IMG/VR virus record: IMGVR_UViG_3300032736_000416
Span: 1-51,016 of that record
Length of the DNA stretch: 51,016 nt
Reading direction: 5' to 3' (one strand)
Source of the DNA: a virus
Below are positions 1-51,016 of this stretch, piece by piece (position 1 is the stretch's first letter; each line of letters starts with the position of its first letter). The position numbers and the translations under genes were made by a program. The notes under the pieces were generated by a model. The model was not told where the DNA came from. It did no database searches and saw only the letters and a program-made list of their open reading frames with translations.

Positions 1-698
1 GAACTACACGTTCCCCAAGCATTGGTAAAATCAGTAACTATACTTGTATTTAATGCATCATCCACAAAAACTATATTACTAGCTCCATACCAAGCCAGAG
101 ATAAAGTAGTACCAAAACTCCACCCAGTTCCTGTGCCAAAAATAGAAACAATTCTTTGTGCATCTACATTAGCATTATAATATGGTCTAAATACACCACT
201 ACGAATTTTAACTACTACTTTATAAATTCCAGGAGAAACATAAGTATGAGTTTTAGTATTTGAAGTTTGTACGATTTCTGTTTGACCATCTCCCCAGTCA
301 ACATCATAACTTACTGTTCCAGTGGACCTTAAATTCCATGTGGTATTTGCAGAAGGAATTGAAATTGCCATTGTAAGATTAGGTTCATTCGCTGGTGGAA
401 ATGGAGTAGTTTCTCTTCTTGTTGATAGTGCTTTTAATTGTTGACTCGTGTGAGATTCTGGATAATAAAATATAGATTTAATGTGGCCATTTATAGATTT
501 GCCACTCACATCCTTTCCTATTTCTAAGGTTGTTTTTCCTATGTTTGATGCAGGAAAAGAATAAATTTCATTATTACTTCCTTCAGAAATAATCTCAACA
601 GTGGAGTCAGACAGCTTTAAAGCTGTTTTATTTTTATACAGCCTACCACCACCAGCAGAAACTAAATTTACTCCAGAAACATCAAAGTATTGAGACAT
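1..698 (-). CDS. Tail fibre/adhesin with PKD-like and BspA-like parts (3' end outside window)
   Basis: The gene starts with ATG at 698 and runs off the left edge, so 232 residues of the N-terminal part are visible. Residues about 108-165 look like a PKD-type beta-sandwich, with the segment YDVDWGDGQTE followed by HTYVSPGIYKVVV. From about residue 215 the text (VTDFTNAWGTCSS) resembles the start of BspA-like leucine-rich repeats. Such domains are known from surface adhesion proteins and phage fibres, so a host-binding role is inferred from family and from the place at the end of the fibre gene block. Start and upstream stop overlap as TAATG, suggesting coupled translation with the 85-residue gene before it. 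Confidence 0.7.
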   Translation of the reverse strand, partial: MSQYFDVSGVNLVSAGGGRLYKNKTALKLSDSTVEIISEGSNNEIYSFPASNIGKTTLEIGKDVSGKSINGHIKSIFYYPESHTSQQLKALSTRRETTPFPPANEPNLTMAISIPSANTTWNLRSTGTVSYDVDWGDGQTEIVQTSNTKTHTYVSPGIYKVVVKIRSGVFRPYYNANVDAQRIVSIFGTGTGWSFGTTLSLAWYGASNIVFVDDALNTSIVTDFTNAWGTCS

Positions 699-955
699 TA
701 GATTTCCTCTTCAGGTGATGACCATTCTTCAGTGCTTAATATATTTAACATCTCTTCGTAAGTATAATACCCTTCAATAGTTGTGAGTGCCTGTACTGAT
801 GGTGGTACTGTTCCCCCGTCTTCCCACTTCACAAAAGTCAAATCTCCCGATGTGGAAATTCTTACAGTCTCTGCTGAAGTTTCTAATACCTCACTGAAGT
901 TTATGAGTGGGAGTTCTGTTGTTGAGAAGATTGCGAACTGTCTGTTATCGTACAT
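698..955 (-). CDS. Small protein between fibre genes, 85 aa
   Basis: An 85-residue acidic protein ending in PEEEI. It begins MYDNRQFAIF and contains FVKWEDGG, a pattern I associate with small proteins next to cyanophage tail-fibre genes; no function is recognised. It lies just after a TATAAATA late promoter and its TAA stop overlaps the ATG of the next adhesin gene. The position suggests a fibre-assembly or small virion role, but that is inference from location only. Confidence 0.7.
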   Translation of the reverse strand: MYDNRQFAIFSTTELPLINFSEVLETSAETVRISTSGDLTFVKWEDGGTVPPSVQALTTIEGYYTYEEMLNILSTEEWSSPEEEI

Positions 956-966
956 TGTTTTTTAGG

Positions 967-974
967 TATTTATA
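967..974 (-). promoter_or_regulatory. T4-type late promoter TATAAATA
   Basis: The minus strand reads TATAAATA, the T4-like late consensus, 12 bp before the ATG of the 85-residue gene. The TAA stop of the upstream LamG fibre gene lies inside the motif. It sits in a short palindrome (GGTAT, ATAA, ATACC). Confidence 0.6.
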
Positions 975-2574
975 TACCGTAGCGTGAGCGGATGCCATTG
1001 AAGTTTTGTTGTACTTCTGCTGCGGAGAGTATAGTCCCAACATTAGCACTTATATGTGATATTTCTCCATTGAATAAAAATCCTCCCCCACCATATCTAC
1101 CAATCCAAATAGTTCCATCACCATTTGTTTCAGTGCTATTTGCAGTTATACTTCTATTAAAAACATTTACGCCATTTATATAATGTCTAATATTATTACT
1201 ACTAGTAGTTTTATCAAATGTAAAACAATATATATTCCAAGTGTTAAAATTATAAGTTGTAATTGTGGGTTCTTCATAAGAAGTTCCTGTTGTATTGTAA
1301 AAAAGAGTTAATTCTCTTAATGTTGAAGGATTATCTACGAATAGTCCAATTATCCCATTTACTCCAGCTCCACTAAAATCTAAAAGATATTGTCTGTTAC
1401 TAGTTTGTCCAGTAGCACTAATGTGTTTAAATGCTATTGTTAATGAAAGTTTATTCCAATTTTGCCATTTTAAAAAATTAGAAGTTGTTGAAGATGCATA
1501 ATCATCTACACCATCAAAGGTAAAAGTATTATTAAGATATGTTGGAGAATTAACTAAACTAAATGATGAATTTGGATTGACTAAATTATTCCAAGTGGTT
1601 CCAGAACCAGGATAAGAAGCTGGATTACCCGCATCTAGATTTAAAACTAATCCACTTCTCACAATATCATTTGTAACTACTAATCTTGATATTCCCGCAG
1701 TGGGATGCACAATTAGTTTAGTTTCATTAAATGTAGTTCCATCATTCAATGAAATTACTGGAGAATTATTAATTGTTGATTCTGATTCAACAACTATAGA
1801 ACTATTTGATGCATTTAAAAATTTACTTGTGGGTACTGTGAGGGTATCTGCGGCTCTTGTGACGGTGGCCGTTGTGGTGGGGATGTAGGAGGTGGGGGAG
1901 GAGCCTGCTTCGAGTTGGGCGCCCCAGACAAAGACTGATGACGCAGGTCCACTTAAACTTAAATAGTTTGAATTACCTGCTCCAAAGCTAACATTGATAG
2001 GAATAACAAACCTATACCACCCATTAGGAAATGCAACAGAAGAGCATCCCAAGGCTGTGGAAACAGTGCCATTAGCAGTGTTCAGAACAGCAGATCCAGC
2101 AAAATTTGTGCCATAAGATAAATTACCAGAAAGTGTAATGGAACTTCCTGCATTTGATTTGGCAAAAACAGTCAAAGATTTGGAGCCAGCTCCATTGTTA
2201 TCAAAGTGATAACAACGATTGTTTCCTGTTCCTTGTGAAACAGACGTTGCAGTTGTTGTGCCATCAGGGGCTACACCAGCATTGGCGGCTAGTACAACAC
2301 CGTCTTGGACCCATTGACCAGTATTGAAGACCGATGAACTAACAATGATGTTCGTCCTCGCCTCCTCCACCAACAACCCAAGGCTTTCCCCAGTTATCGG
2401 GTTGTGATCAAATCTAGGTTCTCCAATCTGAGCAGTTTTAAACAACCCATCAGAACCCACATAAGTCCCAGTACTTGCTCTACTGTACTGAAACTCTGGT
2501 GGTATTCTTTTTGAATTAGCAAAATCCGCCCTCAAAGTTGGTTCTGTATTTGGGTAAATAAATTTAGTGCTCAT
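970..2574 (-). CDS. Tail fibre protein with LamG/concanavalin-like lectin domain
   Basis: A 534-residue protein. Start chosen at 2574 because its ATG overlaps the TGA of the collagen-like fibre gene (ATGA). The N-terminal part carries a widespread phage-tail pattern: [10 protein letters not shown], then [20 protein letters not shown], where the module usually ends in EEARTN. The C-terminal half, from about residue 300, has [21 protein letters not shown] and [10 protein letters not shown], typical of LamG/concanavalin A-like sandwich domains that bind sugars. A receptor-binding or decoration role on the tail is likely. Neighbours on both sides are fibre-type genes. Confidence 0.75.
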
Positions 2575-5525
2575 GCAATAATGCCTCCAACAATTGTTCC
2601 TGATATATTCGCAACCCAAATAACACTAGTTCCCGAAGTAGCAGCAAGTGATATAGTTGAAACTGAAGTTGCCCCCATAGTCCCCGCACCAGGAGCAAGT
2701 TCTACATTAGCATAACTAACTTCAGTTGTTGATGCCTGAATTGTTAATATGCGAGCAGAAGCATTTGTATTTCTTAAATACAATCTAACTTCTTGTCCAG
2801 ATGTTAGATTTGCAATTTGAACAGTTCTATCTGCACTAAAGGAAGCAACATGAGAATATAAGTCAGTTGTTGATGCATTTACAACCACAGAAGCATCAGC
2901 AGTTGAACTTAAAACTTGAGCAAATGGTTCATCAACATAAGCCATTTGACCCAAGAATTGATTCAATGGAATTTGATTTGGGTCAGTACCAATATCAACT
3001 TGAGAAACTACTAAGTATTGATTACTTGCAACAGTTTCTGAAATAGTGCCACCAGAAATAATTTTTGATGTGTTAGTATTTAATGTAGTTGCTACTAATA
3101 AATCTCCAGAAGTAACTGATACATTACCGCTTGTATCTACATTAAATCTTTGTAAACTACCCGTAGCAATACCTATAGTGCCTGTGTCTGGCTGATAGAC
3201 GCCATAACTTGGGATTGTAGTTCCAAGTGGAACGAATGTATTTCCTCTAGAATCTCCTCCTACTGTCAAGTTACCTGTTGAGGGGTTGAATGTTAATTTT
3301 GTAGATGAAATATTAATTGTAGTTTGAATTCCGGAAGTTGCCTCATCAAATAAAACGTATCTATCTGCATTTGTTGAAATATCATTTGAAATTCCGATAC
3401 CATTAAATCCTTGAATACCTTGTATTCCTTGAGGACCTTGAACACCTTGTAATCCTTGTCTTCCTTGAACGCCTTGTGGTCCTTGAATTCCTTGAAAACC
3501 TTGAATACCTTGAATGCCTTGAATACCTAAGTTACCCTGAACACCCTGAACGCCTTGTGGTCCTTGAACACCTTGACGACCTTGAACACCTTGAATACCT
3601 TGCAATCCTTGAGGACCAAGAATTCTTCCAGCCTCAGTCCATTCAACCCCAGACCAAACCCACAAGAACCCAGTATCATTTACAACATAAGCATCACCAA
3701 CTTGGCCAGTATAAGATGTTGGATAATTTGGTAGTTGATTTTCTGTATTAACAGAACCTAGAATTCTAATAGATGTACCAGTATTACCCTGAACACCTTG
3801 AAGTCCTTGAACACCCTGAAGACCTTGCGCTCCTTGTCTTCCTATTGGACCTTGAACACCTTGTAGTCCTTGAACACCTTGAACACCTTGTAGTCCTTGT
3901 GGTCCTTGAATACCTTGAATTCCCTGACCACCCTGAACAGAAATTCCTTGAATACCTTGAACACCTTGAAGACCTTGAACTCCCTGTAGTCCTTGTATAC
4001 CTTGAATACCCTGAACTTGAATGCCTTGTGTTCCTTGTATACCTTGAATACCCTGAACTTGAATGCCTTGTGTTCCTTGAATTCCTTGTGGTCCTTGAAT
4101 ACCCTGAAGACCCTGAGGACCTCTTACATTACCAATATTAGTCCATTGAGTTCCATTCCAATTCCACAAATTGCCGGTGTCGTCAGTAATATAAGAGTCG
4201 CCAACTACTCCCGAATAAGTATTAGGATAACCGGGCAAATCAAACTCTGTAGGCACTGTTCCCAACAGATTAATACTTGTACCGCCAATACCCTGAAGAC
4301 CTTGAATAGATGTGCCTTGAATACCTTGAATACCTTGAATACCTTGAGTGCCTTGTGAACCTTGAGCGCCCTGTAAACCTTGTAGACCCTGAAGACCAGT
4401 ATCTCCAATAAATCCTCTAAAACCTTGAGTGCCTTGAACTCCTTGAATTCCTTGAATACCTTGAAAACCAATAGCACCTTGAATACCTTGAGCACCTCTA
4501 AAACCTTGAATGCCCTGAGAACCTTGTGTGCCTACAAAACCACCTATACCCTGAGATCCTTGAGATCCAACTCTACCTTGAACACCCTGAGGTCCTATTG
4601 ATCCTTGAACACCTTGTATTGCAGTTCCTTGAACACCCTGAAACCCAGTAGTTCCTTGAATACCTTGTATTCCTTGAAATCCTCTTAATCCCTGAGCACC
4701 TTGAATTCCTGTAGTTCCTTGTGGACCTTGAATACCTTGAGTACCTTGACCACCAAATTCTCCGCCAATACCCTGAGTACCTTGAATACCATTCCTTCCC
4801 TGAATACCCTGAGAACCTTGATCACCCTCAAAGCCTCTAAAACCTTGAATACCCTGAATACCTTGAAAACCCTGAATACCATCTAATCCAGAAGCACCCT
4901 GAACGCCTTGTCCGCCTATACCTTGAATACCTTGAATACCCTGTGGTCCTATATCTCCCCTAGCACCAACTAATCCAGAAGTACCCTGAATTCCTTGCGA
5001 ACCTTGAGTACCAAAACCGCCAATACCTTGAACACCTTGACGACCTTGAGCACCTTGCGGCCCAACAATATTTCCTACTTCATACCAATTATTATTTTCT
5101 ACCGCCCAAACCCAAAGTTTTCCGGTACTAGAAACAATATAACCGTCGCCAAAATCTCCTTCGTAAGTATCTGGGCCTGTTGGATTGTATCCCGGTAGAT
5201 CTAAAGGAGTTTCTACGGTGCCTAAAATTTTGACAGAAGTACCTGCCAAACCTTGAATACCTTGAATACCTTGAATTCCCTGAATACCTTGAGGACCCTG
5301 AGGACCTTGTGGGCCTTGAGGACCTTGAATACCTTGAGGTCCCTGCACACCAGTTTGCCAAGATCTAAAACCAGTAGTATCAGATGTTAAAAAATAAACA
5401 TCCTCATTATTTGGCGGAATGCCTAAATTTGGCTCCGTTTCATTTAAACCCAAATATTCATAACGATCTTGACTAAGATCGCTAATTGGTTTAATTTTTA
5501 CTCTACGACTTAGTAATTCGGCCAT
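2571..5525 (-). CDS. Collagen-like Gly-x-Gln tail fibre
   Basis: A 984-residue protein. After an N-terminal anchor ([20 protein letters not shown]) most of the length is glycine at every third position, mainly GIQ, GPQ, GVQ and GTQ triplets, expected to form a long trimeric collagen-like rod. Three related globular inserts of about 55-60 residues interrupt it near residues 92-153, 414-467 and 582-635; each begins GTSxxxLGxV and has GDxYxxxxxGxLWxW. Short phase breaks also occur ([18 protein letters not shown]). The C-terminal 270 or so residues are non-collagenous, perhaps the trimer-forming tip. Phage collagen-like fibres are known; the Gln-rich triplet is notable. It abuts a 110-residue gene upstream and overlaps the LamG fibre gene downstream. 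Confidence 0.85.
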
Positions 5526-5531
5526 TTATTG

Positions 5532-5864
5532 TCAAGCTGATGTTTCTAAAATACTCGCCAAAAATTTCAAATCTGTTGAGGAGCTACCAACAATCTTAAT
5601 ACTATCACTGGTTTCTAATACAAGTTTTCCTGTAAGCAAATTTAAGGTGTCAGTCGGAGGCACAATATAGTTGTACACGATTTCTGTATCAGTTCCCCCT
5701 CTAGTATGTATGAAGGTTACTGTGCGGTTTTGTGAACCAATGTTAGTAACTTGCCCCATCAAAAATACAGCTTTGAATCCCAGTGGACAAGTATACGGGG
5801 ATTCGACTTGGGTAGTAACTAAAGTAGTAATAGTTCTAAAATTATTTAAGGGTAGTGCTGCCAT
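5532..5864 (-). CDS. Small virion-type protein, 110 aa
   Basis: A 110-residue protein with no charged clusters and a beta-rich look (VFLMGQVTNIGSQNRTVTF, LLTGKLVLETSDSIKI). Short proteins of this pattern sit between fibre genes in T4-like cyanophages, where they are treated as structural; I cannot name a function. It ends 6 bp before the collagen-like fibre start and begins 9 bp after the 1,670-residue fibre gene, so it belongs to the same late transcript. Confidence 0.7.
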   Translation of the reverse strand: MAALPLNNFRTITTLVTTQVESPYTCPLGFKAVFLMGQVTNIGSQNRTVTFIHTRGGTDTEIVYNYIVPPTDTLNLLTGKLVLETSDSIKIVGSSSTDLKFLASILETSA

Positions 5865-5873
5865 TTTATTAAA

Positions 5874-8800
5874 TTAGGAAAGGGCTAGGATAAATGGTGT
5901 TACGGTTATAAAAAGGCTTCTCTCAAAAGATTCACCTGATAATGTGCCGGTGTTTTGATTAATCTGAATACCAGTACCAATTCTAAAATTACCTAAGTGA
6001 TCGGTACTCGTAAAAGCAACTTTACCACCGTTCAATTCAACAACTTCACGATCTTGCAAAGGTACTCCACCTTTTGCTGGAATAGCTTCTTCAATTTTTG
6101 TTCCTGCTCCCACATATTCCATACAATGTGAGTTAGCAATAATCTTGGTTACTTGGAAGAAGTAAACTTCTGTATTATTACTAACATTAAATGCAATTGT
6201 TTCATCAAAAGTAACAGTGTAAACACCAGTATCTTCTGTTTCTGTTGCTGTGAGAACGCTATAGTATTGGGGATACATTTTAGCTACAGCTTGAGCAGGA
6301 ATAGTTGGAGTTGCTCCTCCGACAAATTCTATAGTTGGGGCATTTATAAATTGAGAACCAGAAGAAACCAATATAACAGACACAATTCTCCCGTTTTCAA
6401 TAACAGGAATGGCTTGAGAGGGAATACCAGCTGGGCCAGTTGGATCATCAATAAAAACAACAGGTGGATCTTCTGGATTATATCCATCTCCACTATCCAC
6501 TATATTTATCTCTTGTACAAAGTAATATGGTTTGCCATTGTTTCCAAGTGTGACCACTTGACCCACATAAGGCTGTGTGCGAAGATTTTTAAATTTGAAT
6601 ACATTTCCGCTTGGTTGATTTCCATCTACTAAAGCAGTATCTTGTAATGGGCTTATTCCATCAGCAACTAATCCAAAATTACCAAAGTCGGTGTTTGAGT
6701 TTGTAATTGAGCAAGTAGATCCACCAGATAGATAGACAGCACGATCACAGCAGATTTCAAAAATAGACACAAGCTGAGTATATCCGCCGTTGGTAATTAC
6801 AATGCCATCTCCACCTTGATTGTACTGAGTATACGAGTCAAGAACGAATGATGCAGTTCCTCCAGCCAAATTGCCGTCAACTCGTAAACCAGAACCAGTA
6901 GTCGTCAAGCTAGTGCAGTTTTGAATGTAAGGAGATCTCGTAATAACACCAGTATTACCAATAAAGTTTTCAAATATAAGTGATCTGTTAGTAAATGATT
7001 GGTTGTTAGCTACGCTAATTGAAACTTTGTCACCTAAAATATTTGTAATAATAGCGCCAGTTCCGATTCCCTCTCCAAAAATTGTCATGCCCTTGATCAG
7101 GTCATTGGTATAAGCAACAGTAATTTCGTATTGATTTGAAGTACCAGAGCATGGAAGTGTTAAAGTATTACCAATTTTAACTTTGGGGAATGAACCAACT
7201 ACAGATGGAGCTATGTGTCCGGAGAAAGTAGCTCCAGTAATATAGCTACCGTTGTTTAGATAGAATAAATCTTTATTTGGAATAGCTGGCACTATACTAA
7301 CTTCTCTTAAATTATCACCTACAATACCTGTACTGGGAGGAAGAATAACCGGGTTCTGTTCTACATAAACACCAGATTTTACAAATACTGTTGTTTTAAA
7401 TGAAGGTAATTGTTGTTCTACCGAGTTGGGGCCATTTTTAATAATGTGGCTAATGATATTAAAATAATTTTCAATTGCATTTTTCACATCATTGCAAAGA
7501 GGATATAAAAATTCGCCATTCAAATCTTTATCAATAATCAAACTTTCATCAATGTACAGATCAAAGAAACTATATTCTGGTTTGTACTTTGTACCAAAAC
7601 GATCTACATTCCAATTTCGCATTGCAAAAAGCATAAGTTCTTTTGCTTTTTCAAATGTAGCTATAGATTCTCTTTCTTCTCCATCAATAAAAACTAAATT
7701 ATTTCCTTTGAAATAAGCGTTTCCGGCGTTGAAGCAATTTATATTACCACCGTTTTTCAAATCTGAGGCAACAGCTTCTACGATGTAACCAATATCTCTC
7801 AAACAAATATTTTCAAAGTCAGACCATATTCCTTGATTTTCTTCAATGGAATCAAGTATTGACAAATCACCATCATCAATAACTGTAGATATAATAGAAA
7901 TTAAAGTATCTATAGTTAATTGTACATCAATGCATGTATTTGCATTGCCAGAAATGCCATAAGGAATGATTTCTCCGCCACCACCATACTCACTAAAAGA
8001 TTCTATTAGAGTGAGATTCTTTTCATATAACTGGTTTGTAAGAGCCATCTTCATTAGCTCAGCCGCTTTTTCAAAAGCTATTTTTGACTGATTTGATTCG
8101 TTATTGATAAAAATAAGATCTCCATTTATATCAAAATATTTTCTGGCAGCTTTGAATGTATTAGTATTTCCACCAATATACAAATCATTTGCGATAGAAC
8201 GAACAATTAAATTAATATCTCTACGGCACTTAGATTCACTTCTATAAAATGATCCTCTATTTTCTTTATAAATTGATAATCTAGATACTCCATTTTCTAA
8301 GACATCTTCAATTAATGATCCTAAATTAGTAATCAATTGCTGAACGTTAGCACAAGGACCATCTATAGAATTATCTATAGTGATAGATGTATCATTGTAT
8401 GGAAGTAAATTTTGAATTGCATCAATCATCAAAGTATTAGCTTCATTGAATGCAAAAATAGATTCTATTACTTCGCCATCCAAATGGTTTATACTAGCGC
8501 CAGTGTAATAAAAAGATACAAATTTTCTTGAATATTTGTTTCCTCTTAGATAAACATCTAATGATAGTGCATCAATATAATACCCAATGTCTCTTCTACA
8601 TTTTTCAGGATTTGGGTTTACAAAATCTGGATAATTTATAGCTAATGCATTAAATGCTTCGTCAATAATATATGAACGATTCTTTTGTATTAATCTATAT
8701 GAATCTCTAAATCTTTGGGAATCTTCCGCTTCGTAGGTGCCATTATTTTCTTCTGGCAATTCATTAATAGATCCAACTTCAATAATGTATGTTGCAATAG

Positions 8801-10886
8801 TAGTTAAATTATTAATTGAAGTTTGAACATTAGAACAAGAGTTGATATCAATGTTTGATTGGGTTACTGGATCAACAATAAGAGTTAAATTTTTTGAATA
8901 TAGTTGGTTTGTAATGGCCAACTTCATCATATCTCTGGCTTTGTTGAAAGCAGTAATTGATTCTGCTTCCTCACCAACTAATCCGGTTGAAATTGGTGTT
9001 CCGTTTTGATTAAAATAATTTAATATAAATTCTCTAATGTGTCTATTTGACTCAAAAGAAACATCGGAAGCAACTGCATCTACAAAAAATCCTAAATCTC
9101 TGTAACATTTAAAACTACTGTCGTAATATGAAGAAGCTTCTACTGGTAAAGTATTTAATGAACCACCAGAAATAACAGATGTTACAATAGAGGTAAGAGT
9201 AGCAATTAGAGTTTTTACATTTGCACACGAAGCAGGACTTACATTAGAACCAGTAAAAGGATCTGCTGTAAGAGTTAAATCTTTTATTGTTAATTGATTT
9301 GTAATCGCATCTTGCATCAAATCTCTTGCCTGAGAAAAAGCAAAAATAGATTCTACTTCTTCTCCAACTAATCCATTTGATATTGGATTTCCGGATTGGT
9401 TAAAATAAATTGATGCAAATTTTCTTGAATATCTATTTGATTCTAAAAATACGTCTAAAGAAATTGCATCAATAAAATATCCAAGATCTCTTTTGCATTT
9501 TACTTCAGTTTGTTTTACACTTGGGTAAAGATTATACGTAGCTTTCCATGCAGTATCAATAATTTCTTGACGATTTTGCTGTATTAATCTATATGAATCA
9601 AGAAATCTACTATGATCATCCGTTGCAGCTTCTCCAGGAAACACAAAATTTGGATGATCAATTGCAATTTGCGCTAAAGCACGATCTTGAATTTCTTGTT
9701 TGTTTGATACAATTAAATTAGAAGCATCTTTATAACGATTTGATGTTGCTGGTAATGGCAGTACAGGGAATGACCAATCTTCTCCCCAAACTGATTCGTC
9801 GTATTCAACTGCAATTTCAGCTAATGCTTTATCGCAAATTTCATCAATATTTCTATAGATTAAATTTCTGGCATCTTTATACCTACCAGATTCAGGTGGA
9901 ATATTTGGGAAAGTAAATCTTTCTGGTAAATCTCTAGAAATTCCTGTTAAATTTCCGGGATTTTGTTCTGTACCAACACCCTGCAATATAATGCCAAAAA
10001 GAGATGTAATAGTTGATGCAATATCTACACAGTCATTTGTGAAGTTATAAATTCCTGGTTGTCCGGATACATCACCAATTACAGCGGAATCAAATACTTG
10101 AACAAAACCATGCGAACCTTGAATTGCAATAGGCTGGTTTCTCATCGCAGCAATTGCGAGTTCTTTCGCATAATTATAAACTTGAATTGATTCTAATCTT
10201 TCTCCATTAAGTAGTTCGGGTTGGGTAACATAAATTAACGCAGCATCAAATACTTTATTATTACCTCCATAACGAAGATTAAAAATAACAACATCAAGAA
10301 CTTTTAATACATCACTAACGCATTTTTGATTACCTCCAGGAATAACAAAATCTGGATTGTCACTCAGCATTAATTCAACTGCTTCATTGGCGATTAGTTC
10401 TTTGTTTGATAATATTAAATTAGAAGCATCTATCTCTTTATCGCCAACTCCCCTAGAAATATAATCAGTCAAAAGCCAATTAATTGATTCTTCTTGAATT
10501 AATTTTTTATTGATAAGAATTTGAGCAGAAGCATCTTGAAGTTTTCCGAGATACCCTTCATTGGCAGCTCTCAAAGCAGAACCAATAGATGCTTTTGCTG
10601 TCTGCTCACTTAGACCATCATTATTATCGCTGCCATCTTTAGTTACCCAAAGTACATTAGATATAGATAAAGTTTTCCATAAAACGCCGTCGCCAGTGGA
10701 TTTTAAAAACTGACCGGTAGTTCCAGTTTTATTTTCTTTATCTATGATGACGCCATCTAAAGCGATAGCCTCAAACGCTTTCTCCGCTGTAGAAATATCA
10801 TATAAATCTTGAGCAAGCCGATTAATTTCTTGGCGTTGCTCTTCAAAAGTATTTGTTTTTAAAACTTCTCTACGATCTAATGCCAT
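5874..10886 (-). CDS. Giant repeat-containing tail/fibre protein, 1,670 aa
   Basis: The N-terminus (MALDRREVLKTNTFEEQRQEI) is followed by WVTKDGSDNNDGL, a common opening of phage beta-helix fibres. At least six repeats with the core CxxDhxxhhxhhhxDhxxxxN start near residues 187, 460, 592, 760, 885 and 1026 (for example KCKRDLGYFIDAISLDV, KCYRDLGFFVDAVASDV, KCRRDIGYYIDALSLDV). Residues about 1180-1670 look like a right-handed beta-helix tip (YLSGGSTCSITNSNTDFGN). A module with GDGYNPEDPPVV near residue 1469 recurs in three other proteins of the block. Probably a long tail or baseplate fibre; length and repeats are seen directly, the role is inferred from context. Confidence 0.8.
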   Translation of the reverse strand: MALDRREVLKTNTFEEQRQEINRLAQDLYDISTAEKAFEAIALDGVIIDKENKTGTTGQFLKSTGDGVLWKTLSISNVLWVTKDGSDNNDGLSEQTAKASIGSALRAANEGYLGKLQDASAQILINKKLIQEESINWLLTDYISRGVGDKEIDASNLILSNKELIANEAVELMLSDNPDFVIPGGNQKCVSDVLKVLDVVIFNLRYGGNNKVFDAALIYVTQPELLNGERLESIQVYNYAKELAIAAMRNQPIAIQGSHGFVQVFDSAVIGDVSGQPGIYNFTNDCVDIASTITSLFGIILQGVGTEQNPGNLTGISRDLPERFTFPNIPPESGRYKDARNLIYRNIDEICDKALAEIAVEYDESVWGEDWSFPVLPLPATSNRYKDASNLIVSNKQEIQDRALAQIAIDHPNFVFPGEAATDDHSRFLDSYRLIQQNRQEIIDTAWKATYNLYPSVKQTEVKCKRDLGYFIDAISLDVFLESNRYSRKFASIYFNQSGNPISNGLVGEEVESIFAFSQARDLMQDAITNQLTIKDLTLTADPFTGSNVSPASCANVKTLIATLTSIVTSVISGGSLNTLPVEASSYYDSSFKCYRDLGFFVDAVASDVSFESNRHIREFILNYFNQNGTPISTGLVGEEAESITAFNKARDMMKLAITNQLYSKNLTLIVDPVTQSNIDINSCSNVQTSINNLTTIATYIIEVGSINELPEENNGTYEAEDSQRFRDSYRLIQKNRSYIIDEAFNALAINYPDFVNPNPEKCRRDIGYYIDALSLDVYLRGNKYSRKFVSFYYTGASINHLDGEVIESIFAFNEANTLMIDAIQNLLPYNDTSITIDNSIDGPCANVQQLITNLGSLIEDVLENGVSRLSIYKENRGSFYRSESKCRRDINLIVRSIANDLYIGGNTNTFKAARKYFDINGDLIFINNESNQSKIAFEKAAELMKMALTNQLYEKNLTLIESFSEYGGGGEIIPYGISGNANTCIDVQLTIDTLISIISTVIDDGDLSILDSIEENQGIWSDFENICLRDIGYIVEAVASDLKNGGNINCFNAGNAYFKGNNLVFIDGEERESIATFEKAKELMLFAMRNWNVDRFGTKYKPEYSFFDLYIDESLIIDKDLNGEFLYPLCNDVKNAIENYFNIISHIIKNGPNSVEQQLPSFKTTVFVKSGVYVEQNPVILPPSTGIVGDNLREVSIVPAIPNKDLFYLNNGSYITGATFSGHIAPSVVGSFPKVKIGNTLTLPCSGTSNQYEITVAYTNDLIKGMTIFGEGIGTGAIITNILGDKVSISVANNQSFTNRSLIFENFIGNTGVITRSPYIQNCTSLTTTGSGLRVDGNLAGGTASFVLDSYTQYNQGGDGIVITNGGYTQLVSIFEICCDRAVYLSGGSTCSITNSNTDFGNFGLVADGISPLQDTALVDGNQPSGNVFKFKNLRTQPYVGQVVTLGNNGKPYYFVQEINIVDSGDGYNPEDPPVVFIDDPTGPAGIPSQAIPVIENGRIVSVILVSSGSQFINAPTIEFVGGATPTIPAQAVAKMYPQYYSVLTATETEDTGVYTVTFDETIAFNVSNNTEVYFFQVTKIIANSHCMEYVGAGTKIEEAIPAKGGVPLQDREVVELNGGKVAFTSTDHLGNFRIGTGIQINQNTGTLSGESFERSLFITVTPFILALS

Positions 10887-11079
10887 TTTCTACGATAGTT
10901 TTTAGGAGAGATTTGATTTCAGAAAGTTCTTCCTTCAAGTTATTTATGTCCTCAACAGCATTGGTTACTAGTTTGGATAAATTTTTTTTAGGAGGCGATT
11001 CTGTATTAACAATAGCACCGGTACGAGAATCTCTGTAGAGATTTTCATGCCCAGAAACTTTAATGTATGAGTTATTCAT
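10870..11079 (-). CDS. Small conserved virion-associated protein, 69 aa
   Basis: A 69-residue protein starting MNNSYIKVSGHENLYRDSRTGAIVN and ending in a predicted coiled coil (LVTNAVEDINNLKEELSEIK). The N-terminal pattern VxGHxNLxRDxxTGAIxN is familiar from short proteins in T4-like phages of cyanobacteria and pelagic bacteria, of unknown function. Its ATG overlaps the TAA of the 2,704-residue gene (TAATG), and its end overlaps the next gene's start by 17 bp, so the three are translationally linked. Confidence 0.75.
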   Translation of the reverse strand: MNNSYIKVSGHENLYRDSRTGAIVNTESPPKKNLSKLVTNAVEDINNLKEELSEIKSLLKTIVENGIRS

Positions 11080-14000
11080 TAATATGATGCAACTGCTCGT
11101 AGATCTTGAATCTTCGGTACGTAGATAGGATCTTTAGTTTTCATAATAATTTTAATAGCAAATGATGTAAATTCAGGAAGATTAGAAATACTATATTTAA
11201 ACTCTTGATATGATTTTTGAGAATCAAATTGAGGGGCAATATTATTAGCGTAAGAAGCTAATACATTTATATCTGGTTCACCTTCGGTGTTGAAGAAGTA
11301 CCAATCTAAATCTTCAAAGTTAGATTGAGCTGATAATTCTTTAAATTTATATAATATTTGAATATCTTTAGTATCAACAACATTAGCTGTAATTCGCACA
11401 TCAATTGATGTGCCGGAATTATTAATCACAACTTCTTTGGTAATATATTTTGCTAAAGCAGAACTATTTTTTGAAGAAATTTCTGAATAATAATCAATAC
11501 CATTACTGAATGTAATAGTTCCGATTTCATTAAATTGAGATTCTCCATCAACGATATCATTATAAAAAATAATATCACCAACTCTAAAAATATCCGAAAC
11601 TTGATTTGAAATATTTGGATTTCTTGAGAAAGCACTACCAACAGTAATTCTGCTAACGTAATCTCCGTTAATTGGATCTTTGTCGTTTTCTACAGTTAGT
11701 TCTTTAGAAATATTATCCCATTTAACAATTTTGCCGCTAATAATGTTATCGTATTTTTCATTAATATTACTTGGGTTGAATGCAACAATTGTAGTACCAA
11801 CTTCAAAATCTGCACTTAATTCATTAATACCACCCGTAACAATTGAAACATCTACTCCGTCAAGATTGGCTAGTGGTTGGGATTGAGATGAAAAGAATAA
11901 AGCTTCGTTTGGTACAAAAGAAGATGGCGTTAATAATTTAACCCAAATTTTTCCTCCTTGATATTTGACGATAGTTCCTCTAGCTCCAGAAAATTCTCCC
12001 CGTACAGTTTGATTAACAATAATTGGGGTAGTTCCATTTCCAGAAATTTGTATAGTATAAAGTGGCAAGAATTTAATTATTTGATATCTCTTACCAAATC
12101 TATCTTCTTGGCCAGTAGCATTCTCTACACGATTTGATGAAGTTTTAACACTAGCAACACGCAAATCAATTACAGGAGATAGATATGATTTTGTTGATGA
12201 TAAATTAACTTTATAAGTAAGTGAACGATCAAGCGAATTCATAATTTCATTAATTTTTGAACATAACATTTTTTGATTTAAGAAAAAATGTTCCTCATTC
12301 AAGAAAGTTTTTTCAAATTCTGGCGTATGCGAATACGAAATATAATTGGTTGTGTTGGAATCAACAGGAACAACATTAGTTGTTTTTATAAATGTATTGA
12401 TATTTGTTTGTGGTGGTTGAATGTAATTTACGTGAGCAAATAATCTTTCGTACTTTCTATTGTAAGAAGCATATGATTTTTTTCCTCCTCCAATAGAATT
12501 AGAACCAGCTCTTGTGGGAGCAACTAAATTATAATAATCAATGCCAGAATTCTGCACCCTAAACAATGTATTGTTTAATACTGATCCAGAAAAACCACCA
12601 ATATTTTCTAAACCTCTAAAAAATACATACGACTTGCCAGAATCTTCAAAACCATTGTCACGATGATTTACTTTAATTACCGAATTATTGTTTTTAAATA
12701 AAGAAGAAGTTGCGTTGGAATTAGCTAAAGCATAAGTTTGAATTATATCAGAACTTAATTTTTCATATCCAAGATTTTTATTGGTTAATAAAAGATCCGC
12801 CGATCTAGTAATATCAAATTCTGCTCTATATAAATTAAATTTAATATCTTCAAATAAGTCTTCAACCCAGTTATCAATATTTTGTGACTTATAGAGTGAT
12901 CCAAGCAAAGGTTGAGATGTAATTGAAATGCCACTTGTAATTTCAGTTTCTGTTAATCTAGACGCCCATAACTCATATTCTGCTGAATCAGTTTCTATGC
13001 ATAGTGCATATTCTGTGCCATTTTGTAAATATACCGGATATTCAAAATTAAATTTTGTTGGTACTACTGATGGAGTAGATCCAGCTTGATCAATTGAAAT
13101 ACCCATTCTGACTGCGGGAGAATCTATTTCAATAATAGATTCAATAACAGCACCGCTTGATCCAGATCCTGTCCCACGAATGACCACAGAAGGGGGCTCA
13201 GTGTACCCAGAACCCGTGAGAACTAAGTTTGCGTTATATATTCTCCCTCCAGAGACATTGACTGTTCCAGAGGCAGTACTGCCGCCAGGAAGCTGCGGGC
13301 TTTCAATTGTGATAACTGCACTATTATATAACTGACCCACAGTTTTAATAATTAAATCAACAATTTTACCGGAATCTTTCGCTATTGTTACTGTTAAATT
13401 TTGAGCAGTTGTATTATTAAATTGAGTTAATGAAAGAATTTCTAAAATTTCACTTTGAAGGAATACAATTCCATTGTGATTATTTAAAACTAATGTATAT
13501 ACTTGATCGTTATTTAATACAACTTCTCCTACATTAGATGGTGTTAATGTATTATTATTTTTATCAATGACTTTTTCAATTGGTCCAGAAGCTCCAGAAG
13601 TTTTGCCGAAAACATTCTCGCCAATTTTTAATGTTATTGTTCCATTCGTAAAAACTTTTAAATAGGTGCTTGGTAGTAATGTAGTTTCTGTACCAGGAAC
13701 AATATATTTTCCTGGCTTTCCTATGTCCATATTGGAGAGGTATACTCTTAATGGAATTGTTTTACTTTTCTTTTTGAAGAATAATTCTATTTCAGTAACA
13801 AAAACACCACCATCAAAATTTTCTACTTTAAATGTTTGACTTAGTGGATTTGGTCTTTCTTTATTACTAGTTATGTTGTCTACAAGTTGAACACCTTCGT
13901 TTGCCTTGAAGTGGGCAGGCATCGTGGAAATAATTCCAGCTGGGTTTTCTGGCAAAGTACCAATAGAATAGAACTTAGATTCGGCAAATGTATCTACGTT

Positions 14001-17000
14001 CTCCTTAGTGATATCAGAAAAGCTTGAAGTAAATCTAATTGTTTTTATGCCAGAAGAAAAATATAAATCTTCTGAAGTATCATCATAAGATAAAATTTGA
14101 ATATCATTGGTCCAGGAAGTATTTTCTGTGGGAGCTTTTCCTGCAGGAATTACAATAATACCACTAGCATTTCCATTATTATCCGTGATGATTGGTGAAT
14201 TAAATGTTGTTAGACTGTTGCCGGGAATTCCTGTATAATTTGAATCTGGATTAGCCCATCTACTTACACTTTGCCCATCTATAAATGGATATACTTGTGT
14301 TTTTGGTTTTAATCTAGTAATTTTAAATTTAATTGGAATAGATCTGGTAAAATAATGAATTGAAGAAACAACTGAATTATTACCGGCCTTTTTATTTGTT
14401 ACTCCTTTAGCCGTCTCATTATTATTTGGACTAATATTAGAAGAACTTGCGACAGAAGCTATGCGAACAGTTGAAGTAGATTCATCAGTATTAATTTCGC
14501 TAAATGAATTTATATTAAAAAATACTTTATCAGCACCAATCCAATTTATAACAAATGAATTATAAAAACTAGAGAACGAATCTTTAATATCTGGTTTAGC
14601 TAAAAATACATCAAATAAATGAGTATTGTTATCGCTGATGAGAGGAACAATATCAGTATTATACCATCTGTCTACTGTTGGGGAAAGAGATAAATCACCA
14701 ACATATTGTAAAACTACAAACGGATTTGGATTGATTGTTTTGGTAGCAAAATTATTTCCTAAGAGTTTAATATTTTTATATGGTAACGTAATAATGTCTC
14801 CCGACTTTTGATATCCAGCATTTTGTCTTTCGTCACTTCTAGTAAATATTTCTTTCAATTCAAAACAATCTTCTTTAACTTGAGATCTCAAAATGGATTG
14901 CTGTGTATCAATTGAACACTTATAATCAATTGATTTAATATTTCCTACGCCATGAGTTTCAAAATTATCTACAATAAAGCCACTCTTAAATCTATCAATA
15001 CCAATCTCATCTTTAATTTGCATATTAAGAGCCTGTTGCTCTAAAATACTAAGTGTTGTATAATATTCAAGTCGCTCAATTCTTTTCTCTAGTTTGCCAA
15101 TATCACGCATTGTATAACGACGATTATCTAAAGTCGTTATACGAACATCTTTGCTTGTGTTAGTAAATGATGGAACATAAACATAATACAATGCAATAGC
15201 ACCATCAATATTTTTTGGCTTGGCGGGTGCAATAGATGAATTGCCTTCCTTTACAATAAATTTACCATCTTTATCCAAAAAGATACCATCAATTCTATCA
15301 AGATATTGAGTTTCTGAGAATGAGAAAGTAAACTCTAGATTTGTATCTGGAGCTGGCGTAGAAGAAATTGCTCCAGAAGGACCATTAAAATTAATATAAT
15401 TTGTTTGACCCAAAATACTCTTATCTTGAAAACCAGAAATGATAGTATTTGAGTCAGATTTTGGTCTAAAATCAATTACATCACGCAGAGAAATATTGCC
15501 ATTCACGGCAGAATTAAACATCGGAATATCTTCTGGTCCAACTCCAGCCTCATGTAAATAAGAATCTACAGTACAAAAATCTCCACCCGAATGTTCAAAG
15601 TAATCAAAGCTGATTACAAGTTGTCCTACGGGTGCTTCAAAACCGGGTTTCAAAACTAATCGTGAAACATCATACAAGGTATCTCTTTGACCATCATCAA
15701 AAGTAAATCTATTGGTTACATCACTTCCAGAAATTAAATTGCCGTCAGTATCAACTAATGGGGGATTTGTTAAAGATCCTTCATAAACATAATTTAATTT
15801 AAATCCATCTGAATAAGAAAAAATATCAATTTCTTCGGTGTCATAATCTTTTCCTCTTAATGGAATAACCTTATCCCCAGAAGAAATTACAACAATTCTT
15901 TTATTTCTAACAACAGTTTTTAATTTTGGTTTTGCTTTACTAACTTCAATTGTAGTAGATAATTTTAACTTAGGAAAATTAGATTGAATATTACCAAAGA
16001 AATTTTGAGGTAGATTTAAAGTTACACTACCAGCAATTAAACCACCTTCAGAAGAAGAAGATTGCAATACAATATATCTTGGATTAATATAAAGAACATC
16101 TCCATTTTGTACAGTAGTAGAACTACCTTTATCAATTACCGTAACCAAGAAATTTTCTTTAGTGTAATTTACAAATCTTTGTGTACCAAATTCTAATTGA
16201 GCAACGAAAGTAATAATACCACCCGAAGATGTGCCTTCAGTAATGAAATCTTTTCTTGCGTAATATTTAAATTTAGAATCGGCAAAATCTTTAATTAAAG
16301 ATTTGATTTGATTTGATCCTGTAGGAAATATTAAAGAGGAATTGTCATTATTATCAATTTTGGGTAGTATTTTTATAACACTTACATTTGTTACACTATT
16401 TTTTAATACATACGATAAATAAATTCTTGACTTTTTGGGACCATTTGGTTCTGTAGCATATTCAACAATATTTCTTACAGTAACTCCTTCGTCATCAGTA
16501 AAAAGAATTAAATCTCCCTGCCTCAAATCTCTGGCAGTATTTCCATCAAAACCATTACACTCAATATACTTACTCCCAGCAATACCAGAGAAAGTAAATT
16601 CGGTTATAATTTTAAAAGTATAAAATTTAGATTCATTTACTTGAATATCTGCAGTAAATTTATTTGAATTGGACGAACCATATTCGCAGCTAAAAGATTT
16701 AATATTTTCTGGTGTGTAAGTTAATACTGTATTTCTATACATTACAGGAATAACTTTTGCTGACGTAGCTATAGTAGATTCAGATGTAATTGTTACGGTG
16801 GGTGGTTGTAAATATTGAGTAGAAATAAAACTTCTATCAAGAATTTCAATTCTATAAACTGAACTTCCTTCAATTTTAACTAAAATTTTTGAGCTATCAA
16901 ATGTAATACCATCAATTGATATTTCTGGATTTACATACCCAAGCCCTCTATTAACTACAATAAAATGAGAAATAGTATTTTCTTGAGCAATTTTGAGATT

Positions 17001-19193
17001 ATTTCCAACTTCATCAAAAATTGTTTCTCCTGAAGTGAATGTTCCGGATAATGTTTTTATAAACAATGTATTTCCGAAAGAATACCCTAAATTAGAAGCT
17101 CCCTCAATAACACCATATGCGCCGCTTTGTGTTCCTGTTACATATTTACCAGCAGAAAATTTTTGGTTAATAAAATTATTTTCTGAAGCAATACTATCCA
17201 AAGAAAGTTTGGTGAAAAATAATGGATTGAAATAATTAAAACCAAATGTGGCATTATAAGCTACACTACCATCATTTAATTTGCCCTTAGAAAGAACAAC
17301 ATCATTATCTGAATTAAATCCTTCTCCTTCACTAATAAAAGAAATATTCTTTGGTTTAGCTACACCAACTATAGGAGTAATAATTTCACCGTAATCTATA
17401 ATTCTACCATACTCATTTAAATTTGCAAAAGCATCAGATTCTGATATAAATAATGATCTTGATTTAGAAGAACCAAATTCATCATAGTCTTTAAAATATG
17501 TTTCTAGCAAATTGGTTTTACCATAAACAGTTAACTCTAAAAATTGCGAACCAAAACCATATTCTTCTCTAGTAACTATAGAATAAGCGATTGGCTTTAC
17601 TGAATCAACAGTAGATACGTCACCAAAATCTCTTGTTTTAATAAACCATAAGGTGTTCATGGTATCTAAAAATGTATCAAAATTTTCGTCAGTTAAAACT
17701 CCGAGAGGAAATATATTATTAGTTACATTAATATGAATAGTTTTAATACCATATCCTATGTCAAATTTTTGTCCTCTTCGGTCAATAGTTTTTTTATTTG
17801 TGCTACTAGATTGCAATCCATTAGTACCAATTGAACCATCGTTAAAAGTACAATTTAAATAAATCGTTGGATATGAAGTTACCTCAGCCCCAACATCACT
17901 TAAAGGTACTGTACCATATACATTAGATATTTTAAATTCTGTTAATCCTCTTGATTTTATATTTACATTATCACGAACTAAAGTATCCCTAGCTTTATTA
18001 ATTTCTACGTACTTAGTTTCGTCATTTACAATTTCATATCCCCTCACATAAGCTTTTCCAGAACCAATAGAAGCTATTAATTTTCTTGATGCTTCTTCTG
18101 GTAATAAACCATTTACTAAATTTGTTTCAGAATTTTTTGGGTAAATTCCCAAGTTATTATTTTTTTGATAATATTCTCTAACTTCAATCGGGAAATCCTT
18201 TACAACATAATCTCCAGATTCGTCAAAAGTTCTGCGAGCTAAGGTGCTTTCAATTAAAGAATAATCTGCTTTTGTAATTATATTTTGAACAACGCCTGAC
18301 TTTACTGTAATTAATTGAATAAAATTCTTTGTTGTAATATCATTAAGTCCATATTTTTTTAGATCTAATGTAATTCTTAAACGATGTGCTCCTGGCGAAG
18401 AAAAGTTTGAATATCCTCTAGAATTATCATATAAACTAGAATCTTGTTCTGGAGTTACGATATCTTCTATAACATCAAAACCAACTTTTATTGAAGGTTT
18501 ATCATAATACTTATCTACAATAATGAGTTGCTCATCATTCTTCACAAAAAATCCATTTACAAAATAAATTCCTTCTTGAACTTTTACACCAGAAGCAAAT
18601 CCCATTGCAGGACTTTCTAAAAATGACAAGTCCCCTGTATCAGGATCTAATATTTCAATAGATGTTGGCAAAACACTTTTATCAGTTCCTACGACAAGTA
18701 GGGGGATATTAATACCATCAATAACTTCTAAAGTTTCTCCTTGTCTAAATGTGGCCTCTTCCCCAGAGTTACCGCTATTTAAATATTCAACATACAAAGT
18801 ATCAGCCGAAGCATCTGTAGCATATTCAATTTCTAAAATAATAGCGGTAACACCTGAAGTGATACCTTGCAATGTTTGACCAACTAATTTCTTAATGTCG
18901 TATTTTTTAAAGACAATTTTATCCCCTTCAGAAACAGCTACTTCAGAAACTGAAGACAACTTTACAAAATTGACTTTTGTGTTAAGACCTACTTCACCAG
19001 GAATTACTAAATCTCCTTGCTTAAATTGGTACTTACCGTGATTTTCAATTTGATTTTGTAAAATTGATTGTAAACTAGTTAATTCTCTAGTTTGTATAGC
19101 ATATCCTGGACGAAAAAGAATTTTATAAAAATTCTTATCTTCCGAATAATTGTCAAAATACGGAGATATATTAAGATTTGTCTTTTGTGACAT
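11079..19193 (-). CDS. Giant DUF4815-type virion protein, 2,704 aa
   Basis: The N-terminus matches the DUF4815 pattern of cyanophage virion proteins: SPYFDNYSEDKNFYKILFRP, then GYAIQTRELTSLQSILQNQI and GDLVIPGEVG. The gene occupies the place of T4 gp9/gp10, just downstream of gp8. Later parts contain repeated beta-rich segments, including a GSGYTEPPSVVIRGTGSG module near residue 2000 that is shared with gp8 and other proteins here. It is far larger than T4 gp10, so several baseplate or tail-pin functions may be combined. The DUF4815 family has no defined biochemical function to my knowledge; baseplate/fibre attachment is inferred from gene order. Confidence 0.8.
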   Translation of the reverse strand: MSQKTNLNISPYFDNYSEDKNFYKILFRPGYAIQTRELTSLQSILQNQIENHGKYQFKQGDLVIPGEVGLNTKVNFVKLSSVSEVAVSEGDKIVFKKYDIKKLVGQTLQGITSGVTAIILEIEYATDASADTLYVEYLNSGNSGEEATFRQGETLEVIDGINIPLLVVGTDKSVLPTSIEILDPDTGDLSFLESPAMGFASGVKVQEGIYFVNGFFVKNDEQLIIVDKYYDKPSIKVGFDVIEDIVTPEQDSSLYDNSRGYSNFSSPGAHRLRITLDLKKYGLNDITTKNFIQLITVKSGVVQNIITKADYSLIESTLARRTFDESGDYVVKDFPIEVREYYQKNNNLGIYPKNSETNLVNGLLPEEASRKLIASIGSGKAYVRGYEIVNDETKYVEINKARDTLVRDNVNIKSRGLTEFKISNVYGTVPLSDVGAEVTSYPTIYLNCTFNDGSIGTNGLQSSSTNKKTIDRRGQKFDIGYGIKTIHINVTNNIFPLGVLTDENFDTFLDTMNTLWFIKTRDFGDVSTVDSVKPIAYSIVTREEYGFGSQFLELTVYGKTNLLETYFKDYDEFGSSKSRSLFISESDAFANLNEYGRIIDYGEIITPIVGVAKPKNISFISEGEGFNSDNDVVLSKGKLNDGSVAYNATFGFNYFNPLFFTKLSLDSIASENNFINQKFSAGKYVTGTQSGAYGVIEGASNLGYSFGNTLFIKTLSGTFTSGETIFDEVGNNLKIAQENTISHFIVVNRGLGYVNPEISIDGITFDSSKILVKIEGSSVYRIEILDRSFISTQYLQPPTVTITSESTIATSAKVIPVMYRNTVLTYTPENIKSFSCEYGSSNSNKFTADIQVNESKFYTFKIITEFTFSGIAGSKYIECNGFDGNTARDLRQGDLILFTDDEGVTVRNIVEYATEPNGPKKSRIYLSYVLKNSVTNVSVIKILPKIDNNDNSSLIFPTGSNQIKSLIKDFADSKFKYYARKDFITEGTSSGGIITFVAQLEFGTQRFVNYTKENFLVTVIDKGSSTTVQNGDVLYINPRYIVLQSSSSEGGLIAGSVTLNLPQNFFGNIQSNFPKLKLSTTIEVSKAKPKLKTVVRNKRIVVISSGDKVIPLRGKDYDTEEIDIFSYSDGFKLNYVYEGSLTNPPLVDTDGNLISGSDVTNRFTFDDGQRDTLYDVSRLVLKPGFEAPVGQLVISFDYFEHSGGDFCTVDSYLHEAGVGPEDIPMFNSAVNGNISLRDVIDFRPKSDSNTIISGFQDKSILGQTNYINFNGPSGAISSTPAPDTNLEFTFSFSETQYLDRIDGIFLDKDGKFIVKEGNSSIAPAKPKNIDGAIALYYVYVPSFTNTSKDVRITTLDNRRYTMRDIGKLEKRIERLEYYTTLSILEQQALNMQIKDEIGIDRFKSGFIVDNFETHGVGNIKSIDYKCSIDTQQSILRSQVKEDCFELKEIFTRSDERQNAGYQKSGDIITLPYKNIKLLGNNFATKTINPNPFVVLQYVGDLSLSPTVDRWYNTDIVPLISDNNTHLFDVFLAKPDIKDSFSSFYNSFVINWIGADKVFFNINSFSEINTDESTSTVRIASVASSSNISPNNNETAKGVTNKKAGNNSVVSSIHYFTRSIPIKFKITRLKPKTQVYPFIDGQSVSRWANPDSNYTGIPGNSLTTFNSPIITDNNGNASGIIVIPAGKAPTENTSWTNDIQILSYDDTSEDLYFSSGIKTIRFTSSFSDITKENVDTFAESKFYSIGTLPENPAGIISTMPAHFKANEGVQLVDNITSNKERPNPLSQTFKVENFDGGVFVTEIELFFKKKSKTIPLRVYLSNMDIGKPGKYIVPGTETTLLPSTYLKVFTNGTITLKIGENVFGKTSGASGPIEKVIDKNNNTLTPSNVGEVVLNNDQVYTLVLNNHNGIVFLQSEILEILSLTQFNNTTAQNLTVTIAKDSGKIVDLIIKTVGQLYNSAVITIESPQLPGGSTASGTVNVSGGRIYNANLVLTGSGYTEPPSVVIRGTGSGSSGAVIESIIEIDSPAVRMGISIDQAGSTPSVVPTKFNFEYPVYLQNGTEYALCIETDSAEYELWASRLTETEITSGISITSQPLLGSLYKSQNIDNWVEDLFEDIKFNLYRAEFDITRSADLLLTNKNLGYEKLSSDIIQTYALANSNATSSLFKNNNSVIKVNHRDNGFEDSGKSYVFFRGLENIGGFSGSVLNNTLFRVQNSGIDYYNLVAPTRAGSNSIGGGKKSYASYNRKYERLFAHVNYIQPPQTNINTFIKTTNVVPVDSNTTNYISYSHTPEFEKTFLNEEHFFLNQKMLCSKINEIMNSLDRSLTYKVNLSSTKSYLSPVIDLRVASVKTSSNRVENATGQEDRFGKRYQIIKFLPLYTIQISGNGTTPIIVNQTVRGEFSGARGTIVKYQGGKIWVKLLTPSSFVPNEALFFSSQSQPLANLDGVDVSIVTGGINELSADFEVGTTIVAFNPSNINEKYDNIISGKIVKWDNISKELTVENDKDPINGDYVSRITVGSAFSRNPNISNQVSDIFRVGDIIFYNDIVDGESQFNEIGTITFSNGIDYYSEISSKNSSALAKYITKEVVINNSGTSIDVRITANVVDTKDIQILYKFKELSAQSNFEDLDWYFFNTEGEPDINVLASYANNIAPQFDSQKSYQEFKYSISNLPEFTSFAIKIIMKTKDPIYVPKIQDLRAVASY

Positions 19194-19223
19194 TTGAAAT
19201 TACTGGCAAATTTTATACAAAAA

Positions 19224-21083
19224 TTAGAATTCAATAACTAATTTGATATCTTCGATTTGATCGGGAGCCCTAGTGATGATCCTTCTATTCTCTATGTATA
19301 TTAGTTCGCCAGAGTTATTTTCGATTTCTGGCATTGCCATACCATCGTTAAAAGTGGAACCTAAAATTACAGTTCCGTCAGTGAGAGCAGTATCAACTGT
19401 ACCAGAAGCACCAGAAAGTTCGCCAGTAATAGGAGCAGCTTGATCAGGTTGAAAAGTTCTAACTACACCCTTGTCTGTATGGTATTCTGGTTTTTGAATA
19501 TACTTTAATACACCAGAAGTAGTACTATCAGCATCTAAAGTCCAAGAAACAACTGTTCCGTAAGCAATACCACCTTCTACTTCTTGAGAAATAAATTCAT
19601 CTGGTTGATAATCTGCAGTCGCATCATCAATTTTTACTGCATATAGTCCATTTAATGTATTTGCAGTTGCAATATCGGTGGTTCCTTTATCAAGTGGATT
19701 TTTAATGATACCAATTCTTCTAAAATCATTATCTACTGGGAAGTCTCCCGAACCTTCGTCATAGGTTAAGCGAATGTTAAGCATAACACGCTTACCATTA
19801 AGTTCGTGCTCCATATTAAAACCATGACCACCTTGAGGTGGAATAATAGGCTCAAGGGCTCCATTGGCATTACCAGCTACAGTAACGGGAGTTAATAAAG
19901 TCTCATTTGTAAATAATCCATATGCTGTTTCTTCGCTACCTACGCCAGTAACAAGAGGCACCGAAGCATAAGTATATCCAGAACCGCTTTCAATAATCTC
20001 AGTACTAGTTAATGCACCGCTTGCGATAACAAGTTTAACTACACCGCCAATGCCATCACCAACAATAGGAGCATACACAGTTCCGTTAGGAAGATTACTA
20101 CCAAAATCTTTAATTAAAACTACATCAATAGCCCCATCTACAACTTGAGCTTCTACAGATAGTCTAGATGCATTTGTTGTTGCAGCAATAGGCATAAAAT
20201 CGGTAGATAGGAATTTAATTACGTCATCCGTTGGGATAGTGTACATATACTTCCAAACATACTGAGCAGTTCCTGTAGGCTCTCTATAAATTCCACCAGA
20301 ATACGATCCCTGACCGGGAGCGGGAATACTTCTTGGTTCGTATGTTGCATTTCTGCCAATTGGGTATAATGGGGATTCTCCATTATACAGACACTTAAAT
20401 ACTTCATAATCTGAATTAATTGTGTAGAATTTAGCATCATAAATTGAAGTTGCTCCAGTGGCGGTAGGATTTCCAGTTTGATATCCATCAGTGGTTGCCG
20501 AATAATTTGGCTTCCACATATCATACTTTGGATTTACTACAATATTCCAGTTATATCTTCTAATAACTGAACGAGCATATTTTGAAGTAATTCTTTTTGC
20601 TGCTATTAAATCATCGTAAATATCATACTTTTCCGATTGATTGTCGTGAGGTAGAGGTGGAAGATCTTCGTTTCCAAATCTATAAACACCAGTTTTAGCT
20701 TCTGCTCCTGTATTAACAGTACCATTCCAACCTTTTAAAGTAGACCCAATTGGAGGAATTGAACTATTGCTGGGACCAATGTTAGAAAGAATTAAACTAT
20801 TTTCGTTATCTCTTCTGACAGAAGCTCGGAATATTGAGGTAGCAAAAGAAGTACCAACATATACAAAGTCATTTTCTTCAAACGAAATATCTGTTTGGTT
20901 ATAAATTTCTAAATACGCATCCCATCTTTGTGCTCTACCGACAAAGAAGTACATATTTGCAAGTTCTTCACTTGGACCTTCTTCAAGAAGAAGAGAATTT
21001 TCGTCATAATAATCATCGCCCAACGATCTCAAAAATTGTTGAGCGTTAAAAATTCTAAATTTTTCTGAGATAATAGCAGCCAT
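19224..21083 (-). CDS. 8: Baseplate wedge protein gp8-like
   Basis: A 619-residue protein. N-terminal features recall the gp8 of T4-like cyanophages: FRIFNAQQFLRSL, then NMYFFVGRAQRW, DDLIAAKRITSKYARSVIRR YNW, FYTINSDYEVFKCLYN and YVWKYMYTIPTDDVIKFLSTD. T4 gp8 is about 334 residues, so this is an enlarged version with a C-terminal extension carrying a GSGYTYASVP module near residue 369. Gp8 is part of the baseplate wedge. The gene follows the gp7-position gene with a late promoter between them. Confidence 0.8.
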   Translation of the reverse strand: MAAIISEKFRIFNAQQFLRSLGDDYYDENSLLLEEGPSEELANMYFFVGRAQRWDAYLEIYNQTDISFEENDFVYVGTSFATSIFRASVRRDNENSLILSNIGPSNSSIPPIGSTLKGWNGTVNTGAEAKTGVYRFGNEDLPPLPHDNQSEKYDIYDDLIAAKRITSKYARSVIRRYNWNIVVNPKYDMWKPNYSATTDGYQTGNPTATGATSIYDAKFYTINSDYEVFKCLYNGESPLYPIGRNATYEPRSIPAPGQGSYSGGIYREPTGTAQYVWKYMYTIPTDDVIKFLSTDFMPIAATTNASRLSVEAQVVDGAIDVVLIKDFGSNLPNGTVYAPIVGDGIGGVVKLVIASGALTSTEIIESGSGYTYASVPLVTGVGSEETAYGLFTNETLLTPVTVAGNANGALEPIIPPQGGHGFNMEHELNGKRVMLNIRLTYDEGSGDFPVDNDFRRIGIIKNPLDKGTTDIATANTLNGLYAVKIDDATADYQPDEFISQEVEGGIAYGTVVSWTLDADSTTSGVLKYIQKPEYHTDKGVVRTFQPDQAAPITGELSGASGTVDTALTDGTVILGSTFNDGMAMPEIENNSGELIYIENRRIITRAPDQIEDIKLVIEF

Positions 21084-21112
21084 TTAAAAGATCTCGTTTA
21101 CTTTTTCTTTTA

Positions 21113-21120
21113 TATTTATA
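21113..21120 (-). promoter_or_regulatory. T4-type late promoter TATAAATA before gp8
   Basis: Minus strand TATAAATA lies 30 bp before the gp8 ATG, in the 39-bp gap after the 2,854-residue gene. It matches the late consensus exactly and would give gp8 and later genes an extra start site. Confidence 0.6.
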
Positions 21121-21122
21121 TC

Positions 21123-24100
21123 CTAAATTGATCTAAGATAACTACCAGCTTCATGTGATTTAGCTCTAGTTCTGTCAACTCCTCTAGTTACACTAATAAA
21201 ACGATCAGATAACTTTTGTTCATATGAAATAATTTCATCACCAAGCAACAATTTGCCTTGATTGGGGAAAACATTTGTGTTTGATATGTAAATAATATTA
21301 TCAGTAGAGTTTACTGAAATATCCAAAAATGCTCCAAAATTTTGAATTGAAGAATACCCAAGATTAAATCTTTCTTTGAGGTTAGATGTAATCTTAACTG
21401 TATTTGGCTCATCAAAATCTTCAATAATTGATTCTGGATATATCATATTAAATTCTTCAATAGTAAATTTAGATACCTCAGAATATCCAAAGTCAGTAAA
21501 TTTAGAATTTTCAAAACACTGTAATCTGTTGCCTAAAATATTTTGCCCGTATGAATTAAAATAGTCATCTTGTAAATTATCACTGATTCCAGTAAATGCA
21601 ATAGTTGATTTTATAGTTCTATCATATTTGACTAAAACATTTGGTTTATGCAATTCGAGAATATTAGTAATATCTTTACTTGATGATACTATACTATTAA
21701 TAATACCGTATGATGGGGTAGTAACAGTATATTGTGTATCGGAAGTTTTTTCTGCTTTTAAATTTAAAGCATCTGGAGTTAGTATGCGAGTAAGATATAA
21801 ATCAATATCTTTAAATGCAAAAGATAATATATCAAAAATATAGACAATATTAATCCCATCTTCAAAAATATTAATTTCTGTAATTACAGAATAATCTAAT
21901 TTTAATTTGGGAATAATTTGAAGCATTCTCAAATCACCAACAATGGTTCTTGAATTTTTTTTAATAATACTATATTTCCTAGCAACAACTACTTCCGGAG
22001 ATTGAGTATATCCATCTCCTGGATTTGTGATGACTACATCTAATACCTGCCCATTACAAATAACAACTTCGGCTTTAGCTTCGCCCCCATTACCATCTTT
22101 TGGTATAAAATGTAATATTGGATTTGTAAAATATTGATATGCTGTTGGTTGTAAAAGAACGTTTGTTCTCAAATACTCTTCTAAATCTTTTTTATTCCAA
22201 ATAACATTAACAACTTTACCATTAAAGATTTCAGCAGTTACAGTTAATCCTTCGCCTCTAATAATACCATTATAATTTGAACACTGAATTGATGCGTATA
22301 TTTCATTATTTGATTGTTCTTTGTTTAAATAAGTTTTTGTGTATACTTGGTCTGGTGCAGTAAATACTTCTCTGTATTCATTTTCTCCATCTAATTTTAT
22401 AAAATCTCCTGGTATAATATTTGATATTTTTTTATAACGTTTTCTTTCTTCTAATTTTTTGCCATATTCAGTATTAAATACCCAAATCGGAGTATTGATG
22501 CCAGTGGTTAATAATTTAGTACCATCAGAATCTTTTTCATTATCCAATTCAATCGTATACTCTCCTTGTATATCTTTAACTTCTTTTTTATTGATAAGTA
22601 TTGATAAATTAGTTGCACTAATTTTATTAACATTGGAAGAATTAAATACAGTTAATACTACTTTATTATCGGAAATAGCTTTTATTTCTTTTAATTCTCC
22701 AATCAAATTAGTGGACTGGTATACCCATACTGTTTGACAGCTTAGCATTTGGTCTTTGGGGAAAATGCTGAGATCTTTTATAGTGTCAAAAATATTAGTA
22801 CCTTCCAAAGTTAAATACATTCTATTATAAAAAGTATCTGGTTCAAAATCAAAAATATTGATTTGTTGATCCAAATCTCTACCATAGAAGAATAAAATTG
22901 AAACATCTGGATATATTTCTGTTCCAACTTCGGAAATATAATAATTTAATGGTCTATTGAAAGTTATTGAAGAACCAATAATTTCATATGATTCACCCAA
23001 AATTTGAAGAACACCATCTACAAAAACAAGTGCATAACGAGGATCTTCTACCTTAGTAATTTTTTTGGTAACTTCATTAATAATATTAAATGATCCATTA
23101 CCACGCAAAGGAATTAAAAATTGATCTATAGTCAATCTCTTATAGTTTCCAATACTGTAAATAAAACATTTTTCTCTATTATCTAATTCAAATACTTCTG
23201 GGGTATACAAATCGGCATGATTTATGGGTGGATCAGTAAATTCAATTTTGTCAGTTATTTCTGGATTTTGGCTTCTTATAATATGATAAGAATTACCATA
23301 TTGAGTATTTTCAAAATCCTTTGATTTTTGTAGTACCGCATTTAAAAATACTAGTAATGTTTCTGAAAAATCTGTTTTTACAATACTATTATCTTCGTAA
23401 TACAAATCAAATGTTCTTGTAACTCCATCAAATTCATTATCAATTGGTTTTAATTTTTTAAGATATCTTTCATTTAACTCATCTTTTTTAAATTTAATAG
23501 ATCTACAATAAAATTTTTGACTAGGAGTTACTTGTCCGTCAATAATTTTTTGACCAATCGGGGCTTCATCAAATATAATTTGATTGCCTACTACATTATA
23601 AGATACTCCCGGTTCTTGAATTACGCCATCTAAAGTAATTATTAATTGTTGATTATTATACGGAGCATAAGGCAATCTAGTAGTTTTTTCAAGTAACGTA
23701 AAAGTTTTTGTTCCAATTCTTTGACCATCAAATGAATCATATTCGCCATTAAATGGCGTTGCTAAAATAAGTTCACGAGCAATTGTTTCTGAATTAGTTC
23801 TTTGATCAATACATGCGCTACCAATACCTCTTTCTACGTTTGTATTATTGTAATTTAAAATACTTTCGGTGACGTATCTTTTATTTACTTTTACTTCTAC
23901 ATTTTCGGATCGTAAATTAATGTAAACAATATTTTCCGAATATTCTTTCTTCTGCTCCGATGGCATCGAAATAGAACCATCGGATTCAATAAGAACTTCT
24001 CCAAATAATTGAAATCCAGCTGGGTGAATAGTTTCTTTGAATAAATCACGCCAAAGATCAATTGGAGTTTTGGATTTAATTCCGTATGAATAATCTTGAT

Positions 24101-27100
24101 AATAATATGAATCAGTTAGTATTTGATTCAAATTACTCAATTTACCACGATCAGAATTGTAATACCCAATATTATCTGAATATGATCTGACATCAGGAAT
24201 AAAGTTGGTGTTTAGCACAGAAATTACGTCTGCCGTTTTATTTTTTACAACACCTTTAATTTGTTTAGAATTATCAAATACCCCAACTATTTCTTGAATA
24301 CGTAATATATTACTTCCTGGTCTCCAACCATTTTTTGAAACTTTTGCAGAAAAAATAATATTACCATTTGAATCAGTTTGAACAATTTTTTCTCCAATAG
24401 AAAAAGCATTATCTTCGTGATTTTTTAGTAATAATATAATGCTAGAACTATACGAAGATATTAATGTAAAATCTTTGTGGTAATTATAACCACTATCTAC
24501 AAATTTAAGTGATTTAATTATACCAATATTATCTGACTTGAAATAAATTTTAACGTCAGATTCGATAATTTTTACAGTGGGTTTGTACGTATATCCTCTA
24601 CCACCATTTAGTACTTTTACCCCAGCAATCTCGCCATCTACAATAATTAAAGAAAATTTTGCTCCGACACCATCGCCGTCAGTTACAACTACTTTTGGTT
24701 TGGAATAATTTTTTCCAGAAACTAAAACATTAACATAAGATATATTTTTTTGGTCAAAATTATATCCCACATCTAAAACGGATTCATACTGCGAAGCAAT
24801 GTCAACCCCATCAATAATAGGAACTCTCTTATATTCTCTTCCGCCATTTTCTATAGTAATCGTATTTATTTTTCCTATAGATGTTTGTGAAGTGGTTGTA
24901 AATGTAATGTCACCAACACCATCAAAACTAGGATATTCAGATACTTTATAAACAAACGAAGTGTCTGTGGTATAGTAAACAGTTTTTTGACCTTGTAGGG
25001 GATCATTTTTTATGGCAATAAAACCTTCTCCCGCAATATCGTTATTTCCTTTATCAAAATAATAATAATTTAAGAATGGAAAATTAGATGCTTTTTTCCC
25101 TCTAGAGTTTATAATATTTGTTGATACAATAAAATCTCCTTCAACAATTAACTCACCATAAACAATATAATCATCATTAATTTCATCCGAAATATCATAA
25201 GACGTATACACTACGGGAGTATAACCAAATTTTACAGCAATAGAAGACCCCGCCTGTCCTGATTCTACAACGGTAGACTTAATTTCAATAGGGACAATAT
25301 TATATCCTAAGCTAGGAGAAAAACTTAAATATGTTCCTCCCATTGAAAAATGACTTGTATCAAATCTATATTTGTAATGCTTAGTTACATCTATAATAGG
25401 AGTTGACACGAAAGTTTCGTCTAATTCAGATAGAGAAAACTGCAACGCAAATTTGGGATCTTCTACTTCATTTATAGTAACTAATTTTTGTGGTGTGCTA
25501 TTATCGTAAAATACGTTTGTTTTTTTTATACTACTTACGTTTGTTGTAGATAATCCATAGTTGTAAACTACATCTAAATCATGAATGGTTTCGTTGTATG
25601 TAAAAATATATGGACTAGCAAAAGTATTTCCTGATGGCTGAAAGCCATAATTAAATCTATATTTTGCATTATAAAAAGTAACATCTTCTCCATCATAATG
25701 ATCAACAATTTTGGATGAATTTACTCCCCTAACAACAGTGATGTTATTGTTTTGGGTGTTGATATTTGAAACTCGTACAATTTCATCACCAAGCAATAGC
25801 TCATCATCTATAGAAACATTAATAATAGAACTAAGACGTAAAATTGTATTTTGATTAGAGAAACCAACATGATCAACAACCAAAATTAATCTTTGAGTAG
25901 CAACGCTGGACGATAATCTACCCAAAGAAACATCAGAAACTGTTAAAACATCTCCTCTTTTATAATTTGAACCTTTAGTGGTAATAGTTACTCCAACAAC
26001 TCTTCCTCGACCAGAACCATTGATGTTAGAAACTTGAATCGTGGCCCTAGCATTATTAGGATTATTTGGAGCACCAACGTTAGTGCGTATTGTAGTTGAA
26101 TCTCTAAAAATTAATTCTACGTTATTATACGACCCAGAAGCATAATTTTCTCCCCCATTTAACAAATCAAATCTACCAATACCACGATCAGAAAGTTTGA
26201 CATTTAATGTTGGTGAATTTAATTTGAGTTTTTGATATATTCTTTTTCTTACAAAATATTTTGTTTCTGTGTCAGCATCCGATGGAATAATATCAATAGT
26301 AACTTTATCATCTACTTTTAAATTATGATTTGCACTTAATCTAGCAATAGCTATTTTATCATCAATATTGTTTATTTGTAAATTTTTACTCAATGAAGTC
26401 AACGATAAAATGCCAATGCCGATAGTATCAGAAAGATTACTGCTTCGTAACGTATAATTATTGTCAAGTAAAAATTCTCCTGAAGTTACACGCACTCTTA
26501 ATGTATTTTGTCTAGTGATAGTTTCTAAAACTATTCCCGTACCAAAAATGTTTGCATTGTTATCAATAAGTGATATTACAGAGTCTTTTGTGTAAGATGC
26601 ATTATTATTCAGTAATATGTTTAAAACTTCTGTATTGGAAGAAACATTACCTGTAAAGTTAAATGATCCAATAACATTTCGTAAAATAATTTGTGATTTG
26701 TTAATCACATCACCTAATATTTCTCCATATGCTCCAGATGATGGTTGAGTTAGTATATCACCAGCAAAAAGATAGCAAGGTAAAATAGTATTGATTTCTA
26801 TTGGCTTTATATTAGCAGATTCAATATAATTAATTTGTTCTCCTAAAATAGAAGAAACTACAGCTGAAGCATCTTTACCTTCTGTGTTTTGGTTATTAAT
26901 TCTTACTGTAGACCCAACTTGAAAATTATTTGTTGACTTTTCAATGGTATAATTTTTTACTTGTCCACTGCTCACTTCTTCAACAGTAATTATAGAATCA
27001 ACCCCATTTCGATCTAAATTAGCAGTTCTCAATCTCTTAACAAACTCTGGTAAATTATCTTGCGAAAGAAGAGAATTGTAATTAGAATCTACTGGAAGAG

Positions 27101-29687
27101 AATAATAATTTTTACCTAAAATATATGGGAATACTGGAACATCAAAAGCATTTACAGTAATAAAGTAAGCATACACACCAGTTGGATAATCTGGAGTTAC
27201 ACAAAATCTACCATTATTTTCATCTAGATGTGTTTTTCCTGTTCCTGATCTGGCAGACCAAGTATAATCATCAACAAATGTTCCTAAAGGATACTGATTT
27301 GTGGCAGGTCCTGATTGTCTAGTATTATTAATATTATATCCAGAAAGTAATCTCACAATAGAAGAATCTTTATTCAATGGATCTTGATACCCATACGGAC
27401 CATAAATCGGATTGCCATCATAAGCATAACCCAAAATAAGTGAATGAGTTCTTGGAGTAATTTGAGTTAAATTTTCTGTTATATTATCTCTTATCAGTCC
27501 ACGCAATCTTCTTGGATTGCCGACATAACCATAACCATATTCTTTGTTGGTTTTGATTAAATACCCATTGCTATCATCTAATGTAGTTTGATTTTTTGTA
27601 TATCTATTTTTAAACCATTTTTTAATTTCTACTTCTGCTCTAGCTTCAGACCCACGAGCATCTTCAATAATTTCAATGAATACATTTCCTTCTGTATAAA
27701 ATCTTCCAGGATTCAATTGTTTAAATTCTGTAACTTGGCCATTGTCTGAAATTACTGCTTCGTACTCAGCAAAATTACCTTTGCCCACCCGATCAATAAT
27801 TCTAACCTGAGGAGGTGATGAATAATATTCACCTGCATTTATTACTATAATACGACTAATTTCTCCTTGCGTGACAATAGCTCTTGCTTGGGCATTTCTA
27901 CCTGCAGTAATTGTAACTGTGGGAGTTTGCTGATAAATTTCATTTTCTGTAATAGAAATAGATTCAAGAATTTCTCCACTTAGCTTAGCTGTTGATTTAC
28001 CAGATAATCCGTTTATAAGTACGAAAGGTGGTCTTTTATATCCGGCACCTCCATATGTAACTGTAGTGTTTGTAATATTACCATATAAAATAAATTCTTC
28101 ATCTTTGCAACCATATGCAGGAACACCATTTACGAGTATACCAACACCACTACTCGGAGTTTCGTAAATCTCTGTGGTCGTGATTGGAACTTTTCTAATT
28201 AATTTTAGTGATTTTTGATCTTGGGGAATATTACTAACTGAAGAATTTAAAAATTGATGTGATGGGAAACTAGACGAACAAATATAATAGTACTGCTCAT
28301 CCTCATAAATTGCAGATACATCAGCATTTAAATTACTAATGGCATTATTAATTTGCGTATTCTGAAATACATTTGGTCTAATATTGTTAAGATTCAATAA
28401 CCATCTTACTTTACTCTCTACCCGATTAAAAATAACTGGATCACTAGTTTCAAAACCAGGATCAGAAATTTCAATCTTTTCTGATACTTCAGAATAAGGA
28501 GATGATGTTACTGGAGTTAAATTATAAAGAACCCCGAGAATAATAAATTTACAATTAAATTTTTCTACGATAGAAAAACTGTATACTTCACTTCCGGCAG
28601 AATGAGATAGAGGATTGTTACTTCTAGTATTAATTATGAATTGATTTACATTTTTATCTTTAACAGTAATAACCTCTCCATTAATATAAACCGAGTTTGT
28701 GTCATTCCATCCTAAAGTGGACTCTACATCAATTCTTCCTTCTGTACCAACGAAAGCAGATAAATTTTTTGACAGTTTTGTTTTTGCCGGTACAGTAAAC
28801 CGATTATTTACTGTGCTTGGATTTAGTACAATCTCGTAAATATCATTTTTGTAAAAGATAACATTATCTACAACAGCAGAAGCGTAGTTTGAATTTTCTT
28901 GTTGTTCAATTTTTTCACCAATTAAACTCTGTAAATTACCTTCGATAACTTTAACTTTTAATGAATATTTGGTAATCCAATCAGAAGTTGAAGCTTTAAT
29001 AGTATTATCTTTTGGATAAAATACTTCGGGGATCTCGTTTTCATCTTTAGAGATAATTGAATTAAATATAAACTTTATAGAAGCATCTGATCCCTTTGCT
29101 CTGTAAAATTTTTGAATATTTTTAATTAAAGTTCTTTTATCTACTTCTTTTTTTAAATACTTTTCTGGAAATACTCCTAGATATTCTGCTTCAAAATTTT
29201 TGATGAGAGCATATAGAAACAGATTACTTACGTTAAGAACCTGATCTCCGCTAAAATGATCTGCAGCATTTGTAGTAACAAAAGAAGATTTTTCATACAA
29301 ATCTCCTAATGTGGTATTTCCGCTTACTCCTCTAGAAACTTCTAAAAATTGAGATGCCGTTTTTGATTTATAGAAACAAATCTCTTCGCCAATACGAATG
29401 TACCCGTTTGCTTCCGGAAATGAAGAAGTATCTCCTACTTCAATTGTATTATTAGTTGAATTAAGATCAGATGATAAAACTGTATATTCTGTTAAAAGAT
29501 TTTTTTCGTAAAAATTAATATCTCTATATTTTTCAATATTATTAATTACATCTAAAGTCTGACCTCTAGCTTCTAATTGTTCGTAATACTTTTCAATAAA
29601 CTTTGAAAAGTTCTCATACTCTGTAGATATAAATTCAGGAATTTGAGTATTAATTAACGGTGAAATTTTCTTAATGTTAGATGCCAT
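21123..29687 (-). CDS. Giant baseplate protein in gp7 position, with YHYH-like domain
   Basis: A 2,854-residue protein located between gp6 and gp8, where T4 has gp7. The N-terminus (PEFISTEYENFSKFIEKYYE) is typical of large baseplate proteins of T4-like cyanophages. Residues about 740-840 form a YHYH-like domain: GYAYDGNPIYGPYGY, later YPLGTFVDDY and DENNGRFCVTPDYPTG. At least six copies of a GxxYxxPxV module occur near residues 551, 620, 1619, 1662, 1699 and 2559. A second module ending VxRGV recurs near 119, 1319 and 2834, the last at the very C-terminus. A wedge role as gp7 is inferred from position; length is nearly three times T4 gp7 (about 1,030 residues). Confidence 0.75.
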   Translation of the reverse strand: MASNIKKISPLINTQIPEFISTEYENFSKFIEKYYEQLEARGQTLDVINNIEKYRDINFYEKNLLTEYTVLSSDLNSTNNTIEVGDTSSFPEANGYIRIGEEICFYKSKTASQFLEVSRGVSGNTTLGDLYEKSSFVTTNAADHFSGDQVLNVSNLFLYALIKNFEAEYLGVFPEKYLKKEVDKRTLIKNIQKFYRAKGSDASIKFIFNSIISKDENEIPEVFYPKDNTIKASTSDWITKYSLKVKVIEGNLQSLIGEKIEQQENSNYASAVVDNVIFYKNDIYEIVLNPSTVNNRFTVPAKTKLSKNLSAFVGTEGRIDVESTLGWNDTNSVYINGEVITVKDKNVNQFIINTRSNNPLSHSAGSEVYSFSIVEKFNCKFIILGVLYNLTPVTSSPYSEVSEKIEISDPGFETSDPVIFNRVESKVRWLLNLNNIRPNVFQNTQINNAISNLNADVSAIYEDEQYYYICSSSFPSHQFLNSSVSNIPQDQKSLKLIRKVPITTTEIYETPSSGVGILVNGVPAYGCKDEEFILYGNITNTTVTYGGAGYKRPPFVLINGLSGKSTAKLSGEILESISITENEIYQQTPTVTITAGRNAQARAIVTQGEISRIIVINAGEYYSSPPQVRIIDRVGKGNFAEYEAVISDNGQVTEFKQLNPGRFYTEGNVFIEIIEDARGSEARAEVEIKKWFKNRYTKNQTTLDDSNGYLIKTNKEYGYGYVGNPRRLRGLIRDNITENLTQITPRTHSLILGYAYDGNPIYGPYGYQDPLNKDSSIVRLLSGYNINNTRQSGPATNQYPLGTFVDDYTWSARSGTGKTHLDENNGRFCVTPDYPTGVYAYFITVNAFDVPVFPYILGKNYYSLPVDSNYNSLLSQDNLPEFVKRLRTANLDRNGVDSIITVEEVSSGQVKNYTIEKSTNNFQVGSTVRINNQNTEGKDASAVVSSILGEQINYIESANIKPIEINTILPCYLFAGDILTQPSSGAYGEILGDVINKSQIILRNVIGSFNFTGNVSSNTEVLNILLNNNASYTKDSVISLIDNNANIFGTGIVLETITRQNTLRVRVTSGEFLLDNNYTLRSSNLSDTIGIGILSLTSLSKNLQINNIDDKIAIARLSANHNLKVDDKVTIDIIPSDADTETKYFVRKRIYQKLKLNSPTLNVKLSDRGIGRFDLLNGGENYASGSYNNVELIFRDSTTIRTNVGAPNNPNNARATIQVSNINGSGRGRVVGVTITTKGSNYKRGDVLTVSDVSLGRLSSSVATQRLILVVDHVGFSNQNTILRLSSIINVSIDDELLLGDEIVRVSNINTQNNNITVVRGVNSSKIVDHYDGEDVTFYNAKYRFNYGFQPSGNTFASPYIFTYNETIHDLDVVYNYGLSTTNVSSIKKTNVFYDNSTPQKLVTINEVEDPKFALQFSLSELDETFVSTPIIDVTKHYKYRFDTSHFSMGGTYLSFSPSLGYNIVPIEIKSTVVESGQAGSSIAVKFGYTPVVYTSYDISDEINDDYIVYGELIVEGDFIVSTNIINSRGKKASNFPFLNYYYFDKGNNDIAGEGFIAIKNDPLQGQKTVYYTTDTSFVYKVSEYPSFDGVGDITFTTTSQTSIGKINTITIENGGREYKRVPIIDGVDIASQYESVLDVGYNFDQKNISYVNVLVSGKNYSKPKVVVTDGDGVGAKFSLIIVDGEIAGVKVLNGGRGYTYKPTVKIIESDVKIYFKSDNIGIIKSLKFVDSGYNYHKDFTLISSYSSSIILLLKNHEDNAFSIGEKIVQTDSNGNIIFSAKVSKNGWRPGSNILRIQEIVGVFDNSKQIKGVVKNKTADVISVLNTNFIPDVRSYSDNIGYYNSDRGKLSNLNQILTDSYYYQDYSYGIKSKTPIDLWRDLFKETIHPAGFQLFGEVLIESDGSISMPSEQKKEYSENIVYINLRSENVEVKVNKRYVTESILNYNNTNVERGIGSACIDQRTNSETIARELILATPFNGEYDSFDGQRIGTKTFTLLEKTTRLPYAPYNNQQLIITLDGVIQEPGVSYNVVGNQIIFDEAPIGQKIIDGQVTPSQKFYCRSIKFKKDELNERYLKKLKPIDNEFDGVTRTFDLYYEDNSIVKTDFSETLLVFLNAVLQKSKDFENTQYGNSYHIIRSQNPEITDKIEFTDPPINHADLYTPEVFELDNREKCFIYSIGNYKRLTIDQFLIPLRGNGSFNIINEVTKKITKVEDPRYALVFVDGVLQILGESYEIIGSSITFNRPLNYYISEVGTEIYPDVSILFFYGRDLDQQINIFDFEPDTFYNRMYLTLEGTNIFDTIKDLSIFPKDQMLSCQTVWVYQSTNLIGELKEIKAISDNKVVLTVFNSSNVNKISATNLSILINKKEVKDIQGEYTIELDNEKDSDGTKLLTTGINTPIWVFNTEYGKKLEERKRYKKISNIIPGDFIKLDGENEYREVFTAPDQVYTKTYLNKEQSNNEIYASIQCSNYNGIIRGEGLTVTAEIFNGKVVNVIWNKKDLEEYLRTNVLLQPTAYQYFTNPILHFIPKDGNGGEAKAEVVICNGQVLDVVITNPGDGYTQSPEVVVARKYSIIKKNSRTIVGDLRMLQIIPKLKLDYSVITEINIFEDGINIVYIFDILSFAFKDIDLYLTRILTPDALNLKAEKTSDTQYTVTTPSYGIINSIVSSSKDITNILELHKPNVLVKYDRTIKSTIAFTGISDNLQDDYFNSYGQNILGNRLQCFENSKFTDFGYSEVSKFTIEEFNMIYPESIIEDFDEPNTVKITSNLKERFNLGYSSIQNFGAFLDISVNSTDNIIYISNTNVFPNQGKLLLGDEIISYEQKLSDRFISVTRGVDRTRAKSHEAGSYLRSI

Positions 29688-29691
29688 TTAA

Positions 29692-31500
29692 TTACTCGGG
29701 CCTAGCAGAGAATTTACTATTGGAAAGATCAACATCTAAGTATACGTTTCTAGATGCGTTAATATCTTTTGATAAAGGTTTGACACGGATCTCAATACGA
29801 TTATCAGAAAAAACAGATCGTATAACTGTTAAATCATACATCATAATTTCTCCTTTTTCATAATCTACTGTTCCTAAAGAATCATTTAAAACAATCTTGT
29901 CGCCCGTAGTTGAATCTATTTTATATAGGACGATTTTGCCGTTATTATCTTCAAAATACACGGTGTCATTTGGGTATTCCGAAATTGTGAAACCAGTTGA
30001 AAATACTGACGGCCCTACACAATCCTGATAAAAAGCATTTTGGTAACAAACTTCGTAAAATGTAGTTGTGTTAATTAATGGGTATACGTCCTTTCTAATT
30101 ATAATTGTGGTGTGATTTGAATTAATTGATTTATCTGCATCATCAATTACCCCGATAAATTTACTATATCTAAATTTACCATTGAATTTTTCTGTGTCTG
30201 ATGTATTAATATATTTTTCTAGTGTAGAAATAATCTTAGTTCTAATTTCTTCTGGTTTTTGATTTGTCTTGACTCTACTGTAGTAAATGATAGAATCTAA
30301 TTCAATATAAACAATAGAAGGATCTAATATGTCTGCAGTTACAGATCCCACCATGTAAGGCTTGAGTTTTCTTATAATTTCTTGTTTTGTGAATGAAGAC
30401 AAGAAAGCAGAATTTTTTGGCTTGATTACGATTTTAACTTTGCCATATTCTGGATTTCTTTCTTCTTCACCACCATAAGTGACAATATCAGCAATTGCTG
30501 GATAAATGTTTTTACCTACAATAATAGATGCATAATCTTGAGCAGTTACTGCACGATCTTGAACACCAAAATACTTCGGAGCATTAAATTTAATGCTTGA
30601 AATTGCTTCTATATTCTCGCCACCATCGGCAGGAATTGTTAAACTGTTTAAAACACTAATGTTTACTGGGTAATTTGAATTTTTGTTTACATCTTCTAAA
30701 ACTCCAGCAAAAGTAAATGTTCTTGCTCCATTTGTCGCCGGACCATTTGTTACTAGGTAACTTACTTCTATAAATTGATTATTTTCTAATTTTTTACCAA
30801 GAATTCCATCTCCAAAGAATACTTCGTATTTTTCATCCTCAATTTCCTCAACAAAGAAAATAGATGAATTTTTATTAACGTTTAAAATATTATCTGATAA
30901 TTCATAAATTTCAAATAAAGTGCTATTCTGTGATGGATATACTTTAACTCGGATACTTGCAATATCCGAACCTGGATTATCAATAGTAAATCTTTGTGAA
31001 TTTAATGCTGTATTTACAGAATATGAATTTATAACAACAGTTCCTTCGTAAATTGGAATATTTCTAAAAGAAGCAATTCCAGAAATTACTGAAGCTTCGT
31101 GATCATCAATTGCAACATACTGATATAGATTATCATCAAAAATTGTTGTAAAGCCAGTTCCCTTTCTTAAGAAAATAGTATCTGGCACAGAGCCAGTAAA
31201 ATTTACATCAAAATTAACATACGCAACTGGAGCTGTAATTGACTTGGGTTTGTATCCTAATTGCTTCGCTAAGGCTACTACGTTGTCCCTGAGGGTGGCT
31301 GAAGACAAGAACAGCTCATTTACCACCATGTTAGTGTTAAACGCCGTGTAGTACGTATTGTACGCCAGTAGATCAATTAAAACACTCAGAGTTGATCCCT
31401 CAAAATCATAATCTGTGAAATCAGATTCTGCTCTTAAGTACTCTATAAGAGCTGTTCTGATTTCGTTAAAATCTAAGTTATTAATTTGAACGTAAGACAT
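29692..31500 (-). CDS. 6: Baseplate wedge protein gp6-like (baseplate J family)
   Basis: A 602-residue protein. The N-terminus (EIRTALIEYLRAESDFTDYD, then LSVLIDLLAYNTYYTAFNTN and NELFLSSATLRDNVVALAKQLGY) is the hallmark of gp6/baseplate J-like proteins. The mid-region AITAQDY-type segment (GVQDRAVTAQDYASIIVGKN) is also typical of baseplate J. Gp6 forms the wedge ring of the T4 baseplate. Its ATG follows the gp25 TAA directly (TAAATG), keeping the usual gp25-gp6 order. Confidence 0.9.
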   Translation of the reverse strand: MSYVQINNLDFNEIRTALIEYLRAESDFTDYDFEGSTLSVLIDLLAYNTYYTAFNTNMVVNELFLSSATLRDNVVALAKQLGYKPKSITAPVAYVNFDVNFTGSVPDTIFLRKGTGFTTIFDDNLYQYVAIDDHEASVISGIASFRNIPIYEGTVVINSYSVNTALNSQRFTIDNPGSDIASIRVKVYPSQNSTLFEIYELSDNILNVNKNSSIFFVEEIEDEKYEVFFGDGILGKKLENNQFIEVSYLVTNGPATNGARTFTFAGVLEDVNKNSNYPVNISVLNSLTIPADGGENIEAISSIKFNAPKYFGVQDRAVTAQDYASIIVGKNIYPAIADIVTYGGEEERNPEYGKVKIVIKPKNSAFLSSFTKQEIIRKLKPYMVGSVTADILDPSIVYIELDSIIYYSRVKTNQKPEEIRTKIISTLEKYINTSDTEKFNGKFRYSKFIGVIDDADKSINSNHTTIIIRKDVYPLINTTTFYEVCYQNAFYQDCVGPSVFSTGFTISEYPNDTVYFEDNNGKIVLYKIDSTTGDKIVLNDSLGTVDYEKGEIMMYDLTVIRSVFSDNRIEIRVKPLSKDINASRNVYLDVDLSNSKFSARPE

Positions 31501-31893
31501 TTATCGGGTTCTCTCTAAAAAGAAGTTAATTGATCTTGGGAGGTCTTCTCTACCAACAACTTCAAAAACTAATTCTACATCAAAACCATTGTCATCAAAA
31601 TTTGGATTTGTTGATAGTGAAAGAACTCTAATTCTTGGCTCATAGGTACGTAATGTATTTTGAATTTCGGTATTTACTAACGAAGCAGTACCAAAATCTA
31701 ACATCTCAAATAACAAGTCACTTAATGAAGATCCGATTTGAGGAGCAAAAAGTCGTTCTCCTCGATTTGTTAATAACAAATTAATAATTGCCTGCTTAAT
31801 AGCTGCCTCATCCTTTACAGTTGTTAAATCACCTGTAACTGGATGAGGCTTGAACGTAATATTCAGATCTTTGAAAGTCTGAAAAGTAGGCAT
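31501..31893 (-). CDS. 25: Baseplate wedge protein gp25-like
   Basis: A 130-residue protein with the gp25/GPW pattern: VKDEAAIKQAIINLLLTNRG, then ERLFAPQIGSSLSDLLFE and LRTYEPRIRV. Length matches T4 gp25 (132). It belongs to the baseplate wedge core with gp6. A late promoter lies about 16 bp before its ATG. No strong Shine-Dalgarno is seen before the start. Confidence 0.9.
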   Translation of the reverse strand: MPTFQTFKDLNITFKPHPVTGDLTTVKDEAAIKQAIINLLLTNRGERLFAPQIGSSLSDLLFEMLDFGTASLVNTEIQNTLRTYEPRIRVLSLSTNPNFDDNGFDVELVFEVVGREDLPRSINFFLERTR

Positions 31894-31908
31894 GAGGAGT
31901 TTTTTTAT

Positions 31909-31916
31909 TATTTATA
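31909..31916 (-). promoter_or_regulatory. T4-type late promoter TATAAATA before gp25
   Basis: An exact TATAAATA on the minus strand directly follows the TAA of the preceding gene. The arms GAGGAGT (end of the upstream gene) and ACTCCTC (just before the gp25 ATG) flank it as a 7-bp inverted repeat, so transcripts from upstream could fold into a hairpin that hides the gp25 start while late transcripts would not. Confidence 0.65.
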
Positions 31917-32108
31917 TTACTCCTCAAATCTCTCCACATAATCATCAAATCCACCAGCACCACCACATGGTTTCGCTAAGCGATCTGCCGGAACTTGATA
32001 TTTGTTTTTATGAACCTTCTTTAGGTACTTATCTGAAGAAGAATCTGAAATCAGAGTCATACCTGATTTAATAAACTCTTCACTTCTATCTACTGGACTG
32101 TTAGCCAT
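31917..32108 (-). CDS. Small protein of baseplate operon, 63 aa
   Basis: A 63-residue protein; start at 32108 is chosen because GGAGAA lies 6 bp upstream. It begins MANSPVDRSEEF and ends with PADRLAKPCGGAGGFDDYVE. Short proteins with this glycine-containing tail are seen near gp25 in cyanophages, with no known function. It lies between the MAKRP gene and gp25. Confidence 0.65.
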   Translation of the reverse strand: MANSPVDRSEEFIKSGMTLISDSSSDKYLKKVHKNKYQVPADRLAKPCGGAGGFDDYVERFEE

Positions 32109-32207
32109 CTGTTTTCTCCAATGAGGTTGAACAGAACTTTTAGAGGGGTTGCTATCCCTGTACTGCAACGGCCCAGAAGGCCCTTCAAAATATTAACGTC
32201 TCTCAGT

Positions 32208-32253
32208 ACAAAAATAGCGATTCCCATGCCTTAGAGGGGCACCGAGTCGCTAT
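32208..32253 (-). terminator. Rho-independent-type terminator
   Basis: On the minus strand ATAGCGA and TCGCTAT form a 7-bp stem, with an inner GTGCC/GGCAT pairing, followed by TTTTT. It starts 5 bp after the stop of the 47-residue gene. Confidence 0.55.
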
Positions 32254-32257
32254 GGTT

Positions 32258-32401
32258 TTAACTACCTTGTCCACGATATTTTTTACGAGCAGGATTTCTA
32301 CTACTGGCAGCATACTTTGTGTTCCGCCCATCACCCTGTCGGGTGGATTTGGGCTTGGATTCAATCTGTTGACCGCCAGTGAGAGAAGGACGCTTAGCCA
32401 T
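32258..32401 (-). CDS. Small basic protein MAKRP-type, 47 aa
   Basis: A 47-residue very basic protein: begins MAKRPSLTGGQQIESKPK and ends RNPARKKYRGQGS. I recognise this pattern from short conserved proteins in T4-like cyanophages, where the function is unknown. Its charge suggests nucleic-acid or acidic-protein contact. Late-like TATAAATT and a sigma-70-like promoter lie upstream, and a hairpin terminator follows. Confidence 0.8.
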   Translation of the reverse strand: MAKRPSLTGGQQIESKPKSTRQGDGRNTKYAASSRNPARKKYRGQGS

Positions 32402-32409
32402 AGAAGTAA

Positions 32410-32417
32410 AATTTATA
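32410..32417 (-). promoter_or_regulatory. Late-like promoter TATAAATT
   Basis: One mismatch to TATAAATA, 8 bp before the ATG of the 47-residue gene. The short distance leaves little room for a ribosome site, so support is moderate. Confidence 0.4.
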
Positions 32418-32429
32418 AACTACAAAAGT

Positions 32430-32458
32430 ATTATAGCACTACTTAGCCGAATTTGCAA
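32430..32458 (-). promoter_or_regulatory. Possible sigma-70 promoter TTGCAA-17-TATAAT
   Basis: Minus strand TTGCAA (32458-32453), 17 bp, TATAAT (32435-32430). The -35 lies in the last codons of the PAAR-like gene, so chance agreement is possible in this AT-rich DNA. Confidence 0.35.
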
Positions 32459-32813
32459 CAAAGATGTTGGGATGCTGGAAAGGAGCAACAAAAATTCTCT
32501 TTGTTCCAGGAACTGAAAGTAACTCGGTGGCATCTCCTTGAACTGCGGGGGCAAACTTGTTCACAAAAACTGTTTTGTTGATTGTGGTAAGAACTATTCT
32601 TATTGCTACTGGAATTATACAAGGTATTAATGGATTGTTTGGCACACCATCAACTGTGTCTGGGGGTAGCAAAGCGTGAACGAATTGAAGCGGTGCTTTG
32701 TTGAAAAACACATTCACAGAACTGAAAGGTGATGTTATTGGTTTTGCTAGAAACAAGCACGGTCCATTGATTGATGGACTGTCAAATGTTGCAGGACCTA
32801 TAAGTAAAGGCAT
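32439..32813 (-). CDS. PAAR-like baseplate spike tip protein
   Basis: A 124-residue protein with two PAAR-like halves: SVNVFFNKAPLQFVHALLPP and, nearer the end, VFVNKFAPAVQGDATELL followed by TKRIFVAPFQHPNIFVA. PAAR proteins cap the central spike (gp5.4 in T4). The location just ahead of gp25 and gp6 fits a baseplate part. No other family fits better, but sequence similarity to PAAR is loose. Confidence 0.5.
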   Translation of the reverse strand: MPLLIGPATFDSPSINGPCLFLAKPITSPFSSVNVFFNKAPLQFVHALLPPDTVDGVPNNPLIPCIIPVAIRIVLTTINKTVFVNKFAPAVQGDATELLSVPGTKRIFVAPFQHPNIFVANSAK

Positions 32814-32815
32814 TT

Positions 32816-33001
32816 TTATTTCTTTTCTAATTCTTTTAATCTCTTGTCTACCTCATCCATATATTGAACGATGTTTACGTGTTCTTTCTCGCCGGGAGGT
32901 CTATACATTAATCTAAATGGAATTGGAAGTTGATTTAACTTCTCTTCCATTCTCTTTACTTTAGTCTCTAATAAATTCAATCTCTGGATCAAGTCTTCCA
33001 T
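32816..33001 (-). CDS. Coiled-coil protein, 61 aa
   Basis: A 61-residue charged protein with two heptad-rich ends (LIQRLNLLETKVKRMEEKLN and MDEVDKRLKELEKK) joined by a proline-containing middle. It starts inside the previous gene's end (41-bp overlap) and stops 2 bp before the PAAR-like start. Function unknown; location suggests a small structural or assembly partner. Confidence 0.65.
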   Translation of the reverse strand: MEDLIQRLNLLETKVKRMEEKLNQLPIPFRLMYRPPGEKEHVNIVQYMDEVDKRLKELEKK

Positions 33002-33185
33002 TTTCAGTCACTCTCTCTTTTTTAATCATGTTTTTGTAAATTGTTTCTACTTCTATCTCAGGACCTTTGCCTGCGTAGTAGTCATTTGCCAAAGTCTCAA
33101 TGGTATCGGCAAACTCATTGAAGTCATCAAACCGTTGCTCCTTGAGTGAACCGTCTTTGGTCTTGAAAGTTACTTTGTGTTCCAT
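32961..33185 (-). CDS. Small acidic protein at head of virion operon, 74 aa
   Basis: Start taken at the ATG at 33185 (MEHKVTFKTKDGSLKEQRFD). A TTG 21 codons upstream would add a Lys/Ser-rich extension encoded by an A-rich leader, which I regard as less likely. No domain recognised. It is the first gene after the promoter/terminator region at 33.25-33.5 kb and overlaps the next gene. Confidence 0.65.
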   Translation of the reverse strand: MEHKVTFKTKDGSLKEQRFDDFNEFADTIETLANDYYAGKGPEIEVETIYKNMIKKERVTENGRLDPEIEFIRD

Positions 33186-33188
33186 CGG

Positions 33189-33248
33189 GGTTTTTAATGA
33201 AAAATTTTTGGGGGAATTTTTTTGACTTTGAGGGATTTGAAGTTTCAA
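33189..33248 (-). promoter_or_regulatory. A-rich leader with GTCAAAAAAA motif
   Basis: The minus strand here is an A/C-rich leader containing AAATCCCTCAAAGTCAAAA. Related A-rich text with AAATCCC and GTCAAAAAA precedes genes near 37.1 and 39.4 kb. Role unknown. Confidence 0.35.
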
Positions 33249-33257
33249 ATTCCTTTT

Positions 33258-33270
33258 TGTTATTTAGAGG
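33258..33270 (-). promoter_or_regulatory. Late-like promoter CCTCTAAATAACA
   Basis: TCTAAATA differs from the T4 late box by one base. The identical 13-mer occurs at 39114-39126. It lies 73 bp before the ATG at 33185. Confidence 0.4.
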
Positions 33271-33320
33271 GGTCTGGGAAACGTTTATAGCTTATAAGAT
33301 TGGGTCCCCTTTTACGATTA

Positions 33321-33449
33321 ACAGTGTATTCTGTATACTTTCAATTACGATTACATTGTTATTCTTTATACTGTGTAATCGTAATTAGTTGTTTATTCTT
33401 TATACTGTGTAATTCTAATCAATTGTTTATTCTTTATAATTGTAAATAA
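33321..33449 (-). repeat. Tandem array of about four 34-bp repeats
   Basis: The core TATAAAGA (minus strand) recurs at 33431-33438, 33397-33404 and 33363-33370, exactly 34 bp apart, with a degenerate copy (TATACAGA) 33 bp further on at 33330-33337. Flanks ATTACACAG and ATAAACAA are also shared. TATAAAGA resembles the late box, so this may be a promoter array; an iterated protein-binding site is the alternative. An inverted copy lies at 33491-33498 beyond the terminator. Confidence 0.65.
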
Positions 33450-33452
33450 AAA

Positions 33453-33476
33453 AAAGAGTGATAATAATCACTCTTT
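33453..33476 (-). terminator. Strong hairpin terminator
   Basis: A perfect 9-bp stem (AAAGAGTGA / TCACTCTTT) with a 6-nt loop, followed on the minus strand by further T residues. It ends the transcript of the gene at 33512-33784 and insulates the late virion operon from the small-gene array. Confidence 0.8.
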
Positions 33477-33511
33477 AATAAATGTGTAATTATAAAGAAT
33501 AATGAATAATC

Positions 33512-33784
33512 TCAGATTTCAATATTTACTAATTGCTTGGATTTACGAGCTTCAGCTATTTCCGAACCGATGCTATATACGGTGGGGTTCCAGTCACGAA
33601 CTATCTCACGAATGAGAGGGGCATAGGTATCACTAGCCTTGAAGATATACTGCTTTTCAGGATTAGTCTTCCAGGCAATAGTAACGTGGTTGTGAAAAAT
33701 CGAAATACAGTGAATTGCCGAAGATTCAGTATCACTGTATTCCCGATAAAGCATGAATTCGGTGATGTCGAAAGAAACAGACAT
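33512..33784 (-). CDS. Unknown small protein, possibly KTSC-like, 90 aa
   Basis: Start at 33784 (MSVSFDITEFM). Residues about 20-60 (ESSAIHCISIFHNHVTIAWK, then YIFKASD) loosely follow the KTSC-type pattern of a small beta-sheet domain (SSAI, then alternating hydrophobics, then Y-F). The match is weak. A second possible member is the gene at 39127-39354. The gene has its own promoter cassette upstream and a terminator downstream, so it is a single-gene unit. Confidence 0.6.
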   Translation of the reverse strand: MSVSFDITEFMLYREYSDTESSAIHCISIFHNHVTIAWKTNPEKQYIFKASDTYAPLIREIVRDWNPTVYSIGSEIAEARKSKQLVNIEI

Positions 33785-33793
33785 TTTCAGAAA

Positions 33794-33827
33794 AGTGTAA
33801 AGAATGGGTGGGGGCTGGTGTGCCCCC
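33794..33827 (-). promoter_or_regulatory. Hairpin/-10 cassette for the gene at 33512
   Basis: Minus strand GGGGGC-ACACCA-GCCCCC hairpin (33827-33810), then 10 bp, then TACACT (33799-33794) as -10. Same plan as the other intergenic cassettes, but without the AACAAGTCAACC leader. Confidence 0.5.
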
Positions 33828-33843
33828 TGAGTGTAACTAAGCC

Positions 33844-34038
33844 TCAGCCAGAGATGACATGGAAGCACTCCATTCCTCTGTAGCTGGTGTAGTAGAACTC
33901 CTGACGAGTCTTACACCATAGAACATACACATCAGACGACATCTTGTAGTCAGCTATAACGTACTCATTGGAGTAGTCAGTAACAACGGTGCCCAGCATC
34001 TGACGGATCTGGTTGTAGTCAATGGTGAGGGTAGCCAT
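33844..34038 (-). CDS. Unknown small protein, 64 aa
   Basis: A 64-residue protein (begins MATLTIDYNQIRQMLG, contains SSDVYVLWCKTRQEFYYTSY). No domain recognised. The start codon is in the CCGATG context shared by several genes of this island. It is driven by the TTGACA-type cassette at 34065-34099. Confidence 0.65.
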   Translation of the reverse strand: MATLTIDYNQIRQMLGTVVTDYSNEYVIADYKMSSDVYVLWCKTRQEFYYTSYRGMECFHVISG

Positions 34039-34064
34039 CGGTCGGGTTGCTCGGTTGCTTGCTA

Positions 34065-34099
34065 ATTGTAGACGGTAGGGGGGCTGGTGTCAACCCCCC
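34065..34099 (-). promoter_or_regulatory. Hairpin-embedded sigma-70 promoter, copy 1
   Basis: Minus strand TTGACA (34093-34088), 17 bp, TACAAT (34070-34065). The -35 lies inside a G6/C6 hairpin (34099-34078) whose 9-bp stem closes on an ACAC loop. Terminator for the upstream gene and promoter for the next therefore share the same bases. Confidence 0.75.
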
Positions 34100-34106
34100 G
34101 CTCGGA

Positions 34107-34403
34107 TCAGACCAGGCTGTTCCGATTCTGTGCCCACTGGCTGAGCCTACGGGTGGAGGCTTTGGAGAACACCCGATCCTGCTGAGTGATGCTGCCATCG
34201 GCGTGGGTGACGGCGTGGCGGTTGGCTGCTTTGGCACACTGCTGGAGGGCAGCCCTGCCCTGGCTGTTGCTCTGGGCAAGGTTGAGCAGCAGCGTGGCAC
34301 GGTGTCCGCCGATCACCGTAGGGCTCTTGATGAGCAGGGCGGCGAGGCGCTCGGCGTCACCGATGAAAGCCTGAAAGCGGGTGGAGGGGATGACGGGAAG
34401 CAT
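34107..34403 (-). CDS. Unknown helical protein, 98 aa, GC-rich gene
   Basis: A 98-residue Ala/Leu/Arg-rich protein (AERLAALLIKSPTVIGGH, RAALQQCAKAANRHAV). No family recognised. Codons are much richer in G and C than in the virion genes, like its neighbours up to 36.2 kb, which suggests a foreign source such as a high-GC picocyanobacterium. Start ATG in CCGATG context. A promoter lies at 34452-34479. Confidence 0.6.
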   Translation of the reverse strand: MLPVIPSTRFQAFIGDAERLAALLIKSPTVIGGHRATLLLNLAQSNSQGRAALQQCAKAANRHAVTHADGSITQQDRVFSKASTRRLSQWAQNRNSLV

Positions 34404-34451
34404 CGGTCTCGGGGGCGAGGGGTTGAAGAGGTTTCCCTCTCGCTTGAATCT

Positions 34452-34479
34452 ATCCTAGAGCATCGGGTGCCCCTGTGGA
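34452..34479 (-). promoter_or_regulatory. Promoter TCCACA-16-TAGGAT in a repeated element
   Basis: Minus strand TCCACA (34479-34474), 16 bp, TAGGAT (34457-34452). The element CCTCCACAGGGGCACC recurs at 40254-40278 with TATAAT, so it is a second type of mobile-looking promoter unit. Confidence 0.5.
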
Positions 34480-34497
34480 GGGTCTGGAGTGAGAATC

Positions 34498-34521
34498 GGG
34501 ACAGTTGCCCAACTGGCACAC
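34498..34521. repeat. Dispersed palindrome, variant copy
   Basis: GTGTGCCAGTTGGGCAACTGTCCC: the arms CAGTTG and CAACTG are perfect. It lies in the 245-bp non-coding stretch 34404-34650, in which I see no convincing gene. Confidence 0.5.
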
Positions 34522-34652
34522 GGTTTCGGGTAGGGTCGGGCGCCATGCTAGATTGAAGGTAGAACCTATGGCTGGTGGGTATGGGTTGGCAGGTTCGGTG
34601 GCGAGCGTTGGCGTCAGCAGGGCGACCTTGCCCCTCGTTCGATTGTCCCCTA

Positions 34653-34686
34653 ATTGTAGACGGGATGGGGGCTGGTGTCAACCCCC
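34653..34686 (-). promoter_or_regulatory. Hairpin-embedded sigma-70 promoter, copy 2
   Basis: TTGACA (34681-34676), 17 bp, TACAAT (34658-34653), inside a G5/C5 hairpin (34686-34667). No clear gene starts in the next 245 bp, so it may yield a small RNA or a long leader to the gene at 34107-34403. Confidence 0.65.
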
Positions 34687-34694
34687 AGTTGGAC

Positions 34695-34844
34695 TCAGTA
34701 GCGTTGCCGATCCTGGCGAGCATCAGCCCAGCCATCACGCTCCCAGCGTCGGCGGTCGTAAGCGTCGGCATCCATCAGGTCGTCGTGCTCCCTATTCTCG
34801 GGCAGCCAGGGAGTGTAATTGATCGGTGGCAGGGTGCTGGTCAT
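34695..34844 (-). CDS. Unknown small charged protein, 49 aa
   Basis: A 49-residue protein (begins MTSTLPPINYTPWLPENR, then many Asp/Arg: DAYDRRRWERDGWADARQD). The start is chosen as the ATG following the shared leader AACAAGTCAACC and GAGACC. No domain recognised. GC-rich. Confidence 0.55.
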   Translation of the reverse strand: MTSTLPPINYTPWLPENREHDDLMDADAYDRRRWERDGWADARQDRQRY

Positions 34845-34871
34845 GGTCTCGGTTGCTTGGTTGACTTGTTC

Positions 34872-34913
34872 AGTATAGAGGCTCAGCGGGGCATCTGGCA
34901 TCTGCCGGGTGCC
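34872..34913 (-). promoter_or_regulatory. Hairpin/-10 cassette for the gene at 34695
   Basis: Minus strand hairpin with GGCA/TGCC arms (34913-34897), then TATACT (34877-34872), then leader AACAAGTCAACC. The stop codon of the upstream membrane peptide gene lies between hairpin and -10. Confidence 0.5.
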
Positions 34914-35050
34914 ACTTGGTTGATTGCCACACACTGGGCGAGCTGGCGAACCTTGAGCTGCTCTGCTGCTTGCTGGGCGCTGGTGAGCACTTGGGCGCCA
35001 GCGATAAGGGTCAGACCAGCCAGCAGAGCGTAGAGGGAGAGGCGAATCAT
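34883..35050 (-). CDS. Small membrane or secreted peptide, 55 aa
   Basis: A 55-residue protein with a signal-like start: MIRLSLYALLAGLTLIAGAQ, that is Arg then about 15 hydrophobic residues. Two cysteines (41 and 51) follow. Its ATG overlaps the TGA of the gene before it (ATGA), implying coupling. Its last codons run through the hairpin of the next cassette. Probably acts at the host membrane; function unknown. Confidence 0.6.
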   Translation of the reverse strand: MIRLSLYALLAGLTLIAGAQVLTSAQQAAEQLKVRQLAQCVAINQVAPGRCQMPR

Positions 35051-35208
35051 CGGGCGAACTGGGCGAGGCTGCTGGGGGCGATGTGAGAAGGTGAGCCACA
35101 GCTCAGGTAGAACTCCACCATACGCTCAGCCTCTGCCATTGTGGAGAACCACTGGGAGCGCCATTCTTGGCTGCTGTAGGGGGTCTGGTAGCGGACTTCG
35201 ATTCTCAT
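35047..35208 (-). CDS. Unknown small protein, 53 aa
   Basis: A 53-residue protein (MRIEVRYQTPYSSQEWRSQW, then FSTMAEAERMVEFYL). The look is of a small alpha/beta fold. Start ATG is in the CCGATG-like context (ACCGATG nearby in the set). It is the first gene after the copy at 35233-35266 and is coupled to the membrane peptide gene. Confidence 0.6.
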   Translation of the reverse strand: MRIEVRYQTPYSSQEWRSQWFSTMAEAERMVEFYLSCGSPSHIAPSSLAQFAR

Positions 35209-35232
35209 CGGTTGGGTTGGTTGCTTGTTTGT

Positions 35233-35266
35233 ATTGTAGACGGGATGGGGGCTGGTGTCAACCCCC
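35233..35266 (-). promoter_or_regulatory. Hairpin-embedded sigma-70 promoter, copy 3
   Basis: TTGACA (35261-35256), 17 bp, TACAAT (35238-35233); hairpin 35266-35247. Nearly identical to the copies at 34065 and 34653, including the GTC before the -10. It drives the two-gene unit 35208-34883. Confidence 0.75.
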
Positions 35267-35273
35267 TCTAGGC

Positions 35274-35432
35274 TCAGTTGCTGTTGAGCCAGTCTGCCAG
35301 TGCCTCCTGGTAGTCTGCCTCAGTATGGAAGACTCGGGCGCCGATGGTTCTGGGGTAGGTTGCCTTCGGGGCTGGTGCCTTGCTAGGCTCTTTGCCCTGG
35401 CTCAGGATCTGGGCGACGTAGGGGTTGCTCAT
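35274..35432 (-). CDS. Unknown small protein, 52 aa
   Basis: A 52-residue protein (MSNPYVAQILSQGKEPSKAP, then ARVFHTEADYQEALADWL). No domain recognised. Start in CCGATG context; single-gene unit with its own cassette upstream and the copy-3 hairpin right after its stop. Confidence 0.6.
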   Translation of the reverse strand: MSNPYVAQILSQGKEPSKAPAPKATYPRTIGARVFHTEADYQEALADWLNSN

Positions 35433-35456
35433 CGGTCGTTTGTGGTTGACTTGTTA

Positions 35457-35490
35457 AGTATAGAGCCTGTATGGGGGCTGGTGTGCCCCC
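35457..35490 (-). promoter_or_regulatory. Hairpin/-10 cassette for the gene at 35274
   Basis: Hairpin GGGGGC/GCCCCC (35490-35473), 10 bp, TATACT (35462-35457), then AACAAGTCAACC. No good TTGACA at 17 bp; GGCACA at 19 bp is the nearest. Confidence 0.55.
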
Positions 35491-35492
35491 AT

Positions 35493-35516
35493 TGTGCCAC
35501 TTGTCAGACTGTCACA
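35493..35516. repeat. Dispersed palindrome containing the Gp88 gene stop
   Basis: Degenerate copy of the 24-bp palindrome (TGTGCCACTT, then ACTGTCACA). The TGA of the Gp88-like gene lies within it. Confidence 0.6.
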
Positions 35517-36232
35517 GGCTGCTTGATTTTTGCCTTTTGTACCTTACGGTTTGCTCGGGCTGCTTTGCCCCAGTTGCTGCCTGCTGGCTGTGTACCATGT
35601 ACCAACAGAGCGAAAGGTCCATCCTCAAAGCAGGATTGATCCTGGATGTCTACCTTCAGCCCAGCAGCGTTAGCGTCAGCTTCAGACATGAAGACCTTAG
35701 CATAACGGGGGAACACACCTTCGTCGATTAAGTAGTCGAACTTGCCACCATATGAAGCGGTGAAGTATACATTCTCGGGCATGGTGAGACCTACAAACAG
35801 TGGCAAGTTCTTCGAGTAGAAGTAGAACTTCAGGTCAGGATTAACCTGAGCAACCACAATCCACGCCTGTAAATAGGCGGGAGAGAAGAAGTCTCCGCTT
35901 TCGTGAATACGGACGAGTTTAGTATTCTTTTTGCGAGCCTTTTGGAGTTCGATGTTAATGAGGTTATCACAATTGCCAGACTTGAGAGCATCAACAATTG
36001 CTTTAAAGTTAGCTTGACGGTTGAGGTAGACATTATCATATTGCACCTCAGAAGATGCAGCGAAGCAACGGAATTGGGTGTGCTGACCATCAACAATAGA
36101 ACGCTTGCCGTTAGCATCAGCAACCGCCATGGAGAAGCACTGTAAAGCTCCAGGGCAGGTGCTGCCTGCTGGCAGGTTGAAGATCACGGTTGCTTTGTTG
36201 AGCTTAGCGTTGCCGTGTGAGAAGTGAAGCAT
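35504..36232 (-). CDS. Gp88-like phage protein
   Basis: A 242-residue protein. It matches the pattern of the mycobacteriophage-type 'gene product 88' family: LPAGSTCPGALQCFS near residue 20, a further CF motif, VRIHESGDFFSPAYLQAW near residue 106, and FYFYSKNLPLF. The family is spread over many phages but, to my knowledge, has no proven function; the conserved cysteines and the ESGDFF motif hint at a metal-binding or enzyme site. Start at 36232 in the ACCGATG context, after the island's usual cassette. GC content is intermediate. Confidence 0.75.
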   Translation of the reverse strand: MLHFSHGNAKLNKATVIFNLPAGSTCPGALQCFSMAVADANGKRSIVDGQHTQFRCFAASSEVQYDNVYLNRQANFKAIVDALKSGNCDNLINIELQKARKKNTKLVRIHESGDFFSPAYLQAWIVVAQVNPDLKFYFYSKNLPLFVGLTMPENVYFTASYGGKFDYLIDEGVFPRYAKVFMSEADANAAGLKVDIQDQSCFEDGPFALLVHGTQPAGSNWGKAARANRKVQKAKIKQPVTV

Positions 36233-36261
36233 CGGTCCGGTGTCGTTTGGTTGACTTGTTA

Positions 36262-36294
36262 AGTATGGCACCCCTTAGCCTGGTTCGGGGTGCC
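36262..36294 (-). promoter_or_regulatory. Hairpin/-10 cassette for the Gp88-like gene
   Basis: Perfect 8-bp hairpin GGCACCCC/GGGGTGCC (36294-36267), then CATACT (36267-36262), then AACAAGTCAACC. Hairpin and -10 share one base. Confidence 0.6.
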
Positions 36295-36304
36295 TAGTGG
36301 ACAG

Positions 36305-36320
36305 TGTGCCAACTGGCACA
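36305..36320. repeat. Dispersed palindrome, short copy
   Basis: TGTGCCAACTGGCACA, a near-perfect 16-bp palindrome, 4 bp after the stop of the gene at 36324. Confidence 0.6.
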
Positions 36321-36323
36321 GGC

Positions 36324-36515
36324 TCAGAACTCTACACTCCAATCGGTGTCATTCTGTATATTAACCCAGAAGAAGTTCTTCCCATTGATAGAACGAAGGA
36401 AGAAGCGATTGCCCTTGAATTGTTCTATTAAACACTCTGGCTGGTTGTTCATCAAGTTAGCGAATCTGTTCTTCGCTTTCTTACTCTTTGGGGTGACAAA
36501 AGCGAGGTCGTCCAT
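36324..36515 (-). CDS. Unknown small basic protein, 63 aa
   Basis: A 63-residue protein (MDDLAFVTPKSKKAKNRFAN, then RFFLRSINGKNFFWVNI). Start is the first ATG after the leader. Lys-rich N-terminus and aromatic C-terminus; no domain recognised. Single-gene unit between two cassettes. Confidence 0.6.
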   Translation of the reverse strand: MDDLAFVTPKSKKAKNRFANLMNNQPECLIEQFKGNRFFLRSINGKNFFWVNIQNDTDWSVEF

Positions 36516-36540
36516 TGTTTTCTGTTTGGTTGACTTGTTA

Positions 36541-36563
36541 AGTATAGGGGACAAGATGCCCCC
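36541..36563 (-). promoter_or_regulatory. Hairpin/-10 cassette for the gene at 36324
   Basis: GGGG/CCCC hairpin (36563-36547) directly joined to TATACT (36546-36541), then AACAAGTCAACC. Confidence 0.55.
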
Positions 36564-36575
36564 TGTGTGTGTCAG

Positions 36576-36599
36576 TGTGCCACTTCCCAAAGTGTCACA
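36576..36599. repeat. Dispersed 24-bp palindrome, full copy
   Basis: Minus strand arms TGTGACACTT and AAGTGGCACA around TGGG; one mismatch between the arms. It carries the TGA stop of the gene at 36595-36843. Confidence 0.75.
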
Positions 36600-36843
36600 G
36601 CATAGACACCATTCTCAGAATTGTGGTAACCTGCACGGGTGTTTGGTAAGGTAGAACGTCCTCCAGCATATTGCTGTTTGGACGTATCACTGCCACCTCG
36701 AAAGTGTCCTCGCCAAGTATACCGTACAACCCCGAATCTTCGGGACCGGCGACTACACTTACCGTCCAACAGTTGTTGAATGATTGCTGGGCAATTGTGG
36801 CACCAGTGATAACATGATCACGAAAGTTCAGGGAAGAAAACAT
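36595..36843 (-). CDS. Unknown protein, 82 aa
   Basis: An 82-residue protein (MFSSLNFRDHVITGATIAQQ, then WTVSVVAGPEDSGLYG). Beta-rich look, no family recognised. Its stop codon is inside the palindrome at 36576-36599. Preceded by the usual cassette. Confidence 0.6.
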   Translation of the reverse strand: MFSSLNFRDHVITGATIAQQSFNNCWTVSVVAGPEDSGLYGILGEDTFEVAVIRPNSNMLEDVLPYQTPVQVTTILRMVSML

Positions 36844-36866
36844 AATCTTGTTTGGTTGACTTGTTA

Positions 36867-36898
36867 ATTATGACACCTCCCAAGCCACAGTGGGGGTG
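36867..36898 (-). promoter_or_regulatory. Hairpin/-10 cassette for the gene at 36595
   Basis: Imperfect hairpin CACCCCC/GGGAGGTG (36898-36874), then CATAAT (36872-36867), then AACAAGTCAACC. Confidence 0.5.
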
Positions 36899-36903
36899 AT
36901 AGT

Positions 36904-36926
36904 GGACAGTTCAGAAAGTGGCACAC
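36904..36926. repeat. Dispersed palindrome, degenerate copy
   Basis: Minus strand TGTGCCACTT then AACTGTCCA; same position relative to the hairpin as in the other cassettes. Confidence 0.5.
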
Positions 36927-36947
36927 AACCCCTTGACAACCTCCACA

Positions 36948-36977
36948 ATACCCTCTAAACTATAATCTAGAGGGTAT
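36948..36977 (-). terminator. Perfect 10-bp inverted repeat
   Basis: ATACCCTCTA and TAGAGGGTAT enclose a 10-nt loop, 4 bp after the stop of the 41-residue gene. No T-run follows, so it could be an operator or RNA stabiliser instead of a terminator. Confidence 0.5.
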
Positions 36978-36980
36978 AAT

Positions 36981-37106
36981 CTACTCTTGAGTAGTATAAT
37001 CTATATCTGTATTCATACTATAGTCATCATATTCTATATCTTTATTCTCTTTATCTTCTTCTAATTCATTCTTTATATAATCTTGAAAGGTTAATGTATT
37101 AGACAT
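36981..37106 (-). CDS. Small acidic protein, 41 aa
   Basis: A 41-residue very acidic peptide (MSNTLTFQDYIKNELEEDKE, ending in DYSMNTDIDYTTQE). Many Asp/Glu could mimic DNA, as in some phage anti-host proteins, but that is speculation. No Shine-Dalgarno is seen. Flanked by a 10-bp inverted repeat downstream and a 19-bp hairpin upstream. Confidence 0.5.
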   Translation of the reverse strand: MSNTLTFQDYIKNELEEDKENKDIEYDDYSMNTDIDYTTQE

Positions 37107-37168
37107 AAGATTAAGGTTTAACATTTAATATTTGAATTTAATGAATTATCTTAAAATTGAAAAAAGTA

Positions 37169-37217
37169 AAAAAGTGAAAAAACTTAATTTTTGAGTTTTT
37201 AAGTTTTTTCACTTTTT
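37169..37217. terminator. 19-bp A/T hairpin
   Basis: AAAAAGTGAAAAAACTTAA pairs perfectly with its complement across an 11-nt loop; with T-runs on either strand it can end transcription both ways. It follows the small membrane protein gene (ends 37236). The leader DNA up to 37235 also holds AAATCCCAAAA, shared with the leader at 39.4 kb. Confidence 0.65.
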
Positions 37218-37235
37218 GAGATTTTGGGATTTCTA

Positions 37236-37364
37236 CTATTTCCTCAAAGGTGAATTAAAGTAACGGGTGAAGCATAGCACCAAAATGATGCCAGTGGAGA
37301 TGACACCGACCAGTCCTAGAACTGTCACAGCGTCACCTTGAACGCTAAGTGTGTTAACGGGCAT
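37236..37364 (-). CDS. Single-pass membrane peptide, 42 aa
   Basis: A 42-residue peptide with one clear membrane span (VTVLGLVGVISTGIILVLCF, residues 13-32) followed by Arg/Lys. Begins 2 bp after the stop of the 78-residue gene, so the two form an operon. Small phage membrane peptides may affect superinfection or lysis; no family recognised. Confidence 0.6.
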   Translation of the reverse strand: MPVNTLSVQGDAVTVLGLVGVISTGIILVLCFTRYFNSPLRK

Positions 37365-37366
37365 GA

Positions 37367-37603
37367 TTAGTAAGTGCTAAGAACGTGGCGATAATTGAGA
37401 GAAACTACATTCCATTCAGCATAATCTGTAACCTCTTCAACTAGAACATCAGCAATTTCATCATCATCACTTGGATTGAGAACTTCAACCTCAAAGACAT
37501 TACCCAACACAGAATCTACAACCCACTGTTGTTGCTCTGGGGTGAAATCTTCCTCATCAAAATCAAACAGAACTTCGGTAACTTGGACGGTGAGAGTAGT
37601 CAT
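37367..37603 (-). CDS. Acidic protein, 78 aa
   Basis: A 78-residue acidic protein (MTTLTVQVTEVLFDFDEEDF, later NPSDDDEIADVLVEEV). Start is the ATG following leader AACAAGTCAACC. Pattern FDFDxEDFTPEQQQ is seen in short phage proteins of unknown role. In an operon with the membrane peptide. Confidence 0.65.
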   Translation of the reverse strand: MTTLTVQVTEVLFDFDEEDFTPEQQQWVVDSVLGNVFEVEVLNPSDDDEIADVLVEEVTDYAEWNVVSLNYRHVLSTY

Positions 37604-37626
37604 GATGGTGTTGGTGGTTGACTTGT

Positions 37627-37968
37627 TTAGTATAGAGGGTGAATGGGGCCTGCTGTGGCCCCACTGTGCCAGTTCCCAAAGTGGCTCACAGGTACACAAT
37701 CATTCACAAGTTCCACAGCAAGTTGGTTGAATCCACCAATATGCCAATTATACTCACCCATTGGAGTTTCTGATAGTTTCCAATCATAAATTGTGGCAAC
37801 AGTACCATCTGAGAATTTAATAGTCCATTCCACATTAACTTTATCACCTTTCAATGTAGTTGGTTCCCCAAATACATTCACCAGTTCATCATAGGTGGTC
37901 TTGATGTATCCCCGAAGGGAACTTCCACTAGCGAAAGTAAAAGGAACAATCTCAAATTGGATAGTCAT
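37627..37968 (-). CDS. Conserved phage protein with read-through C-terminus, 113 aa
   Basis: Start at 37968 (MTIQFEIVPFTFASGSSLRG). The core TTYDELVNVFGEP, then WTIKFSDGTVATIYDWK and NWHIGG is a pattern found widely in phage proteins of unknown function. After LAVELV the frame continues through the palindrome and the hairpin (reading VSHFGNWHSGATAGPI) and stops at the -10 of the next cassette, so about 25 C-terminal residues are encoded by regulatory DNA. The leader is identical to that of the gene at 37367. Confidence 0.75.
   Translation of the reverse strand: MTIQFEIVPFTFASGSSLRGYIKTTYDELVNVFGEPTTLKGDKVNVEWTIKFSDGTVATIYDWKLSETPMGEYNWHIGGFNQLAVELVNDCVPVSHFGNWHSGATAGPIHPLY
37629..37663 (-). 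promoter_or_regulatory. Hairpin/-10 cassette for the gene at 37367
   Basis: Perfect hairpin TGGGGCC/GGCCCCA (37663-37644), 9 bp, TATACT (37634-37629), then AACAAGTCAACC. Confidence 0.6.
37665..37690. repeat. Dispersed palindrome, 26-bp copy
   Basis: Minus strand TGTGAGCCACTTTGGG then AACTGGCACA; directly before the hairpin of the cassette. Confidence 0.7.
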
Positions 37969-37993
37969 GATGGTGTCGGTGGTTGACTTGTTT

Positions 37994-38029
37994 AGTATAG
38001 AGGGTGAATGGGGGCTACTGTGAGCCCCC
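37994..38029 (-). promoter_or_regulatory. Hairpin/-10 cassette for the gene at 37627
   Basis: Hairpin GGGGGCT/AGCCCCC (38029-38010), 10 bp, TATACT (37999-37994), then the same leader as at 37.6 kb. Confidence 0.6.
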
Positions 38030-38052
38030 TGTGCCACTTACTCAAATGGCAC
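38030..38052. repeat. Dispersed palindrome with stop codon
   Basis: GTGCCATTTGAGTAAGTGGC on the minus strand; the TGA of the gene at 38042-38218 is inside it. Confidence 0.6.
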
Positions 38053-38218
38053 TGGTGCCCTTGCTTACCCACAGGGCAAGCCTCATAGTACCAGCCTTGG
38101 CGACAGCATCAGGCTTCCTACCAGCTGCCACAGCAGCAGTCCGAAGCTCTTTACGTCGGGCATCAGCACCACAAGTCATCACATCACGGGCGGATTGAAG
38201 CAGTTGCTGTTGAGTCAT
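38042..38218 (-). CDS. Unknown basic helical protein, 58 aa
   Basis: A 58-residue Ala/Arg-rich protein (MTQQQLLQSARDVMTCGADA, then RRKELRTAAVAAGRKPDAVA). GAGG lies 6 bp before the ATG. GC-rich. No domain recognised. Its stop is part of the palindrome at 38030-38052. Confidence 0.6.
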   Translation of the reverse strand: MTQQQLLQSARDVMTCGADARRKELRTAAVAAGRKPDAVAKAGTMRLALWVSKGTSAI

Positions 38219-38242
38219 GATCCTCTTTGAATAGGGTTTGTT

Positions 38243-38272
38243 CGGGGTGTCTTCCCCGATGAACCTATTATG
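38243..38272 (-). promoter_or_regulatory. CATAAT promoter with AGGTTCATCGGGG leader
   Basis: Minus strand CATAAT (38272-38267), then AGGTTCATCGGGG leading into a CGGGG/CCCCG hairpin (38258-38243). The same -10/leader combination recurs at 47838-47843. The rest of 38273-38450 holds a palindrome copy and no convincing gene. Confidence 0.45.
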
Positions 38273-38302
38273 GCCCCCAGCTCAGCCACCTGCCATGCCC
38301 AC

Positions 38303-38325
38303 TGTGCCACCTCCCAAACTGTCCC
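38303..38325. repeat. Dispersed palindrome, degenerate copy
   Basis: TGTGCCACCTCCCAAACTGT on the plus strand; arms partly matched. Confidence 0.5.
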
Positions 38326-38450
38326 GATCTGTCCCCACCAGCTTGCCGAGGTGCTATACTATGGGAAACCAAGAGAGGGCTGGGGTAAGCCTAATGATTA
38401 AATGATCGCCACGCCCCCTGCAACAAAATAATTATTACAATATATTAAAA

Positions 38451-38468
38451 AGAGCCCCGAAGGGCTCT
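38451..38468 (-). terminator. Classic GC hairpin terminator
   Basis: AGAGCCC-TTCG-GGGCTCT followed by TTTTT on the minus strand, 5 bp after the gene at 38473. Confidence 0.85.
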
Positions 38469-38472
38469 GTGC

Positions 38473-38781
38473 TTACCGAGTATAAGGATCGTGTACATCA
38501 GCTGGGTCACGATCTACTGTGGTGCTTGACACATACCACCGCCAAGCCATTGCAGACTCACTATCACTCCACTTGTGAATCTTGGCCCGTTTTGGTCCCT
38601 TGTATCCCTCAGGCATAGTGACATGCTCAAACCACACACTTTTCTCGGTTCGCTTCACACAACGGACAGGAAAGCTGCCATGGGCAACAGACAATGAACC
38701 GTAGTAAACTTGACCAACTTGAAAAGACACAGGAGGAATCCCTGACGACTCACTAACAATAACACCACCAGAGGCACCCAC
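38473..38781 (-). CDS. Conserved phage protein of unknown function, GTG start
   Basis: A 102-residue protein. Residues about 20-75 (FQVGQVYYGSLSVAHGSFPV, then VKRTEKSVWFEHV and KRAKIHKW) follow a pattern seen in many phage proteins (xxVGxxYYxxS...F.V..RT.KSV) without known function. GTG at 38781 is the first start after an in-frame stop, with AGGGG just before it. A GTG at 38730 is an alternative. A promoter lies 63 bp upstream and the palindrome sits in the leader. Confidence 0.7.
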   Translation of the reverse strand: MGASGGVIVSESSGIPPVSFQVGQVYYGSLSVAHGSFPVRCVKRTEKSVWFEHVTMPEGYKGPKRAKIHKWSDSESAMAWRWYVSSTTVDRDPADVHDPYTR

Positions 38782-38788
38782 AAGCCCC

Positions 38789-38814
38789 TGTGAGCCACTT
38801 TGGGAACTGGCACA
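38789..38814. repeat. Dispersed palindrome, 26-bp copy
   Basis: Minus strand TGTGCCAGTT then CCCAAAGTGGCTCACA; the opposite orientation of the asymmetric bases relative to 37665-37690. Located between promoter and GTG start. Confidence 0.65.
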
Positions 38815-38843
38815 GTGTCAGACATCCAACGACCACAAAGGAT

Positions 38844-38872
38844 GCTATACAGGGCTCTTGGAGTATATACAA
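38844..38872 (-). promoter_or_regulatory. Promoter TTGTAT-17-TATAGC
   Basis: TTGTAT (38872-38867) begins in the T-run of the upstream terminator; TATAGC (38849-38844). Again terminator and promoter overlap. Confidence 0.45.
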
Positions 38873-38876
38873 AAAA

Positions 38877-38892
38877 AGGGGCGTTAGCCCCT
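38877..38892 (-). terminator. GC hairpin terminator
   Basis: AGGGGC-TAAC-GCCCCT then seven T on the minus strand, 18 bp after the gene at 38910. Confidence 0.85.
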
Positions 38893-38909
38893 AAGTATAT
38901 CCAACTCAC

Positions 38910-39077
38910 TCAATCCACATAATCATCGTAGTCCTTGAATTTGGTCGGACGTTTATTCCTTACGGTGTAACGTTTAGCATTCTGGACATCGTATCCAAAG
39001 TATTCAAAGTCATTCGGAATTTCTATATTCTTAATGTCAGTCAAAGGATTTTGATACTTACGATTGTTCTTTGCCAT
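38910..39077 (-). CDS. Unknown small protein, 55 aa
   Basis: A 55-residue Asn/Lys/Tyr-rich protein (MAKNNRKYQNPLTDIKNIEI, ending KFKDYDDYVD). AGGAG lies 12 bp before the ATG. No domain recognised. A late-like TCTAAATA box follows the preceding stop, so expression may be late. Confidence 0.65.
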   Translation of the reverse strand: MAKNNRKYQNPLTDIKNIEIPNDFEYFGYDVQNAKRYTVRNKRPTKFKDYDDYVD

Positions 39078-39113
39078 TTTTAACTCAATTTACTCCTGTT
39101 TTAGGTTGTTTTG

Positions 39114-39126
39114 TGTTATTTAGAGG
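39114..39126 (-). promoter_or_regulatory. Late-like promoter CCTCTAAATAACA
   Basis: Identical 13-mer to 33258-33270; TCTAAATA is one base off the T4 late box. It directly follows the TGA at 39127. Confidence 0.45.
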
Positions 39127-39354
39127 TCAAACAGCAACGATTTGAAGTGTTTGGTCCTCTTTGAGTGCTCGGTTGAACAAACGACCGACACTTTGCTTGT
39201 TTTGTACAGCATTTTCAACCATATCTACGAAACTACCAGTGGTATCACGGTAGTTATAGCTATTACCACTGTTAAATGTAATAGTGACAATGTTGTCAGT
39301 ATCACTAGCTACAGCAGTAATAGCAGTAGATTCAATGTTGCTAACGGTTTTCAT
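39127..39354 (-). CDS. KTSC-like small protein, 75 aa
   Basis: Residues 8-70 resemble the KTSC domain: ESTAITAVASD, then IVTITFNSGNSYNYRD and VGRLFNRAL, matching the pattern SSAI...Y..L.V.F..G..Y.Y...FN. The domain is a short beta-sheet module of unknown function, common in phages. The gene has a strong promoter 150 bp upstream (39505-39533) and a long A-rich leader. Confidence 0.6.
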   Translation of the reverse strand: MKTVSNIESTAITAVASDTDNIVTITFNSGNSYNYRDTTGSFVDMVENAVQNKQSVGRLFNRALKEDQTLQIVAV

Positions 39355-39362
39355 AGTTTAAA

Positions 39363-39495
39363 GGTTAAAGGTTAAAATTAACTTTTTGAAGTTTTGAGAT
39401 TTCTCAAAAACCTTAAAATTCAAGTTTTTGACTTTTTTGGTTTTTTGACTTTTTTGACTTTTTGGGATTTCTCGGTTTTTGAGATTTCTCAACTT
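39363..39495 (-). promoter_or_regulatory. A-rich low-complexity leader
   Basis: The untranslated leader holds four GTCAAAAA-type repeats and two GAGAAATC motifs. Similar text occurs at 33.2 and 37.2 kb. A 46-codon Lys-rich frame starting at 39498 spans it, but its composition follows the repeats, so I do not call a gene. Confidence 0.4.
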
Positions 39496-39504
39496 CATGA
39501 ATAC

Positions 39505-39533
39505 ATCATAGCAGATATTCGGGGGAATGTCAA
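39505..39533 (-). promoter_or_regulatory. Strong sigma-70 promoter TTGACA-17-TATGAT
   Basis: Minus strand TTGACA (39533-39528), 17 bp, TATGAT (39510-39505). One mismatch to the -10 consensus. Confidence 0.75.
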
Positions 39534-39614
39534 GGGGGGCTGCCAGTCCCTGAAGTGGCACAGTAGTCCTTGACAGGGCTCCCAGCACACCTCGCAGGTT
39601 TTGTCAAGCCCCTT

Positions 39615-39638
39615 TGTGACACTTTGGGAACTGGCACA
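39615..39638. repeat. Dispersed 24-bp palindrome, full copy
   Basis: Plus strand TGTGACACTT, TGGG, AACTGGCACA. A half copy (AAGTGGCACAG) lies at 39553-39563. Not next to any gene end, unlike most copies. Confidence 0.7.
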
Positions 39639-39699
39639 TAATCGCTTGACTTTCGGGTGGTGGCGGGCTTAGACAACAACGACAGCGTACATTTCCATG

Positions 39700-39799
39700 C
39701 TTTCAGCAACACTTAACGAAACCTTATACAAATCTTAACCATATTCTTTCAGCAACACTTAACGAAACCTTATACAAATCTTAACCATATTCTTTCAGC
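39700..39799. repeat. Two tandem 46-bp repeats with phased octamers
   Basis: Exact 46-bp copies at 39700-39745 and 39746-39791, then 8 bp of a third. Each holds CTTAACGA, CTTATACA and CTTAACCA spaced by 3 bp, that is every 11 bp (39712, 39723, 39734 and 39758, 39769, 39780). This fits the cyanobacterial Pho-box layout, or an iteron. Within 39355-39879 I see no gene. Confidence 0.85.
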
Positions 39800-39806
39800 C
39801 ATTAAG

Positions 39807-39826
39807 TTTTCCACAGGTTTTCCACA
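39807..39826. promoter_or_regulatory. Two DnaA-box-like sites TTTTCCACA
   Basis: TTTTCCACA at 39807-39815 and 39818-39826, each followed by GG, 11 bp apart, next to the 46-bp repeats. TTTTCCACA is a known cyanobacterial DnaA-box form. A candidate replication or regulatory site. Confidence 0.5.
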
Positions 39827-39879
39827 GGCCATAGAGTAAATCAATGAAAACTCAAAATGTATCGTTGTGAACAACCTAG

Positions 39880-40029
39880 TCATAGCAAGGGTGCTCTACA
39901 TGCGGATTGCCCATACTCAACATCAACAAGAAGTGATTCCTTCATCACCTCAAAGAGTTGGAAAAGTTCTTGTTGAGAGAGTTCTACTTGTCGTTCAGTT
40001 TGTTGGTGTCCGTTGAATGTGATTTTCAT
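39880..40029 (-). CDS. Unknown small protein, 49 aa
   Basis: A 49-residue protein (MKITFNGHQQTERQVELSQQ, then ELFQLFEVMKESLLVDVEYG). Starts 1 bp after the previous stop. Last gene of the unit from the promoter at 40248. No domain recognised. Confidence 0.6.
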   Translation of the reverse strand: MKITFNGHQQTERQVELSQQELFQLFEVMKESLLVDVEYGQSACRAPLL

Positions 40030-40030
40030 T

Positions 40031-40222
40031 TTAGTTGTCCTCTTGATGACGAAACACTTCGGCAAACTCTTCTGCTGCCTCAAAGGCATACTGTGCTCCC
40101 ATTTTGAATACTATCCTTCGTTCTTCTTCGGTGCCAATTGAAAGATTAGTTGCAGTTTTTATCCATTCAACATAAAGAGTTTGCCCCAAATCAACAAATC
40201 GTTTTTGAGAAAATTCAGTCAT
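40031..40222 (-). CDS. Unknown helical protein, 63 aa
   Basis: A 63-residue protein (MTEFSQKRFVDLGQTLYVEW, then MGAQYAFEAAEEFAEVFRHQ). Start chosen as the first ATG after the promoter. Forms a two-gene operon with the 49-residue gene. Function unknown. Confidence 0.65.
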   Translation of the reverse strand: MTEFSQKRFVDLGQTLYVEWIKTATNLSIGTEEERRIVFKMGAQYAFEAAEEFAEVFRHQEDN

Positions 40223-40247
40223 CAGGTGTCTTTGTGTGTATGAGTGT

Positions 40248-40275
40248 ATTATAAGGCATCTGGTGCCCCTGTGGA
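40248..40275 (-). promoter_or_regulatory. Promoter TCCACA-16-TATAAT
   Basis: TCCACA (40275-40270), 16 bp, TATAAT (40253-40248), embedded in hairpin-forming CCCCTCCACAGGGG. Same element as at 34452-34479. Confidence 0.6.
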
Positions 40276-40283
40276 GGGGTGTC

Positions 40284-40305
40284 TGTGCCGGTTTCTCAAG
40301 TGTCC
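40284..40305. repeat. Dispersed palindrome, degenerate copy
   Basis: TGTGCCGGTTTCTCAAGTGT on the plus strand, immediately after the stop of the RNA ligase gene. Confidence 0.45.
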
Positions 40306-40839
40306 TCAACCTTTATGATTTTTATCAAATGGTGCCTTGAAATAGTGATTGGCAGCAGAATGGTAAATCATCACACCTTCAGGGTTCATAAAACCTTTAG
40401 AAGCAAGAGAACCATTATTAGAAAGATGATCCATTACATCACTAATTACTTCAGTATCAAACTCTCCAGAATAAAGAAGTGGAACAACATAGCAACAAGC
40501 AGGAAGGTTTTCTTCATTCCAGATGCTTACATTAAACAAAGAGAACCTTTTCTCACCTTTGAGTAGATCATACCCTCGTTGAATACCACTACCCCACCAT
40601 TCTCCATGATGACGACCAGCACCAAGTTTCATCAGTTCATTCTTGTTTCCAGTTACCCAACGATGAAATCCAAAGTTATCAGCATCCTCACTCAACCAGC
40701 GATTACGACTACCAATAAACATATCACCATCGTCAGTGATGTAGATAATACCATTGGTTCCGTCAATCTTTTCAGTGACAATACACTCCTTATGGAGACG
40801 AGGAATTTTAGGAAAGGGAACAAATTCAGGCAATTTCAT
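40306..40839 (-). CDS. RNA ligase family protein
   Basis: A 177-residue nucleotidyltransferase-type ligase. Motif I is EKIDGTNG with the predicted AMP-accepting Lys24; GEWWGSGIQRGY (79-90) and LFNVSIW follow; motif IV is PEGVMIYH (Glu154 region) and motif V YFKAPFDK (Lys168). It is shorter than T4 Rnl1/Rnl2 and lacks a C-terminal domain, as in several phage RNA ligases. It would seal RNA breaks, for example in tRNAs cut by host defences; this role is inferred. An ATG at 40890 would add 17 residues. Palindrome and promoter cassette follow. Confidence 0.8.
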   Translation of the reverse strand: MKLPEFVPFPKIPRLHKECIVTEKIDGTNGIIYITDDGDMFIGSRNRWLSEDADNFGFHRWVTGNKNELMKLGAGRHHGEWWGSGIQRGYDLLKGEKRFSLFNVSIWNEENLPACCYVVPLLYSGEFDTEVISDVMDHLSNNGSLASKGFMNPEGVMIYHSAANHYFKAPFDKNHKG

Positions 40840-40876
40840 AATGTTTTTTGTGTGTTGTGTGTCAGTTGTTAAGGTG

Positions 40877-41113
40877 TCACCGTTGTTCATAATCTTGTTG
40901 TAGTTCTCGTTCATTGTAATACAAGAACACCTCATCTGGATCTTGACGTATCCATTCAAAGAACTCATCACCAATGGCAATGGCATCATTCATTTGATCT
41001 TGTTCCATTAGATACTGAAACCTATCCTGCATGTACAATACAATCTGATCTGATTGTTCAGATACACACTCGTATTCCTTCTCTTGTTGCTTTTGTTCTT
41101 CGTCTGGTGTCAT
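40877..41113 (-). CDS. Acidic Gln/Glu-rich protein, 78 aa
   Basis: A 78-residue acidic helical protein (MTPDEEQKQQEKEYECVSEQ, then MNDAIAIGDEFFEWIRQDPD). ATGA overlap with the gene before it. No family recognised; the operon runs from the promoter at 41617. Confidence 0.65.
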   Translation of the reverse strand: MTPDEEQKQQEKEYECVSEQSDQIVLYMQDRFQYLMEQDQMNDAIAIGDEFFEWIRQDPDEVFLYYNERELQQDYEQR

Positions 41114-41376
41114 CTTACCTCAACAGTTAATTCATTCTTCAGGTGATCATATTCAATGAAATGATAATTGTTTGGTAGAATTGATTCAACTGCTTTCACA
41201 AACTCTTGTGGGAAGTGACCGTGATATCTCCAGAACAATTGTAGTTCTTTCGTACTGATGTTATTCTTAGGATGGACCTGTAAGCAAGAAACGCCCTGAG
41301 AGGCATCTGGGAGCCCCTGTAGCAGGCTTCTGATGTGATCTATGACTACAGGTGACAGACGAGTGATTCCTTTCAT
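41110..41376 (-). CDS. Unknown protein with embedded repeat element, 88 aa
   Basis: Start at 41376 overlaps the previous TGA (ATGA). Begins MKGITRLSPVVIDHIRSLLQ. DNA for residues about 20-30 (LLQGLPDAS) contains a variant of the CCCCTG/GGCATC element seen in promoters at 34.46 and 40.26 kb. C-terminal half (KELQLFWRYHGHFPQEFVKA) is helical. Function unknown. Confidence 0.6.
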   Translation of the reverse strand: MKGITRLSPVVIDHIRSLLQGLPDASQGVSCLQVHPKNNISTKELQLFWRYHGHFPQEFVKAVESILPNNYHFIEYDHLKNELTVEVR

Positions 41377-41591
41377 TTGACGTACATTGCTTGAGTGTTT
41401 GCTTGAAGAAAATCTACAGCAGATTTGTATACTTGATAATCTTCTGGCATCAAGTCCATCCAATCAATCAAATCTCGTGAATCCCAGTCTGGTGTACCAT
41501 CTGGATTCATGTCACAAATGATTGATGTTCCTGTGTCATCAAGAGCAATCACGTTGCTACCAATCACAAAATACATTCCGTCGTGTTCCAT
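41373..41591 (-). CDS. Unknown acidic protein, 72 aa
   Basis: A 72-residue protein (MEHDGMYFVIGSNVIALDDT, then DWDSRDLIDWMDLMPEDY). Good AGGAG 7 bp before ATG. Short beta-hairpin-like start and acidic helix; no family recognised. First gene after the promoter at 41617-41645. Confidence 0.65.
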   Translation of the reverse strand: MEHDGMYFVIGSNVIALDDTGTSIICDMNPDGTPDWDSRDLIDWMDLMPEDYQVYKSAVDFLQANTQAMYVK

Positions 41592-41616
41592 GTTTCTCCT
41601 TGAATGTGATGTGGTT

Positions 41617-41645
41617 AGTATAGCAGGTAATCAGACGCTTGTCAA
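41617..41645 (-). promoter_or_regulatory. Strong sigma-70 promoter TTGACA-17-TATACT
   Basis: TTGACA (41645-41640), 17 bp, TATACT (41622-41617). The upstream gene's TGA stop lies within the -35. Confidence 0.75.
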
Positions 41646-41833
41646 GCTGTCTGTTGTGTCATCAATGCTTTCAGTTCAAAAATAGCGTTACTCACAGCTG
41701 CCTCAAGATACCCATACGAATAAGGATAACCATGCTCATTGATAATTTTAGCATCGTTGGCTACCTTACGGGAGTTTTCAAGGCCCTCCATGATGCTCTC
41801 AAGGTGCCAGGTGGTGACTTTGGTGGTGCTCAT
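41642..41833 (-). CDS. Unknown helical protein, 63 aa
   Basis: A 63-residue protein (MSTTKVTTWHLESIMEGLEN, then YGYLEAAVSNAIFELKALMT). All-helical look. Stop overlaps the next promoter. No family recognised. Confidence 0.65.
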   Translation of the reverse strand: MSTTKVTTWHLESIMEGLENSRKVANDAKIINEHGYPYSYGYLEAAVSNAIFELKALMTQQTA

Positions 41834-41851
41834 GACTGTTGTGTTGGTGTC

Positions 41852-42013
41852 TTACTCATCATAATCTGTCAGTAAGTCCGCCAGCCAGTCCTGAGGGACA
41901 GTTTCGTAACTGGGCGACAGATGCTGGTTTTCGGCATTTCTCAACATAGTTTTACGAAGTTGTTCGTCACCATAGCAGTATTCAGTTGTTTCAAAGTCAG
42001 AAAAATAAGTCAT
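41852..42013 (-). CDS. Unknown acidic protein, 53 aa
   Basis: A 53-residue protein (MTYFSDFETTEYCYGDEQLR, ending QDWLADLLTDYDE). ATGA overlap with the preceding gene supports the start. Function unknown. Confidence 0.65.
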   Translation of the reverse strand: MTYFSDFETTEYCYGDEQLRKTMLRNAENQHLSPSYETVPQDWLADLLTDYDE

Positions 42014-42204
42014 AATTCATGTGAGTGATTACCATTTACAAGTTCAAGTTTATGTTGTTGGCTTGGGTGTACAATAATACATACGTCTCGCAAAGGATCA
42101 GTACCCGATTTAATACAGACAGTTATGTACTGATCACAAATAAATCTGACAACACCATATGTACCGTTATGGTACACTTCTGTTCCTACGGGCAGCATAT
42201 TCAT
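42010..42204 (-). CDS. Unknown protein, SH3-like pattern, 64 aa
   Basis: A 64-residue protein (MNMLPVGTEVYHNGTYGVVR, then FICDQYITVCIK). The run 'VGTEVxHNGTYGVVRFI...ITVCI' is typical of small SH3-like barrels. Overlaps the previous gene by 38 bp and the next by 4 bp. Function unknown. Confidence 0.65.
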   Translation of the reverse strand: MNMLPVGTEVYHNGTYGVVRFICDQYITVCIKSGTDPLRDVCIIVHPSQQHKLELVNGNHSHEL

Positions 42205-42430
42205 ACTCGGTGATTGGTTCCAAATTTATACTCAATCCAAGATAATCTGGATACATTTGAGATACAATAAACTGTGCCATATCATGATTAGTTGCTACCA
42301 CATACACACCAGCAGTGATAGAACTGGGCACATCATCAGGAGCATCTTTAAGTTCAAGATCTACTTCAGCAAGATACACATTACCATGCTTCAGATGATT
42401 TTCAAAGTCAATTACAAGATCAGACATCAT
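42167..42430 (-). CDS. Unknown protein, 87 aa
   Basis: An 87-residue protein (MMSDLVIDFENHLKHGNVYL, then ITAGVYVVATNHDMAQFIVS). Alpha/beta look. AAAGAG precedes the double ATG. Overlaps both neighbours. No family recognised. Confidence 0.65.
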   Translation of the reverse strand: MMSDLVIDFENHLKHGNVYLAEVDLELKDAPDDVPSSITAGVYVVATNHDMAQFIVSQMYPDYLGLSINLEPITEYEYAARRNRSVP

Positions 42431-42572
42431 ACTCTTTGTTTGATTGGGAGGACAGTTCAAATTTAAGTTGTTCAATTTGCTTTCTCATTTCAATGATTTG
42501 ACCTTGCTGGTCTTTAATTAAATCAGCATACTCTCTCATAAGAGCATTAGCCTGTTCTATGTTTATAGTCAT
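42420..42572 (-). CDS. Coiled-coil peptide, 50 aa
   Basis: A 50-residue protein with heptad pattern throughout (LMREYADLIKDQQGQIIEMR, KQIEQLKFEL). Stop overlaps the next start. First gene after the AATAAATA box. Likely a small oligomeric adaptor, but no function can be given. Confidence 0.6.
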   Translation of the reverse strand: MTINIEQANALMREYADLIKDQQGQIIEMRKQIEQLKFELSSQSNKEYDV

Positions 42573-42596
42573 ATGTGATTAGAAATGTACAAGGCA

Positions 42597-42607
42597 TATT
42601 TATTGTG
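42597..42607 (-). promoter_or_regulatory. Late-like promoter CACAATAAATA
   Basis: AATAAATA, one base off the late consensus, 24 bp before the coiled-coil gene. The same 11-mer precedes the 585-residue gene (45127-45137). Confidence 0.4.
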
Positions 42608-42608
42608 C

Positions 42609-42803
42609 TTAACGGGGGAACACATGCTTACAATCAGGACAAAAATAGCAAACTGTACGATCTAAATCACGATCATAGAATCCAATGACTCGTGAAAAGA
42701 AATAAGGCGGAGAATAGTTCTCCCGATACTCTTTTGGAATTGGTTTATCTACCCAATTTGCTCCACACTCGGGGCACTTCCTCATCTTAGTAATGCTTTT
42801 CAC
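42609..42803 (-). CDS. Zinc-ribbon protein, 64 aa
   Basis: Two cysteine pairs, KCPECGANW near the N-terminus and CYFCPDC near the C-terminus, form a zinc ribbon around a linker of about 40 residues. Such small proteins often bind nucleic acid or transcription machinery. ATGA overlap with the gene before it. ATG at residue 7 is an alternative start. Confidence 0.7.
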   Translation of the reverse strand: MKSITKMRKCPECGANWVDKPIPKEYRENYSPPYFFSRVIGFYDRDLDRTVCYFCPDCKHVFPR

Positions 42804-42916
42804 ATGAACTCCGCCATGTAATAATCCACAGTCACCTCAAGTTCCGCAGCCTTCTCCTCAATAGCTGACATCAATGCGGAATCAATATCTAATTGATCAT
42901 TTTGTTCTTCAGTCAT
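42800..42916 (-). CDS. Small acidic peptide, 38 aa
   Basis: A 38-residue peptide (MTEEQNDQLDIDSALMSAIE, ending VDYYMAEFM). Start chosen by the 8-bp overlap with the previous stop (ATGACTGA). Too short to assign. Confidence 0.5.
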   Translation of the reverse strand: MTEEQNDQLDIDSALMSAIEEKAAELEVTVDYYMAEFM

Positions 42917-43082
42917 TGGTTTCAAGAGCTTCCCAAGCATCAAATAGTTTAGCATAGAGTTCGTTTCCGTCAACTTGTGTGTGATTTTCAATGTGAAGTT
43001 TGACAATTTCGTTGAGATATGTGATAGCACTGATAAGATAGTTAAGTTCTCCAGAATTGAGACGTACAAAATCTTTAGGCAT
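42909..43082 (-). CDS. Unknown helical protein, 57 aa
   Basis: A 57-residue protein (MPKDFVRLNSGELNYLISAI, then AKLFDAWEALETND). Start at 43082 overlaps the end of the preceding gene. Function unknown. Confidence 0.6.
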   Translation of the reverse strand: MPKDFVRLNSGELNYLISAITYLNEIVKLHIENHTQVDGNELYAKLFDAWEALETND

Positions 43083-43266
43083 TGTATCCAGCATGGCGAA
43101 GAATAGCACGGCGAGCATCATAGGCACATGTCTCGTTTGGATATACACCAAGACATTGGCGTGTTTCCTTATCAATGATCTCCCATTTGCTGGTGCCAAT
43201 CCGACCACGAATATGGTAGGGATTGTCAATGCCCAGTGGGTAGGGCTTTTTGGCGATGGTGCTCAT
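43075..43266 (-). CDS. Unknown basic protein, 63 aa
   Basis: A 63-residue protein (MSTIAKKPYPLGIDNPYHIR, then WEIIDKETRQCLGVYPNE, ARRAILRH). Beta-hairpin plus helix pattern. GGGAG 8 bp upstream. First gene of the operon from promoter 43292-43319. Confidence 0.65.
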   Translation of the reverse strand: MSTIAKKPYPLGIDNPYHIRGRIGTSKWEIIDKETRQCLGVYPNETCAYDARRAILRHAGYNA

Positions 43267-43291
43267 GGGATTCTCCCTCGACTACTCCCAT

Positions 43292-43319
43292 ATTATAGCA
43301 CGTTGTGGGAGCTGGTCAA
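43292..43319 (-). promoter_or_regulatory. Sigma-70 promoter TTGACC-16-TATAAT
   Basis: TTGACC (43319-43314), 16 bp, TATAAT (43297-43292). It heads the chain of overlapping genes down to the zinc-ribbon protein. Confidence 0.7.
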
Positions 43320-43346
43320 GGGGTGTGACAGTGTGTGAAGTGTCTA

Positions 43347-45104
43347 TTATGACAAATATAAGTGGGGAATTGTGGCAAAATCAGCAAGTAACTTTTTGCC
43401 GGTAGTTGGATCTTGAAATTCTTTTTGTAGAGCAGATTTCATCTTTGTATTGACATCGCCATCATATATCATATATCCTTTCTTTGTGATCACACCAAAA
43501 ATAGTTAAGAACAGACGTTTTTTCAAATACAAATTCAAACTAGATCCACCTCTAAGAAGAAACCACGAGCACTGAGCATGAATGTAATGTGCTTTTAATC
43601 TTTCTATCTTTTGTGGCGACGTAGAAATTTGTTTTCCTGTTGCCCCCACCAAAAACTGACGAAATACTGTATCAACTACACCTTTCATTGAACTTTTGGC
43701 AGACATAACAAAATGTGCCATATATCGGTAATACCCATATGACACATCATATAATACTTTTACTTTCTTAACTGTTTTTTCTGCTTGTCTAGCAGATTTT
43801 CCAACAACAGAGTCATAAAATTCAAAGAATTTAATAACCTTATTTTGCCTTTTATCACCATAAGAAACATGATCTTCAGACAGCTGGTTTTTTGCTTCAT
43901 CGTATAATTTTTCAAGCATGGTTTTACTATCAAATTTGCTAAAATCTGGAGATTTATTCTTATTTCCAGTGATGGCATATTTAAATGAATCTACTCTCAT
44001 GTCAGCAATTTCCCCAATAACTTTTTTGTATTCTGTATATTGGTTAAAGAATTGTTCAAATGTTTCTATTCCAGCTCCCCCCACCCACTGTGCTCCAGTT
44101 TTTCCTGAAGTAAATTGACCATTGAAACCAGCACCATATCCTTGAGCGAATAGATCAAATCCATATGCCATTGTGCTTATGGGATTAGTATTTTCCTTCC
44201 CAGAAGCACTTTTACCATATACTTTGTCATAGTTAAATGTAATAGGAAATTCCCAATTCAATCTAGATGATGATATTCTAAATTTACTGAAGTTAATAGT
44301 AATTAAATCATCAATTAACTCTTTGAGATTATTCTTTTTATTTCCGGATAATGCTATAAATTTAGTATATGGATCAATTATATCATCATTTACTGGTGGT
44401 TCAGCATATCTTCCAGTTGTTCTACCAACAATAGAGACATTGACAGTTCCGGTAACTGTATTAGGAAGTTTTAGTGATATTGGTATCAAATCTCTACTAT
44501 TAAAATACTTGTTAATAATTGTTCTAACAGTGTTCTGACCTGTTGCCATGTTGGCTAGGATCATATCTTTATTTTTGTGATTGTCAACTATTTCCTGTTG
44601 AATTGTATCTTTTTTACTCTTCCGAACAGCAAAAATGTCAGCACTTGATAAAATATCTGGTTTGAGGTTTAATCCGAGAGCATCAATTACTTTTGCTAAC
44701 ACTTGATCTTTTATTTTAATAACAAATTCATCATTTTGATCTAAGAAAACATAATCACTCCAAGGTTTCTTTAATACATTTCCTTGACTTCTGGAGTAAA
44801 CTGTTTCGGCCACCCGATAAACTTTTCTTACAGTCTCATCATCTTTTGGTGTGGGATCTTTAATTTTTGGGTTTGGTCTTTTAACATATGTGGTTTTACC
44901 AACTGTACCTCTAGTGATAGCATCAAATGGAAATTTATCACTCAAGAGACTTTTATACTCAGTTATCTTTGAAGTTGATATCTCTACTTTGGGATCAAAT
45001 AGGTCAAAAAACTTTTGTTCGTGTGACTTTACATTGGCGGGGTAAACACCAAAGTGAGCAAAGGCAAGTGCCTGAACCAATTCTTTTGCTTCTGCCTTTG
45101 CCAT
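43347..45104 (-). CDS. Unknown 585-aa protein, probably late
   Basis: A 585-residue Lys-rich protein with no domain I recognise. N-terminus MAKAEAKELVQALAFAHFGV; a Gly-rich stretch near residues 320-345 (GFDLFAQGYGAGFNGQFTSG) and a C-terminal region with aromatic and basic residues. By far the largest gene in this part of the window. A late-type box (AATAAATA) 23 bp upstream suggests a virion or late-stage protein, for instance an internal or ejected one; that is inference. Shares a neighbourhood with the ArdA-like, methyltransferase and endonuclease VII-like genes. Confidence 0.75.
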   Translation of the reverse strand: MAKAEAKELVQALAFAHFGVYPANVKSHEQKFFDLFDPKVEISTSKITEYKSLLSDKFPFDAITRGTVGKTTYVKRPNPKIKDPTPKDDETVRKVYRVAETVYSRSQGNVLKKPWSDYVFLDQNDEFVIKIKDQVLAKVIDALGLNLKPDILSSADIFAVRKSKKDTIQQEIVDNHKNKDMILANMATGQNTVRTIINKYFNSRDLIPISLKLPNTVTGTVNVSIVGRTTGRYAEPPVNDDIIDPYTKFIALSGNKKNNLKELIDDLITINFSKFRISSSRLNWEFPITFNYDKVYGKSASGKENTNPISTMAYGFDLFAQGYGAGFNGQFTSGKTGAQWVGGAGIETFEQFFNQYTEYKKVIGEIADMRVDSFKYAITGNKNKSPDFSKFDSKTMLEKLYDEAKNQLSEDHVSYGDKRQNKVIKFFEFYDSVVGKSARQAEKTVKKVKVLYDVSYGYYRYMAHFVMSAKSSMKGVVDTVFRQFLVGATGKQISTSPQKIERLKAHYIHAQCSWFLLRGGSSLNLYLKKRLFLTIFGVITKKGYMIYDGDVNTKMKSALQKEFQDPTTGKKLLADFATIPHLYLS

Positions 45105-45126
45105 TAAATTAAGGATGAACTAAAAT

Positions 45127-45137
45127 TATTTATTGTG
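45127..45137 (-). promoter_or_regulatory. Late-like promoter CACAATAAATA
   Basis: AATAAATA on the minus strand; the TAA stop of the upstream gene is part of it, as with the late box at 967. Same 11-mer as 42597-42607. Confidence 0.45.
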
Positions 45138-45408
45138 GGGTGTTCAAAAATCCAATACCAAGTTCATCATCATAGACATAATGATCAGCAAACTCAAAAT
45201 CAATGAAAGATTCCAGCGACGGTATTTCTTCATCATCAAAACCTTCATAACAACAATCAAGACATTCTTGTGCCCACGTTTCTAGTTCGCCAACATATCC
45301 ACAATACCTATCATCAAATAGTTCTAATTGATTTGGAAAATACGATTCATATGCTTCAACAACAAATTCACCGTGATTCTCGACAAGTTGTGCTCTGTGG
45401 TCAGTCAT
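45130..45408 (-). CDS. Acidic ArdA-like anti-restriction candidate
   Basis: A 92-residue very acidic protein. The run YCGYVGELETWAQECLDCCY, then SFIDFEFADHYVYDDELG resembles the repeated ArdA pattern (GY, then E..A.E, then IDxExFA..Y). ArdA proteins are acidic DNA mimics that block type I restriction. It is shorter than ArdA (about 165), so it would be a single-domain version. The neighbouring DNA methyltransferase fits a restriction-evasion role. Match by eye only. Confidence 0.45.
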   Translation of the reverse strand: MTDHRAQLVENHGEFVVEAYESYFPNQLELFDDRYCGYVGELETWAQECLDCCYEGFDDEEIPSLESFIDFEFADHYVYDDELGIGFLNTPQ

Positions 45409-45641
45409 AGTTTCTTTTGGTTTGTCTTTATTTCAGCAGCGGGTTTTTCTTTTGCCGTAGATGGTGTGTCAGTTTTCTTAGTGGCACACTTTGGCTCCGG
45501 TGGGGCATTATTTTTCCTATGTTTGTTCATTGCCACAGTAGCTTGATCGGTAGTTCTGTGGTCACTGAGTTGCTCATTGTTGTGTAGCAAAACAAAACGT
45601 TTCGCCCAAGGAATTATAGCATATCCATCTTTAGTTATCAT
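45405..45641 (-). CDS. Basic, Lys/Thr-rich protein, 78 aa
   Basis: The N-terminal 30 residues (MITKDGYAIIPWAKRFVLLH) look folded, the rest is a Lys/Thr/Pro-rich tail (CATKKTDTPSTAKEKPAAEI). ATGA overlap with the next gene. Function unknown; the tail could bind DNA. Confidence 0.65.
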   Translation of the reverse strand: MITKDGYAIIPWAKRFVLLHNNEQLSDHRTTDQATVAMNKHRKNNAPPEPKCATKKTDTPSTAKEKPAAEIKTNQKKL

Positions 45642-45642
45642 A

Positions 45643-46479
45643 TTATTCTAGGAATAATTGTAATGTCGCTGATGCTGGTATTTCTAATGCTTTCTTTACT
45701 ATTACTTCTTCCTTTAATCTACGAAGTGCAATTTGATTATACTCTTCCGATATATCAATTCCAATAAAATTTCTACCAAGACACTTAGCTGCTAATGTTG
45801 TTGTGCCACTACCATTAAATGGATCTAGAACAACTCCACCAGGAGGACAGAAACATTCTATCATATCATATGCCAGCATGTTAGGAAATACTGCTGGATG
45901 TTGACTTTTTAATTTACTCTCGCCACCACAGGTATTACCAAATGACATTACAGTTCCTGGACATTTGGTTGGATTAATGGTAATCTTCCGAGATCCTGTA
46001 GTTCCATTTTTTGTTTTGATATTAGCACCAGTCATTGTCTTTCCTCCATGCTTGGAAGGAATTTTGATATTTTCTTTGTTGAAATATAGAGGACGCTTAC
46101 CTTTCATAAACATAGGCATATATTCGTGATCTACACGAAATCTTTTAGTCCACCACGCACCTTCAGTCCCTTGTCTGTGATATATCCCGCATTCAAATAA
46201 ACGAAACCCCACATTATCACACCAGTCAACAATAGTACGAAATGATGTCAATGACTTAGCAAAATCTTTAGTGCAATCTTGCGTAACTATTACACACATT
46301 CCACCATCTTTTAATACACGAAAAAGCTGCTCCCCCAATCCGTGAAGATCGAGAGTATAGTCATTGTAATTTCTCAAATCATCATATGGTGGTGAAGTCA
46401 CAACAAAATCTACACACTCATTTGGAAGTGTCTTCAAATATTCTATATTGTCGGATGTGATGATTCGATTGAGGTTCAT
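45643..46479 (-). CDS. DNA methyltransferase (N4/N6, beta-like order)
   Basis: A 278-residue enzyme. Motif IV is TSPPY (28-32), motif I is LDPFNGSGTT near 218-227 followed by FIGIDI, and SQHPAVFPNML (motif X) lies between them, the order of beta-class amino-methyltransferases. It methylates adenine N6 or cytosine N4, and TSPPY alone does not decide which. No restriction partner is adjacent, so it is probably a solitary phage enzyme that protects or marks phage DNA. ATGA overlap with the endonuclease VII-like gene. Confidence 0.88.
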   Translation of the reverse strand: MNLNRIITSDNIEYLKTLPNECVDFVVTSPPYDDLRNYNDYTLDLHGLGEQLFRVLKDGGMCVIVTQDCTKDFAKSLTSFRTIVDWCDNVGFRLFECGIYHRQGTEGAWWTKRFRVDHEYMPMFMKGKRPLYFNKENIKIPSKHGGKTMTGANIKTKNGTTGSRKITINPTKCPGTVMSFGNTCGGESKLKSQHPAVFPNMLAYDMIECFCPPGGVVLDPFNGSGTTTLAAKCLGRNFIGIDISEEYNQIALRRLKEEVIVKKALEIPASATLQLFLE

Positions 46480-47012
46480 TTTGTTTTCTTATTTTGTACA
46501 GCAATTTGAAAATATTCTACATTATCCCCGATCAATCCAGTTCCAGTATTGCATCTCTTACAGAGATAACCACGAAATTGTTTTGTTGTGTGATCATGAT
46601 CACATTGCCACGGCCCATTGGTGCCATAGGTACCTTCGGGTATATCTTCTGCTTTCTCATAACAAATTTTACCACACTGGGGACATGTTGTCAAGTAGGG
46701 TGGTGGCAGATTATCTTTTTTAATTTTTGATGCAACCGCACTTTCTTTGGCAGAACAATCTTTACAATTAGTGTTTACTCTTAGACGCATACCATTTTTT
46801 TTAAATCTGGTACGATAGTGTTGGAAATATGTTTCTGGCAATTTTCTTTTACATACAGAACAAGTACAGTTTGTTTTCTCGACACAATGCTTATCAGAAC
46901 ACTCATTACACACAGAAATTAATGGAAATTGACCACCAATTCCACTCACTGATGACATGAAAAAGTGGTCAGCACTTTTTGTCTGAGCACATATAGAACA
47001 AAAATAACTCAT
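46476..47012 (-). CDS. Endonuclease VII-like HNH nuclease with zinc motifs
   Basis: A 178-residue protein. The C-terminus has the endonuclease VII/HNH signature CDHDHTTKQFRGYLCKRCN followed by TGLIGDN. The N-terminal two thirds hold many paired cysteines (CSIC, CNEC, CSVC, CKDC, CPQC), predicted zinc fingers, unlike T4 gp49. It could resolve branched DNA or be a free-standing HNH endonuclease. Co-occurs with the methyltransferase by a 4-bp overlap. Confidence 0.75.
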   Translation of the reverse strand: MSYFCSICAQTKSADHFFMSSVSGIGGQFPLISVCNECSDKHCVEKTNCTCSVCKRKLPETYFQHYRTRFKKNGMRLRVNTNCKDCSAKESAVASKIKKDNLPPPYLTTCPQCGKICYEKAEDIPEGTYGTNGPWQCDHDHTTKQFRGYLCKRCNTGTGLIGDNVEYFQIAVQNKKTK

Positions 47013-47017
47013 TTATT

Positions 47018-47326
47018 TCAAGTACTCCCTACAATGCGGGTTGCCAAGCAACAGAGTGTTTCCACTTCTTCCATAATGTTTTCCACATCAATTTCATCAC
47101 GATGACCTATGATGTCATCAGTGACATCAGTATCATAACACAGATCATAATCATTAATTGTGCCTTTCAGCACTGCTACTTCATACAATCCATCTTCATA
47201 ACCATATGAACCGGGAATACGACCCACACTCACGCCATAACCATTCGGAAAGAAGTGAATGGCGTGAATACCATCATCGTCACCCATGACAGGATGAGCA
47301 ACAAACTTAAGATCACTGAATTTCAT
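47018..47326 (-). CDS. Conserved phage protein, 102 aa
   Basis: Start at 47326 (MKFSDLKFVAHPVMGDDDGI). Contains FFPNGYGVSVGRIPGSYGYE, then CYDTDVTDDIIGH, a pattern common in phage proteins of unknown function. Overlaps the preceding gene by 14 bp. Confidence 0.7.
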   Translation of the reverse strand: MKFSDLKFVAHPVMGDDDGIHAIHFFPNGYGVSVGRIPGSYGYEDGLYEVAVLKGTINDYDLCYDTDVTDDIIGHRDEIDVENIMEEVETLCCLATRIVGST

Positions 47327-47606
47327 TGTTATCCTCTGTGTTAAAACGGTCATGCCAAGCAGTGTTAAACCTTTCACGAAGGTTCTCAATCATAGTGTAG
47401 CGTTGAACGATTTCGCTGTCAATTGGAAGATTGAATATACCCTGAGGACAAGAAAAGTCCATCATCTCAATTGATAGGCGTAGAATATCAATCATCAGTT
47501 CATGCTCAGCAAAGGTTAGAGCAACATTTACATCACATTGATCAATGTGAGCATCATCGTTGGTGTCTTCAACAACCGGATAGTTGGGAACTGAAAGGGA
47601 AATCAT
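47313..47606 (-). CDS. Unknown protein, 97 aa
   Basis: A 97-residue protein (MISLSVPNYPVVEDTNDDAH, then FAEHELMIDILRLSIEMMDF). Largely helical after residue 30. Overlaps the next gene. No family recognised. Confidence 0.65.
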   Translation of the reverse strand: MISLSVPNYPVVEDTNDDAHIDQCDVNVALTFAEHELMIDILRLSIEMMDFSCPQGIFNLPIDSEIVQRYTMIENLRERFNTAWHDRFNTEDNNEIQ

Positions 47607-47608
47607 AA

Positions 47609-47746
47609 TCAGAAAGTAATTTCGTTGAGAGTGGGTGTAGGATCTTCAGCAGTCACTGTATCATTAGTGATAGCATCAAGAATGTGAAGAATCTCTTCAC
47701 CGTTGCTACCTTTACGGAGCATTTTAATCAGAATTTGTGTACTCAT
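47609..47746 (-). CDS. Small protein, 45 aa
   Basis: A 45-residue protein (MSTQILIKMLRKGSNGEEIL, then HILDAITNDTVTAEDPTPTL). First gene after the double promoter at 47776-47866. Function unknown. Confidence 0.6.
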   Translation of the reverse strand: MSTQILIKMLRKGSNGEEILHILDAITNDTVTAEDPTPTLNEITF

Positions 47747-47775
47747 AATAATTAGGGGGGTTTGTTTACTTACTC

Positions 47776-47809
47776 AGTATAGGGGTGATACCACCCCGTT
47801 GTGGGGTGG
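47776..47809 (-). promoter_or_regulatory. Hairpin/-10 cassette
   Basis: Hairpin CCACCCC/GGGGTGG (47809-47791), then 9 bp, TATACT (47781-47776). Same plan as the cassettes at 34-38 kb. Confidence 0.5.
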
Positions 47810-47837
47810 TGGAGGTCCGTTTGCCCCCGATGAACCT

Positions 47838-47866
47838 AATATAGGGCATCCTGTGGCAACGGGCAA
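47838..47866 (-). promoter_or_regulatory. Promoter TTGCCC-17-TATATT
   Basis: TTGCCC (47866-47861), 17 bp, TATATT (47843-47838), then AGGTTCATCGGGG, the leader seen at 38.26 kb. Confidence 0.55.
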
Positions 47867-47871
47867 GTGGT

Positions 47872-48087
47872 CTACCCCTCTTGCCGAACTGGCACACCGT
47901 TAATCGGATTTGCCTTGCCCTCAAGCGATTTCACCATAAGCTTGGTAAACAGCTCCATTTTTTCGTAGTGAACTGATGCTGGATGGTCATTGATAGCATT
48001 TTTGAGAGCACATAGCTCTTCCCACTCTTCTGCTGACATGTTCATAGGTATTATTTGAATATGTTCATATCCTAACATATTTACCAT
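47872..48087 (-). CDS. Unknown protein, 71 aa
   Basis: A 71-residue protein (MVNMLGYEHIQIIPMNMSAE, then EWEELCALKNAINDH). Stops just before the promoter at 47.86 kb; DNA near its end carries a half palindrome (ACTGGCACACC). ATG at residue 4 is possible. Function unknown. Confidence 0.6.
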   Translation of the reverse strand: MVNMLGYEHIQIIPMNMSAEEWEELCALKNAINDHPASVHYEKMELFTKLMVKSLEGKANPINGVPVRQEG

Positions 48088-48111
48088 AGAAAAGCAAGGG
48101 ATTTGAAAAAC

Positions 48112-48333
48112 TCATTCGCTAAACGGTCCCCACGATCCCTTTGGGTTGTTTGCTCGGCTTTCTCGTTTATCAATCAAGTCATCAAATTTACCGAGATGAT
48201 CAATTTCCATGATTATATTGGAGATAGTTTTACATACCAATGGTCGTTCTTGACGAGCAGCATATGATAGAGCATTCCGAAGAGATGCTTCTGCTTCTTT
48301 TAAACTGGTCTCAACTAATTCTGATAGTGCCAT
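48112..48333 (-). CDS. Helical protein, 73 aa
   Basis: A 73-residue mainly helical protein (MALSELVETSLKEAEASLRN, then ALSYAARQERPLVCKTI). Its ATG overlaps the TAA of the previous gene (TAATG). Function unknown. Confidence 0.65.
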   Translation of the reverse strand: MALSELVETSLKEAEASLRNALSYAARQERPLVCKTISNIIMEIDHLGKFDDLIDKRESRANNPKGSWGPFSE

Positions 48334-48608
48334 TACTTCATTACCTCGTAGTGTTGGGTGAGTGTGTTAATTAATTGTTGAGTTTTGTTCTTATCAAAAA
48401 GAACTTCAGCAAACGCTCCAGCATTATATCTAGACCTCTTGCCGAGTACATATAAAAACCCATATTTTAGACGATTCCAGAATCCCATGTCGGACAAGTG
48501 GACATGAAACCAAATAGAATCGTTAAAATCTGGGTCTTTGTCAAATGAGATTACAAGCTGATGATCAATCTCTCCACATTGACAAACAAAGAGTGTATTA
48601 CTTTCCAT
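48333..48608 (-). CDS. Unknown protein, 91 aa
   Basis: A 91-residue protein starting MESNTLFVCQCGEIDHQLVI with a CxC pair, then WFHVHLSDMGFWNRLKYGFL. Pattern recalls small conserved phage proteins; function unknown. Coupled to both neighbours. Confidence 0.65.
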   Translation of the reverse strand: MESNTLFVCQCGEIDHQLVISFDKDPDFNDSIWFHVHLSDMGFWNRLKYGFLYVLGKRSRYNAGAFAEVLFDKNKTQQLINTLTQHYEVMK

Positions 48609-48870
48609 GATTGTTAATTGTAGTTTGCCAAAATGTACTAGACATGTGTTGAGAGCCTACCACCCGTGCTACGACGGTGCCATCAATCAACGCAACAAGA
48701 GTTGGTGTTGCTTCAACACCACAATCTTTAGAAAGTTGTGACCACTCATCGTTTACTTTAGCATTAGTGATGCTTACAACTTCTTGCCACCCATCAACTT
48801 TTTTCAGTTGAGTTTCTGCATACAAACAAGGGCGACAACCCTCTTGAACAAATAGATAAATTTGTTTCAT
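48598..48870 (-). CDS. Thioredoxin/glutaredoxin-like protein
   Basis: A 90-residue thioredoxin-fold protein. Active site CRPC (Cys12, Cys15) and predicted cis-Pro56 (VEATPTLVAL) are present, with VGS near residue 71. Length suits a minimal glutaredoxin/thioredoxin. Could supply electrons to ribonucleotide reductase or act on host enzymes; not decided here. ATGA overlap with the gene before. Confidence 0.8.
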   Translation of the reverse strand: MKQIYLFVQEGCRPCLYAETQLKKVDGWQEVVSITNAKVNDEWSQLSKDCGVEATPTLVALIDGTVVARVVGSQHMSSTFWQTTINNHGK

Positions 48871-49355
48871 TCCACTTTACGAATAGTTACAGTTTCATCA
48901 GGATTTACAATCCATTGGATTTTGCTCTCTGGTTTCAATTTCATCCGCTCCATAAGAGAATCAGGAAATTGAAGATAACTGAAGATAGTTTCGCCATCTT
49001 TGTTATACGCTTCGTCTACGGTAATGTGCCAAGAGCGAACACGATTTTCTTCTTTAATAGTATCATTATGATGTATACCATATTCTAAATCACTATGCCC
49101 CCATGGTGGCATGGAAGCTTCATATTCTTTTTCGTTTGTTTTTATTACAGTTTCCTGCCAAGCAACTTTAAACTTAGCATCAAACTCATTAAGATAGTAA
49201 CCAAGAAACTCATGAGCAGCATTCATTAAAGTTTCTGCTTTATCATATTGGCTTGCTTGAATTGAATCAACAGCAGCATCAATAATCTCACGGGCGGAAC
49301 ACACTTTCAATGCTAGCATCTCAAGGTCGTTCATGGCATCCCACATTTTAGTCAT
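48867..49355 (-). CDS. Conserved phage protein, 162 aa
   Basis: Start at 49355 overlaps the previous stop. The N-terminal half (LEMLALKVCSAREIIDAAVD, then EFDAKFKVAWQETV) is helical; the C-terminal half has FPDSLMERMKLKPESKIQWI and ends DETVTIRKVE, a small beta domain. Both halves recall separate phage protein families without known function, so this may be a fusion. Confidence 0.65.
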   Translation of the reverse strand: MTKMWDAMNDLEMLALKVCSAREIIDAAVDSIQASQYDKAETLMNAAHEFLGYYLNEFDAKFKVAWQETVIKTNEKEYEASMPPWGHSDLEYGIHHNDTIKEENRVRSWHITVDEAYNKDGETIFSYLQFPDSLMERMKLKPESKIQWIVNPDETVTIRKVE

Positions 49356-49575
49356 CAAAGTTCTCCAAGTGAAGGTTACTGTCAGTATACTCGGTTTGAT
49401 CCATGCTGTCAAGCCTGTTCAGGATCTGATACAAAATGTTAGTAGTCTCAATGTTCTCCTGTTCCAATTTTTTAATTTGTGATTCTAATTGTTCAATTTT
49501 GTTATGTAGTAACTCAGTGGGAGTATCTTCATATTTTAACCCCCACTTTTTATGAAACCAATACTTGTCTTCCAT
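49348..49575 (-). CDS. Coiled-coil protein, 75 aa
   Basis: N-terminal MEDKYWFHKKWGLKYEDT then a long heptad region (LLHNKIEQLESQIKKLEQEN). Overlaps the next gene by 8 bp. Function unknown. Confidence 0.65.
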   Translation of the reverse strand: MEDKYWFHKKWGLKYEDTPTELLHNKIEQLESQIKKLEQENIETTNILYQILNRLDSMDQTEYTDSNLHLENFDD

Positions 49576-49578
49576 AGT

Positions 49579-50091
49579 TTAATTTATCCACGAAGGTTTT
49601 CTCTCTGGCATACGAAGATAATTATCTCTAACCCAAATCTTGGTGTTAATGTACATCTTGTAAGCATCAAAAGTGTTAATAGTTGTGTCCAGTTTAATTT
49701 CATCAGGCATTGCACGAACAAATGGTGTTACGTCAGTAATTTTACCTTTCGGAAATATGTAGTACGCTCCTAAGAGAGTATTATAACACGAGTGAGATTT
49801 GCCATATCTCAGATGAAACTCATCACAAAGATTCATTCCATGCTTGATTAACCAATAGGCATTGTGAATAGATTCTGCTGCCCATTGAATACATGGATGA
49901 TTACGAAATGCTCCTTTTTCTGTAGCATACGGTGTGCCATCTTTTTTAGCAAGAGTTCCGTAGTTGTGATACCATTTGGATGCTACAATAGAAAGCATTT
50001 GACATGTTTCAAGTGCCATTTTAGTTATGTGGCGGTCAGGAAGTACGATAGCACTCTCAGCCGGCCATGGCGATGTGACGAATATATTCAA
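49579..50091 (-). CDS. Conserved phage protein NIFV-type, likely TTG start
   Basis: The text NIFVTSPWPAESAIVLPD, then HITKMALETCQMLSIVA and HPCIQWAAES is a familiar phage protein family of unknown function that usually begins M-N-I-F-V. A TTG at 50091 would place that start exactly, with GAGGAA 7 bp before it and the previous stop 10 bp away. An ATG at 50133 would add 14 residues inside the preceding gene. I prefer the TTG (170 residues). Confidence 0.65.
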   Translation of the reverse strand: MNIFVTSPWPAESAIVLPDRHITKMALETCQMLSIVASKWYHNYGTLAKKDGTPYATEKGAFRNHPCIQWAAESIHNAYWLIKHGMNLCDEFHLRYGKSHSCYNTLLGAYYIFPKGKITDVTPFVRAMPDEIKLDTTINTFDAYKMYINTKIWVRDNYLRMPERKPSWIN

Positions 50092-50101
50092 AGTTAGTTC
50101 C

Positions 50102-50395
50102 TCAGTTTGTTTCTGTTTCAAAGAATTGATCAAGAGAAGAAAATAGTTGTTGCTTCGGTTTTCTGCCTCGTTTTGTGGGAGCAGTTTCTTCCTTGTCCAC
50201 TACGGGAAGTGGCACAGCAAGAGCAGGATCTTGGTAATGAATAATGCTATCCTTTGCCTTGATTTTGTAGCGGGTTAAATGCTTATCAAGATGATTCTGT
50301 GATTGAAACCAACAGATCCTATAGTCTTTTCCATCTTGATACTCTAATCTAACTGGAAATCCCCCGTGAGGGAATAGGTCTTGCTCTTGTTTCAT
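50102..50395 (-). CDS. Conserved cyanophage-type protein, 97 aa
   Basis: Start at 50395 (MKQEQDLFPHGGFPVRLEYQ), continuing with ICWFQSQNHLDKHLTRYKIK. I recall this pattern from short proteins in T4-like cyanophages; function unknown. Lys/Arg linker (TKRGRKPKQQ) precedes a C-terminal peptide SLDQFFE that could be a short binding motif. Confidence 0.65.
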   Translation of the reverse strand: MKQEQDLFPHGGFPVRLEYQDGKDYRICWFQSQNHLDKHLTRYKIKAKDSIIHYQDPALAVPLPVVDKEETAPTKRGRKPKQQLFSSLDQFFETETN

Positions 50396-50741
50396 AGTTT
50401 TGTAATTTACCGTTAAGGAACGTAAGGGAACATTCTGGCCAGTCTTCCCACTGACCATCGTACTCCTGTGGATATACTACCACAGTTTTGGACAGTTGGC
50501 AAGCTTTGACCTTGCCATGACTGCCGTTGGGCATGAAATAAAACCCAAGCAGTTCTTCATCAGATTCTACCATATCATGGGTGTCTTTGTCATCACGAAT
50601 CCACAACCTACCAGATGGATCTAACCAATAGAAATCTAAAAATCCTCTGTAGCGTTCATTGAATGTCTTAGATTGACACACAGTTTCTGTAAATGGTTCA
50701 CCCAAATCATATGATGATCTAAAAAAATCAAACATCCCCAT
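50349..50741 (-). CDS. MGMFD-type phage protein, 130 aa
   Basis: A 130-residue protein (MGMFDFFRSSYDLGEPFTET, then FYWLDPSGRLWIRDDKD). The MGMFD start is common in small phage proteins of unknown function. Overlaps both neighbours. Confidence 0.65.
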   Translation of the reverse strand: MGMFDFFRSSYDLGEPFTETVCQSKTFNERYRGFLDFYWLDPSGRLWIRDDKDTHDMVESDEELLGFYFMPNGSHGKVKACQLSKTVVVYPQEYDGQWEDWPECSLTFLNGKLQNYETRARPIPSRGISS

Positions 50742-50892
50742 TTAATTGTGCCTCCAGTTTTTCAACTCTATTCATAAGTTCTGTGATAATATGTATCAAT
50801 GAGCGATAGTCAATTGATTCCGTATCATCACCATTCTCCATATCAATATAGTTGCTGTAACCAAGTTCATAAGTAAAATTTCGTTCAGTCAT
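50728..50892 (-). CDS. Small acidic protein, 54 aa
   Basis: A 54-residue protein (MTERNFTYELGYSNYIDMEN, then SLIHIITELMNRVEKLEAQL). Ends in a helix. Overlaps the next start by 14 bp and the previous stop by 8 bp (ATGACTGA). Function unknown. Confidence 0.65.
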   Translation of the reverse strand: MTERNFTYELGYSNYIDMENGDDTESIDYRSLIHIITELMNRVEKLEAQLNGDV

Positions 50893-51016
50893 TTGCTTTT
50901 ACTCCGCAGTAAATATCAGGATAAGTGCCCGGATTTGTTTGTGGTTTTCCGGGAATAAGAGTAACACCGGGATTACAAGGAATAGTGAAAGAACCGTAAT
51001 GTGGAGGAGTAAAAAC
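50885..51016 (-). CDS. Partial gene at right edge
   Basis: Only the last 43 codons are in the window; start lies to the right. Visible end: GSFTIPCNPGVTLIPGKPQT, then GTYPDIYCGVKAND. Pro/Gly-rich; no family recognised. Confidence 0.6.
   Translation of the reverse strand, partial: VFTPPHYGSFTIPCNPGVTLIPGKPQTNPGTYPDIYCGVKAND

Follow-up and report, generated by a model that had tools for sequence, protein, structure and literature searches.

A repeated dyad and -10 unit before accessory genes of cyanophages: a predicted promoter and cassette boundary

The gaps between small genes in a viral DNA stretch of 51,016 nucleotides (the window) carry a repeated unit whose conserved core, as read from the sequences compared, is a 24-bp dyad (TGTGNCA-N10-TGNCACA) with a -10 hexamer 29-31 bp further downstream. 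We consider it probable that this unit is a compact, activator-dependent promoter that bounds an accessory-gene cassette, and that cassettes are exchanged through recombination between units. The initial annotation of the window had reported an array of single-gene cassettes separated by a repeated terminator and promoter unit; its observation is partly confirmed and its interpretation partly supported.

The repeated unit in the window

The window has features in common with S-SRM01, S-CRM01 and B23, which are Synechococcus phages of the Kyanoviridae, and, of the phage collection, it is S-SRM01 that it matches best at the DNA level, over a short stretch (2% of the query, 79% identity). The array lies on the minus strand, upstream of a gp25-type baseplate gene (31501-31893), close relatives of which are found in many environmental contigs.

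The leader AACAAGTCAACC, which begins 20-30 nt before the ATG, is found seven times between 34859 and 37992, on the minus strand only; neither the plus strand nor a reversed-pattern control gives any match. In all seven gaps a dyad comes first, followed 29 or 30 bp later by the -10, then by the leader and the ATG (Table 1). Matches to the dyad with at most two mismatches amount to 22 in the window, the palindrome being counted on both strands, versus 0.20 expected; none of 100 shuffles reaches this count, and dyads are about a hundredfold more frequent than in the shuffles. The repeated gap unit is therefore real and far from chance.

Within the 33794-38272 range, eight gaps have a dyad, i.e. 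the seven AACAAGTCAACC gaps and a gap at 38.3 kb with the leader GGTTCATCGGGG. Three further gaps, at 34.09, 34.68 and 35.26 kb, are of a second type devoid of the dyad, in which the loop of a G/C hairpin contains TTGACA, followed 17 bp later by TACAAT, so that both a -35 and a -10 are present. The claim of one order in at least nine gaps thus holds for the seven AACAAGTCAACC gaps, but had merged these two types. The additional copies announced near 47.8 kb come down to a single degenerate unit near 47.9 kb, and the gaps, initially given as shorter than about 80 bp, measure about 80-90 bp from the start of the dyad to the ATG, upstream stop codons often falling within the dyad.

Table 1. Positions of the units and related gaps in the window, all on the minus strand
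Feature	Span (strand)	Dyad	Between dyad and -10	-10	Leader	Gene that follows
Unit 1	37981..38053 (-)	38030-38053	hairpin 38010-38029	TATACT 37994-37999	37981-37992	37627-37968 (113 aa)
Unit 2	37616..37688 (-)	37665-37688	hairpin 37642-37665	TATACT 37629-37634	37616-37627	37367-37603 (78 aa)
Unit 3	36854..36925 (-)	36902-36925 (4 mismatches)	hairpin 36874-36898	CATAAT 36867-36872	36854-36865	36595-36843 (82 aa)
Unit 4	36528..36599 (-)	36576-36599	hairpin 36546-36564	TATACT 36541-36546	36528-36539	36324-36515 (63 aa)
Unit 5	36249..36320 (-)	36297-36320 (4 mismatches)	hairpin 36267-36294	CATACT 36262-36267	36249-36260	35504-36232 (242 aa, Pfam GP88)
Unit 6	35444..35516 (-)	35493-35516	hairpin 35471-35492	TATACT 35457-35462	35444-35455	35274-35432 (52 aa)
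Unit 7	34859..34931 (-)	34908-34931 (4 mismatches)	hairpin weak	TATACT 34872-34877	34859-34870	34695-34844 (49 aa)
Variant unit	38267..38326 (-)	38303-38326 (4 mismatches)	30 bp	CATAAT	GGTTCATCGGGG	38042-38218
Dyad with full -35	39505..39562 (-)	39539-39562 (4 mismatches)	TTGACA; dyad to -10, 28 bp	TATGAT		
Degenerate unit	40248..40307 (-)	5 mismatches	30 bp	TATAAT		
Degenerate unit	47838..47896 (-)	5 mismatches	29 bp	TATATT	GGTTCATCGGGG	
Second type	35233..35261 (-)	none	TTGACA in hairpin loop, 17 bp	TACAAT		
Second type	34653..34681 (-)	none	TTGACA in hairpin loop, 17 bp	TACAAT		
Second type	34065..34093 (-)	none	TTGACA in hairpin loop, 17 bp	TACAAT		

Geometry of the dyad and the predicted promoter

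What had been noticed as a palindrome is indeed present, and can be redefined as a strict dyad of constant length: every perfect copy has a spacer of 10 bp when spacers of 8-12 bp are allowed (i.e. total lengths of 22-26 bp), and the reversed control yields none. Its distance to the -10 is equally constrained. The right half of the dyad mostly starts at -44 ± 1 among 68 non-redundant units picked by their leader, and -10 hexamers pile up 29-31 bp from the dyad among 144 non-redundant dyads picked regardless of the -10. In an IMG/VR scan allowing 15-45 bp, the distance is again 29-31 bp for 65 of the 75 non-redundant matches listed. For some clear dyads, no -10 can be recognised where one is expected; others are flanked by -10 hexamers on both sides, possibly including the window dyad 36902-36925. 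A -35 at the matching position (offset 6-7) accompanies 22 of the 144 dyads.

Taking the usual distance from a -10 to a transcription start, the dyad would be centred near -54.5 and span about -67 to -43, with a predicted start inside the leader, on the G of AACAAGTC. Such a geometry, together with the usual lack of a -35, appears to resemble that of activator-dependent phage promoters, e.g. those of P2, and it is from the geometry that we infer an activator. We propose that each unit would be a compact promoter, predicted from its sequence, and the boundary of one small accessory-gene cassette. A candidate dimeric DNA-binding protein, encoded by the phage or its host, would bind the dyad and help RNA polymerase carrying the host vegetative sigma factor to initiate at the -10, usually without a -35, with transcription beginning about 12 bp past the first -10 base. 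The dyad would often double as the source of a stop codon for the preceding gene. The 30 bp separating it from the -10 would be fixed in length but not in content, and could hold nothing, a -35 or a hairpin, which would end or protect the upstream transcript.

A dimer-type operator at fixed spacing would suit any regulator that contacts the polymerase. The dyad could alternatively be a repressor operator, on which a phage or host protein would switch off promoters that host RNA polymerase otherwise starts unaided, as the units with a full -35 could be. We regard this possibility as unlikely: the position of the dyad, upstream of the core promoter, is typical of activator sites, and a -35 is missing from most units. 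As for the activator that we favour, no shared DNA-binding protein is obvious among 18 candidates (ORFs common to S-CRM01, S-SRM01 and B23), a comparison in which a dyad-negative phage may still encode the protein.

The segment between the dyad and the -10 folds better than its shuffles in the AACAAGTCAACC lineage (mean z of -2.28), and the adjoining segments do not; the dyad itself has little folding excess (z of -0.47) and was rejected as an RNA hairpin. The stems vary in sequence and occupy 44 different positions, yet the segment keeps its length. A hairpin is clear in six of the seven AACAAGTCAACC gaps of the window and weak at 34.9 kb, and units of the L012 and L143 stretches retain the spacing with no clear hairpin. 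A wider set comprises 246 dyad promoters, of which 83 have a hairpin and 16 a hairpin with a U-tract; in S-CRM01 and B23, the 30 bp accommodate entire terminator-like hairpins together with their U-tracts. As the hairpin is variable, and absent from some units that keep the spacing, it is best read as an optional, predicted 3'-end element of the upstream transcript. The G/C hairpin initially taken as a fixed part of the unit does lie inside the gap, but it is optional, its sequence and position vary, and a U-tract is usually missing.

These folding results also bear on the initial reading of the array, namely plain terminator-plus-promoter cassettes, in which the palindrome and the hairpin would end the upstream transcript and the -10 would start the next one without any regulator. 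The well-folded hairpins of the AACAAGTCAACC set and the 16 hairpins with U-tracts, including those of S-CRM01 and B23, are in agreement with it. However, the dyad hardly folds, about two thirds of the dyad promoters have no hairpin, and the -10 stays at the same distance whether a hairpin is present or not, a constancy that independent halves would not require. We thus find this reading improbable, and the initial division of the unit into terminator and promoter halves has to be replaced by an invariant made of the dyad and the -10 at fixed spacing.

Cassettes and their exchange between units

The 145 unique units precede 69 protein families (median 74 aa), 37 of which are singletons, which bears out the earlier view that the gap and not the gene is conserved. 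The upstream stop codons are mostly located at -59, -51 and -49, within the dyad and in three different frames. Spacers that are more than 85% alike are found in 5.2% of the unit pairs located before unrelated genes of the same contig, versus 0.2% of those across different contigs and families; this enrichment suggests that units may be copied within a genome.

When the window is compared to four relatives, the order of the backbone genes is kept, as it still is among close relatives in general, and cassettes between units are gained or missing. The 82-aa gene (36595-36843) is present in the window and in L066 and absent from L136, L061 and L068, and the gene that follows unit 6 differs within this group. 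Likewise, in freshwater phages, a gene ending in NYVTA is directly followed by a gene starting with MEDTLW or MFDELW in L015, L020, L245 and S-SRM01 (NYVTAA in the latter). The same slot holds an MTKLL gene in L018 and an MSHTQ gene before MEDTLW in L024, and in L045 the MSHTQ gene stands behind another gene. At the units, related phages thus gain, lose and exchange genes instead of showing the same genes in fixed order.

The strongest evidence for recombination comes from ACG-2014f, a marine relative whose leader, ATATTCATACCAAA, differs from that of the window. Seven isolates, with 18-21 units per 16-18 kb, have one common order, the differences between them being single cassettes with a unit at each end. 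In US3, a hybrid unit is found, the left part of which matches the unit before cassette G and the right part the unit after cassette G in C16; US7 has a similar switch, within the dyad. Unit zones, which represent 18-20% of each locus, contain 138 of the 192 pairwise breakpoints, overlapping counts in which a match in either isolate was accepted and which correspond to roughly a dozen underlying events. Some cassette breakpoints avoid the units. Together with the freshwater slot, these isolates give direct comparative support to the mobility of the cassettes, which had only been inferred.

Cassettes that differ exactly between units, and an endonuclease gene inserted beside a unit in one isolate, could also be expected if the units were targets of site-specific recombination or homing, with a secondary role as promoters. 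We give this explanation very little credence, as such a site needs no fixed 30-bp distance to a -10, and as crossovers are found at different points of the unit, one isolate having its crossover in the dyad and another past the hairpin. Such scattering is expected for homologous recombination, by which, in the reading that we favour, single cassettes would be added, deleted or swapped between units. Since one and the same short sequence is found at all junctions, their expression would be left intact.

Neighbour conservation is in agreement with exchange at the units: at 25-60% identity, it is observed at 1 of 35 unit junctions versus 38% of 377 other gaps of at least 30 bp. This test is only a supporting one, because gene calling was crude and because, among proteins 60-95% identical, units and other places do not differ in the conservation of the upstream neighbour.

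Distribution and relation to known systems

The sequence TATACTNAACAAGTCAACC is found in 46 IMG/VR stretches, and one copy is present in the named isolate S-SRM01. The unit itself is present in Kyanoviridae from both fresh water and the sea (S-SRM01, S-CRM01, B23, Syn9, P-SSM2, P-SSM4 and ACG-2014f, many isolates of which match it). The dyad is more widespread than the leader, with perfect copies in S-CRM01, B23, S-PM2, Syn9, P-SSM2 and P-SSM4; in Syn9, P-SSM2 and P-SSM4, copies are also followed by a -10 at the same distance. In Syn9 (NC_008296), the dyads 48558-48581 and 52996-53019 precede a -10 (TATTCT) by 29 bp, which would place transcription starts near 48623 and 53061. No perfect dyad was found in S-RSM4, Syn1, Sf-FR1 or S-EIVl.

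On the host side, the leader pattern has no match among 84,980 prokaryote species. One form of the dyad has 20 matches among these species, close to the estimated chance level and none in picocyanobacteria, and the dyad is present in 7 of 386 cyanobacterial genomes (one of the seven being the chosen centre) versus 1 for the reversed control. A rare cyanobacterial site for the dyad may exist. A host origin of the unit was rejected, given the absence of the leader from these species and of a clear host regulon for the dyad.

The closest known system is that of the PeSLs (promoter-early stem-loops) of T4-like phages, reportedly described by Arbiol in 2010 and Comeau in 2014. PeSLs join a promoter and a stem-loop, as those cyanophage units that have a hairpin would also do; both elements are repeated many times between small genes in hyperplastic regions of T4-like myoviruses, and are exchange points for accessory genes. 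In particular, all units of the window, S-SRM01 and B23 lie within accessory-gene stretches upstream of gp25, as expected of PeSLs, and the comparison of isolates identifies units as gene exchange points between related phages. The new part is the operator-like dyad, rigidly spaced from the -10, which is the constant element of the cyanophage unit; moreover, this unit is usually devoid of the -35 that PeSL promoters, of the early sigma-70 type, combine with a -10, and its stem-loop is optional and mostly without a U-tract. Few PeSL-like elements were found in the studied region of cyanophage S-PM2, where the mechanism was thought unlikely (PMC4503421). We found no description of the palindrome in cyanophages in the literature searched, although it may have been recognised earlier.

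The late promoters of P2 share a palindromic, activator-type site upstream of the promoter. Their Ogr site is centred near -55, and they are not known to have a -35. It is a palindrome of the form TGT-N12-ACA (PMC3931495), which the 24-bp dyad TGTGNCA-N10-TGNCACA does not match. In addition, the Ogr/Delta regulator family (PF04606) is absent from the 7 records searched, with a positive control, and the cyanophage genes concerned are small accessory genes. In cluster K mycobacteriophages, the ESAS/SAS elements similarly associate an inverted repeat and a putative promoter before unrelated small genes, and upstream stop codons can fall within the repeat (PMC3203893, PMC11373665). They belong to another phage group and have other sequences: SAS, GGGATAGGAGCCC, is 13 bp long and precedes the start codon by a few bp, unlike the leader described here, and ESAS consists of 17-bp repeats with a variable spacer.

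Finally, the unit is reminiscent of T4 middle promoters, in which the MotA box, an activator site, stands in for the -35 while the -10 is kept. The MotA box is nevertheless not known to be a long palindrome and is nearer to the -10. Cyanomyoviruses are devoid of motA and asiA, and the control of their early and middle transcription in the absence of MotA and AsiA has been described as unclear (PMC2984593). We tentatively raise the possibility, to which we give somewhat less than an even chance, that a so far unrecognised class of activator-dependent promoters, with an operator of 24 bp placed 30 bp away from the -10, controls accessory genes of cyanomyoviruses in place of MotA-type middle promoters, and that the same sequence is a hot spot for their shuffling. 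As Syn9 and P-SSM2 share this operator with its fixed geometry, infection transcriptomes offer a way to examine it. Such units would provide abundant phages with a concrete route to trade small, mostly uncharacterised genes as ready-to-use cassettes.

Possible divergent promoters at the dyads

On the plus strand of the unit 3 dyad, TTGACA and TAAACT, separated by 17 bp, are found at matching distance, and they could possibly constitute a divergent (antisense) promoter sharing this dyad. Divergent dyad promoters are also predicted in two of the compared stretches, L140 and L168.

Other features of the window and of ACG-2014f

Small genes come after both A+T-rich stretches, which contain related words (CTCAAAAA, AAAAAGTCAAAAA), and the first stretch is predicted to be able to form a long hairpin. 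The direct repeat, GGTTAAGATTTGTATAAGGTTTCGTTAAGTGTTGCTGAAAG, is about 45-50 bp long. Both very large open frames adjoin baseplate genes. In ACG-2014f isolate US39 (L362), an annotated endonuclease gene is inserted adjoining a unit; the other ACG-2014f isolates examined lack it.

Coordinates of the features
Feature	Location	Strand
Open frame, 2704 aa	window 11079-19193	-
Open frame, 2854 aa	window 21123-29687	-
Possible divergent promoter	window 36902-36961	+
A+T-rich stretch, first	window 37150-37245	
A+T-rich stretch, second	window 39380-39500	
Direct repeat	window 39690-39810	
Endonuclease gene	L362 12571-13086	

Dyads in filamentous cyanobacteria

Near-identical 24-bp dyads are present in a few filamentous cyanobacteria (stretches L170, L182 and L184; genomes G014 and G015), where they lie close to genes encoding right-handed beta-helix-like or secreted proteins. 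Cyanobacteria may possess a related transcription factor.
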